In this document: positions 1 to 64,000 of the stretch, piece by piece
Numbering within the stretch: position 1 is the first letter of the stretch
Layout: each line of letters begins with the position of its first letter
DNA from: Streptomyces sp. YIM 121038
GTDB lineage: Bacteria > Actinomycetota > Actinomycetes > Streptomycetales > Streptomycetaceae
Assembly: GCF_006088715.1 (NCBI RefSeq)
Contig: NZ_CP030771.1
Location: forward strand, 7,314,001-7,378,000
Direction of reading: 5' to 3'
DNA length: 64,000 nucleotides
Notes under the pieces: generated by a model
Database searches by the model: none
Told to the model about the DNA's origin: nothing
The model's input: the letters and a program-made list of their open reading frames with translations, nothing else
Translations under genes and position numbers: made by a program

Positions 1-57
1 GACGCCCTGGCCGCCGCCGCTCGACTCCGGCCCCGCACGGAAGGACCCGAGCCATGA
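1..57 (+). CDS. 3' end of an upstream gene (partial)
   Basis: The first frame is open from the window edge and ends in a TGA at 55-57 that overlaps the ATG of the next gene (ATGA). Only 18 residues are visible (ending RTEGPEP) and they carry no recognisable domain. The 4-base overlap is the usual sign of translational coupling, so a gene feeding into the lanthipeptide synthetase is plausible. It could also be a chance open frame. Confidence 0.3.
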   Translation, partial: DALAAAARLRPRTEGPEP

Positions 58-2576
58 GCCATCCCGGCGCCGCCCCGCTGTTCGCCGACGGCCTCGAACA
101 CTTCGACGACGAGGCGACGTGGTTCGCCCGCACCCGCGCCCCCGCTCCGGACGGCTGGGAGCGCGCCGAGCAGGGCCCCTGGGTCAACCTCCGGGCCGTC
201 GGCACCCGGCTGCCCCGGCAGGGCTGGAAGGTGCACGCGTCGGCGACCCCGGCGGACGCCGAGCGCGTCGTCGACACCGTCGCCGACTACTGTCTCGCCC
301 ACGGCATCGCCTTCAAGTTCCTGCGCGGCACGGCGATCCTGAAGCAGGTCAACGGCAAGCCCGCCGCCCGCTCCGCCGGCGGCAAGCTCGCCACCCTCTA
401 CCCCGCGACCGACACCGTCCTGGAACTCGCCCTCAAGGAGCTCTCGGCGCTCCTGCACGGCGTCGAGGGCCCCTACGTCCTCAACGACCTGCGCTGGGGA
501 CCCGGCCCGCTGTACCTGCGCTACGGCGGCTTCGAGGAGCGCTACTGCTTCTCGCCCGAGGGCGCGTACGTGGCGGCCGTGGCCCGGCCCGACGGCGTCC
601 TCGTGCCGGACACGCGCGGCGCCTCGTTCAAGGTGCCCCCGTGGGCGGAGGTCCCCGCGTTCGTGCGGGCGCAGATCGACGCCGCGCGGGCGGAGCGCAC
701 CGGCGCCTTCCCGTACCGCGTGGAGAAGGTGCTCCTGTTCAGCAACGGCGGCGGGGTCTACCGCGCCGTGGAGTCGGCGACGGGCCGCACGGTGGTCCTG
801 CGCGAGGCCCGCCCGCACGCCGGGCTCGACCTGGACGGCACCGACGCGGTGACCCGCCTCGCCCGCGAGCACGCCATGCTGGAACGCCTCGACGACCTGC
901 CCTGCGCCCCGAAGACGTACGGCCGCGTCCGCCACTGGGAACACCACTTCCTGGTGCAGGAGTTCATCGAGGGCGAGCCCCTGCACGAGGCGATCGGCCG
1001 CCGCCACCCGCTGCTGCGGCCCGCCCCCACCGCGGACGAGCGCGCCGCCTACGCCGCCTGGGCCGACATCACGTACACGCGCGTCGAGCGGGCCCTGGCC
1101 GCGCTGCACGCGCGCGGCATCGTCTTCGGCGACCTGAAGCCCGGCAACATCATGGTCCGCCCCGACGGCTCCGTCTGCCTCGTCGACTTCGAGACCGCCC
1201 GGCACATCGGCGACGCCGTGCGCCCGGCCCTGGCCACCGAGGGGTTCAGCGCCCCCTGGGCGCGCTCCGGGTTCGCCGCCGACGACCACGCCCTCGCCTG
1301 CGTCCGGCTCGCGCTGTACCTGCCGCTCACCGAACTGCTGCGGTTCGCGCCCGGCGAGCCCGCCAAGCACGAGCAGCTCGTCGCGGCGGTCGAGCGCCGC
1401 TTCCCGGTGCCCGCCGACTTCGGCCCCTCGCTGCGCCGCGCGCTCGCACCCCCGGCGCAGGAGGACGCGCCCCGCCCCGCCTGGCCGCAGGCCCCGCGGG
1501 ACTGGGACGCCCTCCTCGACGGGATGCGCGACGCGATCGTCGACAGCGCGACACCCGATCGCGAGGACCGGCTCTTCCCCGGCGACGTACGGCAGTTGGA
1601 GCACCAGGGCGCCGCGCTCGCGTTCGGGGCCGCCGGGGTGCTGCACGCGCTGCGCGTCACCGGCCGCGACGACCACCCGGCCTTCGCGGAGCACACCGAC
1701 TGGCTGGTCGCGGCCGCCCGCCGCGCCCGGTGGCCGCGCCCCGGCCTGTACGACGGGGTGGCCGGCGTCGCGTGCGTCCTCGACGAACTCGGCCTGCGCG
1801 ACGAGGCGCTGGCGGTCCTCGAAGGGCTGAGGGGCGTCGAGCCGCACCGGTGCGGCCCCGGCCTCTTCGGCGGGCTCGCGGGCATCGGGCTCACCCTGCT
1901 GCGCTTCGGCGCGGACGCACCCGTCCTCGGCGCACGGACACGCGGGGCCGGGGGCGCCACGGCGATCGGCCGGGAGCTGGTCCACCGCCTCGGCGCCGAC
2001 CCCGGCGCGAGAGGCCTGATGCACGGCTGGTCGGGCCCCGCCCTGCTCTTCACCCGCCTGTACGAGGCCACGGGCGACCCCTCCTGGCTGCGGCACGCCG
2101 AGACGGCCCTCGCGCGGGACGCCGGCCGCCTCGGCGTGCCGCGCGGGCCCCGCCTCCAGCTCAGGAGCGGCCCGCACTGGGTGACCGGCCTCGAACGCGG
2201 CAGCGCGGGCATCGGCCTCGCCCTCGACGCGTATCTGCGGGTCCGCCACGACCCCCACCTGGCGGGGGTCCGCGACCGGATCCGCGACGGCCTGGACACC
2301 GAACTCCTGCTGGACGGCGGCCTGTTGACCGGCCAGGCGGGCGTCCTGTACGCCTGCGCCCACCTGGGCGCGCCCACCGAGGCGCACCTCGACGCGCTCG
2401 CCCTGCACGCGGTGCGCTTCCGGGGCCGCCCCGCCTTCGCCCTCGACGGCCGCCTGCGCCTGTCGATGGACCTCGCCACCGGCACGGCGGGCGCGCTGCT
2501 CGCCGTGCACGCCGCGCGCACCGGTGCGGCGCCGGACGCCCTGCCGTTCCTGGCCCCGGCCCCCGGCCGCCCGTGA
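54..2576 (+). CDS. Class III lanthipeptide synthetase (LanKC type)
   Basis: The 840-residue protein has the LanKC layout: an N-terminal lyase-like region (about 1-200), a Ser/Thr kinase-like domain (about 215-480) and a C-terminal LanC-like cyclase domain (about 510-830). The kinase region shows FGDLKPGN (catalytic Asp and Asn, near residue 360) followed by LVDFETA (metal-binding DFE). The cyclase part keeps LMHGWSG and LLTGQAG but lacks the Cys-Cys-His zinc ligands of class I, II and IV cyclases, which fits class III. Family role: phosphorylate and eliminate Ser/Thr in a precursor, then form lanthionine or labionin rings in the cytoplasm. An AAGGA lies upstream of the ATG. It overlaps the following MFS gene by GTGA. 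No LanA precursor is visible, so the peptide must be encoded to the left or elsewhere. Confidence 0.85.
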   Translation: MSHPGAAPLFADGLEHFDDEATWFARTRAPAPDGWERAEQGPWVNLRAVGTRLPRQGWKVHASATPADAERVVDTVADYCLAHGIAFKFLRGTAILKQVNGKPAARSAGGKLATLYPATDTVLELALKELSALLHGVEGPYVLNDLRWGPGPLYLRYGGFEERYCFSPEGAYVAAVARPDGVLVPDTRGASFKVPPWAEVPAFVRAQIDAARAERTGAFPYRVEKVLLFSNGGGVYRAVESATGRTVVLREARPHAGLDLDGTDAVTRLAREHAMLERLDDLPCAPKTYGRVRHWEHHFLVQEFIEGEPLHEAIGRRHPLLRPAPTADERAAYAAWADITYTRVERALAALHARGIVFGDLKPGNIMVRPDGSVCLVDFETARHIGDAVRPALATEGFSAPWARSGFAADDHALACVRLALYLPLTELLRFAPGEPAKHEQLVAAVERRFPVPADFGPSLRRALAPPAQEDAPRPAWPQAPRDWDALLDGMRDAIVDSATPDREDRLFPGDVRQLEHQGAALAFGAAGVLHALRVTGRDDHPAFAEHTDWLVAAARRARWPRPGLYDGVAGVACVLDELGLRDEALAVLEGLRGVEPHRCGPGLFGGLAGIGLTLLRFGADAPVLGARTRGAGGATAIGRELVHRLGADPGARGLMHGWSGPALLFTRLYEATGDPSWLRHAETALARDAGRLGVPRGPRLQLRSGPHWVTGLERGSAGIGLALDAYLRVRHDPHLAGVRDRIRDGLDTELLLDGGLLTGQAGVLYACAHLGAPTEAHLDALALHAVRFRGRPAFALDGRLRLSMDLATGTAGALLAVHAARTGAAPDALPFLAPAPGRP

Positions 2577-3805
2577 CCGCCGCCGAGAGCCCGCCCGCCG
2601 CGCCCCACCGGCTGCTGCGCAACCGCGACTTCCAGCTGCTGCTGTGGGGGCAGGGCCTGTCCGTCCTCGGCTCCGGCGCCGCCGCCCTCACCCTGCCGCT
2701 GCTCGTCCTCGCCGAGACCGGCTCGCCGCTGCGGGTCGGCCTGGTCGAGGCGGTGTGGACCGGCGCCGTCGCCGTGGCGTGCCTGGCGGCGGGCCCCCTC
2801 ACCGACCGCTACGACCGGCGTGCGGTCATGCTGTGGTGCGAGTACGGCCGCGTCGCCGTCAGCGCCGCCTTCGCCGCCGCCGTCGCCCTCGGCCGCGCCC
2901 CGCTGCCGGTGCTCCTGGGCGCCGGGGTGCTGCTCGGCCTGCTCACCGCGCCGTTCAGCACGGCCGGGCTCGCCTCCGTGCGGAAGGTCGTGCCCCCGAG
3001 CAGACTCGCCGCCGCGCTCACCCTCAACCGCGTCCGCGGCCAGCTCGCCGGGCTCCTCGGGCCGCTCGCGGGCGGCGCCCTGTTCGCCCTCGACCCGAGC
3101 CTGCCGTACTGGCTCAACGCGCTCTCCTTCCTGGTCTCCGCGGCCACCGTGCACGCCCTGCGCACCCCGCTCGACGCCGTGGAGCGGGCCGGGCCGCGCT
3201 GGTGGCGGGCGTTCGCCGAAGGCGTCCGCTTCCTCTGGCGCGACCGGGTCCTCCGCCGGCTCACCCTGATCGCCTCCGCGCAGAACTTCGCCGTCGACGG
3301 CGTCGCCCTCACCGTCGTCGTGGTCAGCGGCCGGCACGGCACGTCCAGCCTCACCATCGGCCTGCTGTACGACTTCTGGGCCGCGGGGGCGCTCGTCGGG
3401 GCCCTGCTCGCGCCGCGCCTCGTCGACCGGGTGCCGTACCGGACCGTGCTCCTGGCGTGCGGGGCGGTGTGCTCCCTCGTGGTGCCGCTGATGGCGGTGA
3501 GCGCCGCGCCCGCCGCCCTCGCCCCGCTGCTCGCCGCCTGCGCGGCCGCCGTCTCGCTCTCGGGCTCGGTCATGACGTACGCCCAGGTCGTCCGCACCCC
3601 CGACACGCTCCAGGGGCGGGTGCACGGCGGCGTCGCGCTGCTCCTGCTCGCGGCGCCGCCGCTCGGCTCCGCGCTCGCGGGCCTGCTCCTCGAACGGTTC
3701 CCGGACGAGGTGCCCTATCTGGCCTTCGGCGCGCTGCTCCTGCTCCTCACCGCCGTCACGTCGCAGACGTCCCCGACGTCGATGCTCTCGCCGCGCTCGG
3801 CGTAG
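2573..3805 (+). CDS. MFS transporter, likely exporter
   Basis: The 410-residue membrane protein reads LLRNRDFQLLLWGQ near the N-terminus, as in drug-efflux MFS proteins, then many hydrophobic helices with LTDRYDRRAVML as the loop 2-3 signature (G-x-x-x-D-R-x-x-R type). I infer twelve segments; the last ends about 12 residues before the stop. The GTG start overlaps the LanKC stop (GTGA), so the two genes are translationally coupled and this protein probably exports the lanthipeptide or an intermediate. Class III clusters more often use ABC exporters. The 3' end runs 91 bp into the convergent peptidase gene, which is unusually long. Confidence 0.8.
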   Translation: MTAAESPPAAPHRLLRNRDFQLLLWGQGLSVLGSGAAALTLPLLVLAETGSPLRVGLVEAVWTGAVAVACLAAGPLTDRYDRRAVMLWCEYGRVAVSAAFAAAVALGRAPLPVLLGAGVLLGLLTAPFSTAGLASVRKVVPPSRLAAALTLNRVRGQLAGLLGPLAGGALFALDPSLPYWLNALSFLVSAATVHALRTPLDAVERAGPRWWRAFAEGVRFLWRDRVLRRLTLIASAQNFAVDGVALTVVVVSGRHGTSSLTIGLLYDFWAAGALVGALLAPRLVDRVPYRTVLLACGAVCSLVVPLMAVSAAPAALAPLLAACAAAVSLSGSVMTYAQVVRTPDTLQGRVHGGVALLLLAAPPLGSALAGLLLERFPDEVPYLAFGALLLLLTAVTSQTSPTSMLSPRSA

Positions 3806-6237
3806 ACCTCGGTGAGCCCGACGACCCGCCCCCGCGGCGTCGCGCAGGTGAGCTGGTACGCCTCCTTCTCGCCGTACGTGGCCGGGAGCGGCGCGGCGAA
3901 GTCGACGCGCCCGCTCCAGTCGTCGACAGCGCCCGGGTCGGCCTGCGCGTAGTTGACGAGGACCGCGCGGTACTCACCGGGCGGCGGGTCCAGGAGGACG
4001 GCGCGGGCGGACGTCTCGCCGCTGGTGTCCGAGGCGACGGGCCTGCCGGAGGCGTCGTACAGATACAGGTCCCAGTGCGTGCGCGGCGACGTCCAGGACA
4101 CGCCGACGGTCATCCTGCCGTTGTCCGCCGCGGGCGGCCCGGCGACGCGGAACGTGAAGCTCTCCGCCGCCGGGTCGTCCGGGTAGCGCTCGTTGACCGC
4201 GGGCACGCCCGGCGGGTTGGCGACGGCGATGGCGTCCTGCGGCGGCCCCTGCGGGTCGCGCCCGTACCGTCCGGCGACGTACGGCCGCGTCGAGGGGTTC
4301 ACCTCCCACCGGAACCGGCCGCCCGGCGCGGTGAGTTCGGTGGTGAGGTCGTCCCGCACGGACAGCGGCGGCGTCGTCGAACCGTCCGGCTGGAGGACGG
4401 GCGAGGTCGGCGTCCGGAACGTCTTGTGCAGCGTCAGGCGGTGACCCGCGGGCGCCCGGCCGGTCAGGGTCGCGTGCGTGGCCGGGTCCGCGGCGTGCGC
4501 GAGGACGGCGAGCAGCGCCCCGCGGTTGCCGCCCCTGCCCGCCCCCGCCGCCGGGGGCAGGCCCGCGTACTCGGCGACCACGGCCTCGGCGTAGGGGCCG
4601 TGGAAGCCGCTGCCCGCCAGCTCGACGGTGAGGCCCCAGCCGCCGGTCGCCCAGTACGACCAGTCCTCGGTGGAGCCGGTGTTGTCGTACAGCTCCCAGC
4701 TCGCCCGGGACGGATAGCCGGTGCGGGCGGCGAGGGCGGCGCCGAGCCTGCGGTACGCGGGCTCGTCGAGCGGCGGCCGGGTGGAGACGAGGCCGGGCGG
4801 GCGCAGCACGAGGGCGGCCGGGGTGTGCAGCGTGGTCAGGTTCGTCACCTGGCGCGCGGACACCAGGGCGCGGACGTTGCGCACCTCGGGCTCGCTGAAG
4901 GGCGCGGGCCCTCGGTAGGTGTCGCCGTTCCAGGTGAGCCCGGCGCCGGGGCCGCCCCAGAAGCCGCCGTAGTTGCGGTTGGGGTCGGTGCCCCGCGCGC
5001 GGCCCGCCGGGTTGGCGGCGCACGTGCCGGTCGCGTACTCGGGCGGCGAGTCCCGCACGCTGCAGTTCTTGCGCTTGGTCTCGTAGTCGAAGCGGGACTG
5101 GTCGCCCCGGGGCGCGGCCTCGCGGGAGACGGCGAAGCCGTCGGGGCTGACGACGGGCACGACGACGCTGCGCGTGCGCGCGACGAGCCGCCGCACGGAC
5201 GCGTCGTGCCGGTAGCCGCCGACCAGGTCGTACGCCCACTCCAGGGCGACCTCCCCGCTCGGCCACTCGCGGGCGTGGTGCACGCCCAGGGTGAGGTTCA
5301 CGGGCTTGCCGTCGCCGTGGCGCACGTCCGCGCCGATCTCGACGCCGACGACGTCCCGGCCCTCCCACGTCGGCTCGGGCAGCGTGAACGCCCTGACGAG
5401 GCGCGGGTGGGCGCGGGCCAGCTCCTTCATCTCGAACTCGTAGTCGTACAGGTGGCGGTAGCCGGTGCGGCCGGAGGGCAGCGGGGAGCGCGCGGTGCGC
5501 GCCGCGTACGCCCGGTCCGCGCGGGCGTCCGCAGTCGCCTGCCGGGTGAGGTCGCGCCGGACGGTCCGCCAGGTCAGGCCCGCGCGGGTCAGCGCGGCCC
5601 GGTCGGCGGCGTCGGCGAGCACGACGTCCAGGCCGTGCGCGTCGCCGCCGCCGGTGACGTCGAGGCCGAGCCGGGCGAGGCGCTCGCGGTCGGCCCGGCC
5701 GGGCGTGCGGACGCGGACGAGCCGGGGCGGGGCCGCGGCGGTCGGCCCGGCGCGGTCGCCGTCGAGCGGCGGCACCGGCCGCCGGGCCGCGGGCGTCCCC
5801 GGCGGCGTGGCCAGGAAGTCGAGCCCGAGCCGCACCTCGCGTGCGGGGCCGCCGTAGCGGCAGCCCTGCACCACGAGCCGCTGTCCGCGCTCGACGAAGC
5901 CCTCGGCCAGCTCGCGGGAGCGCGGGGCCGCCGACGCGGCGACGACCCTGCCCGTGTCCCGGTCGAACACGGCCAGGTCCCAGTCGCCCGCGGGCCGCCC
6001 GCCGGGGGTCAGGCGCGCCTGGACGATCCCCGCCACGTCCGCGGTCACCTCGCGCCGGTCGGCGCCCGCGGCCCCGGGCGGCAGCGGCCGCGCGAAACAG
6101 GACCGGGCCACGGGCCGGTCCGCCCGCAGCACGTCCGGGGGCGCCGCACGGGCGGCGCCCCCGGACGGCACGGTGAGGACCGCCGCCACGACCGCGAGCA
6201 CGGCGGCGCCGACGGCCGTTCTTCCCGAACTCCCCAC
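3715..6237 (-). CDS. Secreted M14 zinc carboxypeptidase
   Basis: This 840-residue protein has the M14 zinc site: HHAREWPSGE (ligands His321 and Glu324), LHTPAAL (third ligand near His471) and WGLTVELAGSG carrying the catalytic Glu. DPNRNYGGFWG is also typical of the family. A GTG start at 6237 is preferred because GAAGGGG sits 9 bases upstream and the N-terminus then reads as a signal peptide (GRTAVGAAVLAVVAAVL, cleavage near ARA-AP). A pro-region (about 40-240) precedes the catalytic domain. The C-terminal ~300 residues look like beta-rich accessory domains, one reading WDLYLYDASGRP as in P-proprotein or CBM-like modules. Predicted role: extracellular removal of C-terminal residues. It lies divergent to the S12 hydrolase and overlaps the MFS 3' end. 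Confidence 0.85.
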   Translation of the reverse strand: MGSSGRTAVGAAVLAVVAAVLTVPSGGAARAAPPDVLRADRPVARSCFARPLPPGAAGADRREVTADVAGIVQARLTPGGRPAGDWDLAVFDRDTGRVVAASAAPRSRELAEGFVERGQRLVVQGCRYGGPAREVRLGLDFLATPPGTPAARRPVPPLDGDRAGPTAAAPPRLVRVRTPGRADRERLARLGLDVTGGGDAHGLDVVLADAADRAALTRAGLTWRTVRRDLTRQATADARADRAYAARTARSPLPSGRTGYRHLYDYEFEMKELARAHPRLVRAFTLPEPTWEGRDVVGVEIGADVRHGDGKPVNLTLGVHHAREWPSGEVALEWAYDLVGGYRHDASVRRLVARTRSVVVPVVSPDGFAVSREAAPRGDQSRFDYETKRKNCSVRDSPPEYATGTCAANPAGRARGTDPNRNYGGFWGGPGAGLTWNGDTYRGPAPFSEPEVRNVRALVSARQVTNLTTLHTPAALVLRPPGLVSTRPPLDEPAYRRLGAALAARTGYPSRASWELYDNTGSTEDWSYWATGGWGLTVELAGSGFHGPYAEAVVAEYAGLPPAAGAGRGGNRGALLAVLAHAADPATHATLTGRAPAGHRLTLHKTFRTPTSPVLQPDGSTTPPLSVRDDLTTELTAPGGRFRWEVNPSTRPYVAGRYGRDPQGPPQDAIAVANPPGVPAVNERYPDDPAAESFTFRVAGPPAADNGRMTVGVSWTSPRTHWDLYLYDASGRPVASDTSGETSARAVLLDPPPGEYRAVLVNYAQADPGAVDDWSGRVDFAAPLPATYGEKEAYQLTCATPRGRVVGLTEVYAERGESIDVGDVCDVTAVRSRSSAPKAR

Positions 6238-6296
6238 GCTGTCCCACCCCTTCGGATCGAGGACGACGGCCCTGACCGTGCGCGGCACCGTCGGCA

Positions 6297-6353
6297 GGAG
6301 CAGGGTCCCACCGCGGGGGAGCGGTCTCCCAGAGGCAGGGAGCGGGTTCCCAC
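6297..6353. repeat. Three direct repeats at exact 21-bp spacing
   Basis: GGAGC-type units start at 6297 (GGAGCAGGGTCCCACC), 6318 (GGAGCGGTCTCCCAG) and 6339 (GGAGCGGGTTCCCACG). The spacing equals two helical turns, so a protein binding all three would sit on one face. They occupy the middle of the 220-bp space between the divergent M14 and S12 genes, a position suited to an operator for both. Confidence 0.55.
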
Positions 6354-6457
6354 GGCGAGGGCGGGGGCTGCCCGGATGGTGTTGTTGATCTTGGGTGCAC
6401 AGGATGGACGAGCCGGGTTTCCGGCCCCACCAGCCGCTTCCCCCAAGGGAGTTCACC

Positions 6458-7690
6458 GTGACCGACCGTTCAGTCTCCGCCCGTTCCCGCCGCTCAGGAC
6501 CCCGTACGCGCGTGGCGGTGGTGGCTCTGCTGGCCGCCGCCCTGGGCGCCGTGGGCACGCTGCCCGCGTCCGGGGCGCCGTCCCAGGGCCCGCGCGACGC
6601 CGTGCGCAAGGACTCCGCACGCGAGGACACCGTGCGGAAGGACTCCGTGCGCAAGGACGTGGAGGGCCTGGTGCGCGACGCCCGCTTCCCCGCCGCCCTG
6701 GTCGCCACGGCCGACCGCGACGGGCGTGCCCGCCACTACACGGCCGGGGTCGCGGACGTGCGCACGCAGCGGAAGGTGCCGGTCGACGGGCGGGTGCGGG
6801 CGGGCAGCAACACCAAGACGTTCACCGCGACCGTGGTCCTCCAGCTGGTCGGCGAGGGCAAGGTGGACCTGGACGCCTCCGTCGAGACGTACCTGCCGAA
6901 CCTGTTGCGCGGCGACGGCATCGACGGCCGGGACATCAAGGTCCGTCAGCTCCTCCAGCACACCAGCGGACTGCCCGAGTACACCGTCCACATACTCAAG
7001 GACGTCTTCGGCAAGGCCCGCCACACCTACTACGAGCCCCGCGACCTGCTGGACATCGCGCTGAAGCACAAGGCGGAGTTCGAGCCCGGCGACCGCTGGG
7101 CGTACAGCAACACCAACTACGTCGTCGCCGGTCTCCTCATCGAGAAGGTCACCGGGCGCCCGCTGGCCGAGCAGCTCACCAAGCGGGTCATCGACCGCGT
7201 CGGGCTGCGCCACACCTCCTTCCCCGGCGTCGGCGACGAGGGCATCCGGGGCCCGCACGCCCGCGGTTACGACGCGGCAAGGCCCGGGGCGCGGCTGACG
7301 GACGTCACGAGGATCGACCCGTCCTGGGGCTGGGCCGCGGGGCAGCTGATCTCCACCCCGGGCGATCTGAACCGGTTCTTCTCCGCGCTGCTCGGCGGCG
7401 AGCTCCTGAAGCCCGCGCAGCTCGCCCAGATGCGCACCACCGTCAAGGTGCCCGACGGCTTCAGCGAGGTGAAGGGGGTGCGCTACGGGCTCGGCCTGAC
7501 CCGCACCCCGTTGAGCTGCGGCGGGGCGATGTGGGGGCACGGCGGGAGCATCCCCGGCTACTACACCTACCCCGGTGTGACCGACCGCGGCCGGGCCGCC
7601 ACGGTCGCCGTCACCGCCAACAGGGAGCCCTCGCGGGGCGCCTTCGCGAAGGCCGACGCCGTGGTGGACGCCGCGCTGTGCCGCAAGTGA
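6458..7690 (+). CDS. Secreted S12-family serine hydrolase (beta-lactamase / D-Ala-D-Ala carboxypeptidase fold)
   Basis: The GTG at 6458 is chosen because AAGGGAG sits 6 bases upstream; the frame is open further back without a better site. The 410-residue product has a signal peptide (VAVVALLAAALGAV, then ASGA) and a short repetitive charged linker (RKDSAREDTVRKDSVRKD). The three penicillin-recognising motifs follow: SNTK (nucleophile Ser and Lys), YSN, and HGGS in place of the KTG box. Family members act outside the cell on peptidoglycan peptides, D-amino peptides or esters. Its divergent partner is also a secreted peptidase, so the two may be co-controlled by the 21-bp repeats between them. 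Confidence 0.85.
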   Translation: MTDRSVSARSRRSGPRTRVAVVALLAAALGAVGTLPASGAPSQGPRDAVRKDSAREDTVRKDSVRKDVEGLVRDARFPAALVATADRDGRARHYTAGVADVRTQRKVPVDGRVRAGSNTKTFTATVVLQLVGEGKVDLDASVETYLPNLLRGDGIDGRDIKVRQLLQHTSGLPEYTVHILKDVFGKARHTYYEPRDLLDIALKHKAEFEPGDRWAYSNTNYVVAGLLIEKVTGRPLAEQLTKRVIDRVGLRHTSFPGVGDEGIRGPHARGYDAARPGARLTDVTRIDPSWGWAAGQLISTPGDLNRFFSALLGGELLKPAQLAQMRTTVKVPDGFSEVKGVRYGLGLTRTPLSCGGAMWGHGGSIPGYYTYPGVTDRGRAATVAVTANREPSRGAFAKADAVVDAALCRK

Positions 7691-7702
7691 GCGGGCCCGC
7701 TC

Positions 7703-8659
7703 CTACGGCGCGTTGGTGAAGGAGCGGCGGTAGGACCGGGGCGGCACGCCCCGGCGGCGCACGAATTGTTCGCGCAGCACGGCGGCGCTGCCGTAGCCGA
7801 CGCGGCGGGCGACCTCCTCGACCGGCAGGTCGGTGGTCTCCAGGAGCTCCTCGGCGCCGCTGAGGCGCAGGTTCCGCAGCCAGGCGTGCGGGGTGGTGCC
7901 GGTCGCCGCGGTGAAGCGCCGGGCGAAGGAGCGCTTGCTCATCGCGGCGCGCCGGGCGAGCTCCGCGACGGGCAGCGGCTCGTGGAGGTGGGCGCGGGCC
8001 CAGGCCAGGACGTCGGCGAGCCGTTCGTCCCGGGCGTCCTCGGGGACGGGCGCGGTCAGGTACTGGGCCTGCCCGCCGTCGCGGTGGGAGGGCAGCACCA
8101 TGTCACGGGCGACGGTGTTGGCGAGCGCCGCGCCGTGCTCGCGCCGCAGCAGGTGGAGACACATGTCGAAGCCCGCGGCCGCCCCCGCGCCCGTGACGAT
8201 GCGCCCCTCGTCGACGTAGAGGGCGTCGGGCTCCACGCTGACGTCGGGGTGGCGGCGGGCGAGGAGTTCGGCGAACCGCCAGTGGGTGGTCGCCCGGCGG
8301 CCGTCGAGCAGCCCGGCCGCCGCGAGCGCGAACGCGCCGACGCAGTGGGCCGCGACCAGCGCGCCGCGCTCGTGGGCGCGCCGCAGCGCGTCGAGCACGG
8401 CGGGCCCGGGAGCGTTGCGGAACCCCGCCGAGGGCAGGGCGATCAGGAGCTCGGCGGCGGCGAGCCGGTCCAGGCCGTGCGCCACGGTGACCGGCACGCC
8501 GACGTCGGTGGTGACGGGGCCCGGCCGGTCGGCGCAGAGCGCGAAGTCGAAGGCGGGCAGGTCCGCCCCGTGCGGGGCGAACACCTCGGCGACGACGCCG
8601 ACGGCGAGCATGCCGACCCCGGGCGGGGCATAGGCGGCGACGTTGGTGAAGGGCGGCAC
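7703..8659 (-). CDS. GlxA-like transcriptional regulator (DJ-1/PfpI domain plus AraC HTH)
   Basis: The 318-residue protein has an N-terminal DJ-1/PfpI-type domain with the nucleophile-elbow Cys in AAHCVGAFAL, and a C-terminal AraC/XylS double helix-turn-helix. The first helix is VAELARRAAMSKRSFARRF and the second is VEEVARRVGYGSAAVLREQF. The GTG at 8659 is preferred over an upstream ATG at 8761, because the longer form would overlap the start of the divergent MBL gene. The gene is divergent from that MBL gene with 89 bp between starts, so it probably controls it. The ligand is unknown. Confidence 0.85.
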   Translation of the reverse strand: MPPFTNVAAYAPPGVGMLAVGVVAEVFAPHGADLPAFDFALCADRPGPVTTDVGVPVTVAHGLDRLAAAELLIALPSAGFRNAPGPAVLDALRRAHERGALVAAHCVGAFALAAAGLLDGRRATTHWRFAELLARRHPDVSVEPDALYVDEGRIVTGAGAAAGFDMCLHLLRREHGAALANTVARDMVLPSHRDGGQAQYLTAPVPEDARDERLADVLAWARAHLHEPLPVAELARRAAMSKRSFARRFTAATGTTPHAWLRNLRLSGAEELLETTDLPVEEVARRVGYGSAAVLREQFVRRRGVPPRSYRRSFTNAP

Positions 8660-8748
8660 GCGGGCAGTGTGCCACGTGGCACGAATCCTGCGATCATAGG
8701 CAGTGATGCCACTCGCACGCCTCTGACCTGCTCGGAAGGATGGGAGGC

Positions 8749-9342
8749 ATGACAGACGCACCGCTCGGCCGCAGCGCCGTGTACACGATCCTGACCACCG
8801 GCTACGTGGGCTCCACGGGCCCCGGTGTCGCCGCGACCGTCTCCCATGTCGCCGACGCGGGCCGCCACTTCGTCTTCGACCCGGGCATGGTGGCGAGCAC
8901 CGACGACATCCTCGGCCCGCTCGCGGAACTCGGCCTCGGCCCCGACGACATCACCGACGTGGTGCTCAGCCACCACCACCCCGACAACGTCATGAACGCG
9001 GGCCTGTTCCGCCGGGCCCGGGTCCACGACCACAAGGTGGAGTACCAGGGCGACCAGTGGCACAACCGGGACGCCGAGGGCCATGAACTCACCCCGTCGC
9101 TCCGGCTGATCCGCACCCCGGGGCACAGCCCCGAGGACATCACGCTCCTCGCGGGCACGGCCGACGGCGTGGTGGCCTTCGCCGGCGACCTGTGGTGGCA
9201 CGCGGCGGGCCCGGCGGACGACCCCGTCGCCCCGGACCGCGACGTCCTGCGCGCCTCCCGGCGCCGGGTCGTGGCCGTGGCGGACCTGATCGTGCCGGGC
9301 CACGGGGCCCCGTTCGTGCCGGACGGGACGACGCCCCTCTAG
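8749..9342 (+). CDS. MBL-fold metallo-hydrolase
   Basis: This 197-residue protein carries the metallo-beta-lactamase signature LSHHHPDNVMNAG; the canonical HxHxDH reads HHHPDN here, so the last His is Asn. Later metal-site residues are seen in RTPGHSPEDI, FAGDLWW and VPGHG. The fold covers hydrolases of lactones, thioesters and glyoxal adducts; substrate not predictable. The ATG at 8749 is preferred to 8740 because GGAAGGA (8734-8740) is correctly spaced for it. The GlxA-like regulator is divergent and adjacent. Confidence 0.75.
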   Translation: MTDAPLGRSAVYTILTTGYVGSTGPGVAATVSHVADAGRHFVFDPGMVASTDDILGPLAELGLGPDDITDVVLSHHHPDNVMNAGLFRRARVHDHKVEYQGDQWHNRDAEGHELTPSLRLIRTPGHSPEDITLLAGTADGVVAFAGDLWWHAAGPADDPVAPDRDVLRASRRRVVAVADLIVPGHGAPFVPDGTTPL

Positions 9343-9451
9343 CAGGGGCGGTGTGGGGTTGTCAATACTTCGAGGGCCCTGCGGGGCCCGGGGTTTGAGT
9401 GGGCGTCAGGGCGCGGGAGGCGGGCGCGGCCCCCGTCCGGGGACTCCCGTC

Positions 9452-9469
9452 CGTCCCGTCAGCAGGACA
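9452..9469 (+). promoter_or_regulatory. Cluster operator, copy A (PCP-halogenase promoter)
   Basis: CGTCCCGT-CA-GCAGGACA matches the palindrome TGTCCYGT-NN-ACRGGACA found at four other cluster promoters, with two deviations. Its centre is about 64 bp upstream of the -35 box of the PCP-halogenase operon, an activator-like position. Confidence 0.6.
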
Positions 9470-9524
9470 TTCCGCACCCGCGTAAACGGCGCGTTGTCAC
9501 TGGCTCGATATCGCTCAGAAAGGC

Positions 9525-9553
9525 TTGTAGGGATTCCGTGCCCGGTCTAACGT
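9525..9553 (+). promoter_or_regulatory. Promoter of the PCP-halogenase operon
   Basis: TTGTAG (9525-9530) and TAACGT (9548-9553) are separated by 17 bp, a good match to the principal-sigma consensus. It lies downstream of operator copy A and about 400 bp before the carrier-protein gene, leaving a long leader. Confidence 0.5.
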
Positions 9554-9618
9554 GACGAACAACCGTGGCCGGTGAACATCATTTTCCCATTCGGGCGACT
9601 TCCTATCCGGAGGCAGTA

Positions 9619-9723
9619 ATGCGCTTTCATCGAGTGTGGCCTGCGCCTGCCGAGTTCCGGACCCTGGAGCCGCGTGGGGAAATGGGATTACGCTCGGCCG
9701 GGAAAAGGAACCAGAACGTTTGA
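9619..9723 (+). CDS. Possible 34-residue leader peptide
   Basis: An ATG at 9619 follows GGAGG by five bases and opens a 34-codon frame (begins MRFHRVWPAPAEF, ends KRNQNV) that stops at 9721-9723. It lies between the mapped promoter and the carrier protein. The product is basic, has no signal peptide and resembles nothing I know. It may be a translated leader or a chance frame; the ribosome binding site is the only argument for it. Confidence 0.3.
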   Translation: MRFHRVWPAPAEFRTLEPRGEMGLRSAGKRNQNV

Positions 9724-9953
9724 CGATACACGCGGTCTGCCTCGAAGCGGCGGATCCGCTGACGGAAATTTCCGTTCGTAAAGGGTCCGTCGATCGGTGG
9801 GACGGTCCGTCGCCTGTCGGCCCCGGCACCCCCTGGTTCCTGCGCGCACGCCGTACGACTGTCATTCGGACTTCCGGCATTCGCCTTGCGCAGGGGCGCG
9901 CCGGCTACAGGACCGCTCACACCGCACAGAGAGACCGAAAGAAGGGCGCTCCC

Positions 9954-10238
9954 ATGCAGGGTTCAGCAACTAACGAAAAGGAAGCCAGCACAGTGAGTGC
10001 AGCGGATGTGGAGCAATCGGCTCTGAAGTGGCTGCGTGCCGAGCTGGACGATCAGGAGATCAGCGGCTCCGACAACTTCCTCGACATCGGCGGCCATTCG
10101 CTGACCTTCTCGAAGCTGAATGTTTTCCTCGGGGACTCGTTCGGCATCTCCCTCGACATGAAGACGACGTACGACGGGACCCTGGCCGCGGCACTCCTCG
10201 CCGCGCAGCCGATCACCACCGAGCCGACCAGTAAGTAA
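9954..10238 (+). CDS. Free-standing peptidyl carrier protein (PCP)
   Basis: The 94-residue product contains the phosphopantetheine site [10 protein letters not shown] (Ser49), i.e. a single T domain with no catalytic partner. Free-standing carriers next to SyrB2-type halogenases hold the aminoacyl thioester during chlorination (CmaD in coronamic acid, CytC2, KtzC), so this is the probable substrate platform for the next gene. Two starts are possible: ATG 9954 with GAAGGG upstream, or GTG 9993 preceded by AAGGAAG. Either keeps the whole domain. The stop is 14 bases before the halogenase ATG, so they share an operon. Confidence 0.85.
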
Positions 10239-10252
10239 GGGAGTCACCAGAC

Positions 10253-11209
10253 ATGACCAGCAGCCCCGTGCGTACGGAGTTCTCGCTGTCGGACGAGGAA
10301 CTGGCGTTCTTCGAGAAGAACGGCTACATCGGTCCGCTCACCATCTACACGCCCGAAGAGATGGACCAGCTGTGGAAGACCGTCCAGCGCGAGACGCTGG
10401 ACCGGTCGCACGCCGCGTACCCGGAGGTGGACAAGGGCGTCGGTGCCCCGAACATCTTCAACTACGACCGGCACCTGGACGTCGACCTGCTCGCGCGGCA
10501 CGTCATGAACCAGCGGATCACCGACCGGGTCGCCTCGATCCTCGGCCCGGACCTGCTGTGCTGGCGTTCGGAGTTCTTCCCGAAGTACCCCGGCGACGAG
10601 GGCACCGACTGGCACCAGGCGGACACGTTCGCCAACGCCAGCGGCAAGCCGCAGCTGCTGTGGCCCGGTGAGTCCGAGGAGTCGTTCGGCGCCGGCACGC
10701 TCACCGTGTGGACCGCGTTCACCGAGTCCAACCGCGAGAACGGCTGCCTGCAGGTCATCCCCGGCACGCACCACCAGATGAACTACGACGAGACCAAGCA
10801 GATGGACTACAACGAGGGGCGCATCAACTCCGAGGTCAAGGACGGCGTCCCGCGCGGCTTCTTCGGTTACGACTACCGGCAGCTGCAGAAGGACCCGAAC
10901 TGGAAGCCCAACGAGGACGACGCGGTCGCCTTCGAGATGGAGAAGGGCCAGTGCATCATCTTCTGGTCCACGCTGATGCACGCCTCGCTGCCGAACATCG
11001 CCACCGGCAAGAACTACCGCATGGGCTTCGCGACCCGCTACGTGCCCACCTCGGTGCAGATCTACCCCGGCACCGACCACATCGAGGAGTACGGCGGGAA
11101 CATCTCGCTGGACAAGTGGTCGGCCGTCCTCGCCCGCGGCCGTGACGAGTTCGGTCACAACAAGATCGCCACGGAGACGCTGCGCGGCACGAAGTACCTG
11201 CCCGCGTAA
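10253..11209 (+). CDS. SyrB2/CytC3-type Fe(II)/2-oxoglutarate halogenase
   Basis: This 318-residue PhyH-fold enzyme carries the halogenase signature: the iron-binding triad is His121-x-Ala123 (in [10 protein letters not shown]) with His243 (FWSTLMHAS), where hydroxylases have HxD. The missing carboxylate leaves room for chloride on iron. Arg256 or Arg262 ([11 protein letters not shown]) should bind 2-oxoglutarate. Blocks such as [16 protein letters not shown] and HIEEYGG match SyrB2 as I remember it. Known relatives chlorinate an unactivated methyl group of an aminoacyl residue held on a carrier. The upstream PCP is the likely partner. A perfect hairpin follows the gene. Confidence 0.9.
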
Positions 11210-11250
11210 GCCGGGCCGCGCCGCGGATCAGCGGCGCGCCGTGACGGGAC

Positions 11251-11283
11251 GACGACCCGCGGCCGGACAGGCCGCGGGTCGTC
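11251..11283. terminator. Hairpin after the halogenase gene
   Basis: A perfect 14-bp inverted repeat (GACGACCCGCGGCC / GGCCGCGGGTCGTC) encloses a 5-base loop, 41 bases after the halogenase stop. There is no U-run. It may terminate or trim the PCP-halogenase message before the thioesterase. Confidence 0.6.
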
Positions 11284-11369
11284 ACCCTGAGCGCTCCACC
11301 GGGGCCGCCGTTCCGGGTCCCCGCGGGGCGCCGCACCTTCCATCACCATCCCCGGGGGACAGCAGCACC

Positions 11370-12068
11370 GTGACCACACCCAGTACGTCGAGACCCGCGG
11401 TCGCCTTCATACCGCCGTCCTGCTGCGGAGCGGGCTACTTCCGCCGGCTGCGCCGCGAGCTGGGCGACCGGGTCACCTTCCACGCCCTCGAACTCCCCGG
11501 CCACGGCCGCCGCTACCAGGAGACCCCGCTCACCGACGCCGCCGAGGCCGTCGCGGACCTCGTCGCCCGCATCGACGCTCCGCTCGACGCCCTGTACGGC
11601 GAGAGCCTGGGCGCCTACCTCGCCCTGGGCGTGGCCGACGTGCTCCAGCAGGAGCGGCCCCCGCTGCTGCTCGCCGCGTCCAACTCCCCGCCCTCGGTGC
11701 GCGGCCGCATCAGGACCGAGGAGCTCGACACCATCGAGGCCGCGGTCGCCGCGCTGCGCGCGATGGGCGGCGAGATCCCCCCGGAAGTGATCAGTGACCC
11801 CGAACTCGCCCAGAGCGCCTACCCGTTGATCCGCGCGGACCTCTTCCTCTCCCAGTCGTGCATCGACCTGGTCCGCGGAAGCGCCGCGGCCGGGAACCTG
11901 ACGGTCCTCGCCGGGACCGGCGACACCGCGCTCACCCGCCTGGAGGCGTGGTCGACGCACACCCGGGGGCGCTGCGAGGTGGCGTCCCTGTCCGGCGGGC
12001 ACCTGCTGTCCGCCACGAACCCCGCGGCCGTCGCCGAGCACGTCCTGGAGGCGCTGGCCCGCGGCTGA
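11370..12068 (+). CDS. Type II thioesterase / aminoacyl alpha/beta-hydrolase
   Basis: The 232-residue alpha/beta-hydrolase has a Ser nucleophile in GESLG (Ser79), Asp185 in GTGD and His211 in SGGHLL, with the HALELPGHGRR stretch typical of type II thioesterases. Beside a PCP and halogenase it could hydrolyse a chlorinated aminoacyl group (as CmaT does), clear misloaded carriers, or take a transfer role like CmaE and SyrC. Those acyltransferases use Cys, as far as I recall, so the Ser favours hydrolysis or editing. The GTG at 11370 has only a GGGGGA upstream. A second, different type II thioesterase lies in the NRPS-1 operon. Confidence 0.8.
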   Translation: MTTPSTSRPAVAFIPPSCCGAGYFRRLRRELGDRVTFHALELPGHGRRYQETPLTDAAEAVADLVARIDAPLDALYGESLGAYLALGVADVLQQERPPLLLAASNSPPSVRGRIRTEELDTIEAAVAALRAMGGEIPPEVISDPELAQSAYPLIRADLFLSQSCIDLVRGSAAAGNLTVLAGTGDTALTRLEAWSTHTRGRCEVASLSGGHLLSATNPAAVAEHVLEALARG

Positions 12069-12093
12069 GGCCGCCCGGCCGGTGGCCCGCAGG

Positions 12094-12144
12094 GCTCGGC
12101 GGCCCGCGGCGCTCGGTGGTCCGTAGCGCTCGGCGGTCCGCCGC
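12094..12144. repeat. Three 17-bp direct repeats
   Basis: Three consecutive units of the form GCTCGGYGGYCCGYNGC start at 12094, 12111 and 12128, just after the thioesterase stop. They are probably a local tandem expansion in the 218-bp gap before the antiporter; no function is evident. Confidence 0.5.
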
Positions 12145-12286
12145 CGCCCGTACCCCGCGCCCGTCCCCGCACGTTCTTCCCCGGGCGCCCGTCCCCCGTG
12201 ATTCCCCCCTGGCGCCCGCTCCTTTCGCTCCTCCCCTCGCCGCCGCGCGGCGGCGACCGTTCAGTCCTTATCCGAAAGGAATCACG

Positions 12287-13600
12287 ATGGTGCTGTCCCA
12301 AGCGCCTCTTCCCGCGATCAGCCACCATCAGATGCTGGTCTTCCTGCTCCAGGTCGGACTGCTGCTGGGCGTCGCGATCCTCCTCGGCAGGCTCGCCACC
12401 TGGCTCCGCCTGCCCCGTGTGGTCGGTGAACTGTCGGCGGGCGTGCTCCTCGGCCCGTCGGTGTTCGGCAACCTCCTGCCCGACCTGCGCGACTGGCTGC
12501 TCCCGCACGACGTGGCACAGATGCACCTCCTGGCCGCCGTGGGACAGCTGGGCGTGCTGCTCCTCGTCGGCATCACGGGCGCGCACATCGACGTCGGGCT
12601 GCTGCGCCGCAAGAGCCGGGTGATCGGGGTGGTCAGCGCGGCCAGCGTGCTGCTGCCGCTGGCCCTGGGGATCGGCCTCGGGTTCCTGATGCCGCAGTCG
12701 CTGATGGCCCCCGACGCGGAGCGCGGCACCTTCGCCCTGTTCGTCGGCGTCGCGATCGCGGTCAGCGCGCTCCCGGTGATCGCCAAGACCCTGCTCGACA
12801 TGGACCTGCTGCACCGCAACGTCGGCCAGCTCATCATCGGCGCGGCCGCGATCAGCGACATCGTCGGCTGGATGCTCCTGTCGATCGTCGCCGCGATGGC
12901 CACCCGCGGCCTGCACACCGGCCTGGTCCTGGAGTCCGTCGGCTATCTGATCCTGGTCCTCGCCTGCACGGTCCTCGTGGCCCGGCCGGTGGCCCGCAAG
13001 GTGCTGCAGTACACCGACCGCTCGCCGCAGTCGGACGTCAGCGTCGCCGCGATCGCCGTGATGATCCTGCTGTCCTCCGCCGGCACGCTGGCCCTGGACA
13101 TGGAGCCGATCCTCGGCGCCTTCCTCTGCGGCATCGTGATCAGCTCCCTCGGCGTCTCCGCCCGCCGTTCGCTGGACTCCATGCGCACCTTCGTGATGTC
13201 GACGCTCGCCCCGCTGTTCTTCGCCACCGCCGGGCTCCAGGTCGACCTGGGCGCGCTGACCCGGCCCACGGTGCTCCTCGCCGCGGTGGTCACCCTGCTG
13301 GTCGCCACCCTGGCGAAGTTCGCGGGCGGCTACCTCGGCGCCCGCATGAGCCGGCTCGACCACGGGGAGGGCCTCGCCATCGGCGCGGGCCTCAACGCCC
13401 GCGGCGTCGTGGAGATCGTCATCGCCACGGTCGGCCTCAACCTCGGCGTCCTGACCACCGCCACGTACACCATCGTGGTGCTGATCGCCGTGATCACCTC
13501 GATGATGGCCCCGCCGTTCCTGCGCCACGCCACCCGGAGCATGCCGGTCACCACGGCCGAGCACGAGCGGCAACGGGAGCTGGCCGGACAGGCCTCCTGA
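12287..13600 (+). CDS. Cation/proton antiporter (CPA2-type)
   Basis: The 437-residue membrane protein has about 12 predicted helices and the CPA2 features RLPRVVGELSAGVLLGPSVF near the N-terminus, ISDIVGWMLL in mid-protein and LNARGVVEIV near the C-terminus. The ATG at 12287 has GAAAGGA seven bases upstream. It moves Na+ or K+ against protons across the membrane. Nothing in it points to peptide export, and its place among the NRPS genes may be accidental or may serve ion homeostasis in the producer. It ends at a very strong bidirectional hairpin. Confidence 0.8.
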   Translation: MVLSQAPLPAISHHQMLVFLLQVGLLLGVAILLGRLATWLRLPRVVGELSAGVLLGPSVFGNLLPDLRDWLLPHDVAQMHLLAAVGQLGVLLLVGITGAHIDVGLLRRKSRVIGVVSAASVLLPLALGIGLGFLMPQSLMAPDAERGTFALFVGVAIAVSALPVIAKTLLDMDLLHRNVGQLIIGAAAISDIVGWMLLSIVAAMATRGLHTGLVLESVGYLILVLACTVLVARPVARKVLQYTDRSPQSDVSVAAIAVMILLSSAGTLALDMEPILGAFLCGIVISSLGVSARRSLDSMRTFVMSTLAPLFFATAGLQVDLGALTRPTVLLAAVVTLLVATLAKFAGGYLGARMSRLDHGEGLAIGAGLNARGVVEIVIATVGLNLGVLTTATYTIVVLIAVITSMMAPPFLRHATRSMPVTTAEHERQRELAGQAS

Positions 13601-13624
13601 CCGCCGCCGCCCCACCAGGGCGCC

Positions 13625-13677
13625 GGCAACGCCAGGGCCCCGCCCCCGAGATCCGGGGGCGGGGCCCTGGCGTTGCC
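13625..13677. terminator. Bidirectional terminator, 23-bp perfect stem
   Basis: The arms 13625-13647 and 13655-13677 are perfect reverse complements (GGCAACGCCAGGG on the outside, GGGGC-rich inside) around a 7-base loop. The hairpin sits between the converging antiporter and C-A-T genes and should stop transcription from both sides. No U-run is needed for such structures in GC-rich actinomycetes. Confidence 0.8.
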
Positions 13678-13688
13678 ACGTCTGTGGG

Positions 13689-16600
13689 CTACACGGAGTC
13701 GAGGTGGTCGGAGAGCAGCGCCGGGGTCGGCGCCAGGAACACCGCCCGCACCGGCACCCGCAGGCCGAGCTCCGCGTGCGCCCGTACGCTCAGGCGCACC
13801 GCGAGCTGCGACGTGCCGCCGAGGTCGAAGAAGTGGTCGTCGACGCCGACCCCCTCCCGCTGGAGCACGTCGGCGAACAGGGCGGCCAGGGCCCCTTCCC
13901 GCTCGGTGCGCGGCGTCCTGCCGTGGTCACCGTCCCCGTCGCCGCCGCTGCCCGCGCCTCGGCGCGGGGCGGGCAGCGCGGCCCGGTCCAGCTTCCCGTT
14001 CGGCGCCAGCGGCAGCCGGTCGAGCACCACGAACGCGGACGGGATCATGAAGGTGGGCAGCCGGTCGGCCACGTAGCGGCGCAGCACCCGCGCCGTGAGC
14101 CCGGCCGCCGCCTCACCGCCCGGCTCGACCGGCACGACGTAGGCGACGAGCGCACCGGCGCCCGAGCCCGCCGCGGGGCGCAGGGCGACCACGGCCTGGG
14201 CGATGTCGGGGTGCGTGACCAGGGCCGACTCGATCTCGGCGGGCTCGATGCGGATGCCGCGCAGCTTCATCTGGCCGTCGTCGCGCCCGAGCAGCTCCAG
14301 CTGCCCGTCGGCGTTCCACCGGGCCACGTCGCCGGTGCGGTACATCCGCTCGCCCGCCGGGCCGAACGGGTCGGCGAGGAACCGCTCCGCGGTCTGCCCC
14401 GGCCGGGCGTGGTAGCCGCGGCCCACCGCGCCCGCCACGAACAGCTCGCCCACCACGCCCTGCGGGACCGGGACGAGGCCAGGACCGAGCACGTAGGTGC
14501 GCATGTTGCCCAGCGGCGTCCCGATGGGCACGCCGCCCGCGCCCCGCCAGCCGTCGGGGACGGTGTACGTGGTGGCGTAGAAACTCTCCGTCTGGCCATA
14601 GGCGTTGACCAGGGTCGTGTCCGGCAGCGCCGTCCGCACCTTGTCCGCGAGGGCCGCCGTGAGCTTCTCCCCGGCGAACACCGCGGTGTCCACCGTCAGA
14701 CGGCCCTGGAGCTGTTCGAGCACCTCGGCGAAGACCGAGGGGACGGTGTGCAGGACGGTGCCCGACCACCGCCCGCGCTCGCCGAGCTCAAGGACGTCGC
14801 GGACGACCTCGACGGTGGCGCCGGTGCTCAGCGCGGTGAACACCTCGAACACCGACACGTCGAAGTTGATGGAGCTGCTCGCCAGCATCCGCGCGCCGGG
14901 CCGCATGTGCACGGTGGCGGCGAGGCGGAGCACGCCGTTGACGATGTTGGCGTGCGAGATGGCCACGCCCTTCGGGGTGCCCGTCGAGCCGGAGGTGTAC
15001 ATCAGATAGGCGAGGTTGTCCGGGCGCAGCGGCGGCCGCGCGGGCCGGGCCCCGGGCTCGTCGTCGGCGGGCCCGTCCAGACCCAGGGTCTCCATCAGGA
15101 GGCAGGTGATGGCGTGCTCCGGCAGCGACCGCGCGGTCTCGGCGTCGGTGAGGATCAGGCCGGGGGCGGCGTCCTGGAGCAGATGGTCCAGGCGGCGGCT
15201 GGGGTAGCGGGGGTCGATCGGCAGATACCCGGCGCCGGACTTCAGGATGCCGAGGAGCGCCACCACCAGGTCGGCGGAGCGCGGCAGGGCCAGGCCCACC
15301 ACCGACTCCGGGCCGACGCCCGCCGCGAGCAGCGTACGGGCCAGCCGGTCGGTGCGCTCGTCCAGTTCCCGGTAGGTCAGCGACACGTCCCCGCAGACCA
15401 CGGCGACGGCGTCCGGGGCCGCGGCGAACTGGGGCGCCACCAGCTGCGGGATCGTCACCGGCGGGGTGGGGGCCGCGGTGTCGACGAAGTCCACGAGCAG
15501 CCGCCGCCGTTCGGCCTCGTCGAGGACGTCGACCGCGCCCACCCGCACCCCGGGCTCCGCGGTCACGTGCCGCAGCGCGCGCAGATAGCAGGCCGCCAGG
15601 TACTCCGCGCCCGCGGGGTCGAACAGATCGGTGGCGTACGCGACCGTGCCGTGGATCTCCGAACCGTCAGCCGTGGTGCGCAGCCGCAGCGACAGGTCGT
15701 AGGGGGTGCTGTCCGGCACCGCCGTCCGCGCGGTCACCGTCAGGCCGGGCAGCGCGACGGCGGGCCCCGGGGCCTCGCGCAGGTCGAACGCCACCTGGAA
15801 CAGCGGGTGGTGGGCCAGGGACCGCTGCGGGGCCAGCGCGTCCACCAGGGAGGCGAACGGCAGGTCGCGGTGGGCCTCCGCGGCCAGGGCCTTGCCGCGC
15901 AGCCGCTCCAGGAGGTCCGTGAAGGCCGGGTTGCCGCTCAGGTCGGCCCGGAGCACCCAGGTGTCGTCGAAGGGGCCCACGCAGTGTGCCCAGGCCGCGT
16001 CGGGGCGCCGTGCCGCGGGGCAGCCGATGGGGATGTCCGCGCCGCTGCCCAGCTGGTGGAGCACCACCGCGAGGGCGGCGCGCAGCACCGCGTCGGTGCC
16101 CACCCCGCGCTGCTCGGCGAGGACCGTCACCGCCTTGGTGAGGCCCTCGTCCACGACCAGCGGGACCCGGCCCGCGCGGTGGCTCGCCTCCGGCGGGCGC
16201 GGCCGGTCGGCGGGCAGCGGCAGGGGAGCGGGCACGCCCGCCAACTCGGCCTGCCAGAAAGCGGTGTCGCGCGCGTGGACACCCCGCGGGCCGTCCTCCT
16301 CCGCGAGGAGTTTCCGCTGCCACAGGGCGAAATCCGGATAGGGAACCGGCGCGTCCGTCCAGTCGGGCGCGGCCCCTTCCCGGCGGGCGGCATAAGCGAC
16401 CGCCAGATCCTCGGCCAGCGGCCGGAGCGACTCCTCGTCCGCGGCGATGCCGTGGACCACCACGACCAGTGCGTGGTCTTCGGGCGCGCAGCGTATGACG
16501 GCGGCGCGCACGGGAATGTCCGTGGTCAGGTCGAAGCGGTGGGACGCCTGTGCCGCGACGGCATCGGAAATCCGCTCGGGCTCCGATTCCACCAGGGGAA

Positions 16601-16841
16601 CGTCGAGGTCGAGCTCGGACACGGGCACCACGTACCGGCCGGGAACTCCCTCCGTGTCCTCGGCGCAGAGCGTGCGCAGGCCTTCGTGACGGGTCACGAC
16701 ATCCCTGACGGCGCGCCCCAGCGCGGCCCTTTCCAGCGGCCCGGTCATCCGCAGTACCAGCGGAATGTTGTGCATGGCCGACGGGCCGTGAATTCGGTGA
16801 ATGAGCCACAGTCGGCGCTGCGCGAGCGACAACGGATTCAT
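13689..16841 (-). CDS. Stand-alone NRPS, C*-A-T with degenerate C motif
   Basis: The 1050-residue protein has a condensation domain (1-440), an adenylation domain (about 455-950, with [11 protein letters not shown] and [10 protein letters not shown]) and a carrier domain ([12 protein letters not shown]). The C motif HHxxxDG reads H130-G131-IAA-D135-E136: the catalytic second His is Gly and the final Gly is Glu, so peptide-bond formation is unlikely. Specificity residues read by eye are D-V-F-H-V-A-A-Y-A, identical to module 2 of NRPS-2. It probably acts as an aminoacyl loader. AAGGAG precedes the ATG by nine bases. Operator copy B and a candidate promoter lie upstream. I cannot name the amino acid. 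Confidence 0.85.
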
Positions 16842-16952
16842 GCGTGCCTACTCCTTGTTCGTCCAGCGTGGTTCGAGTCTGTCGGGACCGTCCGCGCCGT
16901 GCCATAGTTCCGGGTGTTCCTCGGAACAACCGCGTGCGCAGTGCCGGGTCCG

Positions 16953-16981
16953 ATCTCGATGCGCGACGCGCGCCGCGTCAA
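16953..16981 (-). promoter_or_regulatory. Candidate promoter of the C*-A-T gene
   Basis: On the minus strand TTGACG (16981-16976) is followed after 17 bp by CGAGAT (16958-16953). The -35 lies about 55 bp from the centre of operator copy B, the same geometry as at the other cluster promoters. Confidence 0.4.
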
Positions 16982-17027
16982 TTCGACACGCGTCATTTCG
17001 ACAAAGCCCGGCCGCGCCCTTTTCGTC

Positions 17028-17045
17028 TGTCCCGTCGACGGGACC
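17028..17045 (-). promoter_or_regulatory. Cluster operator, copy B (between C*-A-T and ferredoxin)
   Basis: TGTCCCGT-CG-ACGGGACC (plus strand) is a nearly perfect palindrome of the shared operator. It lies between divergent genes, about 55 bp from the C*-A-T -35 box and about 85 bp from the ferredoxin start, and could serve both. Confidence 0.6.
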
Positions 17046-17121
17046 GGCGGAGACGAACGTCGTGGCGGCCGGACCCCTCTCACGGATGAGCCGGAACCGC
17101 CCGGAGCCGAACGGAGAAATC

Positions 17122-17319
17122 GTGCACATCACCGTCGATGAACAGTCCTGTGTCGGGGCGGGCCAGTGCGTCCTGACCGTCCCCGACGTCTTCGACCAGG
17201 ACGAGATGACCGGCCGGGTCCTCCTCCTGGAGGGGCGGCCGTCCGCGGACCTGGAGGAGGACGTGGTCGAGGCCGCGCGGGCCTGCCCGGCCCAGGCGAT
17301 CACGGTGACGGAGGCCTGA
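17122..17319 (+). CDS. [3Fe-4S] ferredoxin
   Basis: The 65-residue product has three cluster Cys residues, Cys10 and Cys16 (CVGAGQC) and Cys55 (ACPAQAI), the pattern of small Streptomyces [3Fe-4S] ferredoxins that pass electrons to P450s. The only P450 in view is at the far end of the cluster (49919-51148), so it is the obvious partner. The GTG at 17122 follows an ACGGAG by about six bases; an in-frame ATG at 17086 is possible but has no good ribosome binding site. No ferredoxin reductase is present. A 21-bp hairpin follows. Confidence 0.85.
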   Translation: MHITVDEQSCVGAGQCVLTVPDVFDQDEMTGRVLLLEGRPSADLEEDVVEAARACPAQAITVTEA

Positions 17320-17343
17320 CCCCGTCACCGCCGCGCACCGCAC

Positions 17344-17389
17344 GAGCCGTATCCCCCGGCCGCCTTCCGGCGGCCGGGGGATACGGCTC
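17344..17389. terminator. Terminator hairpin, 21-bp perfect stem
   Basis: The arms 17344-17364 and 17369-17389 are perfect complements (GAGCCGTATCCCCC outward, GGCCGCC inward) closed by a TTCC tetraloop, followed by TTCG. It lies between the converging ferredoxin and alcohol dehydrogenase genes and should work in both directions. Confidence 0.8.
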
Positions 17390-17499
17390 TTCGTGTGTGG
17401 GGGGAACGGGGCGCCGGACCGGCCGCGGTGGAGCGGAGGTCCGGCGCCCCGCGCACGCGCGGGCCGGCGGGGGCGGCGCCGCCCGTGTGCGAGCGCGGG

Positions 17500-18606
17500 T
17501 CAGCTCGTGAGGACCGCCTTCATCACCGATCCGTCGGCGACCGCGGCCAGGGCGTCCGCGTGCCGGTCGAGCGGGAAGGCCGTCACCAGGCTCGCCAGGT
17601 CGAACCGGGCGGCGAGCGTGGGCAGCAGGCGCACGTACTCGACGAGGTGGGCCCCGGTGAAGGCCCAGGAGCCGATCACGTCGAGCTGGCGGTAGACGAT
17701 CTGGTGCGGGTTGACCAGCGTGTCGCCGGCGTCCGTGTACTGGCCGATGACCAGGTACGTGCCGCCCCTGCGGGCCAGGTACAGGCCCTGGGCGACGGCC
17801 TGGGGGACACCCGCGCACTCGATGACGAGGTCGGCGCCCTGGCCGCCGGTGGCCGCGCGCACCTCGTTCAGGATGTCGTCCGGGTCGCCTGCGTCGGCGA
17901 TGTTCAGGTGGACGTCGCCGATGCCCGCCCGCGCCGCCGCCTCCAGGCGCTCGGCCGGGCCGCCGATGACGATGACCTTGGCGGCCCCGGAGATCTGGGC
18001 GAACGCCGCGGCCGCGAGGCCGACCGGGCCGCTGCCCTGGACGACGACGACCTCACCGAGCCGCACGGGGCGCCGCTCGTACAGGGCGTGCACGACGGTG
18101 GGGCCCGCGCAGGCCAGCGACATCGCGGCGAGCGGGTCGACGCCCTCGGCCGCCTTGACGACGGTGGTGCCCTCCTGCAGGACGATGTGGTCGGCCCACG
18201 AGCCGGACAGCTCGGGCCCGGCCACGGTGGAGCGGTTGACCCCGTACGTACGGCGGTTCTCGCACAGCGTGGGCTCGCGGTGGATCCGGCACGGCGGACA
18301 GGTCCCGCAGGCGATGGACGAGGCCCACATGACGGAGTCGCCGGGCTTGAGCTCGGTGCCGAGGGCGTCGTGCGTGAGGCCCTCGCCCAACTCCCGTATG
18401 ACGCCGAGGCCTTCGTGGCCCAGGACCAGCGGGGTCGGGATCGGCAGGTGGCCCTGGTGCAGATGCAGGTCGGTGCCGCAGATGCCGCCGTAGCCACAGG
18501 CGACGATCATGCCGCGCTCCGGGGCCGGGGGCAGCGGGTACTCGCGCAGCGCGAGCGGCTTGCCGAACTCCTCCAGGACGACCGCGCGGCCGGTGCGCCC
18601 GGTCAT
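17500..18606 (-). CDS. Zinc-dependent medium-chain alcohol dehydrogenase
   Basis: The 368-residue MDR-family protein has the catalytic zinc ligands Cys43 (GICGTD) and His64-Glu65 (LGHEGLGVI), a structural zinc set at Cys100, 103, 106 and 115, and a Rossmann nucleotide site VVVQGSGPVGLAAAA. It oxidises an alcohol or reduces a carbonyl with NAD(P)(H). Its ATG overlaps the stop of the upstream Fe/2-oxoglutarate enzyme (ATGA), so the two are co-translated and probably act on the same compound. With the SDR they may build or adjust an unusual hydroxy or keto building block. Substrate unknown. Confidence 0.85.
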   Translation of the reverse strand: MTGRTGRAVVLEEFGKPLALREYPLPPAPERGMIVACGYGGICGTDLHLHQGHLPIPTPLVLGHEGLGVIRELGEGLTHDALGTELKPGDSVMWASSIACGTCPPCRIHREPTLCENRRTYGVNRSTVAGPELSGSWADHIVLQEGTTVVKAAEGVDPLAAMSLACAGPTVVHALYERRPVRLGEVVVVQGSGPVGLAAAAFAQISGAAKVIVIGGPAERLEAAARAGIGDVHLNIADAGDPDDILNEVRAATGGQGADLVIECAGVPQAVAQGLYLARRGGTYLVIGQYTDAGDTLVNPHQIVYRQLDVIGSWAFTGAHLVEYVRLLPTLAARFDLASLVTAFPLDRHADALAAVADGSVMKAVLTS

Positions 18607-19415
18607 ACGGCCGCCTCCTCGAGGTCGTCGAGGAAGGAGCCGTCGAGCGGGGCGAGCGGGGCGGAGTCGCGGCACACCACGTAGTCGGGGCGCGGCTCAC
18701 CGGTCCAGCTCGGCAGGTTCGAGACGTCGTTGTACGTCGCGATGAGCAGACGGCGGGCGAAGGGGGACATGTTGGGGGCCGAGCCGTGCACGATCTCCGG
18801 GGAGAACAGCACCACGGAACCGGCCGGTCCCTTCGGGCTGACCATGCCGTGCCGGTCGACGAGTTCGGCCAGCTGCTCCGGCGAGAGCGAGATGTCGTCC
18901 GGGTCGAGGTGCTGCGAGGACTTCCGCTCGCTCTTGCGCCCCTCGTGCACCAGCCCGTCGCGGTGCGAGCCGGGCAGGAAGATGACGGGACCGTTGAACT
19001 CGGTGACGTCGTCGAGGAAGACGCCCACGTTCACCTGGAGCGGGGCGGGCAGGGTGTCGGAGATCTGCCAGGCCAGGAAGTCCTGGTGCCAGGCCCACTT
19101 GTCGCCGCCGAACGCAGGCTTGGCATTGATCTTGAACTGGTAGACGTACACGTCGTCGGGGAGCAGCTGCTGGGCGGGGACCAGCACCCGCGGATCACGC
19201 ATGAGGCGGGCGTATTCGGGCTGCCGGAGGTGGGAGGAGTAGACCGCGCGCACCTCCTCGCCGCCGTCCTCGATGATCCGGTGCGGCCCCTCCGTCTCGC
19301 AGTCCTTCTGGAACGCGGCGCGCAGGGAGTCGACCTCGCGCTCGTCCAGCAGGGAATCGAGCAGCAGAAAACCGTTCTCGTGGTACTGCTCCAACTGCTC
19401 CTGAGTCAGACGCAT
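18603..19415 (-). CDS. PhyH-family Fe(II)/2-oxoglutarate hydroxylase (EctD-like)
   Basis: The 270-residue protein has an intact iron triad His110-x-Asp112 (WAWHQDFLAW) and His210 (EIVHGSAPN), with Arg221/222 for 2-oxoglutarate. It is therefore a hydroxylase (or desaturase), unlike the HxA halogenase of this cluster. VFLDDVTEFNGPVIFLPGSH resembles EctD-type hydroxylases of ectoine and free amino acids. The start at 19415 is chosen for the upstream GGAG and because the domain begins there. It sits in the SDR-hydroxylase-ADH operon, suggesting hydroxylation of an amino acid or of the growing peptide. Confidence 0.85.
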   Translation of the reverse strand: MRLTQEQLEQYHENGFLLLDSLLDEREVDSLRAAFQKDCETEGPHRIIEDGGEEVRAVYSSHLRQPEYARLMRDPRVLVPAQQLLPDDVYVYQFKINAKPAFGGDKWAWHQDFLAWQISDTLPAPLQVNVGVFLDDVTEFNGPVIFLPGSHRDGLVHEGRKSERKSSQHLDPDDISLSPEQLAELVDRHGMVSPKGPAGSVVLFSPEIVHGSAPNMSPFARRLLIATYNDVSNLPSWTGEPRPDYVVCRDSAPLAPLDGSFLDDLEEAAV

Positions 19416-19482
19416 TCTTCTTTCGCTCCTTATGCGAAGGGAATTCACGTAGTGGGCGCGTACGTGAGGTAGCGCCGGGGAT

Positions 19483-20217
19483 TCACCCCATGAAGTGTCC
19501 GCCGTCCACGATCAGTTGCTGACCCGTGATGTAGGAGGACCGCGAGGTCACAAGGAATTCGAGAGCGTCGGCGATGTCCTGCGGGGTGCCGATCCGCTGC
19601 TGTGGAATGGAGTCGATGACGGCCGCGCGTCGTTCCGGCTCGTCGAGCCGGTAGCGCTCGGTGACTTCTGGGGTGTCGGTAAATCCGGGGAGCAGCGCGT
19701 TGACCTGGATGTGCGGAGCCAGTTCAAGGGCCATGCACTTGGTGAGCTGGAGCAGCCCCGCCTTGCTGGCACAGTAGTTGGCGCCGTTCGCCCGCGGGCG
19801 GATCGCCGTGGTGGCGCCGATGTTGACGATGGAGCCGCCGCCCGCCTCGATCATGGCGGGCGCGAGGGCCTGGCTGAGGTGGAACGGCCCGGAGAGGTTG
19901 GTCGCGACGACCTGGTCCCAGTCCTCCTCGGTGAGGGAGAGGAAGGGCCGGTCGCGGTTGACCCCGGCGTTGTTCACCAGGATCCGGGGGGCGCCGTGCT
20001 CCTCGACGATCCGCGCGCAGACCTCGCGGACCTCCGCGGGCCGCCCGACGTCGGCCCGGACGGGGACGATGCTTCCCTCGCCCGCCTCGGCCGCCTCCTT
20101 GGCCGCGGTCTCGTCGCTCCGGTAGAGGGCGAGCACCCGGTGGCCCAGGGCGCTGAGCCGCAGACTCAGCGTCAGTCCGATGCCCCGGGTGCCGCCGCTG
20201 ATCACTGCCGTCGCCAT
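19483..20217 (-). CDS. Short-chain dehydrogenase/reductase (FabG-like)
   Basis: The 244-residue protein has the SDR cofactor motif SGGTRGIG, NNAG at 82-85 and the catalytic pair Tyr148/Lys152 in NYCASKAG. The Ser that normally lies 13 residues before the Tyr appears to be Ala135 (NIGATTA), with Thr136 beside it, so the active site is not standard. GGAG precedes the ATG by five bases. It is the first gene of the minus-strand operon driven by the left copy of the duplicated promoter and operator copy C. Likely role: reduction or oxidation of a precursor; substrate unknown. Confidence 0.8.
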   Translation of the reverse strand: MATAVISGGTRGIGLTLSLRLSALGHRVLALYRSDETAAKEAAEAGEGSIVPVRADVGRPAEVREVCARIVEEHGAPRILVNNAGVNRDRPFLSLTEEDWDQVVATNLSGPFHLSQALAPAMIEAGGGSIVNIGATTAIRPRANGANYCASKAGLLQLTKCMALELAPHIQVNALLPGFTDTPEVTERYRLDEPERRAAVIDSIPQQRIGTPQDIADALEFLVTSRSSYITGQQLIVDGGHFMG

Positions 20218-20325
20218 GAGAACTCCACAGAGGTGCGTGCTGCGGGGCGGTCGGCCGGACACGGGATCGCCCCGGCGTCGAGCAGCCCGGACGGATCGCG
20301 TACGTCCCTCACCCCGCACGGACGA

Positions 20326-20496
20326 ATGGATCGAAGAACTGGTTCGGATCGGGCCGCCGCCCGCGATGACCGGGCGGGGAATATCCCCGGGCGTACCGCC
20401 GCCGGTGAATTCCGCACGCGCCGCCCAGGCCTCCCGGCCCGCTGCCACACCCTCACGCCTGCGGCCTGCCGGGGTCAAGCAGGGAAAGAGTGCCTG
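20326..20496 (-). repeat. Inverted duplication, left arm (upstream of SDR)
   Basis: Read on the minus strand this arm matches the right arm (21030-21195) from GCTTGACCCCGGCAGG through CGCCCGGGGATATTCCCCG to TTCTTCGATCCATT, with scattered substitutions and small indels. TTGACC at 20478-20473 is the probable -35. The arm ends about 108 bp before the SDR start. Confidence 0.75.
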
Positions 20497-20522
20497 ACAA
20501 GACCGCTTCGCGACATCTCGGA

Positions 20523-20540
20523 TGTCCTGTCCACGGGACA
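20523..20540 (-). promoter_or_regulatory. Cluster operator, copy C (SDR operon)
   Basis: TGTCCTGT-CC-ACGGGACA on the plus strand; read toward the SDR it is TGTCCCGT-GG-ACAGGACA. The centre is about 53 bp upstream of the TTGACC of the left arm. Confidence 0.65.
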
Positions 20541-20780
20541 CGGGGGCGTCGTGCGGGCGTCGCCCCGGGGAATCGCGTGCGGGTGGGCCGGTGAATTGCT
20601 GGCGTTCGCGCCGCGGAGGTTTCGTACGCCACGGAGGGGGAGAGCGGGGATCCGTCCGCGCGGTGCGGAAGCGGTGCGGCAGCGGTCCGGACGCGGTGCG
20701 GCAGCGGTCCGGAAAGCGGTGCGGAACAGGGACAGCGGATAGCGCTCGGCCGCCGCTGCGCAAGGCCTTCGCTCTCCCTC

Positions 20781-20841
20781 GCGGATGCCCGCGGCTCTTC
20801 TGCGCGGATGCCTGTGGCTCTTCTTCGTGGATGCCCGCGCG
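20781..20841. repeat. 23-bp direct repeats, 2.6 copies
   Basis: Units starting GCGGATGCC at 20781 and 20804, and GTGGATGCC at 20827, each 23 bp and followed by GGCTCTTCT-like sequence in the first two. They lie between the two operators, in the centre of the divergent region. Nearby 20668-20725 is also repetitive (GCGGTGCGG and GCAGCGGTCCGGA units). Confidence 0.5.
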
Positions 20842-20982
20842 ACCCCGCCGCGCAACTCACAGGAAACGTAAGGGACATGCTCCCGGACAAGCCCGGGGAT
20901 TGCTCTTCCGCGGCTTTCCGTGAAGCCTGCTCGGGTCCGTGTCCGCCGTGCTCCCGAGTGGCATCGCCAGGCGCCATTCGGA

Positions 20983-21000
20983 TGTCCTGTAGACGGGACA
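20983..21000 (+). promoter_or_regulatory. Cluster operator, copy D (NRPS-1 operon)
   Basis: TGTCCTGT-AG-ACGGGACA, one mismatch from a perfect palindrome. The centre is about 52 bp upstream of TTGACC at 21043-21048. Confidence 0.65.
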
Positions 21001-21029
21001 CGGGGGCCGCCGCGCAACGCCCTGCCAGG

Positions 21030-21195
21030 GACTCTTCTTTGCTTGACCCCGGCAGGCCGCAGGCATGAGGGTGTGTTCGCAGGCCGGGAGGCTTGGGCGG
21101 CGCGTCTGGAATTCACCGGCGGCGGTACGCCCGGGGATATTTCCCCGCCCGGTCACCGCGGGCGGCGGCTTGATCTGAACCACTTCTTCGATCCA
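21030..21195 (+). repeat. Inverted duplication, right arm (upstream of NRPS-1)
   Basis: This is the mirror copy of the left arm and runs to within about 17 bp of the NRPS-1 start. It includes the -35-like TTGACC (21043-21048); the -10 is not convincing. The proximal part therefore becomes the 5' leader of NRPS-1. Confidence 0.75.
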
Positions 21196-21212
21196 TTTGT
21201 CTGTGTGGGGTG

Positions 21213-24200
21213 ATGGATGTGCATGCTCCGCTGGAGCGAAACCGTCCGCTGACGAGTAGGGACGGGGCGGCCGGACGGATCCTCGACACGACGGTGCTCG
21301 AGCTGTTCGCCCAGCAGGCCCGGCTGACTCCGGACGCGATCGCCGTGGTCTGCGGGGACGAGACCCTGACCTACGGCCAACTCGACACCAGGTCCGCCGC
21401 GTTGGCCGCGGGCCTCGCCGGGCGCGGCGTACAGCCGGAGTCCCTCGTCGCGGTCGCGCTGCCGCGCTCCGCGGAGTCCGTCGTGGCCCTCCTCGGCGTG
21501 CTCAGGGCGGGCGCCGCCTATCTGCCGCTCGACCCCGACTACCCCGTCGAGCGCGTCGAGTTGATGCTCGGCGACGCGGCCCCCGTCCTGCTGCTGAGCG
21601 CGGGGGACACCGCGCCGCGGCTGTCCGGCTCGTGCCCTGCCGTGGACGTGGCGGAGCTGACCGGTGCCACCGGCGCGGCGCCCGCCGTCGCCGCGCACCC
21701 GCTGGCGCTCGCGTACGTGATCTACACCTCCGGGTCGACGGGCCGGCCCAAGGGCATCGGCGTCACCCACCGCGACGTGGCGGCCCTGGCCCTGGACGAG
21801 CGCTGGCGCGGCGGTGCGCAGGAACGCATGCTGCTGCACTCGCCGCTGGCCTTCGACGCCTCCGTCTACGAGATCTGGGTGCCGCTCCTCAACGGCGGCA
21901 CGGTCGTCGTCGACCCCTCGCCCGACCTCACGCCCGCCGCGCTCGCCGAGCAGGTGGCCCGGCACGACGTCACCGCCGTCTGGATCACCAGCGCGCTCTT
22001 CAACCTCCTGGTGGAGGAGGACGCGCACTGTCTGACCGGGCTCCGCGAGGTGTGGGTGGGCGGCGACCGCGTCTCGCCGCAGGCCGTCGCCCAGGCCATG
22101 GCGGCCTGCCCCGACACCGTCTTCGTGAACGGCTACGGCCCGACCGAGACCACGGTCTTCGCCACCAGCCACCGGGTCGACCCCACGCGGGACCCGGACG
22201 CCGAGGTGCCGATCGGGCAGCCCCTTGACAGCTTCGCGGGCTATGTGCTTGACGCGGAGCTGCGGCCGGTGGAGCCGGGCGTCCCCGGCGAGCTGTACAT
22301 CGCGGGCCCCGGTGTGGCCCGCGGCTATCTGCGCAGGCCGGGCCTGACCGCCGAGCGGTTCGTGGTCTGCCCCTTCGGCCCGGCCGGTGAACGGATGTAC
22401 CGCACCGGCGACTTGGTGATCCGCGACGCGAACGGCGACCTCGTGTACCAGGGGCGCGCCGACCACCAGGTAAAGGTGCGCGGCTTCCGCATCGAGCTCG
22501 GCGAGATCGAGGCGGCGCTGCTCGCCCACCCCGCGGTGGCGCACGCCGCGGTGATCGCCCGCGAGGGCCGCGGCGGCGACACCGCCAAGCAGCTCGTCGG
22601 CTATGTGGTCCTGACCCAGGACGGCGCGCCCGCGCCCGACGCAGCGGACCTCCCGGCCGAGCTGCGCGAGTTCGTGGCCAAGGGACTTCCGGACTTCATG
22701 GTTCCGGCCGCGCTCATGGTGCTCGACCGGCTGCCCCTGACCCCGAACGGCAAGCTGGACCGGGCCGCCCTGCCCGAGCCGCACTTCACCAGCACCGCCT
22801 ACCGCGCGCCGCGCACCGGGACCGAGGAGGTCCTGGCCGGTGTCTTCGCCGAGGTCCTCGGCCAGGCACGCGTCGGCGTCGACGACGACTTCTTCGCCCT
22901 CGGCGGCGACAGCATCCAGTCCATCCAGGTGGTGTCGCGGGCCAGGACCCACGGCCTCCTGGTCACCTCGCGGCAGGTGTTCGAGCACCGGACCGTGGCC
23001 GAACTGGCGGGCGTCGCCGCCACCGACACCGGCGAGAGCGGCCCCGTCCTGGCCGAACTCGACGGCGGCGGCGTGGGACACCTGCCGCTCATGCCGGTGG
23101 CGCACTGGATCCTGGAGAACGGCGCGGGCTTCGACTCGCTGCTCCAGGCCGTGGTCCTGGAACTGCCGCACGACATCGACCGGGAGGGCCTGGCCGCGAC
23201 CCTGACGGCCGTCCTCGACCGGCACGACCTGCTGCGCGCGCGGCTGCTGCCCGACGGGCTGCTCGTCGCCCCGGCCGGCACCGTCGACGCGGACCCGCTG
23301 ATCCGCACCGTGTCCTGCGACGGACAGTGGTCCGGCGAGTCCTGGCGGACCCTGCTCGTGACCGAACTCCAGGACCTGGCCGAGCGCCTCGACCCGGCGG
23401 CCGGCGCCCTCGCGCAGTTCGTGTGGTTCCAGCCGCCCACCGGCCCCGGACGGCTCCTGGTCGGCCTGCACCACATGGTCGTCGACGGCGTCTCCTGGCG
23501 GATCCTGATGCCCGACCTCGCCACCGCCTGGAAGCAGGTGCGCGACGGCGCCGCCCCGCGCCTCGCGGCCCCCGCGACCTCGGTGCGGCGCTGGGCCCAC
23601 GCCCTGGTGGAGGAGGCGGCCCGGCCCGAGCGGGTGGCCGAGCTCGACCGGTGGACCTCGATCCTCGACGGACCCGACCCGGTCCTCGGCGCCCGGCGCC
23701 TGGACCCGGCGAAGGACGTACAGGCCACCGTCGAGAAGGTGCGCGTGGTGCTCCCGAGCGCCGCCACCGAGGCCGTCCTCACCTCCGTGCCCGCGGCCTT
23801 CCGCGGCGGGGTCAACGACGTGCTGCTCGCCGCCCTGGCGATGGCGGTGGTCCGCTGGCGCCGCACGCGCGGCGTCGAGGAGCCCTCGACGCTGCTGCGC
23901 CTCGAAGGGCACGGGCGCGAGGAGGAGTCGGTGCCCGGCGCCGACCTCTCGCGCACCGTGGGCTGGTTCACCAGCGTCTTCCCGGTCCGCCTCGACCTGT
24001 CCGGCATCGACGTCGAGGACGCCTTCGCCTCCGGCCGGGCCGCGGGCGCCGTCATCAAGGCGGTCAAGGAGCAGCTGCTCGCCCTGCCCGACAAGGGCCT
24101 CGGCTACGGCCTCCTGCGCTACCTCAACCCCGAGACCGCCGAGGTCCTGCGCCCGCGCGGCCTCGGCCAGATCGGCTTCAACTACCTGGGCCGCTTCTCC

Positions 24201-27200
24201 ACCGGCGACATGCCCGAGGAGCTGCACGGCCTGGGCTTCACCCAGACCGCGGACGCCGCGGAGTTCACCGAGCTGGCCGAGCTGGACGCCGGGCACGACC
24301 CGGCCATGCCCGCGCTGTGCGAGGTGGACATCAACGCGATGGTCACCGACACCGCGGCAGGTCCGCGCCTGGGCGCGGTCTTCGGCGCCCCGGCCGGGGT
24401 GCTCGCCGCGGCGGACGTCACCGAGCTGGCCGAGCTGTGGCAGTCGGCGCTCGAAGCCCTGGTGCGGCACGCGGCCGCCCCCGGCGCGGGCGGCCTGACG
24501 CCGTCGGACGTGCCCCTGGTCAGCGTCTCCCAGGGAGAGATCGAGACCTGGGAGGAGCGGTACCCGGGCCTGAGCGACGTCTGGCCGCTGACGCCCCTGC
24601 AGGCCGGTCTGCTGCACCACACCGAGCTGGCCGGCACCGGCGTGGACATGTACCAGGTACAGCTGCTCTTCGGCTTCGACGGGCCGGTGGACGCCGCCCG
24701 GATGCGGGCGGCGGGGCAGGCACTCCTCGACCGGCACGCGAGCCTGCGCACCGCCTACGTACCCGACGCGGGCGGCGACCTCGTGCAGCTCGTCGTCTCC
24801 GGCGTGACGCTGCCCTGGCGCGAGGTGACCGTGGCGGAGGACGCGTTCGAGTCCTTCCTCACCGAGGACCGCACCACGACCTTCGACCCCACCGAGCCGC
24901 CGCTGCTGCGCATGACCCTGGCGCACGTCGGGGACGGCCGCACCGAGGTGGTCCTCACCGGCCAGCACGTGCTGTTCGACGGCTGGTCCGAGCCGATCCT
25001 GCTGCGCGAACTGCTGTGGCTGTACGCCGACCCGTCCGCGCTGGCCAAGGCGCCCTCCTTCAAGGAGTTCCTCGGCCACCTCCAGCGCCGCGACGAGGAA
25101 CAGCGCGAGCTTTCGGTACGGGCCCACACCGACGCCCTCGTGGGGATCGACGAGCCGACCCTGCTCGTCCCCGAGGAGGCCGAGGGCGGCGCGAGCGGCT
25201 TCGGCGAACTCGACCTCGCCCTGACGCCGGACGAGGCCCGCGCCCTGGTGCGGCGGGCCGCGGAGACGGGCAGCACGCCCAGCAACGTCGTCCAGGCCGC
25301 CTGGGCCGTCGTCCTCGGCGAGCTCACCGGCCGCACCGACGTGCTGTTCGGCGCCACGGTCTCCGGCCGTCCGCCGGAGCTGCCGGGCGTGGCCGACACG
25401 GTCGGCCTGTTCATCAACACCGTGCCGGTCCGCGCGCGCTGCGCGCCGGGCAAGACCCTCGCCCAGGTGGCGACCGAGCTCCAGGCCTCGCAGGCCGTCC
25501 TGCTCGACCACGACGACTGCGGCCTGGCCGACATCCACGAGGCCACCGGCCTGGACGCGCTGTTCGACACCCTCGTCCTGGTCCAGTCCCACCCCTTCGA
25601 CAACGCTGCCATCGCCGACGCCGGCGAAGCGGCCGGTCTGCCCGTACCGAGCTTCCGCAACATCGCGGGAGCGAACTACCCGCTCATCGTGATGGCCGAG
25701 CAGGACCCGCTGCTCCGCCTGCGGCTCCAGTACCAGCTCGGCGCGTTCGACCGGGAGCGGGCGGCCGACGTCGCGGAGCGGCTGCTCCGCGTGCTGCGGG
25801 CCTTCCTCGCCGACCCCCACAGCAAGGTCGGAGCGGTGGGCGCCCCCGCGTCCGGCGCGCTCGCCGCCACGGCCCGGCCGACCTCGCGGACGGCCCCGGC
25901 CGCGGCCGACGAACTGCTGCCGCAGCTCTTCGCACGCCTCGTGGCCGAGGACCCGGACGCCCTGGCCTTCGTCGCCGACGGAGTGATCACCCGGCGCGAG
26001 CTGGACGAGCGGGCCGACCGCCTCGCCGGTGAACTCCTGCGGCACGCCGTGGAGCCCGACTCCGTGGTGGCCGTCTCCTGCGTCGACCCGGTGGACCGCA
26101 CGGCCGCCCTGCTCGCCGTCCTGAAGGCGGGCGCCTGCGCCCTGCCCCTGGATGCCGAGGACTCCCCGGAGTGGACCGGCTCCGTCGTCCGGGACACCGC
26201 GGTGAGCGCCGTCATCGTCGACAAGGAGACCGACGACCGCGACTGGGGCGCCGCGCCCCGCATCCGGGTGCCCCTGGACGCCCTGGACGCCGCTCCGGCC
26301 GTCCCGCAGGTCCGGCCGCTCCCCGGCCGCCTGGCCCTGCTGACCCACGCGCCGGACGCCACGGCCCGGCCGCGGGCGCTGGCCGTCACCCACGCCGCTC
26401 TCCTGCGCGACGTGCGCGGCTTCGCCTCCGACACCGCGGCCTTCCTCGAGGCGGGCCCCGCCACGCCCGCCGCCGAGCTCCTGCTCGCGCTCGGTGCCGG
26501 CCGCGCCGTCGAGATCCGCGAGGGCGCGCCGGAAGCCCACCCGCTCGCCGCCGACGCCACCCGCGCCCGCGTCCTCAGCCCCTCCCTCGCCCCCACCGCC
26601 CCCGGCGGCACCGGCGAGCTGTACCTCACCGGGGAGTACGGGCGCGGCTACCCCAGGCACCGGGCCCGCACCGCCGAGCACTTCGTCGCCGACCCCCACG
26701 GTCCGGCCGGGGCCCGGCTCTACCGCACCGGGCTGCGGGCCCGCGTCACCGCCGACGGCGGGTACGAGCCGCTCGGCCCCTCCACCGGGCGGACCGAGGG
26801 CCAACAGGCCCTGGAGGCCGTCCTGTCGGGCCACACCGCCGTGGCGGCCGCCGCCGTGGTCAGTGACGACACCGGCCCCGTCGCCTACGTCGTCACCGCC
26901 GCGGGCGCCCGGATCGTGCCCGACGAGCTGCGGGCCCTGGCCGCGCAGCGCCTGCCGCACCGGCTCGTGCCCCGCGCGGTCCTGGTCCTGGACGAGCTGC
27001 CCAGGACCGCCACCGGGCGGCTCGACGTCAAGCGGCTGCCCGAAGCCGCCGAGGCGCCGCGCCCGGCCCGGGCGGCGGGCAGCGAGCGCGAGGAGTTCCT
27101 GCTGAGGGTCTTCGGCGAGGTGCTCCAGCGGGAGAACGTCGGCGTCGACGACAACTTCTTCGCCATGGGCGGCAATTCGCTGCTCGCGACCAGGCTCATC

Positions 27201-27335
27201 GGCCGCATCCGCAACGACCTCGGGGTGGAGCTCACCCTTCGCTCGATATTCCAGTACAAGACCATCGCCGAACTGGCAGCCCACTGGGACGAGATCGTCA
27301 CAGCGAGCGGCCCCCGACTGCGCAAGATGAGCTAG
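21213..27335 (+). CDS. NRPS-1, A-T-E-C-A*-T (second A domain degenerate)
   Basis: About 2040 residues. There is no N-terminal C domain, so it can initiate. A1 (about 20-530, [11 protein letters not shown]) has specificity residues by eye D-A-Y-W-W-G-G-V-F, close to branched aliphatic (Val/Ile) codes. T1 is [11 protein letters not shown]. The E domain (about 610-1095) has HHMVVDG, so residue 1 should be D. C2 (about 1110-1540) has QHVLFDG with the catalytic second His intact. A2* (about 1570-1945) is truncated: its A3 loop reads [15 protein letters not shown], the A4-A5 pocket is absent and the A10 Lys is Arg. T2 ([12 protein letters not shown]) looks functional and must be loaded in trans. 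The start is ATG 21213 or the preceding GTG 21210; the ribosome binding site is weak. Confidence 0.9.
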
Positions 27336-27348
27336 GGAGAAACCCAGC

Positions 27349-28128
27349 ATGTCCATAGTGAGCCCCGAACTCGCCGGTGAGACCCCCTACATCTGGCGCG
27401 CCCGGCAGCCGCAGAGCAGGCACCGGCTCATCTGCTTCCCGCACGCGGGCGCCGGTGCCACGGCCTACGCCGAGTGGGCGGCCCTGCTGCCGCCGGAGAT
27501 CGAGCTGGTCGCCGTGCAGCTGCCCGGCCGTCAGGACCGCATCGCCGAGAAGCCGTTCAGCGAGGTCGGCCCGCTGGTCAGCGTGCTGACCCACGCGCTG
27601 CGGCCCGTGCTCGGCGGTTCGTACTCCTTCTTCGGCCACTCCTGCGGCGCGGCGCTCGCCTTCGAGCTCGCCAAGACCCTGCGCGCCAAGGGCCAGACCG
27701 GGCCCGAGCACCTCTTCCTGTCCGCGCAGGCCGCCCCCGGCGCGACCGGGATCCGGCAGCTGCACGACCTGTCCGACGACGAGTTCCGCGACGCGATGCT
27801 GACCCTCGGCGGCATCGACGAGGAGATCGCGAACGACGAGTTCGTCATGGACTCCCTGGTGCCCGTGCTGCGCGCCGACTTCAGCCTCTGGGAGCGCCAC
27901 CGCACGGCCCCCGAGGCGCCGCTCGACTGCCCCATCACCGTCCTCGCGGGGGAGACCGACCCGCAGGCGCCCAAGGATTCGCTGGACGGCTGGCGCGAGC
28001 AGACGAACGCCGAGTTCACGCTCCGCTTCTACGACGGTGGCCATTTCTACTTCCTCGATTCGCCCGGCATCGTGGTCTCGGCCATCGCCGAGAAGATGCT
28101 GGGCGCGGTGGCGGGGAGGACCGCATGA
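27349..28128 (+). CDS. Type II thioesterase (proofreading)
   Basis: The 259-residue alpha/beta-hydrolase has CFPHAGAGA (oxyanion region), the nucleophile Ser98 in FFGHSCGAA, and His232 in DGGHFYF, all typical of external type II thioesterases. These remove stalled or wrong acyl groups from carrier domains. It starts 13 bases after NRPS-1 and its stop overlaps the A-KR-T start (ATGA), so it is in the main assembly-line operon. It is only distantly similar to the thioesterase beside the halogenase. Confidence 0.9.
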   Translation: MSIVSPELAGETPYIWRARQPQSRHRLICFPHAGAGATAYAEWAALLPPEIELVAVQLPGRQDRIAEKPFSEVGPLVSVLTHALRPVLGGSYSFFGHSCGAALAFELAKTLRAKGQTGPEHLFLSAQAAPGATGIRQLHDLSDDEFRDAMLTLGGIDEEIANDEFVMDSLVPVLRADFSLWERHRTAPEAPLDCPITVLAGETDPQAPKDSLDGWREQTNAEFTLRFYDGGHFYFLDSPGIVVSAIAEKMLGAVAGRTA

Positions 28129-31100
28129 CGAGCCCGGACGCCCTCGGCGTACTCGACGACATCACCGGCCGGATCACCGCGGCCGCCCTCACGGTGCCCG
28201 GAGTCGGCGACGCCGTCGCCGTGGCCCGCAAGGGCGTGCGGACGGCCTCCGCGCCGCGCCCCGCGGCGGCCCCGCCCGCCGCGGAGGCGCAGGACCTCGG
28301 GGACGCCGCGCCCGCCCTCCTGGACGGCGGCCCCGTGCTCATCCCCGACGGCGCGCCGACCACCCTCCAGGAGGCGCTGAGCCAGGCGGCCCGGCTCGCC
28401 CCCGACAAGGGCACGGTCTACCTCACCAAGGGACACGACGACGTGTTCCAGAGCTACGCCGAGCTGCTCGCCGACGCCGAGCGGGTCCTCGCCGGACTCC
28501 GCGCCGCCGGGCTGCGCCCGGGAGACGCGGCGCTGTTCCAGTTCGCCGACAACAAGGCCTTCCTGACCGCGTTCTGGGCCTGTGTGCTCGGCGGCTTCGT
28601 ACCGACCCCGGTCGGCGTGGCCACGACGTACCGGGCGGAGAACGAGACCAACCGCAAGCTGCACAACGCCTGGAAGCTGCTCGCGCGGCCCGTGCTGCTC
28701 ACCGACGACGCCACCGCCGAGGCGCTCGCCGGGGTGCGCGAGCTGTGGGGCGAGCCCGAGGTGCGCATCAGCACCGTCGCCGAACTCCTGGCCTTCGAGC
28801 CCGACAGCGACTGGTTCCCCGCCACCCCCGCGTCCCCGGCGCTCAACCTGCTCACCTCGGGCAGCACCGGGATGCCCAAGTGCGTGCACCACACCCACGC
28901 CAGCCTGGTGGCCCGGTCGCTCGCCGTGATCCAGCACTGCGGCCTCACCGGCGACGACATCAGCCTCATCTACATGCCGTTCGACCACGTCACGGTCGCC
29001 TTCTACAACGTTCGTGACGTCTTCGCGCGGTGTCTGCACATCAACGCCACGACCGAGCACGCCCTCGGCGACCCGCTGCTCTGGCTCGGCTGGGTCGACC
29101 GCTACCGCGTGACGAACACCTGGGCGCCGAACTTCGTCTACGCCCTTGTCAACGAGCACGCCGACGAGGTCCGCACCAACCGCTCCTGGGACCTGTCGTG
29201 CCTGCGCGAGATCGTCAACGGCGGTGAGCCGGTCATCGCCTCGACCAGCCACGCGTTCCTCGAACTGCTCGCCCCGCACGGCCTCGCCGCCGACGCCATG
29301 CGCCCGGCGTGGGGCATGTCCGAGACCTGCTCCGGCGTGACGTACACCCAGCAGCACCGCGACGACCACGCCGCGGGCACCGTCGCCATCGACCCGGCCT
29401 CGCTGACCGGCACCGTCCGCCACGTCGACCCGGCCGACAAGGCCGCGGTCGTCCTCTCGACGGTCGGCAGCCCCCTGCCCGGGGTGCAGCTGCGCATCGT
29501 CGACGACGCGGGCCGGGAGCTGCCCGAGGACCGCCTCGGCGAGCTGCGCATCCGCGGTCTGACGCTGATGCACGGCTACTTCGCCAACGAGGAGGCCAAC
29601 CGCGAGGCGTTCGACGAGGACGGCTGGTTCCGCACCGGCGACCTCGCGTTCGTCCACGACGGCGAGGTCGTGATCGCCGGGCGCAAGAAGGACCAGATCA
29701 TCGTGCGCGGCATCAACTACATGGCGCACGAGGTCGAGAGCGTCGTGGAGCGGGCCGCGGGCGTGAAGGTCACCTTCTCGGCCGCCGTCGGGGTGCGCGA
29801 GCCCGGCGCCGACTCCGATCAGCTCGTGGTCTTCTTCGTGCCGGTGCGCTGGGACGCCGACGCGCTCGCCGGGGTCAGCGAGGAGCTGCGCGCCCTGCTG
29901 CCCCGCGAGGTCGGCATCGCGCCCGACCTCCTTGTGCCCGTCACCGAGGCGGAGTTCCCGAAGACGGGCAGCGGCAAGGTCCAGCGGGCCGCGCTCGCCG
30001 CCGCCTTCCGCGCCGGGACCTTCGCCGACCGCGCCATCGGCGGCGAGACGGCCGAGGAGGTGCCGGACACCTGGCTGTTCCGGCGGCAGTGGACCGAGCT
30101 GCCCGACCCCGCAGCGGCGGCGGCCGGGGCCGGGGTCCGGCTCGTCATCGCCGACGACGCCGACGCCGCGCGCCTGGGCGTCGAGGGGCCGGTCATCACC
30201 GTCGGCCGCGGTACGGGCTTCGCCGAGCAGGCGCCCCTGCGGTTCACGGCGCGCACGGACGACCGCGAGGACCTGCGGCGGCTGCTCGCGGCCGTGACCG
30301 AGGCCCACGGCCCGCTCGCCACCGTCGTCCTCGCCCCGCCGCTGTCCGGCGGCGACGACCCGCACGCCCGGCTCACCGCGGCGACGGCGGAGCTCTCCGC
30401 CCTCGTCGGGGCGCTCGCCGACGGGACGTTCGGCCACCCGACGCTGCTCCTGGTCACCTCCGGCTCGGTGTACGTGCGCGAGGGCGACGCCGTCGACCTC
30501 GGCACCTGTGCGCTGCCCGCCCTGGTGCGGACCGCCGTCGCCGAGAACCCCCGCACCGTGATCCGCCAGCTCGACCTGCCCGCCGACCCCGGCGGCTGGC
30601 CGGCGGCCGTGCGCGCCGAACTCGCCGACACCACCAGCACGGGCACCGTCGCCGTGCGCGCGGGCCGGCGCCTCAAGCCGCAGGTGGCCCCGGTCGCCGA
30701 CGACGCCGCGCCGACCGCGGCGCCGCTGGTCGCGGGCGGCCTCTACCTGGTCACCGGCGGCCTCGGCGGCATCGGCCACGAGATCGCGGGCTATCTCGCC
30801 GCCGCCTACGGAGCGCGTCTGCTGCTCGTCGGCAGGTCGCCCGCCGAGGGCGAGAGGGCGGCCCGGCTCGCCGAGCTCTCCGCGCTCGGCAGCGTCGTGT
30901 ACGAGCAGCTCGACATCACCGACGGGGCCGCCCTCGAAGCGGCGGTCGCCGCGGCCGAGGCCCGCTGGGGGCGCCCGCTCGACGGCGCGCTGCACCTGGC
31001 GGGGGCCAACCCCACGGGGCAGTGGGCCGACCTCGAACAGCACACCGTGGCGGCCGAGTCCGAGGAGACGTACGCCGCCCAGTACGGCGCCAAGGTCGCG

Positions 31101-31925
31101 GGCACCCTCGCGGTGGCGCGGGTGCTCCTCACCCGGCCCGACGCCTCGCTCGTGCTCTTCGGCTCCGTGAACGGAGAATTCGGCGGCCATTCCTTCGGCG
31201 CGTATTCGGCGGCCAATGGCTTCCTCGTCGGATTTGCGGACCACTGGCATCACGAGCGCCGCCGCACTGTGCATTGCCTGGCCTGGAGCATGTGGTCGGG
31301 CATCGGCATGAACCAGAACCAGTCCGACGCGCCCGCGCGCAGCCGGGGTTTCCGTTCCATCAACGCCTCGGACGGTCTGCGGCTGTTCACCGAAAGCATC
31401 GTGACCCCGCACCACTACCTGATCGTCGGCCTCGACCTGGGGAATCCGGCGATCGTGGACGAACTGGTTCCGGAACAGCTGCGGATCGGTGAGCTGCTCG
31501 TCGCCTACACCGCCGACGGCGTGGACGCGGAGGCCGTGCACGCGGCCGTCGCGCCCAGCGTGCAGGACTGCCCGGTGCCGGTGCGCCTGGTGCGCGTGGA
31601 CCGGGTCCCGAGGGACGCGGCGGGCGCCGTGGACGTGGCCCGGCTGCTCGCCGACACGGCCGCCGACCGGCCCAAGCGCCGCTTCACGGCGCCCGAGACC
31701 GACCTGGAGCGGCAGCTCGCCGCCCTGTGGTCGGACGCCCTGAACCAGCCGGAGGTCGGCAGGGACGACTCGTTCTTCGACCTCGGCGGCAACTCGATCC
31801 GGGCCACCCGTCTGCTCGCCCTGGTCGACGAGGAGTTCGCCGTCCGGGTGCCGACGCAGGAGCTCTACGAGCACCCCACCGTCGAGGGCATGGCGGCGTT
31901 CGTCACCCGGCACACCGCCGGCTGA
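28125..31925 (+). CDS. A-KR-T protein with FAAL-like adenylation domain
   Basis: The 1266-residue protein has an adenylate-forming domain (about 75-640), a PKS-type ketoreductase with its structural half (about 645-870) and catalytic half (about 870-1100), and a carrier (DSFFDLGGNSIRA). The A domain has LTSGSTGMPKCVHHTH, WGMSETCSGVTY and GRKKDQIIVRGINY, closer to fatty acyl-AMP ligases than to amino acid A domains. The KR is intact: GGLGGIG, catalytic Ser in FGSVNG and Tyr in GAYSAAN. With no C or KS domain it could load a keto acid, reduce it and pass a hydroxy acid to NRPS-2, giving a depsipeptide bond or an N-terminal hydroxyacyl cap. A strong hairpin follows. Confidence 0.85.
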   Translation: MTSPDALGVLDDITGRITAAALTVPGVGDAVAVARKGVRTASAPRPAAAPPAAEAQDLGDAAPALLDGGPVLIPDGAPTTLQEALSQAARLAPDKGTVYLTKGHDDVFQSYAELLADAERVLAGLRAAGLRPGDAALFQFADNKAFLTAFWACVLGGFVPTPVGVATTYRAENETNRKLHNAWKLLARPVLLTDDATAEALAGVRELWGEPEVRISTVAELLAFEPDSDWFPATPASPALNLLTSGSTGMPKCVHHTHASLVARSLAVIQHCGLTGDDISLIYMPFDHVTVAFYNVRDVFARCLHINATTEHALGDPLLWLGWVDRYRVTNTWAPNFVYALVNEHADEVRTNRSWDLSCLREIVNGGEPVIASTSHAFLELLAPHGLAADAMRPAWGMSETCSGVTYTQQHRDDHAAGTVAIDPASLTGTVRHVDPADKAAVVLSTVGSPLPGVQLRIVDDAGRELPEDRLGELRIRGLTLMHGYFANEEANREAFDEDGWFRTGDLAFVHDGEVVIAGRKKDQIIVRGINYMAHEVESVVERAAGVKVTFSAAVGVREPGADSDQLVVFFVPVRWDADALAGVSEELRALLPREVGIAPDLLVPVTEAEFPKTGSGKVQRAALAAAFRAGTFADRAIGGETAEEVPDTWLFRRQWTELPDPAAAAAGAGVRLVIADDADAARLGVEGPVITVGRGTGFAEQAPLRFTARTDDREDLRRLLAAVTEAHGPLATVVLAPPLSGGDDPHARLTAATAELSALVGALADGTFGHPTLLLVTSGSVYVREGDAVDLGTCALPALVRTAVAENPRTVIRQLDLPADPGGWPAAVRAELADTTSTGTVAVRAGRRLKPQVAPVADDAAPTAAPLVAGGLYLVTGGLGGIGHEIAGYLAAAYGARLLLVGRSPAEGERAARLAELSALGSVVYEQLDITDGAALEAAVAAAEARWGRPLDGALHLAGANPTGQWADLEQHTVAAESEETYAAQYGAKVAGTLAVARVLLTRPDASLVLFGSVNGEFGGHSFGAYSAANGFLVGFADHWHHERRRTVHCLAWSMWSGIGMNQNQSDAPARSRGFRSINASDGLRLFTESIVTPHHYLIVGLDLGNPAIVDELVPEQLRIGELLVAYTADGVDAEAVHAAVAPSVQDCPVPVRLVRVDRVPRDAAGAVDVARLLADTAADRPKRRFTAPETDLERQLAALWSDALNQPEVGRDDSFFDLGGNSIRATRLLALVDEEFAVRVPTQELYEHPTVEGMAAFVTRHTAG

Positions 31926-31952
31926 GTGCTCCCGCGCCGCGTCGGCGCCCCG

Positions 31953-31980
31953 CCGCGGCGGCCGCCCCCGGCCGCCGCGG
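31953..31980. terminator. Hairpin after the A-KR-T gene
   Basis: A perfect 12-bp stem, CCGCGGCGGCCG / CGGCCGCCGCGG, with a CCCC loop, 28 bases after the stop. Likely terminator of the NRPS-1 operon. Confidence 0.6.
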
Positions 31981-31997
31981 CCCGGCCGGTGTCCCGA

Positions 31998-32015
31998 TGT
32001 CCTGTCGCCAGGAAA
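31998..32015 (+). promoter_or_regulatory. Cluster operator, copy E (NRPS-2)
   Basis: TGTCCTGT-CG-CCAGGAAA has a perfect left half and a weaker right half. The centre is about 50 bp upstream of TTGACC (32056-32061), matching copies B to D. Confidence 0.5.
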
Positions 32016-32293
32016 AACGGGGCACCGGCCGCGTGCTGCTCCACCCCGAATTCGCTTGACCCCGAGGGGCGCTGCGGGAAAAGTAAGTGTCGCTCCGCCG
32101 TCAGCCCGAAGTGCCCGACCGCCGTCATCCCGATGTGAATTGAGCGGCAGGTACGAGACGGACCGATAGACCGGCTCGCCCATTCGAAATTCATGAAACC
32201 CACGGACGTCGAGTTCGCGCGCCATCCGCGCCCACCTTTGCGCATGCAATTGGCCCGTCTGTGCAGGAAGACCCACCGAGGAGTTAACGCGAA

Positions 32294-35200
32294 ATGATCC
32301 CTCTGTCCTTTGCGCAGCGCCGGCTGTGGTTCATCGACCGGCTCGAGGGCCCGTCGGCCACGTACAACATCCCGTTCGTGCTGCAGCTGGACGGAGCGCT
32401 GGACGTGGACGCCCTGCGCCTGGCGCTGCGCGACGTCGTGACCCGCCACGAGAGCCTGCGCACGCTGTTCGTCGAGGACGACGAGGGCAGGCCCGTGCAG
32501 CAGATCCTGCCTGCCGACGGCCTCCTGACGGACCTGCCGGTCATCGAGGTGGCGCCCGAGGGCGTGGACGCCGCGACGGCGGAGGCCGCGGCCTACCGGT
32601 TCGACCTCTCCCACGAGATACCGGTGCAGGCGCGCCTGCTGCGCACCGCCCCGGACGCCCACGTCCTGGTCCTCGTCGTGCACCACGCCGCCGCCGACGG
32701 CGAGTCGATCGTGCCGCTGAGCCAGGACCTGGCCACCGCCTACACCGCCCGCGTGGGCTCCCAGGAGCCGGGCTGGGCCGAACTGCCCGTCCAGTACAAG
32801 GACTACACGCTGTGGCAGCGCGAGTACCTCGGCGACGGCGACACCCCCGGCAGCGTCCTGCACACCCAGCTCGACTACTGGCGCCGCGAGCTCGACGGCG
32901 CGCCGCAGCAGCTGCGCCTGCCCACCGACCGGCCGCGCCCCTCGAAGGCCAGCCACCACGGTGACGTGGTCGTCTTCACCGTCGACGCCGACCTCGCCGC
33001 CGCCGTCGACGCGGTCGGCAGCCAGCGCGGTCTGACGCGGGCGATGATGATGCAGTCGACGCTCACCATGCTCCTCAACCACCTCGGCGCGGGCGACGAC
33101 GTCTCCATCGGCCAGACCGTCGCGGGCCGCACCGACAGCGCGCTCACCGAGCTGGTCGGCTTCTTCGTCAACACCTGGGTGCTGCGCACGGACCTGTCGG
33201 GCAACCCGACCCTGGAGCAGGTCCTCGACCGCGTCCAGGACAAGGCCCTCGGCGCCTACGAGAACCAGGACGTGCCCTTCGAGCGGCTCGTCGAGGCGCT
33301 GAACCCGGAGCGCTCCACCGCGTACCACCCCTTCTTCCAGGTGATGTTCAGCTGGCAGAGCACCGCCCGCGTCGAGCTGGACCTGCCGGGCCTGAGCGTC
33401 GAGCTCAAGGCCATCGGCAACGAGACGTCCAAGTTCGACCTGGAGTTCAACTTCTCCTCCGACGAGCAGGGCCGCGTGCACTGCCACCTGGAGTACGCCA
33501 CCGACCTCTTCGACCGGGACACCGTCGTGGAGATGGGCGAGCGCTTCGTCCGCATCCTGCGGCACCTCGCGGCCGACCCCACCATGCGCCTCGGCGCGGT
33601 GGACGTGCTGTCCGACGCCGAGCAGAACGTCCTCGCCGGACGCAACGAGACCGCGGAGCCCACCCCCGAGGGCACCGTCGCCCAGCTCTTCGAGCGGCGC
33701 GCCGAGCTGACCCCGGACGCCATCGCGGTCACCTCCGACGCGCAGGACCTGACCTACCGCGAGCTGGACGAGCGGGCCAACCGCCTGGCGCACGAGCTGA
33801 TCCGGCGCGGCGCGGGCCCCGAGACGCTCATCGGCCTCGCCGTGCCGCGCACCGCGGACCTGGTGACCGCCCTCCTCGGCATCCTCAAGTCCGGTGCGGC
33901 CTACGTGCCCATCGACCCCCGCTACCCCAGCGCCCGCCTCGGCCACATCCTCTCCGAGGCCCGCCCGCAGCTGATCCTGACCGACTCCGCCACCGAGTCG
34001 GTGCTGCCCGCCGGCGACGCCCCCCTCCTCCGGCTCGACGAGGTCGACCTGGACAGCGGCGCCGCGGACACCCCCGCGGCCGCGCTGCACCCGTACAACA
34101 CCGCCTTCGTGATGTACACCTCCGGCTCCACCGGCAAGCCCAAGGGCGTGGCGGTCACGCACATCGGTGTCGTCAACGGCGTGACGCGCCTGGCCGAGGT
34201 GGTCGGCCTGGAGTCGGGCTCGCGGACCCTCGCGGGCACCTCCGTGAACTTCGACGTCTCGGTCTTCGAGATCGTCACCACGCTGTCGGTGGGCGGCACC
34301 GTCGAGGTGGTCCGTGACGCCCTGGTCGTCGCCGAGCGCGGCGGCTGGTCCGGCAGCGTGATCAGCTCGGTCCCGTCGGTCTTCGCCGAGCTCCTGGACC
34401 AGGTGGGCGGGAAGATCCAGGCCGACACGGTCGTCTTCGGCGGCGAGGCGCTTTCCGCCTCCCTCGTGGAGCGGGCCCGGGAGGCGATCCCGGGCGTGCG
34501 CGTGATCAACCCGTACGGCCAGACCGAGTCGTTCTACGCGACCGCCTTCCACGCCGAGGAGGGCTGGACCGGCACGGCCGGCGCGCCCATCGGCGTACCG
34601 CTCGGCAACATGCGCACCTACGTCCTGGGCGCCGGCCTGAAGCCGGTGGCGCCGGGCGTCGTGGGCGAGCTGTACGTGGCGGGCGAGGTGGCGCGCGGCT
34701 ACTTCGGCCAGGCCGGACTGACCGCCGAGCGCTTCGTGGCCGACCCCTACGGCCCGGTCGGGCACCGCATGTACCGCACCGGTGACCTGGCCCGCTGGAA
34801 CGACCACGGGCAGCTGGAGTACGTCGGCCGTGACGACGCGCAGGTCAAGGTGCGCGGCTTCCGCATCGAGCCCGGCGAGGTGGAGGCGGCCCTGACCGCC
34901 CACCCGGGCGTCGCGAAGGCCGCGGTGGTCACGCGGCAGCACCAGGGCAGCACCCAGCTGGTGGGCTATGTGGTGGCCACGCAGCTGTGGGAGTCCGAGC
35001 CCGGCGCGGTGGCGAACGTCGGCGACCTCGACGTCGACCTGACGGCCGCCGTCTCCTCGCGCGAGCTGCGCAGGTTCGTCTCCGACCGGCTGCCGGAGTT
35101 CATGGTGCCGTCGGTGTTCGTGATGCTGGACCGGCTCCCGCTGGACCCCAACGGCAAGCTGGACCGCAAGGCCCTGCCCGAGCCGGAGTTCACCGGCAGC

Positions 35201-38200
35201 GACTACCGCGCGCCGCGCAACGAGGTGGAGGAGATCCTCGCCGGGGTCTACTCCGACGTCCTCGGCCTGGAGCGGGTCGGCATCGACGACGACTTCTTCG
35301 CCGTCGGCGGTGACTCCATCCGCTCGATCCAGGTGGTGGCGCGGGCCAGGACCCGGGGCGTGGAGGTCACGCCGCGGCAGATCTTCGAGGCCCGTACGGT
35401 CGCCGAGCTGGCCGAGCTGGCCGCCGACGGTGTCCAGACCGGACCCGTCCTGGAGGAGCTGGCGGGCGGCGGCACCGGCTTCATGCCGCATCTGCCGGTC
35501 GGCCACTGGCTCGACGAACTCGGCGCGGGCGTCGACCGGTTCACCATGTCGATGACCGTCGACCTGCCCGTCGGCATGGACGAGGCCGCCCTGGTCGCGA
35601 CCCTCACGGCGGTCCTCGACCGGCACGACGCGCTGCGCTCGCGCCTGGTCACGGGCGAGCGGCCCGGCCTTGAGGCGTCCGCCCCCGGCACGGTCGACGC
35701 CGCCTCGCTCCTCCACCGGATCGCCTGCGACGGCACCTGGGCGGACGGCTGGCGCGAGCAGGCCGCCGCCGAGCTGGACGCCGCCGCCGACCGCCTGGCC
35801 GCCGAGGCCGGGGTCATGGCGCGGTTCGTGTGGTTCGACGCCGGTACCGAGCGCGCCGGACGCCTGATCCTCGTGCTGCACCACCTCGTCGTCGACGGCG
35901 TGTCCTGGAGCATCCTGCTGCCCGACCTGGCGGCCGCCTGGAAGGACGTCCGCGAGGGCCGCACCCCGGACCTCGCCCCGGTGGGCACCTCCGCCCGCCG
36001 CTGGGCGCACGCCCTGGCCGACGAGGCCGCGTCCGCCGAGCGCGGCGCGGAGCTGGCGCTGTGGCGCTCCATCGTCGCCGGACCCGACCCGGTCCTCGGC
36101 AGCCGCCCCCTCGACCCGGCCGTCGACACCATCGCGACGATCGAGTACGTCCGCAAGGACCTGCCCGTGGCGGCCACGGAGGCGCTCCTGACGAGCCTCC
36201 CCGCGGCCTACCGGGGCGGCGTCAACGACGGTCTGCTCGCCGCGCTCGCGCTGGCGGTGGCCAAGTGGCGCAAGCAGCGCGGCGTCGACGCCGCCGCCGC
36301 GTCCTCGCTCCTCCTGCGCATGGAGGGCCACGGCCGTGAGGAGGCCGCCGCGCCCGGCGCCGACCTCTCCCGGACGGTGGGCTGGTTCACCAGCATGTAC
36401 CCCGTCCGCCTGGACGTCGCGGGCGTCGACCTGGACGAGGCCCTCACCGGCGGCGCCGCCGCGGGCACCGCCGTCAAGGCGGTCAAGGAGCAGCTGCTCG
36501 CCGTCCCGGACAAGGGCATCGGCTACGGCCTCCTGCGCTACCTCAACCCGGAGACCGCCGAGGTCCTCAAGCGCTACTCCACCGGCCAGATCTCCTTCAA
36601 CTACCTGGGCCACTACTCGGGTTCGGCGAACATGCCGGAGAACCTGCGGGGCCTCGGCTTCACCCAGGTCGAGGGCACCACCGAGCTGGTCGCCGAGCTC
36701 GACGCCGCCATGCCCGCCCTCGCCGCGCTCAACGTCACCGCGTACGTCGCCGACGGCGAGCAGGGGCCGCGCCTGGCCGCCCGGCTCGACTACCCCTCCG
36801 GCCTCTTCACGCAGGCCGAGGTGGAGGAGCTCGCCGAGCTGTGGACCACCGCCCTGGAAGGCCTCGCGCAGCACGCCGCGCAGCCGGCCGCGGGCGGCCT
36901 GACCCCCTCCGACGTGCCGCTGGTGACGGTGGCCCAGGGCGACCTGGACGCGTGGGAGGAGAAGTACGCGGGCCTGACCGACGTATGGCCGCTGACCGCG
37001 ATGCAGAGCGGTCTGCTGTTCCACACCGAGCTGGCCGGCGCGTCCTTCGACGCCTACCAGATGCAGTTCGACTTCCACCTCGCCGGTGCCGTCGAGCCGC
37101 AGCGGATGCGCGCCGCCGGACAGGCGCTCCTGGACCGCTACCCCAACCTGCGGGCCGCGTTCACCACCGACAGCGCGGGCGACCGCGTCCAGCTCGTGCA
37201 GAGCCACGTCGAACTGCCCTGGCACGAGGAGGACCTGAGCTCCTTCACGGGCGCGGAGCGCGACGAGCAGCTCAAGCGGTTCCTGGCCACCGAGCACGGC
37301 ACCCGCTTCGACGCGGCCACGGCCCCGCTGGTGCGGATGTCGCTGATCAAGCTGGACGACGACGCGTGGGAGCTGGTCTTCACCGCCCACCACGCCCTGT
37401 TCGACGGCTGGTCGATCCCGCTGCTCATGCAGGACCTGATGCGTCTGTACGGCTCGGCCGGTGACGCCACGGACCTGGGCAAGCCGCGCAACTACCGTGA
37501 CTTCCTGGCCTGGCTCTCCCGCCAGGACAAGGACGCCACCGCCGCCGCCTGGGCCGAGGAGCTCCAGGGCGTGGACGAGCCCACGCTGCTGCTGCCCGTC
37601 GGCTCCGACGAGCAGGGCGAGGCCTCGGGCGCCGGCCAGATCGACGTGCCGCTCACCGCGGAGCAGTCCCGTGCGCTCTCGCGCCGCGCGAGCGAGCTGG
37701 GCGTGACCCTGAACACCGTGGTCCAGGGCGCGTGGGCGATGCTCCTCGCGGGTCTGACCGGGCGTCAGGACGTGGTGTTCGGCGCCACGGTCTCGGGCCG
37801 TCCGCCGCAGGTGGCGGGCGTGGACGAGATGGTCGGCCTGTTCATCAACACCCTTCCGGTGCGGGTGGACTGCGCGCCCGGCGCCTCCCTCGGCAGCGTC
37901 CTGAGCACCCTCCAGGACCGCCAGGGCGCGCTGCTCGACCACCACCACCACGGTCTGCTCGACCTGCACCAGAGCACCGGTCTGCGGGCCCTGTTCGACA
38001 CCATGGTGGTCTTCGAGTCGTACCCGATCGACAGCGCCGCGCTCAGCGAGGCGTACTCGGCCGCCGGGATCTCGGTGACCGGGATCAGCCCGCTCAGCGG
38101 CACCCACTACCCGCTGACGGTCATCGCGGTGGCCGAGCCGCACCTGAAGGTGAGCCTCCAGCACCAGCACCACCTGCTCGACCAGGAGCGTGCGCAGGAC

Positions 38201-41200
38201 ATCGCGGTGCGTCTGGGCCGCGTCCTGGCGCAGCTCGCCGAGGACCCGCGGGCCCCCTTCGGCTCGATCGACCTCCTCGAGCCCACCGAGCGCGAGCGGC
38301 TGCACGCCGTCAACGACACGGCCGCCGAGACGCCCGAGCTGACCATCCCCGGTCTCTTCGAGCGGCAGGTCGCGCAGGTCCCGCAGAAGACCGCGGTGAC
38401 CTTCGACGGCGTGGCGTACACCTACGCCGAGCTGGACGCCCGCGCGACCCGGCTCGCCCAGGAGCTCGCCGGGCGCGGGGTGGGCCCGGAGACCGTGGTG
38501 GGCCTCGCCCTGCCGCGCTCCGCCGACCTGGTCACCGGCATGCTCGGCATCCTCAAGGCGGGCGGCGCCTATCTGCCGATCGACCCGAAGTACCCGAGCT
38601 CGCGCCTGGACCACATCCTGTCCACCGCGCGTCCGCAGCTGGTCCTCACCGACGCCGACACCGTCGGGGTGCTGCCCGAGACGGACGTCCCGTCGCTGTT
38701 CCTGGGCGACCTGGACCTCGAAGGACCCGCCGACGGCGCCCGGTTGGCGGCCGCGCGGCCGCACAACGCCGCGTACGTGATGTACACCTCCGGCTCCACC
38801 GGCACCCCCAAGGGCGTGGTGATCAGCCACGCGAACGTGGTCAACGGCGTGCTGCGGCTCGCCGAGCGGGTCGGCGTCGGCGCGGACACGCAGATGTTCG
38901 CCAACTCCTCGGTGAACTTCGACGTCTCGGTCTTCGAGGTCGTCACCACCCTCGCCAAGGGCGGCACCATCGAGGTGGTCCGCGACGCCCTGGTCCTGGC
39001 CGAGCGCCAGGAGGTGACGGCCAGCGTGATCCACACCGTGCCGTCCGTCTTCGCCGAGCTGGGCGACCGGCTGCCCGCCATGCCCGGCCTGGAGACCGTC
39101 GTCTTCGCCGGTGAGGCGCTGCCCGCCACCCTCGTGCACCGCATCCGCGAGACGCTGCCCGACGTGCGGGTCGTCAACGCCTACGGCCAGACCGAGTCCT
39201 TCTACGCCACCACCTTCGCCCTGGAGGCGGGCACCGCGTGGCAGGCCGCCGACAACACCCCCGTCGGCACTCCGCTGGGCAACATGCGCACCTACGTCCT
39301 CGGCGCGGGCCTCGCGCCGCTGCCGCCGGGCGTGGTGGGCGAGCTGTACGTCGCCGGGAACATCGCCCGTGGCTACTACGGCCAGGCCGAGCTGACCGCC
39401 GAGCGCTTCGTCGCCGACCCCTACGGCCCGGCCGGGTCGCGCATGTACCGCACCGGCGACCTCGGCCGCTGGAACGCCGACGGGCAGATCGAGTACGTCG
39501 GCCGCGAGGACGACCAGATCAAGATCCGCGGCGTGCGCGTCGAGCCCGCCGAGATCGAGGCCGCCCTGGCCACGCACCCGGCCGTCGGCCAGGCCGTCGT
39601 GGTCCCGCACGAGGGCGCGGGCGACAAGCAGCTCATCGCCTACGTGGTCCCCGACCTGGACGGCACCGAGTACATCGAGGAGTCCGCCAAGCAGGTCGAC
39701 GAGTGGGAGCAGATCTACGACGAGGTCTACTCCGCCACCGGCACCGAGTGGGGCGAGGACTTCACCGGCTGGAACTCCAGCTACACCGGCGAGGAGATCC
39801 CGCTCGACGAGATGCGCGACTGGCGCGACGCGGCGGTGGCGCAGATCCTGCGCCAGGGACCGCGCCGCATCCTCGAACTGGGCGTCGGCTCCGGTCTGCT
39901 GATGGGCCACCTCCTCAACGACGACAACATCGAGGAGTACTGGGCCACCGACCTGTCCTCGCAGGTCATCGGCCGACTCGCCGAAGAGGTCGAGCAGGCC
40001 GGGTTCGCCGACAAGGTCACCCTGCGCCACCAGACCGCCGACGACACCACCGGTCTGCCCCGCGGTCACTTCGACACCGTCGTCCTGAACTCGGTGATCC
40101 AGTACTTCCCGCACGCCGCCTACCTGGACGACGTCCTCGCCAAGGCCCTGGACCTGCTCGCCCCCGGCGGTCGGATCGTGGTCGGTGACGTCCGCAACGC
40201 GGGCACGCTGCACCTGATGCGCACCGGCGTGCAGCGGACCCAGTACCCGAACGAGGCGCCGGCGGCGGCCCACGCGGCCATCGCCCGCTCGATCCTCACC
40301 GAGCCCGAACTGGTCCTGGACCCCGAGTGGTTCCACCAGTTCGGCGAGAAGCACGGCGCGGCCGCGGTGGACATCCGCCTCAAGCCGGGCCAGGCCCACA
40401 ACGAGCTGACCCGGCACCGCTACGAGATCTTCGTGCACAAGGACCCGGTCGACTTCCTCGACGTCAGCGACGCGCCCGCCGTGGACTGGGGCCGTCAGGT
40501 CGGCGAGCTCTCCGCCCTGGAGGAGCTGGTCCGCGCCCAGGACGGTCCGGCGCTGCGCGTCACCGGGATCCTCAACGCCCGGATGATCGAGGAGGCCGAC
40601 TGGGCCGCCGAGGTCAAGATCGTCGACGCGCCCCCCGCGGCCGAGTCCGCCGTCGACCCGGAGGCCCTGCACGCGTGGGCCGCCGCGCACGGCTGGAGCG
40701 TCCTCATGACCTGGTCGTCGGCGGCGGGCGAGAGCTTCGACGCCGTCGTCCTGACCGACCCCGACGCCGTCGAGCGGCCGGTGCGGGGCGCCTTCGTCCC
40801 GTCGCGCCGCGCCGACCTGTACCTGTCCAGCGACCCGGCCGCGGCCACCCAGATCGGTGTCCTGGTCGGCTCCCTGCGCGGCTACCTCCAGGAGCGGCTG
40901 CCCGCCCACATGGTGCCCGCCTCCGTGGTCGCCATCGCCTCCGTGCCGCTGGCCGCCAACGGCAAGCTGGACCGCAGGGCCCTGCCCGCGCCCGACCTGT
41001 CGGCGCAGTCCGGCGGCCGGGCCCCGCGCACCCTCCAGGAAGAGCTGCTCTGCGACCTGTTCGCCGAGGTCCTCGACCTGGAGCGGGTCAGCGTCGACGA
41101 CAACTTCTTCGACCTGGGCGGCCACTCGCTGCTCGCCACCAAGCTCATCAGCCGCATCCGCGCCACCCTCGGCGCCGAGGTCGAGCTGCGCACCTTCTTC

Positions 41201-44200
41201 TCCCACCCGACGGTGGCGGGGATCGTGCCGCACCTGGACGGCAGCGTCCGCACCCAGGCACCCCTGGTCCGCGTGGCCGAGCGGCCCGAGCACCTGCCGC
41301 TCTCCTTCGCCCAGCAGCGCCTGTGGTTCGTCGACCAGTTCGAGGGCCCGTCGGCGACGTACAACATGCCGATCGTGCTCCGGCTGAGCGGTGAGCTCGA
41401 CGTCCCGGCCCTGGAGACGGCCCTCAACGACCTCGTGGCCCGCCACGAGACGCTGCGCACGGTCTTCCCCGCGGTCAACGGCAGGCCCGAGCAGCGGATC
41501 CACTCCGTCGAGGACGCGCCGGTCACCCTGGCCGTGCGCGACGTCGACGGCGAGGACGAGCTGGCCACGGCCCTCACCGAGGCCGCCCGGTACGCCTTCG
41601 CCCTGGAGAGCGAACTGCCGCTGCGCGCCCAGCTGTTCCGCAGCGGTCCGCAGGAGAACGTGCTGTCCCTGGTGGTCCACCACATCGCGGCCGACGGCTG
41701 GTCCTACGCCCCGCTGGCCCTGGACCTGGCCGCCGCCTACACGGCACGCGTGGGCGGCGCCGCACCCCAGTGGACCGAACTGCCGGTGCAGTACGCCGAC
41801 TACACCCTGTGGCAGCACGAGCTGCTCGGCGACGAGAGCGACCCCGACAGCCTCTTCAACAAGCAGTACGCCTACTGGGCCGAGCAGCTCGCCGGGCTGC
41901 CGGAGAAGGTCACCATCCCGACCGACCGGCCCCGCCCCGCCGTGCTCAAGGGCACCGGCGACCTGCTCCGCTTCACCCTGGACGCCGAGCTGCACCAGGG
42001 CATCGCGGAGCTCGCCAAGGCCACCGGCACGACGCCCTTCATGGTGCTGCAGACCACCATGGCGGCCCTGCTGACCCGCCTGGGCGCGGGCACCGACATC
42101 TCGGTGGGCAGTGGCATCGCGGGCCGGACCGACGAGAACCTGAAGGACCTGGTCGGCCTGTTCGTCAACCTGCTGGTGCTGCGCACGGACACCTCGGGCG
42201 ACCCGACCTTCGCCGAGCTCCTGGCACAGGTGCGCAAGACCAGCCTGTCCGCCTACTCCCACCAGGACATCCCCTTCGAGTCCCTGGTGGAGAAGCTCAA
42301 CCCGGAGCGCTCGCCCTCCGTCCACCCGCTGTTCCAGATCGCCCTGGCGCTCCAGAACAACGAGGCGGCCCAGTTCGAGCTGCCCGGCCTGCGCGTGCAG
42401 GCCGACGGCTCCGGCACCGGCACCGCCCGCTACGACCTGCTCCTGAGCCTCGACGAGACCTTCGAGGACCGGACCAGGCCCGCGGGCATCTCGATCGCCG
42501 CCGAGTACTCCGACGAGCTGTTCGACGCCGCCACCATCGAGACGCTGATCACCCGCTGGAAGCGGCTGCTCACCACCGCGGTCACCAACCCCTCGCACCG
42601 CATCAGCTACGCCGACCTGCTCACCCCCGAGGAGCGCAGCCAGCTGCTCGCGGCCGAGCGGGAGCAGCCGGAGCGGGTCGCCGCGCCCGCGACCTTCCCC
42701 GAGCTGTTCGCGGCCCGGGTGCAGGCGGCCCCGGACGCCCCGGCCGTGGAGTCGGCCGACGTCACGTGGTCGTACGCGGAGCTCGACGCGCGGGCCAACC
42801 GCGTCGCGCACTGGCTCGCCGCGCGCGGCATCGGTCTGGAGCAGCAGGTGGCCGTGGCCATGCCGCGCTCCGCGGACCAGGTCGCCGTCGCCCTGGGCAT
42901 CCTGAAGGCGGGCGCCGCCTACATGCCCGTCGACCTGGACTACCCGGCCGACCGCATCACGTACATGGTCGACGACGCCGCCCCCGCCGCCCTCCTGGTG
43001 ACGCGGGCCGCGATCGAGGACCTGCCGGAGGGCCTGGCCACCGAGGTCGTGGCCGTCGACACGGACGACGTGCAGGCCGCCTGGCGGACGAGCCCGGACA
43101 CCGCGCCGGACACCGGTCTGACCCTGCACCACCCGGCGTACGTCATCTACACGTCGGGTTCGACGGGCCGGCCCAAGGGCGTCACCGTGACCCACGCGGG
43201 CATCGCCTCGCTCAGCCACTCCACCCAGGAGCGGCTCGGCCTCACCCCGGACGCGCGCGTCCTGCAGGTCGCGGCGCCGAGCTTCGACGCCGCCTTCTGG
43301 GAGCTGGTGCAGTCCCTGACCACCGGTGCGGCCCTGATCGTCCCGGCCGAGCGGCGCCTGGTCGGCGACGACCTGGTGCGCACCCTCGCCGAGCGCCGCG
43401 TCACGCACGTGATGCTGCCGCCCAGCGTGCTCGCCGCGCTGCCCGCCGACACCCCGCGCACCCTGACCGACCTGCGCACGGTGACCGTCGGTGGCGAGGC
43501 GTGCCCGCCGGGCCTGGCCTCCGCCTGGTCGCCGGGGCGTCGCTTCGTCAACGCCTACGGCCCCACCGAGACCACCGTCTGCGGCTCCATCTCCACCCCG
43601 CTGACCAGCGACCACACCCCGATCGGCACCGCCGTGGCCGACAACCGGGTGCGGGTGCTCGACGAGCAGCTCGCCCCGGTGCCCCCGGGCACGCCCGGTG
43701 AGCTGTACGTGGCGGGCCCGAGCCTGGCCCGCGGCTACCTCGGCCGCTCCGCGCTGACCGCCGAGCGCTTCGTCACCGACCCCTACGGACCCGCGGGCTC
43801 GCGGATGTACCGCACGGGCGACGTGGTGCGCCAGGGCGCCGACGGACAGCTGGAGTACCTGGGCCGCAGCGACGACCAGGTCAAGCTCCGCGGTCTGCGC
43901 ATCGAGCCGGGCGAGATCGAGGCGGCGCTCGCCGAGCACCACAACGTGGCCCAGGCCGTCGTCCTCGTCCGCGAGGTGCGCGGCAGCAAGCAGCTCGTCG
44001 GCTACGTCGTCCCGGCCGGTGCCCGCGAGATGAAGGCGGAGCACTTCGACATCACCGCGGGCGTCTCCGCCAAGGAGCTGCGGCGCTTCGCCGCGGGCCG
44101 CCTGCCCGAGTTCATGGTGCCCTCGTCCTTCGTCCTCCTGGACGAGCTGCCGCTGACGCCGAACGGCAAGCTGGACAAGGCCGCGCTGCCCGAGCCCGAG

Positions 44201-47200
44201 GTGCCCGGCGGCGCCTACCAGGCGCCCCGCACGCCCGAGGAGCAGGCCCTGGCCGCCGCGTACGCGGAGGTCCTCGGCCTGGAGCGGGTCGGCATCGACG
44301 ACGACTTCTTCGCCGTCGGCGGTGACTCCATCCGCTCCATCCAGGTCGTCTCCAAGGCCCGCGTCCACGGCATCGAGATCACGCCGCGCCAGGTCTTCGA
44401 GTGCCGTACGGTGGCCGCCCTCGCGGTGGCCGCCGCGACCGGCGGTCCTGCCGTGCCGGTCCGCGAGGAGATGGCGGGCGGCGGCGTCGGCTGGATGCCG
44501 CTGCTCCCGATCGCCCGCTACATCACCGAACTGGGCGGCGGTTACGACCGGTTCGTGATGTCCATGGCGGTGAACCTGCCGCGGGGCATCGACGAGAGCG
44601 GCCTGGTCGCCACCCTGGCCGCGGTCGTCGACCACCACGACGTGCTCCGCGCCCGTCTGGTCACCGCGGACGAGGCGGGCCTGGAGGCGGCCGAGCCGGG
44701 CACCGTCGACGTCGCGTCCCTGGTGCGCCGCGTCCCCTCCGCGGGGGACTGGCAGGACGCCGCCTGGCGCGACGAGGCGAAGGCCGCGCTCGACGCCGCC
44801 GTACGGGAGCTGGACCCGGCGTCCGGCGACGTGGCCCGGTTCGTGTGGTTCGACGCCGGACCGCAGACCGCGGGCCGACTGATCATCGTGCTGCACCACC
44901 TGGTGGTCGACGGCGTGTCCTGGCGGATCCTCGTCCCGGACCTCGCCGAGGCCTGGGAGCAGGTCCGCGAGGGCCGCACGCCCGACCTGGCCCCGGTGCC
45001 CACCTCGATGCGCCACTGGGCCCACGCCCTCACGGAGGAGGCCGCGTCGCCCGGCCGCACGGCCGAACTGGCCCTGTGGCAGAGCGTCGTGGAGGGCCCG
45101 GACCCGCTCATCGGCTCCCGGCCGCTCGACCCGGCGGTGGACGTCCGCGCCACCATGGAGTCCGTGGAGGTGCGCCTCGCGTCCGAGGCCACCGAGGCGC
45201 TCCTGACCGCGCTGCCCGCCGCCTTCCACGGCGGTCCCAACGACGGTCTCCTGACCGCCCTCGCCCTGGCCCTGACGCAGTGGCGCAAGAACCGCGGCGT
45301 GGACGAGTCCTCGCTGCTCCTGCGCCTGGAGGGCCACGGCCGTGAGGAGGCGGCGGCGCCCGGCGTCGACCTGTCGCGCACGGTCGGCTGGTTCACCACG
45401 ATGTTCCCGGTGCGCCTGAGCGTCGAGGGCTTCGACGTCGACGAGGCCGTCGCGGGCGGCCGCTCCGCGGGCCACGCCATCAAGGCCGTCAAGGAGCAGC
45501 TCAACGCCATCCCGGACAAGGGCATCGGCTACGGCCTGCTGCGCTACCTCAACCCGGAGACCGCCGAGGTCCTCCGGGCGAGCCACGCCGGTCAGGTCAC
45601 CTTCAACTACCTGGGCCGGTTCGCCGACGGCGACCAGCCGGGCGGCGGCGGTGGCTGGGCCATCGCCGGGGACATGGAGGGCATCGCCGCCGAGCTGGAC
45701 GCGGACATGCCCGCCCTGGCCACGGTGGAGGTCAACTCCTACGTCGTGGACTCCGCGCAGGGCCCGCAGTTCAGCGCCTCCCTCAGCTTCCCCGCCGGGC
45801 TGCTCGCCCGCGAGGACGCGCAGGAGCTCGCCGACCTGTGGCACACCGCCCTCGAAGGCCTGGCCCGGCACGCCCGCACCCCGGGCGCGGGCGGCCTGAC
45901 GCCCTCGGACGTCTCGCTGGTGAAGGTGCGCCAGCGCGACCTGGAGGCGTGGGAGGAGCTGTACCCCGGCCTCCAGGACGTATGGCCGATGACGGACGCG
46001 CAGTCCGGTCTGCTCTTCCAGAGCCAGCTGGCCGACACCTCCTTCGACGCCTACCACGTGCAGTTCGCGATGCACCTGGCCGGCGGGGTCGACCCGGAGC
46101 GGATGCGCGCGGCCGGGCAGACCCTGCTCGACCGGTACGCCAACTTCCGTACGGCGTACGTGTCCAGCGCCTCCGGTCAGCAGGTCCAGCTGGTCCTCGA
46201 CCACGTCGAGCTGCCCTGGCAGGTCGTGGACCTGCGGGACCTCGGCGAGAAGGCGCAGGAGGAGGCCTTCGAGAAGCTGCTCGCCGAGGACCAGACGGCG
46301 CACTTCGACCCGGCGGCGCCGCCGATGCTGCGCATGACCCTGGTGCTGCGGAGCGACGACCTCTCGGAGCTGGTGTTCACCGTCAACCACGTGCTGTTCG
46401 ACGGCTGGTCCTTCCCGCTCATGCTCCAGGACCTCATCCGCGCCTACGCGGCGGACGGGGACACCTCGTCGCTGCCGCGGGTGCGGCCCTACCGCGACTT
46501 CCTGGCCTGGCTCGGCAAGCAGGACCAGGAGGAGGCCTACCGGGCCTGGGCGCGGGAGCTCGACGGGGTCGAGGAGCCGACGCTGCTCGCCCCGGCGGCC
46601 GCCACCACGGCGGTCCCCGAGGGCCAGGACGCGACGGAGCACGTCGACCTGCCGCTGCCCGCCGGGATGGCGCAGGAGCTCCAGCGCCGCGCCGGTGAGC
46701 TGGGCATCACGCTCAACATGCTGCTCCAGGGCGCCTGGGGCGTGGTCCTCGGCCATCTGACCGGACGCCAGGACGTGGTCTTCGGTACGACGGTCTCCGG
46801 CCGTCCGCCGCAGGTCCCGGGCATCGACGAGATGGTGGGTCTGTTCATCAACGCCCTGCCGGTGCGCGTGCAGTTCACGCCGCGGGACACCCTCGCGGAC
46901 CTGCTCACCGGGCTGCGCGAGCGCCAGGCGGTCCTGATGGACCACCAGAACCTCGGTCTGACCGAGATCCACGACGCCGCCGGTGTCGGCACCCTGTTCG
47001 ACAGCATGATCATCTTCGAGTCGTTCCCGATCGACCGCGAAGGCATGAGCGAGGCGCACGGCGAGGCCGGCGTCGAGATCACCGGGATGCGCATCCACAG
47101 CAGCACCCACTACCCGATCACCCTGGGTGCCGACCCGGAGCTGACCATGGCGGTCGTGGAGTACCGCAAGGACCTCTTCGAGCGCCGTGAGATCGAGCGG

Positions 47201-49804
47201 ATCGCCGCGCTCGTCGGCCGGGTCCTGGAGCAGCTCGCCGCGGACCCGCACACCCCGCTGTCCCGCCTCGACCTCGTGGACGAGGCCGAACAGGACCTGG
47301 TGCTGCGGCAGTTCAACGACACGGCCGCCGAGGTGCCCGCGAAGACGGCCATCCGTCTGGTCGAGGAGCAGGTCGCCCGCACACCGGAGGCCGTCGCGGT
47401 CGTCCACGAGGGCGAGCGGGTCACGTACGAGGAGCTGAACGCGCGGGCCAACCGGCTCGCCAGGCACCTCACCGCGCGGGGCATCGGCCCGGACACCCAG
47501 GTGGCCGTGGTCCTGCCGCGCACGCCGGAGCTGGTGGTGGCGATCCTCGCGACCCTCAAGTCCGGTGCCGCCTACGTCCCGATCGACCCCGGCTACCCGG
47601 GCACGCGTCTGCAGCACATCCTCGACACGGCGGGCCCGCGTCTGATCATCACCGACACCACGGTGGCGGACGTCCTGCCCGCGGGGGTGGACACCGAGCT
47701 GCTGCTGCTCGACGATGCGGACGTGTCGGCGTACTCCGCCGCGGACCTGGCCGACAGCGAGCGCACCGGCGTGCTGCTGCCGGACCACCTGCTGTACCAG
47801 ATCTACACCTCCGGCTCGACGGGCCTGCCCAAGGGCGTGGGCCTGACCCACGCCAACCTGGTCAACGCCCTGCACGGCATGGCGGGCGAGGTCGGTCTCG
47901 GGTCGGGCCTGCGGATGCTGGCGAGCACCTCGATCGGCTTCGACGTGGCCAGCTTCGAGCTGTTCTTCACGCTCACCAACGGCGGCAGCGTCGAACTGGT
48001 CCGTGACGTCCTGGCCCTGGCCGAGCGCGACAGCTGGGACCTGGACGTGGTCAGCTCGGTGCCCTCGGCCTTCGCCGAGCTCGTCGACCAGCTGGGCGAG
48101 CGGGTGCGGCCCAAGGCGCTGCTGTTCGGCGGCGAGGCCCTCACCCCGGCCCTGGTGGGCCGCATCCGGGCCCAGTGGCCGGACGTGCGGATCGTCAACT
48201 GCTACGGGCCGAGTGAGGCGTTCTACGTCACCTCGCACGTCCTGGACAGCGAGGCTCCGTACGCCGCGGGGGTGCCCATCGGGCGCCCGCTGAACAACCT
48301 GCGCGGCTATGTCCTTACGCCGTCCCTGACCCCGGTCGCCCAGGGCGCCGTCGGCGAGCTGTACCTCGCCGGCGCGGGTGTGGGCCGCGGCTACCACGGG
48401 CGCACGGCGCAGACCGCCGAGCGCTATCTGGCCGACCCGTTCGGCGCCGCGGGCGGGCGCATGTACCGCACCGGTGACCTCGCCCGCTGGACCGCGGACG
48501 GGCACCTGGAGTACCTCGGCCGTGCCGACTCCCAGGTCAAGATCCGTGGCTTCCGCATCGAGCCCGGCGAGGTCGAGGCGGCGGTGGCGGCCCACCCGCA
48601 GGTCGCCCAGGCCGCGGTGGTGGCACGCGCCACGGCGGGCAGCAAGCAGCTGGTCGCCTACGCGGTGCCCGAGGACGGCGCGGAGCTCGAAGCGGCGCAG
48701 CTGCGCTCCTTCGTCGCCGAGCGGCTGCCCGAGTACATGGTGCCCGCGGCGTTCGTCACCCTGGAGCGGCTGCCGCTCTCGCCCAACGGCAAGCTCGACC
48801 ACCGGGCGCTCCCGGCGCCCGACCTGAGCGGCACGGCGGCCTACCGCGCGCCGCGCACGCCTCAGGAAGAGGTCCTGGCGAGCCTGTTCGCCCAGGTCCT
48901 CGGGGTGGAGAAGGTCGGCATCGACGACAACTTCTTCGACCTCGGCGGCCACTCGCTGCGGGCCACGCGTCTGGTCAGCCGGATCGCGGCGGTCCTCATG
49001 GTCGAGGTGCCGATGCGGACGGTCTTCCAGGCGCCCACGGTCGCGCAGCTGGCCGAGAGCCTCTCGGCGGGCGGCGAGGGAACCGGGTCCGAGAACACCG
49101 ACCCGTACGGCGTCGTCCTCCCGCTGAGGAGCGGTGGAAGCGGCACCCCCGTGTGGTTCATCCACCCCGGTTTCGGCCTCTCCTGGTCGTACCTGGGCAT
49201 GGCCATGCAGCTCGGGGACCGGCCGGTGTACGGCATCCAGGCCCGCGGCTTCGACGGTTCGCCGATCCCGGAGAGCTTCGAGGCGATGGTTCTGGACTAC
49301 GTGGAGCAGATCCTGGCCGTGCAGGAGGAGGGGCCGTACCACTTCGTCGGCCACTCCATGGGCGGCACCCTGTCCCACGCCGTCGCCGCCGAGCTCCAGA
49401 GCCGCGGTCACGAGGTGCCCTTCGTGGCGCTGCTCGACGCCGCGCCGACGAGCGCCTTCGTCTCCGAGGACGTGGTGCTGGACCGGTCGGTGGGCCGTGA
49501 CTTCCTCGCGGGCTATCTGCCGGGCGAGGACGAGGACGCCGAGCGCCAGACCCTCGTCGAGAACGGCGCGCAGATCATGTCCGAGCACGTGCGCCTGGCG
49601 AAGGAGTTCACCCAGCCCGTCTACCGCGGCACGGCGCTGTTCTTCAACGCGACCCTGAGCCCGGAGGCCCAGGCCTCCTTCTGGGACGCGTACGTCGACG
49701 GGGACGTCCGCGTGAGCGACGTCCACGCCACCCACTTCGGCCTGACCGCACCCAAGGTCGCGGCCGAGATCTGCACCGTCATCAACCGCCACCTCGCGGA
49801 CTGA
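32294..49804 (+). CDS. NRPS-2, four modules with thioesterase: C-A-T-E-C-A-MT-T-C-A-T-E-C-A-T-TE
   Basis: A 5836-residue megasynthetase. Module 1: C (HHAAADG at 130-136), A (residues D-V-F-S-V-G-P-Y-A), T (GGDS), E (HHLVVDG). Module 2: C (HHALFDG), A (D-V-F-H-V-A-A-Y-A), a methyltransferase between the A8 and A10 regions (about 2460-2850; [10 protein letters not shown]), T. Module 3: C (HHIAADG), A (D-A-W-M-T-G-A-V-C), T, E (HHLVVDG). Module 4: C (NHVLFDG, second His intact), A (D-V-F-S-L-G-C-Y-V), T, TE with GHSMGG. Residues 1 and 3 should be D and residue 2 N-methylated; the TE releases or cyclises the chain. Modules 1, 2 and 4 share an unusual A-domain type ([33 protein letters not shown]) that I cannot assign. 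Codes were extracted by eye. Confidence 0.95.
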
Positions 49805-49863
49805 CGGAGCAGCACGTGGTGTCGGGTCCGGCCCACTCGGCCGGGCCCGGCACCGCCCCTTTC

Positions 49864-49886
49864 CCCCTCACCTGCCAGGTGAGGGG
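49864..49886. promoter_or_regulatory. Hairpin between NRPS-2 and the P450
   Basis: CCCCTCACCT / AGGTGAGGGG form a perfect 10-bp stem with a 3-base loop in the 114-bp gap, 33 bases before the P450 start. It may partly terminate or stabilise the message. Confidence 0.45.
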
Positions 49887-49918
49887 CCCACGCAGTCACA
49901 CCGAGAAGAGAGAGATCC

Positions 49919-51148
49919 GTGACGGAGCAGATCACCACCCTGAGCAACAAGACCGTGAGCAACCCAGCGGAGTACGGGGCCCTGCGCGACCAGGGTTCCT
50001 TCTTCCGGGCCGCCATCGAGGGCCTGGAGTCCCCGGTCTGGTTCGTCGCCGGTTTCGACGACGCCAAGGAGATCCTCCACGACCCGCGTTTCATCCGTGA
50101 CCAGTCGAAGCTGCCGGGCGCGGAGGGGCCGAGCCTCACCGACGAGATGCTCGAGCAGGTGGGCATGCCGCGGGAGTACTTCAAGTACTTCGGTCTCCTC
50201 GGTCTGTCCGACGGCGAGGAGCACACCCGGATGCGCAACGTCGTCGCGCGCGCCTTCACGGCCCGCCGCGTCAACGCGCTGCGGGCGGGTCTGGAGAAGA
50301 ACGCGGCGGACACCTACGCGGCCCTGGCCGCGAAGAAGGAGGGCGACCTCGTCGCGGAGCTCGGCTACCCGTTCACCGCGGCCGCCATCTGCGAGCTCAT
50401 GGGCGTCGAGGAGGCCGACCAGCCGAAGCTCATGGGCTGGATCATGGAGTTCGTGTCGTACGACACGGAGCGCCTGGTCTCTGCCATCGGCAGCATTATC
50501 GAGTACTACAAGGAGCTCATCGCACGCCGTCGCGCCGAGCCGACCGACGACCTCATCTCCGAGCTGACCAAGCCCGGGGGACCGGACCAGGATCTGCTGA
50601 CCGATGACACCATCATCGCCATCTTCCTGCTCCTGACGAGCACGGGCATCGCGCCGCCCGCGCACTTCCTCGCGCAGGCGATCCTCGCGCTGCTGACGAA
50701 CCCGGAGGAGCTGGCGAAGCTGCGTGCCGAGCCGAAGCTGCTCGCGCGGCGTGCCGTGCCGGAGCTGATCCGCTTCGCCACGTCCGTGCCGACCGGCGGT
50801 CCGCTCTACGCCGCCGAGAGCTTCGAGTTCCGCGGCTGCCCGGTCAGGACCGGTGACGCGGTGATTCCCTCGCTGCTCGGTGTCAACCACGACCCGCGGC
50901 AGTTCAAGGACCCGCTCAAGCTGGACGTCGCCCGTGACATGGGTCCCGGCGTCGGCCACCTCTCGTTCGGCAGTGGCTCGCACTACTGCACCGGCGCGGC
51001 ACTGGCCCAGCTGGAGACGGAGATCGTCATCAACACGTTCCTGATCCAGAACCAGGGCATGGAGCTCGCGGTCAAGCCCGAGGAGCTCCAGTACTTCGAC
51101 GTCCCCGGTAAGGGCACCGCTCTCGGCTCCCTCCCGGTGCGCTTCTGA
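49919..51148 (+). CDS. Cytochrome P450, atypical I-helix
   Basis: The 409-residue P450 has the heme-binding loop FGSGSHYCTGAALAQLE and a conserved ExxR (PELIRFA). Its I-helix lacks the acid-alcohol pair: the AGxxTT block reads TGIAPP. Such changes occur in P450s that use a substrate hydroxyl or a special proton route, including several acting on carrier-bound residues or cross-linking aromatic rings. As the last gene after NRPS-2 it probably hydroxylates, couples or crosslinks residues on the peptide, with electrons from the cluster ferredoxin. The start is GTG at 49919 with GAGAAGAGAGAG upstream. Confidence 0.9.
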   Translation: MTEQITTLSNKTVSNPAEYGALRDQGSFFRAAIEGLESPVWFVAGFDDAKEILHDPRFIRDQSKLPGAEGPSLTDEMLEQVGMPREYFKYFGLLGLSDGEEHTRMRNVVARAFTARRVNALRAGLEKNAADTYAALAAKKEGDLVAELGYPFTAAAICELMGVEEADQPKLMGWIMEFVSYDTERLVSAIGSIIEYYKELIARRRAEPTDDLISELTKPGGPDQDLLTDDTIIAIFLLLTSTGIAPPAHFLAQAILALLTNPEELAKLRAEPKLLARRAVPELIRFATSVPTGGPLYAAESFEFRGCPVRTGDAVIPSLLGVNHDPRQFKDPLKLDVARDMGPGVGHLSFGSGSHYCTGAALAQLETEIVINTFLIQNQGMELAVKPEELQYFDVPGKGTALGSLPVRF

Positions 51149-51181
51149 ATTCCCGCTTACGCCGCGAGGAAATCCGCACCA

Positions 51182-51223
51182 GAGGTCGTCCTGGCTCAAC
51201 TCCCATGGAGCCCGGGCGACCTC
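51182..51223 (+). terminator. Terminator after the P450
   Basis: Nested inverted repeats GAGGTCG...CGACCTC (51182-51188 / 51217-51223) and GGCTC...GAGCC, followed by GCCCTTTTC. Located 34 bases after the stop; probable end of the NRPS-2/P450 transcript. Confidence 0.55.
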
Positions 51224-51568
51224 GCCCTTTTCACCGAACGGCGCCAAGGGCTTAGGCAGTACTCAAGAGTGGAAGCCAAAGGAGGAATCGAAGGAGGCCG
51301 GTTGAGGGCCCGCCGTGTTCGTCTTCCCGTCTTCACGCGGCGTTCATCCAGCGGCGTGGTGTTGTGGCTAGAGGCTCTGGCTGGGCTATTTCGTGGCGAC
51401 CTCTCCCTCAGTCGTCGAGTGCCATATGAAAACCGTACACGCCATGAGTAGGTGCCAACACCACGAACCGCGAACCGGAATGCGGAACGGCTGAAACCGA
51501 GCGCTATCCGGCTCGGACCGAACCCAAGGCCGAGCAGTGCTCCCCAATGAGCCCACCACATCGTCCTC

Positions 51569-51598
51569 TTGCCCTTCGGGGGCTTCCCCAAAGGGCAA
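51569..51598. terminator. Second hairpin in the intergenic region
   Basis: TTGCCCTT / AAGGGCAA with an inner GGGG/CCCC extension (one mismatch) and a short loop; a related mini-hairpin follows (TGCCC-GAA-AGGGCA region). Could be a terminator; no clear gene on either side ends here. Confidence 0.35.
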
Positions 51599-52162
51599 AA
51601 GGCCTTGCCCGAAAGGGCAGCCACGGTGACCGCCCCCACGCGCCGAACGAGCGGATCGACCGTGGTTGGCGAAAACCAGACAGGGAACCGGAGGGCCGCG
51701 ATAAACGATTGATCTCCGCCGCCGAGAAACCAAAAGGCCGAATCAGTGTGCACGGCTCCGCAATTTCGGCCCTGGCGAAAAGCCGGAAGAGGCGGGAAGC
51801 CGCCCGCCGCGACGTCGGGCGTGCGAGGGCGCGTGATGCCGCGCGCCTCCAGGTCTGGCCTGCGGTGACGGCTCCACGCCAGGGGGCGCCGCCATCGGCT
51901 TCTCACGGCTCGGTGCGGTGGGTCCCCCTCGGCATCCCGTGAGTTCCCCGCGGCTCGATGTCGCGACGGCGAAGGCTCCCGACTGGCCGGAAGTGGAGGC
52001 GGGACCCGGGGGCGATGGCGGTTGCCCCTCGCGGTCACCCGTCGCAGGGCCGTGGCTCGATAGCGCCCTTGACCGTCATCAAATGTCACGGCGAGCCTGT
52101 TCGAGCACCGAAGGCCCAGAAATGCACTCCGGTTTCCTGCACCACTCGCGCATGGAGGTTCC

Positions 52163-52312
52163 ATGGACATCGAGATGAGCACCGAGGTGGAGAGCGACCT
52201 CGGCGAGCTAGAGGTACTCGAGATGGATGAACTGCACGTCAGTGGTTCGTCCACGGCCTACAACTACATCGCCAGGAACGCCGACCGCTCGTCGGACACA
52301 GCGGCGGGCTGA
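52163..52312 (+). CDS. Candidate RiPP precursor peptide for the radical SAM enzymes
   Basis: A 49-residue open frame sits just before two radical SAM genes. The first ~25 residues form a strongly acidic leader (12 Asp/Glu; LGELEVLEMDELHV) and the rest is a polar core-like segment (SGSSTAYNYIARNADRS, then DTAAG) rich in Ser, Ala, Asn and Tyr. There is no Cys and no signal peptide. Acidic leaders with LE-rich stretches are common in RiPP precursors recognised in the cytoplasm. GGAGG lies only four bases before the ATG, a short spacing; the next Met (codon 5) has no better site. A hairpin follows 24 bases after the stop. Proposed role: substrate of the downstream enzymes. The leader/core border is unknown. 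Confidence 0.65.
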   Translation: MDIEMSTEVESDLGELEVLEMDELHVSGSSTAYNYIARNADRSSDTAAG

Positions 52313-52336
52313 CCGGCCCGGCCGCATCGTTCCGTG

Positions 52337-52367
52337 AGGAGCCCACACCACCTGTTCGTGGGCTCCT
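52337..52367 (+). terminator. Attenuator-like hairpin between precursor and enzymes
   Basis: AGGAGCCCAC (52337-52346) and GTGGGCTCCT (52358-52367) form a perfect 10-bp stem with an 11-base loop, followed by a T-rich stretch. RiPP operons often carry such a partial terminator so that precursor message exceeds enzyme message. This supports the short upstream frame as a real gene. Confidence 0.6.
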
Positions 52368-52471
52368 TCGGTTCTCCCTTCGCGATCGTCGAGGGTCGTA
52401 CGAGCCCTTCCCGGGCGGGAGCGCCCTCGTGTATCCGGTCGGCCGCATCCGCCCGGAAGAGGACGGATGGC

Positions 52472-54397
52472 ATGGATCTCCTGCTGCTCTTTCCGCCGCT
52501 CACGGAGGCGACGCTCTTTCCCTATCTGAGCCTGCCGTATCTCGCCGGTCACGTCCGCCGGTCCGGCCGCTCCGCGCATCAGGTCGACCTGAGCATCGCA
52601 TTGGTCCACCGGCTCCTCGACGGACCGGCGCTCGCCCGGGAGGCCCGTGCCCTGGACACGGCGCGGGAGCTGCCGTCCTGGTACCGGGCGGTGGTGGCCG
52701 ATGCCGCCCTGCGGCATCTGGGCGAGGTCCGCGACTTCGTCCTGACGAAGGCTCCGGCGCCCCGCCTCGGCCCCGTGCGCGCGGTGCGACTGGCCCGCCA
52801 GGCCGCCCAACTGATGCTGCGGGACTCGGCGTTGGCGTGCGTGTGGGACGACTTCGAATCGCTCGACCGGGCGGTGCTGCGCCTGTCGGAATCCCCGGCC
52901 GGCTCCCTCGACTTCGCGACCCGGAGCCTGCGCGGTCTGCTGGGAGAGGCCCTGGACGAGGCCGCGCCGCGGGCGGTCGGCATCTCGGTCGCCTTCTTCA
53001 GCCAGGTGGCGCCGGCTCTGCTCGTCGCCCGGTGGATCCGGAAGCTCCGCCCGGGCACACCCGTCTGCCTCGGCGGACAGCAGGTCATGCTGCGCCACGA
53101 CGAACTGGCCGCCATGGCCTCCGTACGGACGGCGGTGGACGCGCTCTGCGTCACCGCGGGCGAAGAGCCCTTGGAGCGCTGGCTCGCCCATCTCGCAGGA
53201 GAGGCGCCGCGCGACGACGTGCCGGGGATGAGGTGGCTGAGCCCCGAAGGCGCGACCGCCCCCGGCAGGCCGCCCACGCTGCGCTTCAAGGACGTCGGCG
53301 CGCCCGACTACGGCGGCCTGGAGGTGCGTTCCTACCTCAACGACACCGTCGTCCTGTCCATGGTGTCCTGCGTGGGCTGCTTCTGGGGGCGCTGCGTCTT
53401 CTGCTCCTACGGCAACCGCTCCCTCGAACGCGGCGGCTACCAGCAGGCCTCGCCCAGGCAACTCGCGGACACCGTACGGCAGATCGTGGAGAGCACCGGG
53501 ATCGACTTCGTCACCGTCGTCGACGAGAACACCAATCTGCTCCTGCTCGCCCGGGCCATGCGGCTGGTGCGCGAGAGCGGGCTGCGCGTCCGGTTCAACA
53601 CGCGCAACCGCCTGGAGCCGGTCCTGCTCGACCCGGCCTTCTGCCAGGAGCTGGCCGAACTCGGCTGCGAGGGCATGGCCGTCGGCTACGAGGGCGTCAC
53701 GCAGCGGCTGCTCGACCGGCTGGACAAGGGCGTCCGCGCCGCGGACTTCCAGGTCATCCTCGACAACCTCGCGGCGGCGGACATCCGGGTCAACCTCTCC
53801 GTCATGGGCGGCCTGCTGGACGAGACCGAGGAGGAGGCCGAGGAGTCGCTCCGCTTCCTGGAGCGCAACCGCGAGAAGTTCGCCGTGGACGCCTTCGAAC
53901 TCATGGTGGTCGAGCCGGGGACCCGGCTCCTTGCCGAGCCGGGGAGCTTCGGTGTGGCCCTCGACGGCTCCGCCGCGTTCGCCGACAACCGCGAACTCAA
54001 CTACCTGGGCGGCAGGGTGGGCAGGCGGCACACCGTCGTGGGCGGCCCCGGGCGCCCCGCCATGCTCAGGCGGCTCCAGCACGGCATGCGCCGGATCTCC
54101 GCGGCGGGAGCCGGACCCGCCGAAGCCCCGGCGCGGCCGGCGGCGCTGCGCCCGCACCCATGGATCCGGTGCGCTCCGCCGGGACTCGCCCCGCGCGGCG
54201 GCTCCTTCCTGCTGGCCGATCCCGTACGGGACCAGGTGTACGCGCTGCCGAAGGACCACGTGGCCCGAAGTGCCGCGCCGGGCGGGCTCCTGGCCGCGAC
54301 CAGCGCGCGGGGCCGCTCCCTGCTCGGCAAGCTCGCCGCCGCGGACGCCGGTGTCCTGTGCGACGAACCGCCACCGGCCCCGCGCCCGTCCCGCTGA
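52472..54397 (+). CDS. B12-binding-type radical SAM protein (RiPP maturation, enzyme 1)
   Basis: The 641-residue protein has an N-terminal cobalamin-binding-like domain (about 1-230; PYLSLPYLAGHVRRSG, then VGISVAFFSQVAPALL and CLGGQQ) and a radical SAM domain. The cluster motif is Cys303-FWGR-Cys307-VF-Cys310, with Cys300 just before it. YEGVTQRLLDRLDKG and FNTRNRLEP are later barrel features. B12 radical SAM enzymes commonly C-methylate unactivated carbons and some catalyse rearrangements. The ATG at 52472 is chosen for the domain start and the upstream AGAGGA. It ends 12 bases before the second radical SAM gene, whose AAGGAG begins at the last base of its stop codon. Confidence 0.8.
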   Translation: MDLLLLFPPLTEATLFPYLSLPYLAGHVRRSGRSAHQVDLSIALVHRLLDGPALAREARALDTARELPSWYRAVVADAALRHLGEVRDFVLTKAPAPRLGPVRAVRLARQAAQLMLRDSALACVWDDFESLDRAVLRLSESPAGSLDFATRSLRGLLGEALDEAAPRAVGISVAFFSQVAPALLVARWIRKLRPGTPVCLGGQQVMLRHDELAAMASVRTAVDALCVTAGEEPLERWLAHLAGEAPRDDVPGMRWLSPEGATAPGRPPTLRFKDVGAPDYGGLEVRSYLNDTVVLSMVSCVGCFWGRCVFCSYGNRSLERGGYQQASPRQLADTVRQIVESTGIDFVTVVDENTNLLLLARAMRLVRESGLRVRFNTRNRLEPVLLDPAFCQELAELGCEGMAVGYEGVTQRLLDRLDKGVRAADFQVILDNLAAADIRVNLSVMGGLLDETEEEAEESLRFLERNREKFAVDAFELMVVEPGTRLLAEPGSFGVALDGSAAFADNRELNYLGGRVGRRHTVVGGPGRPAMLRRLQHGMRRISAAGAGPAEAPARPAALRPHPWIRCAPPGLAPRGGSFLLADPVRDQVYALPKDHVARSAAPGGLLAATSARGRSLLGKLAAADAGVLCDEPPPAPRPSR

Positions 54398-54409
54398 AGG
54401 AGTCACACG

Positions 54410-56950
54410 GTGCACATCACCCTGGTCAACATGCCCTGGGCCTCGATCGACTTCCCTTCCCTGGCCCTGGGAATCCTCAAGCGACGCGTCACGGACGCGT
54501 TCCCGGACAGCCGCGTCGACGTCGTGCACGCCAATCTGGACTACCTCGACTGGATCACCGAGCGGGCCGGTCTGACGCGGGACGAGTACACCTTCTGCTG
54601 GGACTCCTACTTCACCGGGTACAGCGAGTGGATCTTCTCCTCCGCGCTGTACGACGATCCGCGGTGGCGCAACGACGAGTTCGCGGACCTCGTGGCGGGC
54701 GTGGTGCCGGGGGACATGCTCGCCAAGGGGCGCCACCTGCACGCGCTCGCCCCCGAGTACGTCGACTCCCTCGTCGGCCGCATCCTCGCCGACCGGCCCG
54801 ACGTCGTCGGCTTCTCCACGACGTTCGCGCAGAACAGCGCCGTCCTCGCCGCGGCCAGGCTCATCAAGAAGGCCGCGCCCGAGGTGCGCGTGGTGCTCGG
54901 CGGCGGGAACTGCGACGGCCCGCAGGGTGCCGCGCTCCACCGCGGCTTCCCGTTCGTCGACTACGTCAACCGCGGTGAGGGCGAGGTGTCCTTCACGCGG
55001 CTCCTCACCTGCCTCCGCGACGCGTCGAGCCCCGCGGACATCCCCGGGCTGTGCTGGCGCGACGCGGACGGCACCGCCCACGCCAACGCCATGAGCGCGG
55101 CCCCGCTGCCGGCGTCGGCACTGGTCACACCGGACTACACGGACTACTTCGAGCAGCACGCGGCCTCCCGCGCCGGAGCCATGGCCGAACCCCACCTGGT
55201 GGTGGAGAGCTCACGCGGCTGCTGGTGGGGGCAGAAGCACCACTGCACCTTCTGCGGGCTCAACGGATCGTTCATGGAGTTCCGCAGCAAGAGCCCGGAC
55301 CGCTTCGTCGACGAACTCCTGGCGATGACGGAGCGCTACCGCGTGCTCAACGTCGCCGTGGCGGACAACATCCTCGACATGGCCTATCTGAGGTCGGTGG
55401 TCCCGAGGCTCGCGGAGGCCGAGTGCGACCTGCGCGTCAGTTACGAGATCAAGTCCAACATGCGCCGCGAGCAGCTCGCCTCCCTCGTCGCCGCCGGAAT
55501 CCACTACGTGCAGCCCGGCATCGAGAGCCTCAGCGGCCGGGTCCTGAAGCTGATGGACAAGGGCGTCACCGGCTGCCAGAACGTCCGCATGCTGCGGGAC
55601 GCGGAGTCGGTGAGCCTCGGCGTCGTATGGAACTACCTCTTCGGCTTCCCGGACGAGACGGAGGAGGACTACGAGTCGGTGATCGACCAGTTCCCTTCCC
55701 TCCACCACCTCGCTCCGCCGAACGGCGTGACCCGCATAGCCATCGAACGCTTCAGCCCCTACTTCAACCGCCCGGAACTGGGATTCGGCGACCTGCGGCC
55801 CGCCGCCCACTACGCGGTGATCTACGACCTGCCCGAAGCCGAACTCCGCGACATGGCCTATGTCTTCGACGCGGCGCACCGGGGGATCTCCGCCACACAG
55901 GCGGAGCGCCTGGAGAAGGCCATCGAGACCTGGCGCCACGAGTTCCCCCGAGGGCGCCTCACGCAGTGCGACCTCACCGACTCCGTCGTCCTGACCAACA
56001 CCCGGCCCGGCTTCGCCTGGAGGACCCTGCGGATCGAGGAGCCCTGGGAGACGGCCGCGTTCCGGCTCCTGGACCAGCCGTGCACCGACGACGTCCTGCT
56101 GAAGAAGCTCCGGGCGGGCGGTCACGACGTCGACGCGGAGGACGTGGCGGACCTGCTGTCCCGCTGGCGCACGAGGGGCCTGCTCTTCGAGGACGGCGGC
56201 CAGACCGTGCACGTCGTACCGTACGCCGCCAACCAGGACCTCATGCGCTGGGTGACCCACGGCGGCCCGGCGCTGGTGCCCGCACTGCGCCACGGCCCGG
56301 CGGACCGGAGCCCGGAGGCGGCCGCGACGACGGCGCTGCGGTGCTGGCGCGAACGCGACGAGGAGACCCGCGCGCGGGACGGCATCTTCATGGGGGAGGA
56401 GCCGTACGAGGACACCGCCGTGCGCTCCGTGGCGGAGCTGGTCGCGCGGGGCACCCGGCACGTCGCCCTTCCCGAGCCCGTGGTCCTCGGCCGCGGCGGG
56501 AGCGGAGGCGACCGGCGGGCGGTCCGCGGGCTCACCCACGTACGGGAGTTGACGGGACGAGGCCTCTCCGTCGACTGGGACCTGGACCTCGGCGGCGAGA
56601 TCGGAGCATGGCGGCTGTTCAGCCATCTGTATCCGCCGCGTTCGGTGGCCGGTCCCGACGGCGACGCCGTCCTCGAGCAGTGGCGCACCACGTTCCACAT
56701 GAACAAGTGCGGCTACCGGCGTGGCGTGGGCTTCGTCGAAGTCACCGACCTGCGCCACGGAGCACAGCGGCGCGTCCTCATGCGCAAGGTGAACAAGGAG
56801 AAGCTGGCGGCACTCCTGGACGGTGCCCCTGCCTCGGACTTCCGGCCGCGGGAGACCGAGGCGTTCCTGACGTCGGGTCTCGTGCACCGGGTCGGCTCCC
56901 TGCTGTGGTGGCTGCCCTCCCGCATCACCCGCTGGCCGGTCGTGGGGTGA
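54410..56950 (+). CDS. RiPP maturation radical SAM C-methyltransferase-like protein with C-terminal extension (enzyme 2)
   Basis: The 846-residue protein starts with a B12-binding-like domain (VNMPWASIDFPSLALGIL; VGFSTTFAQNSAVLAAA; VLGGGNCDG) and a radical SAM domain with Cys271-WWGQKHH-Cys279-TF-Cys282 and GLNGS. The CWWG...CxFCGLNG signature matches, in my memory, the family annotated as RiPP maturation radical SAM protein 1. The C-terminal part after about residue 600 holds a separate domain (VRGLTHVRELTGRGLSVDWD; FHMNKCGYRRG) resembling DUF5825, usually a separate neighbour gene, so this may be a fusion. GTG start with AAGGAG seven bases upstream. Predicted role: radical C-methylation or another carbon-centred change of the precursor. 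Confidence 0.8.
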   Translation: MHITLVNMPWASIDFPSLALGILKRRVTDAFPDSRVDVVHANLDYLDWITERAGLTRDEYTFCWDSYFTGYSEWIFSSALYDDPRWRNDEFADLVAGVVPGDMLAKGRHLHALAPEYVDSLVGRILADRPDVVGFSTTFAQNSAVLAAARLIKKAAPEVRVVLGGGNCDGPQGAALHRGFPFVDYVNRGEGEVSFTRLLTCLRDASSPADIPGLCWRDADGTAHANAMSAAPLPASALVTPDYTDYFEQHAASRAGAMAEPHLVVESSRGCWWGQKHHCTFCGLNGSFMEFRSKSPDRFVDELLAMTERYRVLNVAVADNILDMAYLRSVVPRLAEAECDLRVSYEIKSNMRREQLASLVAAGIHYVQPGIESLSGRVLKLMDKGVTGCQNVRMLRDAESVSLGVVWNYLFGFPDETEEDYESVIDQFPSLHHLAPPNGVTRIAIERFSPYFNRPELGFGDLRPAAHYAVIYDLPEAELRDMAYVFDAAHRGISATQAERLEKAIETWRHEFPRGRLTQCDLTDSVVLTNTRPGFAWRTLRIEEPWETAAFRLLDQPCTDDVLLKKLRAGGHDVDAEDVADLLSRWRTRGLLFEDGGQTVHVVPYAANQDLMRWVTHGGPALVPALRHGPADRSPEAAATTALRCWRERDEETRARDGIFMGEEPYEDTAVRSVAELVARGTRHVALPEPVVLGRGGSGGDRRAVRGLTHVRELTGRGLSVDWDLDLGGEIGAWRLFSHLYPPRSVAGPDGDAVLEQWRTTFHMNKCGYRRGVGFVEVTDLRHGAQRRVLMRKVNKEKLAALLDGAPASDFRPRETEAFLTSGLVHRVGSLLWWLPSRITRWPVVG

Positions 56951-57044
56951 CGCCGTGGGACGACGCCGTGGGACGACATCGTGGGGTGAGGAAGGGAAGC
57001 GACGGCCGCGCACCGGACCACCGTACGGAGAGGAACCGAGGACC

Positions 57045-57683
57045 ATGCACCCTGACGGGGCCCTGCCGCCGCGCTCCCTCAACGCGGCCGAATGGGACCA
57101 CACGTACGAGACCGTGGCCGCCCGCTGGGACGAGGAGCCGCCGCCCGTGCTCGGCGACCTCCTCGCCGAGCACGCTCCGCCCCCGGCCCGCGTCCTGGAC
57201 GTCGGCTGCGGGCTCGGCACCACCGCGCGCTGGCTCGCCGCCCGCGGCTACGCCGTGACGGCTTGCGACTTCTCGGCCCGGGCGATCGAGGAGGCCCGCC
57301 GCCGCACGCCCGAAGGGTCGCCGGTGCGGTACGAGGTCCGTGACGTGACCGGCCCCGGGCCGGTGGACCCGTTCCCGGTGGTCCTCGACCGTGGTGTGCT
57401 GCACACCTGCCCCACCGGCCACGAGCGGCGCACGTTCGCCGCGGCGATGGCCCGGACGTGCGGGCCCGGCGGCCTGTGGGTCCACGTCGGGGCCGCCGCG
57501 CTCAGCGAGGAGGACGCCCTGGACCAGTCCGGTGGACCGTCCTGGACCACCGAGGAGACCTTCCGCTCCGCGGTGGCCCCGTGGTTCACCGTGCTGGACC
57601 TCCGGATCGCCGACTTCGGCCGGCAGCCGGGCGTGACGGACTGGCCCGCGCGGTACGCCGTGCTCCGGAGGGGCCAGGGCTGA
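57045..57683 (+). CDS. Class I SAM-dependent methyltransferase
   Basis: The 212-residue protein has motif I VLDVGCGLGTTARWLA and the acidic motif II TACDFS, as in small-molecule and peptide methyltransferases. The ATG at 57045 is used because GGAGAGGA lies upstream and the domain begins there. It is 94 bases after the radical SAM pair and on the same strand, so it may add an O- or N-methyl group (for instance at a terminus) to the product. It could instead be unrelated. Confidence 0.75.
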   Translation: MHPDGALPPRSLNAAEWDHTYETVAARWDEEPPPVLGDLLAEHAPPPARVLDVGCGLGTTARWLAARGYAVTACDFSARAIEEARRRTPEGSPVRYEVRDVTGPGPVDPFPVVLDRGVLHTCPTGHERRTFAAAMARTCGPGGLWVHVGAAALSEEDALDQSGGPSWTTEETFRSAVAPWFTVLDLRIADFGRQPGVTDWPARYAVLRRGQG

Positions 57684-57705
57684 GGCCCTTCCCGCGGGCG
57701 TGCGG

Positions 57706-57885
57706 CCCGGCCCCTGCCGCACGCCGGAGCCTCTGCCGCACGCCGGAGCCGTGGGGCCCTGCCGCACACCGGAGCCTCTGCCGCACGCCGGAGCCGTGGG
57801 GCCCTGCCGCACACCGGAGCCTCTGCCGCACGCCGGAGCCGTGGGGCCCTGCCGCACACCGGAGCCTCTGCCGCACGCCGGAGCC
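57706..57885. repeat. 45-bp tandem repeat, about four copies
   Basis: GTGGGGCCCT recurs at 57751, 57796 and 57841 at exact 45-bp spacing, with a diverged first copy before it. Each unit itself contains two ~21-bp halves (CTGCCGCACRCCGGAGCC). The period is a multiple of three, so all frames stay open through it. It fills the space between the convergent methyltransferase and HTH-TOBE genes and ends just past the latter's stop. Confidence 0.85.
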
Positions 57886-58281
57886 CTAGACGCGGTCGAC
57901 GTGCACGTTCGTGGACTTCACCCGGGCGGTGGCCGTCATGCCCACCTCCAGGCCCAGCTCTTCCACGGCCTCCCGCGTCAGCAGCGACACCAGCCGGTGC
58001 GGCCCGGCCTGGATCTCGACCTGGGCCGCCACGTCGCCCAGCTTGATCGCGGTGACGATGCCGGGGAAGGCGTTGCGGACCGAGGTGTGGGAAGCCTCCT
58101 CCTCGCCGTTGCCGCCCTGGGCGAGCTCCACGGAGAAGGCGGCCAGGTCCTTCCCCTCGATGAGCCGCCGGCCGCCCTCGTCGCGGTGGGTCGCCACCCG
58201 GCCCGCGTCCGCCCACCGGCGCGCGGTGTCCGGGCTGACACCGAGCATCCGTGCCGCCTGACCGATCGTGTATGACTGCAT
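57886..58281 (-). CDS. HTH plus TOBE (molybdate-binding type) protein
   Basis: The 131-residue protein has an N-terminal MerR-like helix-turn-helix (IGQAARMLGVSPDTARRWAD) and a C-terminal TOBE/Mop-type domain (NAFPGIVTAIKLGDVAAQVE, ending ARVKSTNVHVDR), the fold that binds molybdate or tungstate oxyanions. It probably stores or senses molybdate and may regulate molybdate uptake genes elsewhere. The ATG at 58281 is just after CCTAACCTTGACG with no clear ribosome binding site, so translation may be leaderless. Its stop abuts the 45-bp repeat array. Confidence 0.8.
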   Translation of the reverse strand: MQSYTIGQAARMLGVSPDTARRWADAGRVATHRDEGGRRLIEGKDLAAFSVELAQGGNGEEEASHTSVRNAFPGIVTAIKLGDVAAQVEIQAGPHRLVSLLTREAVEELGLEVGMTATARVKSTNVHVDRV

Positions 58282-58483
58282 GGTCGTCAAGGTTAGGCCC
58301 CCGCACCGCGGCCCGGCCGGGGGCCGCGGCGGTCGGCCCCGCACGGCCCCGACGTCCGTGACCGCACCCGGCGCACCACCCGTGGCGTCCTCCAGATCCG
58401 CAGATCGGCGACGGTGGTCCGAACTGGTGCTGCGGATCGCGCGGCCGGGCCCTCGTGGTGACTGAGTACGGACCGGAGGAGCT

Positions 58484-61407
58484 TCAGCGGCCGTCGCGGA
58501 GGCGTATGTCTTGGGTCCAGGCGTTGGAGCGCCCGGAGGGGGTCGTCTTGCAGGCGGTGGCGTAGCAGCGCCAGAACCAGTTGCCGTTCTTCCGTCTCCG
58601 GATCTCGATCTCCGTGCCCTGGCACCGCCTGCACTTCGGAGGGCGGGAGAAGGTCTCCGCGTGCTCGTGCGCGAGCAGTTTGCGGGCGAAGTACGCGCCG
58701 CGCATCGTGACCATCACCTCCCGCGTCCAGCTCTGGGACAAAGCGTTCAGGCTGCCGAGCAGCACGGTTCGTTCGTCGAAGACCGCGATCTTCTGGTGCA
58801 TGACGTACATCGGGATCACTGTGTGGGCCACGGCGCGAAGGTCCGTGATCAGTGCCTGGGTTCGCAGGTCTCCGCTGCAACTGGTCGGTGTCGTCGCGGA
58901 TGAAGACGGTGATCCGCACTCCGCGGTGGGAAGCGGCCGCGAGGGCGGGCAACAGGGAGCGGAGCCGTCTTGCGATCCACGGTGCCCAGAGCCATAGAGA
59001 GCGCTCTGCTCGGTTGATCTCTTCGGCGAAGGTGTCGTAGAAGGTCGAACTCCCGGCCCTGGAACCGGTGGGCCGTACCGACCTCCGCGAGTGGGCGCCC
59101 CGCGTCTTCGACGTCGCGCAGTGCCTCCAGGGTGGCGTCGGCCTGGACGCCGTACGGTGTGACGATGCCGGCCTCTTCCCCCTGTTCGCGGTGGAGTTCC
59201 ACCAGCGCCCGAGCGATGAGCGACCCGGCGGGCCACCACCCTTTGCGGCTGCCGGTCAGGTGGGCGCGAGCCAGCCCGTCCAGGCCGTCGGTGTCGATGA
59301 GGACGATCTCGGGGTCGTTGCCCGGTCTCTCGCGCAGCGTCTGGGGACCGCCCGTGAGGACACCGCCATACGCGAGATCGTTGGCCAAGCGCATGACGGC
59401 AGGGCCGAAACGGTGCTGCTCGGTGAGCGTGACGCACGATGGGTGCGCCTCGGCGTCTGACGGTTCGTGGATGCCGCAGTGCTGGAACACGTCCGGGTGC
59501 AACCACCGCTTGATGTCGGGGCGGTCGCTGTTGCCGAGGACGGACGGGACCACCGGCCCGAGCTGCATGAAGTCCCCGAGCAGGACGGCCGCCCGGTCTG
59601 CTTTGCCAGTGGCGAGCAGGACCTCGGGGAGGGTCGCGGCACCCGCTTCGTCGACGAGGACCACGTCGTACGGCCCCTCGAGGACCGTGCGGTTGGTGCG
59701 AAACCGGGCCAGGGTCGTGGCGACCAGCTTGGCGGACTTGATGATCTCGCCCTGGGCGTTGCGGGCGAGTCGCTCATATCCTTCCTGCGCCAGCTGGTAC
59801 TGCTTCTCCAGCTCCGGTCGGCGGGTACGGTCGGCGGCCACGGCGGGACGCAGCCGTTCGGCCCGGTCATGCTGGGCCGGCCAGCCTCGTTCGGCGGCCT
59901 GTCCGACCAGGTCACGGGCCTGCACGGCGCGGGCGGCGGTCTCGGAGGCCCGGATCGCCGCTCGCTTGAGGGCGAGCGCCTGCTGCTCAGCCTGTTCGCT
60001 CGCGGCCACGAGCTTCATGGCGTCGGCTTCGAGCCGGGAGATCTGGTCCCGGCTGAGCGGGATCGCCGCGACCAGCGCGTTGACTCGGGCACCGATACGG
60101 GCGATGTGCGCGGTCGCGGTCGCGCGGGCCTCCTGTGCTGTCGCACGGGCGTCGGCGGCCGCCCGCCGGGCGTTCGCCAGCTCATCCCGAAGGTCTGCGA
60201 TCGTGTCGCGCTGCCGCCACCTGCCGACGGCGCCCTTCGCCTCGAGTTCCTTCAGCCTCAGCTCCAGGGAACGGCGGCAGTCGTCCGCGAGTAGGGCGTC
60301 GGCCTCGCTGTTCCCCGCCGCTTCCTGCACGCGGGTGATCTCCTCCGAGAGGTCGTCGACCTCGCGCCAGCGGTCCTTCGCCGCGTCCGCGGCCCTCTGG
60401 CGTGCGCGTGCTGTACCGATGGCCTCCCCGAGGTGGTCCAGGCGTTGGACCGCTTGACTGAGCTGCTCTTCCGCCTCGGTCACCCGGGCTCGCGCCGCCG
60501 CCACGGCTTGTCCGGTCGCCCCTACGAACTTCAGGGCCGCGAAGTACGACGGGGCGTCGAATTCCGCGAGTCTGCCTTCCAGAACCGTCAACTGCTGGGC
60601 CCGGTCCCTGATGGAGACGAGTTCGGCCTCGAGTTCCGCACGCCGGGCCGCTGCCTCCGTCAGCCGGGCCCGGACCATCAGAGGCAGGGACACGGAAGGG
60701 TCTTCGGCCACCTCGCGCAGGTGGGGCGGCCCGACCCGGACGATGTCACCGAACTCGTGGCGTCTCTCCCTCACCACACCCAGCAGGGCGTTGTCCACGG
60801 CGATGTTCGTCGCCGACACCAGCAGCACACGCCGACCCTGGGCGATCAGGTCGCCAATGGCCCGCTTGAGGACGGTGGTCTTCCCTGTGCCAGGTGGCCC
60901 CCACACCAAGTGGACGCCTTCGCCGAGACATGCTCGGTAGGCGTCCGCCTGGGCAGGATGGAAGCCCGGCGGGTCGACGGCGTGAGCCGAAGGGCCGCCG
61001 ATCGTCGCGGTCGCGAGAGCAGTGGCGAGGGGATGTTCACCCAGCCCCGCGATGCCGTCACGCAGAGCCTCGATCAGGAAGGTGGGCGGCTGCTTCAGCA
61101 TCCACAGGTGCGGGTCCGCGATCTCGGCGAACTCCGGTACCAGCAGCGTGAGCAGGGAGCCGTTCTGTACGGCTTCGGAGACAGCGAAGCCCTTGGTCTG
61201 GATGCCGTCGTTGCCCGGTCCGGCCAGCCTCAGGGAGTCCAGCTGTTCCGGCCCGATGTCGGAGCTGCGTAGATCGACCACATACCGGCCCGGATCACCA
61301 CTCCGGGCCGCGCGCCCGACGAGCTGCCAGCGTGGCTGTTTGCCCGCGCCTCCTTCGACGGCGATCTACTCGCCGAGTGCCGAGGCGATCTCCTCGCGCC
61401 ATCCCAC
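58484..61407 (-). pseudogene. Broken SF1 helicase with coiled coil and C-terminal PLD/zinc ribbon
   Basis: The original protein can be pieced together. Its helicase part has VWGPPGTGKTTVL (Walker A), VLVDEAGAATLPE (Walker B), LGDFMQLGPV, LTEQHRF and VGTAHRFQGREFD, with a long Ala/Arg/Glu-rich coiled coil inserted. A phospholipase D-like domain follows (FYDTFAEEINRAERSLW; the HxK(x4)D box MHQKIAVFD with GSLNALS) and then a four-Cys zinc ribbon. Lesions: an in-frame TAG at 61368-61366 near the N-terminus; a frame change near 59043 that jumps from motif V straight into the PLD domain, losing helicase motif VI; and another frame change near 58871-58886. Such helicase-PLD proteins are candidates for anti-phage or DNA-processing roles. 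The GTG at 61407 is a guess at the original start. Confidence 0.75.
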
Positions 61408-61778
61408 CTACCGTCCCCCGACCCGCCCGATCCGCGCCTGCCCGATGCTGCGCCGCCCTGATGTGCTTCCTGTGGCCTCTCCACCCGAGGACCGGCACAG
61501 CCCGAGTCGTGGACGAGGGAAGCGCACCGGGTCGCTGCCTTGGAGCGAACCGGAGCCCGAGCAGGAGAGGTGCGCCTTCCCACTTGGGTTGCCCACGACG
61601 TACGGCAACACGATCCGGGCGAACATTCAGTGTCGAGGTGTGGAGCCCGCTTCCGCGAAGGTCGGCCTCATTCCCATGCGGGGGGGCGGGCGGGCCTGGA
61701 GGGCGTCCCGCAAGGGCGGCTTGCACGGTCTCCGGATCCTTCGCGTGCACGAAGTTCATCAATTCCCGCGACGCCCCG
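61408..61778. other. 371-bp region without a recognisable gene
   Basis: Short frames cross it on both strands. One on the minus strand begins MNFVHAKDPETVQAALAG near 61760, but it leads into the wrong frame of the helicase remnant and resembles nothing I know. Probably eroded sequence between two broken genes. Confidence 0.4.
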
Positions 61779-61976
61779 CTACAGCCAGTCCCGCCTCTTG
61801 AAGATGAAGTACAGGCTCACGCACACCACACCCATCAGCCCGATGGCGAAGGGGTAGCCGAAGGTCCAGCTCAGTTCGGGCATGGTGTCGAAGTTCATTC
61901 CGTAGATCGTTCCCACCAACGTGGGAGCAAACAAAATCGCCGCCCAAGACGAGATCTTCTTGAAATCCTCTACCTC
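61779..61976 (-). pseudogene. CorA-type Mg2+ transporter, C-terminal remnant
   Basis: A 65-codon stretch ends in TAG (61781-61779) and encodes FKKISSWAAILFAPTLVG, then the CorA hallmark YGMNFD, a second membrane helix (FAIGLMGVVCVSLYFIFK) and the basic tail KRRDWL. These are the two C-terminal helices of CorA with the GMN selectivity loop. The cytoplasmic domain is absent: upstream codons lose all similarity beyond about 61976. It is a truncated fragment without a start. Confidence 0.85.
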
Positions 61977-62378
61977 ACCCCGTTGGCCAGGGCATTTGAG
62001 TCGCCGAGGTGGTCTGACCTGGGGGAATGCGTCTTTCTGATTCCTTCACGCTCGTTCAGCCTTGTGTCGCTGGTTCTCCCCAGGCGCTCCCCATGCAGCT
62101 CAATTCCCCCCAGATTCTCCCCACGGGGCTTGCTCGATGGAGGCGCCTCAAGATGGTTCGGGGCCCGATTGCTTTGTCGTGTTCCGCAATCGGCTGGGCG
62201 CCGATGTTCGTGTCCGGCCGGAGTGGCGCTGGGGCACTGACCCCGCTGTTGGCTTCTCTGCCCATTCGCCTCTCGGTTGTGCCGTTTCGTGACGCTGGAC
62301 AGTGTCCGATGCCTGTGGTGTTCGGGGCCGCAGGGGGTGTGCAGGTGCGTGGTAGGCGTGTTGCTCGTGGCGCTTAAT
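61977..62378. other. 402-bp region after the STAND/TPR gene, with 11-bp-spaced repeats
   Basis: No gene is supported. CTCCCCA-type heptamers lie at 62076, 62087 and 62117, with CCCCCCA near 62106, i.e. two pairs each spaced 11 bp. Composition is less GC-rich than the window average. A junction near 61976 marks where CorA similarity is cut off. Confidence 0.45.
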
Positions 62379-64000
62379 TCATTGCCTCTCCACCGGACTC
62401 CCGCTGTCCGGGTGGGCATCGCCACCCGCAGCCATGGCGAGGCACTCAGCGGCTTCCTCCATGATGCATGCCGCGCCGTCGGGGTCATCGTCGAGCAGCG
62501 CGACCGCCTGTCCGTAGCAGCCCAGGGCCTCTGCGCAGCGACCTTGGGCGCACAGGCACCGAGCATTCCAGAGGGGGACCGCCCACAAGGGCACCGTGCC
62601 GCCGTCGGCTACGGTTGCGGCCTTCTCGGCCAGCGCTAGTTGCTCCTCGGCCTGTGTGAAGTCCTCCTGCGCGATGAACAGGCGGGCGAGCGCGATGTGC
62701 AACTCGACGATGAGCAAGCCGATGTTTCCGCTCACGCTCAGCTGATCGCGCAGCAACCTCCGCAGCTCGTCCTCGACGCCGCTGCACTCCGCCAGTTCCA
62801 ACTGAAGGGCGAGCCGGGTTTGGATGAGGTCGACGAGGCTCGCGGGGCTTACCGGGGAGTCGCTCCCGGCCGGCATGTAGAGACCGAGGAGACGGCCGAT
62901 CAACGCGATGGCCGGGCGTTCACCTTCCCCGTGCAGAAGCAGACCGAGCAGGTGCTGGGAAATGTCGTAATAGAGGGGGGAGAGCTGTGCGTCCGATTCA
63001 TCGAGTCGGGAAAGCAGCGTGCTGTACATTCTCTCTGCTTGTTCCGTCTGACGCGTTTGTGTGAGTGCGTGACCCACGTGGTGAAGCAGGCTGATGTCCA
63101 GTTCGGACGGTTCCGTCTCGACGGCGGACATCAGCACCTGCGCCTCCGCGGTCGCCCTCTCGTCCTTGCCCTGTTCCGCGAGCACCAGGACAAGGACCGA
63201 ATGCGCCAGCAACCTGTTGCGCACAGAGCCGTTTGAGCGCAGCCCGTCCAGAACCGCGCGCAGCTGTTCTTCCGCGGCAGGCAGCCGGCCGGTCGACTGC
63301 AAGGCGCGTGCCCATAGGAACTGGAATTGCAGTGTCTCCAAGTCCTGCGGCCCTCGCTCGGCGCGGCTCTCTTCGAAGAGTCGGCGTGCCTCGTCCACAT
63401 CGCCGATGGCTTCGTAGTACTGGCCACGAATCGCACCGACTACGGGACGGGTTTCCGGTAGAATAGCGGCTCGTTCCATCATCAACCTGAGTAGTTCATC
63501 GGCCTGATCCCGATGGTTGGAGGCCAGGCAGTAGCCGTAGGAGACCCATCCGGCTTCGACGAACCAGGCCAGCGACTCCACGTCGTTCGCGGGAGCGGAG
63601 CGCAAGGCAGCCAGAACATGGGGGACTAGGACCTGCCGCCTTCGCCATTGATCAGGTGTATCCGTGCCCCCTCCCATCCATCGCGCCAGGCGGGCGCTGG
63701 TCTGCCACACCTCAGCGGTTTCATCTCCGTCGCGCACCTGTGCCGCGTTGGTCTCCAGTACCAGCGGGTGAGCTGTCAGACACAAGTCTGCCGCGTTCGC
63801 CGTGCGGCTTCCGCGTCCGCTGATCGAGACGTCCACGTCGACCAGGTTCAGCAAGCCCACGTCGACGAGTGCGTCGACGGCTGCCTCGCCCTCTTCGAAT
63901 CCTTCCGGGAACCCGCCCTCCAGTGTGACGAGACCGTAGGCGAGCAGCGCGGTGGGGAACGGGGTCGTGGCGAAGCACGACAGGACCCGCATGAGTAATC
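62379..64000 (-). CDS. STAND-type (NB-ARC/TPR) regulator or sensor, C-terminal part; runs off the right edge
   Basis: At least 537 residues are visible and the frame is still open at the window edge, so the N-terminus is missing. The first ~90 residues (CFATTPFPTALLAYGLV; LTAHPLVLETN) look like the winged-helix segment that follows an NB-ARC ATPase. The rest is a run of TPR-like helical pairs (GQYYEAIGDVDEARRLFEE; LARLFIAQEDFTQAEEQLAL; CLCAQGRCAEALGCYGQA). This architecture is common in actinomycete signalling and defence NTPases. The missing part should carry the P-loop ATPase and an effector or DNA-binding domain. No partner gene is in view. Confidence 0.7.
   Translation of the reverse strand, partial: LLMRVLSCFATTPFPTALLAYGLVTLEGGFPEGFEEGEAAVDALVDVGLLNLVDVDVSISGRGSRTANAADLCLTAHPLVLETNAAQVRDGDETAEVWQTSARLARWMGGGTDTPDQWRRRQVLVPHVLAALRSAPANDVESLAWFVEAGWVSYGYCLASNHRDQADELLRLMMERAAILPETRPVVGAIRGQYYEAIGDVDEARRLFEESRAERGPQDLETLQFQFLWARALQSTGRLPAAEEQLRAVLDGLRSNGSVRNRLLAHSVLVLVLAEQGKDERATAEAQVLMSAVETEPSELDISLLHHVGHALTQTRQTEQAERMYSTLLSRLDESDAQLSPLYYDISQHLLGLLLHGEGERPAIALIGRLLGLYMPAGSDSPVSPASLVDLIQTRLALQLELAECSGVEDELRRLLRDQLSVSGNIGLLIVELHIALARLFIAQEDFTQAEEQLALAEKAATVADGGTVPLWAVPLWNARCLCAQGRCAEALGCYGQAVALLDDDPDGAACIMEEAAECLAMAAGGDAHPDSGSPVERQ

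Follow-up and report, generated by a model that had tools for sequence, protein, structure and literature searches.

A four-gene Streptomyces operon with a fused radical SAM-DUF5825 enzyme as a putative MNIO-free offshoot of the biphenomycin-like RiPP clusters

In the available excerpts of PMC12026744 and PMC12257519, the stg cluster originates from Streptomyces turgidiscabies ATCC 700248, and clusters of this kind, with a YHxYxY precursor, are described as the biphenomycin-like type. The same part of PMC12257519 leaves open why the crosslinking enzyme needs cobalamin, and states that a homologous pair made of a B12-type radical SAM enzyme (B12-rSAM) and DUF5825 C-methylates the clavusporins. 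The PbsB/BipD enzyme of Peribacillus simplex has been reported to crosslink a pair of aromatic side chains. Biaryl links can also be made by P450 enzymes, as described for aminopyruvatide and the biarylitides in the excerpts available of PMC13192836 and PMC12951456. In the literature searched, the word DUF5825 is found only in PMC12026744 and PMC12257519.

The window analysed here, a stretch of 64,000 nucleotides from Streptomyces sp. YIM 121038, contains on the + strand a set of four genes encoding a Cys-free peptide, two B12-type radical SAM enzymes (rSAM1 and rSAM2) and a class I methyltransferase. With a probability of roughly 0.55, as judged from sequence comparisons, these genes would form a RiPP operon that derives from the stg-type (YHxYxY) biphenomycin-like branch but works without an MNIO, and whose product is both biaryl-linked and C-methylated. 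The first-pass annotation had recognized an operon of the RiPP type that comprises a precursor free of Cys, two radical SAMs of the B12 type, a DUF5825 tail and a methyltransferase; these genes and domains were confirmed, and the same four genes recur in three further Streptomyces loci (L009, L010 and L011). Its proposal of a wholly new system, or RiPP class, has to be abandoned, because rSAM1, rSAM2 and DUF5825 are clearly homologous to genes of the MNIO-containing stg-type clusters. The refuting condition named there, related enzyme pairs without such a peptide, did not hold: rSAM1 is preceded by a peptide of the window type in the window, L009-L011 and genome G105, and its homologue by a YHTYTY peptide (YHTYTYIA) in G011, G092 and G115, where an MNIO gene follows.

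Among 150 Streptomyces genomes, the precursor was detected in two, namely its own and G105, with rSAM1 84-100% identical in both. In a sample of 138 genomes of the class, rSAM1 found a match solely in its own genome; in these larger searches only some of the first-look candidates of each genome were scored, up to 12 in one search and up to 9 in the class sample. Plasmid records gave no match to the precursor (E <= 1e-5) or to rSAM1 (E <= 1e-30). A consensus scan returned neither promoters nor terminators. Between the precursor stop and rSAM1 lies an RNA hairpin (52336..52368, + strand), a place where that scan detected no terminator; its arms are conserved in 4/4 species, both partners having changed in two of the pairs, and its loop measures 9 nt in the window, 122 nt in L009, 49 nt in L010 and 30 nt in L011. 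The flanking ORFs that were scanned included neither a protease nor an exporter and, with Pfam, no TldD-type protease; those around the window operon included no arginase or hydroxylase.

The precursor gene (52163..52312, + strand) encodes 49 residues, MDIEMSTEVESDLGELEVLEMDELHVSGSSTAYNYIARNADRSSDTAAG, and is free of Cys. The "12-acid leader" of the first-pass annotation is accurate for the whole peptide, which has 12 acidic residues, and overstated for the leader, since 10 of them lie within residues 1-26, a segment devoid of Lys and Arg. The leader may span about residues 1-29 and the core lie around T31-N39, including Y33-N34-Y35, the exact border being a guess. Homologues of the peptide, a check that had been suggested, were found before rSAM1 in L009 (80% identity), L010 (84%), L011 (65%) and G105. 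A protein database search yielded 12 homologues including the window's own, eleven with 49 residues and one with 50, and all those named come from Streptomyces. A chance ORF was rejected on this conservation in L009-L011, G105 and the database, together with a pN/pS well below 1 (about 0.16-0.34 across six pairs), a sign of purifying selection. In an alignment of 15 precursors (13 of the window type and two of the stg type), Y33 and A37 are kept in all 15 and Y35 in 14, whereas residue 34 between both Tyr is N or S in the window type and T in the stg type. The window-type cores read AYNYIA, AYSYVA and similar, and contain only the Y-x-Y part of the biphenomycin-like motif; the YHx half is absent from all 13. 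One homologue, P0132 from S. monomycini, has YNH instead of YxY and may be truncated. Aligned with each other, the window and stg-type precursors read LGELEVLEMDEL...YNYIA and FGELEELQVIDSSEL...YTYIA, respectively. The window peptide resembles the stg type in its position, leader pattern and YxYIA core, a relationship that rests on position and motif, identity being just 28-30%. When used as a query, it retrieved no stg-type locus at E <= 0.01 and no match in G011 at E <= 1e-4.

The first enzyme, rSAM1 (52472..54397, + strand, 641 aa), combines a B12-binding-like N-terminal domain with a radical SAM barrel bearing CX2CX4CX2C. Its start is most likely the ATG at 52472 and not 52334, because its relatives open with the same MDLLLLFPP. 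With the longer frame, Pfam gave 52.4 bits for PF04055 and 19.7 bits for PF02310, under the 32.1 cut-off of the latter. The protein shares 53-55% identity with the first B12-rSAM of the stg-type clusters in G011, G092 and G115, 53% with the listed S. turgidiscabies protein P0043, and 36% over 544 residues with a Peribacillus simplex homologue, an alignment that excludes its C-terminal ~100 residues. Homologues with 67-68% identity to it come from Micromonospora and Actinoplanes. The four-Cys signature is present in 119 of the 120 listed proteins of the family, and also in 7/7 of the Bacillota-named proteins among the matches listed. Two trees, a large one (117 of these 120 proteins, three shorter than 560 residues being dropped, with six loci) and a small one (45 chosen proteins, the window, three loci and three outgroup sequences), group rSAM1 with the stg-type and P. 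simplex enzymes on a long clade stem (0.58-0.59 changes per column). No solved structure was found by sequence at E <= 0.01. The structure model (pLDDT 90.6), studied with an alignment of 77 of the 120 proteins, has as nearest solved folds OxsB, AprD4, MgmA and TsrM; OxsB and AprD4 are not known to methylate, and MgmA and TsrM are methylases. By family and signature, rSAM1 belongs with the PbsB-type enzymes, the connection to PbsB itself being made by species name and family. It is probably the Tyr-x-Tyr crosslinker.

The second enzyme, rSAM2 (54410..56950, + strand, 846 aa), is a radical SAM protein fused to DUF5825. TIGR03975, the model of RiPP maturation radical SAM C-methyltransferases, covers residues 3-601 (CX7CX2C) with 610.8 bits against a cut-off of 281.85, and PF19142 (DUF5825) covers residues 672-844 with 166.5 bits against a gathering threshold of 25. 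The protein shares 61% identity with the second stg-type B12-rSAM, and its DUF5825 part 39-41% with the stg-type DUF5825, a stand-alone gene there. The structural analysis used an alignment of the window protein with 38 sequences from the loci, one of these a separate DUF5825; the DUF5825 portion of the model has a pLDDT below 60 and nothing was read from it. By domain content, the clavusporin-type combination of B12-rSAM and DUF5825 is present as one polypeptide. The fusion is probably a peptide C-methyltransferase. No certain RRE was found.

The operon ends with the class I SAM-dependent methyltransferase (57045..57683, + strand, 212 aa; PF13649/PF08241 with the longer frame). Its start is most likely the ATG at 57045 and not 56955, because the longer frame shows homology only from residue 38-40 onwards. 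It is 84%, 78% and 75% identical to its counterparts in L009, L010 and L011, whereas none of the stg-type loci L091-L093 contains a match to it. Upstream of the operon, a P450 gene (49919-51148) was considered as the crosslinker and rejected, having no match in L009-L011.

Neither the MNIO nor its partner, searched with the L091 proteins, has a match in L009, L010, L011 or L012; on the window, the same queries gave one 39-residue MNIO match at E 0.33 and nothing meaningful. No LanB, LanM, LanKC, YcaO or lasso cyclase gene was found in the cassette or the flanking ORFs scanned. The earlier statement that such genes are missing agrees with this beside the precursor, although the window has a lanthionine-synthetase-like gene at 54-2576, 50 kb from the operon. 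The FHAFRF pattern, searched at the DNA level in the 150 Streptomyces genomes, gave three matches, none of them a plausible precursor.

On the basis of these similarities, the following pathway can be proposed. The enzymes would engage the acidic leader (DLGELEVLEMDEL), possibly via rSAM2 residues 517-601, a region that resembles a winged helix. The PbsB-like rSAM1 would then use a 5'-deoxyadenosyl radical to abstract hydrogen from a tyrosine and link Tyr33 with Tyr35 through a carbon-carbon bond, a change of -2 Da that closes a biaryl ring of three residues. Since both phenols would come from gene-encoded Tyr, the MNIO, which makes ortho-Tyr from Phe, would be unnecessary. The rSAM2-DUF5825 protein would attach at least one methyl group (+14 Da per group) to unactivated carbon near the ring, with Ile36 or Ala37 as first guesses. 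A protease encoded elsewhere would cut off the leader, after which the newly exposed terminus or a side chain would be methylated by the class I methyltransferase. The combination of C-methylation and aromatic crosslinking suggested by the first-pass annotation is kept here as a sensible guess.

Other explanations have to be weighed against this pathway. Both radical SAM enzymes might be C-methyltransferases, giving a clavusporin-like product, multiply methylated and linear, without crosslink. B12-rSAMs of RiPP pathways are indeed described mostly as methyltransferases in the excerpts available of PMC12707348, the clavusporin pair is marked by DUF5825, and rSAM1 itself gives weak scores with two methyltransferase models, TIGR04479 (61.9 bits) and TIGR03975 (61.1 bits), and with ApyD (42.2 bits), but all are far under cut-off. 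The grouping of rSAM1 with the stg-type and P. simplex enzymes, their common four-Cys signature, and the conservation of both core tyrosines make this explanation unlikely. The chemistry of rSAM1 may also have shifted, since the clade stem is long. A different link, from Tyr to the side chain of Asn/Ser34 or Ala37, or a C-O ether, would be in keeping with this change of regiochemistry, with the invariant A37 and with the YNH of P0132. It is nevertheless a rather improbable outcome, as position 34 is variable and PbsB joins both Tyr rings of YTY according to the available part of PMC12257519.

Finally, an MNIO could still be required and be supplied from elsewhere in the genome, the operon being part of a split biphenomycin-like cluster. 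The genome does contain a single MNIO-family gene (G000:C1:7181019-7181813), but it lies ~185 kb from the operon, a search of its locus (L100) with the stg-type MNIO was negative at E <= 1, and the window-type precursors are devoid of the YHx half of the motif; this arrangement is thus very hard to sustain. The preferred reading, an MNIO-free biaryl and C-methylation pathway, can be carried one step further. A B12-rSAM alone, without MNIO or P450, would join two unmodified Tyr of a YxY core, and a fused rSAM-DUF5825 would C-methylate the product; the pathway would have arisen from a biphenomycin-like ancestor by loss of the MNIO, because the core already held both phenols. This extended reading, in which the operon would be the first such natural pathway, is put forward tentatively, at odds slightly short of even. 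The literature searched contained no description of an MNIO-free biphenomycin-like member or of an rSAM-DUF5825 fusion, and a prior mention of either elsewhere is possible. An enzyme of the same family seemingly acting on unhydroxylated Tyr-x-Tyr would offer a simpler substrate and a compact co-expression system, and the cluster would provide a natural means of testing whether hydroxylation can be dispensed with. The single rSAM-DUF5825 polypeptide would in addition ease the study of the DUF5825 partner.

The comparison with known systems can be summarized from the most distant to the closest, within the available excerpts of the papers cited. Aminopyruvatide (PMC13192836) has a YLY motif and shares the short biaryl ring predicted for the window type, and the myxarylin cluster (PMC12951456) also contains a class I methyltransferase; the crosslinker of the window type is, however, predicted to be a B12-rSAM and not a P450. 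The clavusporins, known here via PMC12257519, share a B12-rSAM with DUF5825, but in the window DUF5825 is a domain of the radical SAM polypeptide, which is accompanied by another B12-rSAM of a different kind. The biphenomycins (pbs, bip and bpm; PMC12257519, PMC12707348) share by family the PbsB/BipD-type B12-rSAM and an aromatic-x-aromatic core; they differ in that no MNIO with partner was found in the window-type cluster, and in that its precursor has Tyr for Phe, with YNY or YSY in place of FHAFRF, and contains neither this motif nor FHTFMF or YHxYxY. The stg type is related through both B12-rSAMs, DUF5825, the precursor leader pattern and the YxYIA core. The three stg-type loci analysed here comprise an MNIO and a gene in the partner position, a separate DUF5825, and nearby LanB and Stf0 sulfotransferase genes, none of which was found in the window type, whereas the window type has DUF5825 fused to rSAM2 and an additional class I methyltransferase.

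The 49-residue peptide, the two B12-type radical SAM proteins (rSAM1 and rSAM2, the latter fused to DUF5825) and the class I methyltransferase were delineated by ORF and domain searches as a four-gene set at 52163-57683 on the forward strand. Comparison with relatives shifted the start of rSAM1 to 52472 and that of the methyltransferase gene to 57045. The first-pass annotation described the peptide as an acidic, cysteine-free precursor. Indeed, its first 26 residues comprise 10 acidic and no basic ones, and cysteine is absent from all 49. Directly 3' of the methyltransferase gene, a 45-base GC-rich unit is repeated in tandem (57712-57885, 3.9 copies, 99% matches). On the other side lies an apparent NRPS region (13689-51148) with a C-A-T protein (13689-16841), a 5836-residue ORF judged from its first residues alone (32294-49804), a thioesterase, two PhyH dioxygenases and a P450 directly before the operon. 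A lanthionine-synthetase-like gene (RamC_N, kinase, LANC_like; 54-2576, forward strand) is found 50 kb from the operon.

The peptide gene is genuine. A scan using rSAM2 as query retrieved three loci, from Streptomyces silaceus (L009), S. atriruber (L010) and S. xylophagus (L011), where the peptide, rSAM1, rSAM2-DUF5825 and methyltransferase genes occur in the same order as in the window; the peptide is therefore found beside the same enzyme pair, the check proposed by the first-pass annotation. Identity to the window is 87, 84 and 69% for rSAM1 and 80, 84 and 65% for the peptide, respectively. Each of the six pairwise comparisons of the peptide genes shows more synonymous than amino-acid change per site (pS 0.22-0.62, pN 0.03-0.18). 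When the alignment of the four sequences was used to query a protein database, 12 homologues were returned, the window's own among them, and every named one belongs to Streptomyces. We infer that eight of them share a contig with an rSAM1 homologue, because an equal longest-contig size is listed for both (e.g. 500713, 760445, 119178, 558372, 162812). The homologue of S. monomycini (P0132) carries AYNH in place of AYNY, and its C-terminal residues resemble the rSAM1 start in another frame; it may be a truncated copy or have a Tyr-x-His core. The peptide is present in two of 150 Streptomyces genomes, the organism's own and G105, and rSAM1 at 84-100% identity was found only in these same two when 101 genomes of the genus were searched.

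The gap between the precursor gene and rSAM1 contains, in all four species, two arms pairing over 10-12 bases, with two pairs altered on both sides (A-T to G-C, C-G to T-A) and a loop of 9, 122, 49 or 30 nt. The first ~88 nt fold with unusual stability in the window (z -3.1) and L011 (z -2.6); z is -0.2 in each of L009 and L010, whose fragments end before or inside the second arm. As we infer its role, the stem could favor more peptide than enzyme.

The 101-genome search with rSAM1 also returned three further genomes (G011, G092, G115) with 55% identical enzymes. The gene 5' of these homologues encodes a peptide with AAYHTYTYIAAE; YHTYTY is reported as the motif of the stg cluster of S. turgidiscabies ATCC 700248 (PMC12026744), and the protein list includes an rSAM1 homologue from S. 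turgidiscabies (P0043, 53%). The gene 3' encodes an MNIO (PF05114 in locus L091, with copies 93-94% identical in L092 and L093). It is followed by a partner-position gene, without match in a Pfam scan, an rSAM2 homologue (61%) and a separate DUF5825 gene (39-41%). Precursor, B12-rSAM, MNIO and partner stand in the same order as pbs A-B-C-D (PMC12257519), whose source is Peribacillus simplex (PMC12026744). The P. simplex proteins P0140 and P0142 belong to the rSAM1 family; P0142 shares 36% identity with rSAM1 across 544 residues, the tie to the crosslinker PbsB being by species and family. The motif C-x2-C-x4-C-x2-C is shared by 119 of 120 listed rSAM1 proteins, the exception being P0112, where the first Cys is missing; it is also present in 39 of 41 further family proteins and in seven Bacillota-named proteins of the small-tree set. 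Window-type and stg-type precursors are only 28-30% identical, and the window precursor as query gave no match in the stg-type loci at E <= 0.01 or in G011 at E <= 1e-4, so that the kinship of the precursors rests on position and a common motif. A full-length LanB gene adjoins the stg-type precursor in all three loci (L091:5042-8110, reverse strand, and counterparts; PF04738 and PF14028 in L091 and L093, an 87% identical gene in L092), with a Stf0 sulfotransferase at the opposite end (L091:14940-15803); neither matched in the window or L009-L011.

The rSAM1 tree groups 30 rows as the window-type clade (SH-aLRT 100), set off by a long stem branch of 0.59; close to it stands a second clade, of 52 rows, with the three MNIO loci and P0043. 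A smaller tree with outgroup joins both types (SH-aLRT 97) within a family including the P. simplex enzymes. The stg-type MNIO and partner had no match in L009-L011 and a single one in the window (39 residues, E 0.33). The sole MNIO-family gene found in the organism's own genome (G000:C1:7181019-7181813, reverse strand, 266 bits) lies ~185 kb from the operon, at a locus without match to the stg-type MNIO. Gene neighborhoods are known for four of the 30 window-type rows and three of the 52; since these three and, according to the literature, the P. simplex clusters carry an MNIO, the simplest reading is that the window type has lost it. In Actinacidiphila paucisporea (L012:6001-8722), an rSAM2 homologue (55%) precedes a separate DUF5825 gene; no precursor matched there, and rSAM1 as query matched only the rSAM2 region. 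This locus is perhaps a methylation-only relative.

The first-pass annotation had proposed a putative new RiPP system. A RiPP operon related to the stg type has a probability of about 0.95; a wholly new class does not stand, given the homology of both radical SAM enzymes to those of the stg type. A Tyr-Tyr crosslink plus C-methylation has slightly better than even odds as the specific chemistry. Neither estimate shifts when the low sequence similarity between this precursor and the stg type is counted against it. The window type differs from the stg type in lacking the YHx half of the YHxYxY motif, in its class I methyltransferase, without match in L091-L093, and in the fusion of DUF5825, a separate gene in the stg type, to rSAM2. 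Among 79 rSAM2 loci, counting from the matched start, only L009-L011 have a frame that extends to 845-856 residues; in 75 it ends at 495-697, and L073 runs off its contig. This well-supported RiPP operon is a variant within the biphenomycin-like kind rather than a class of its own.
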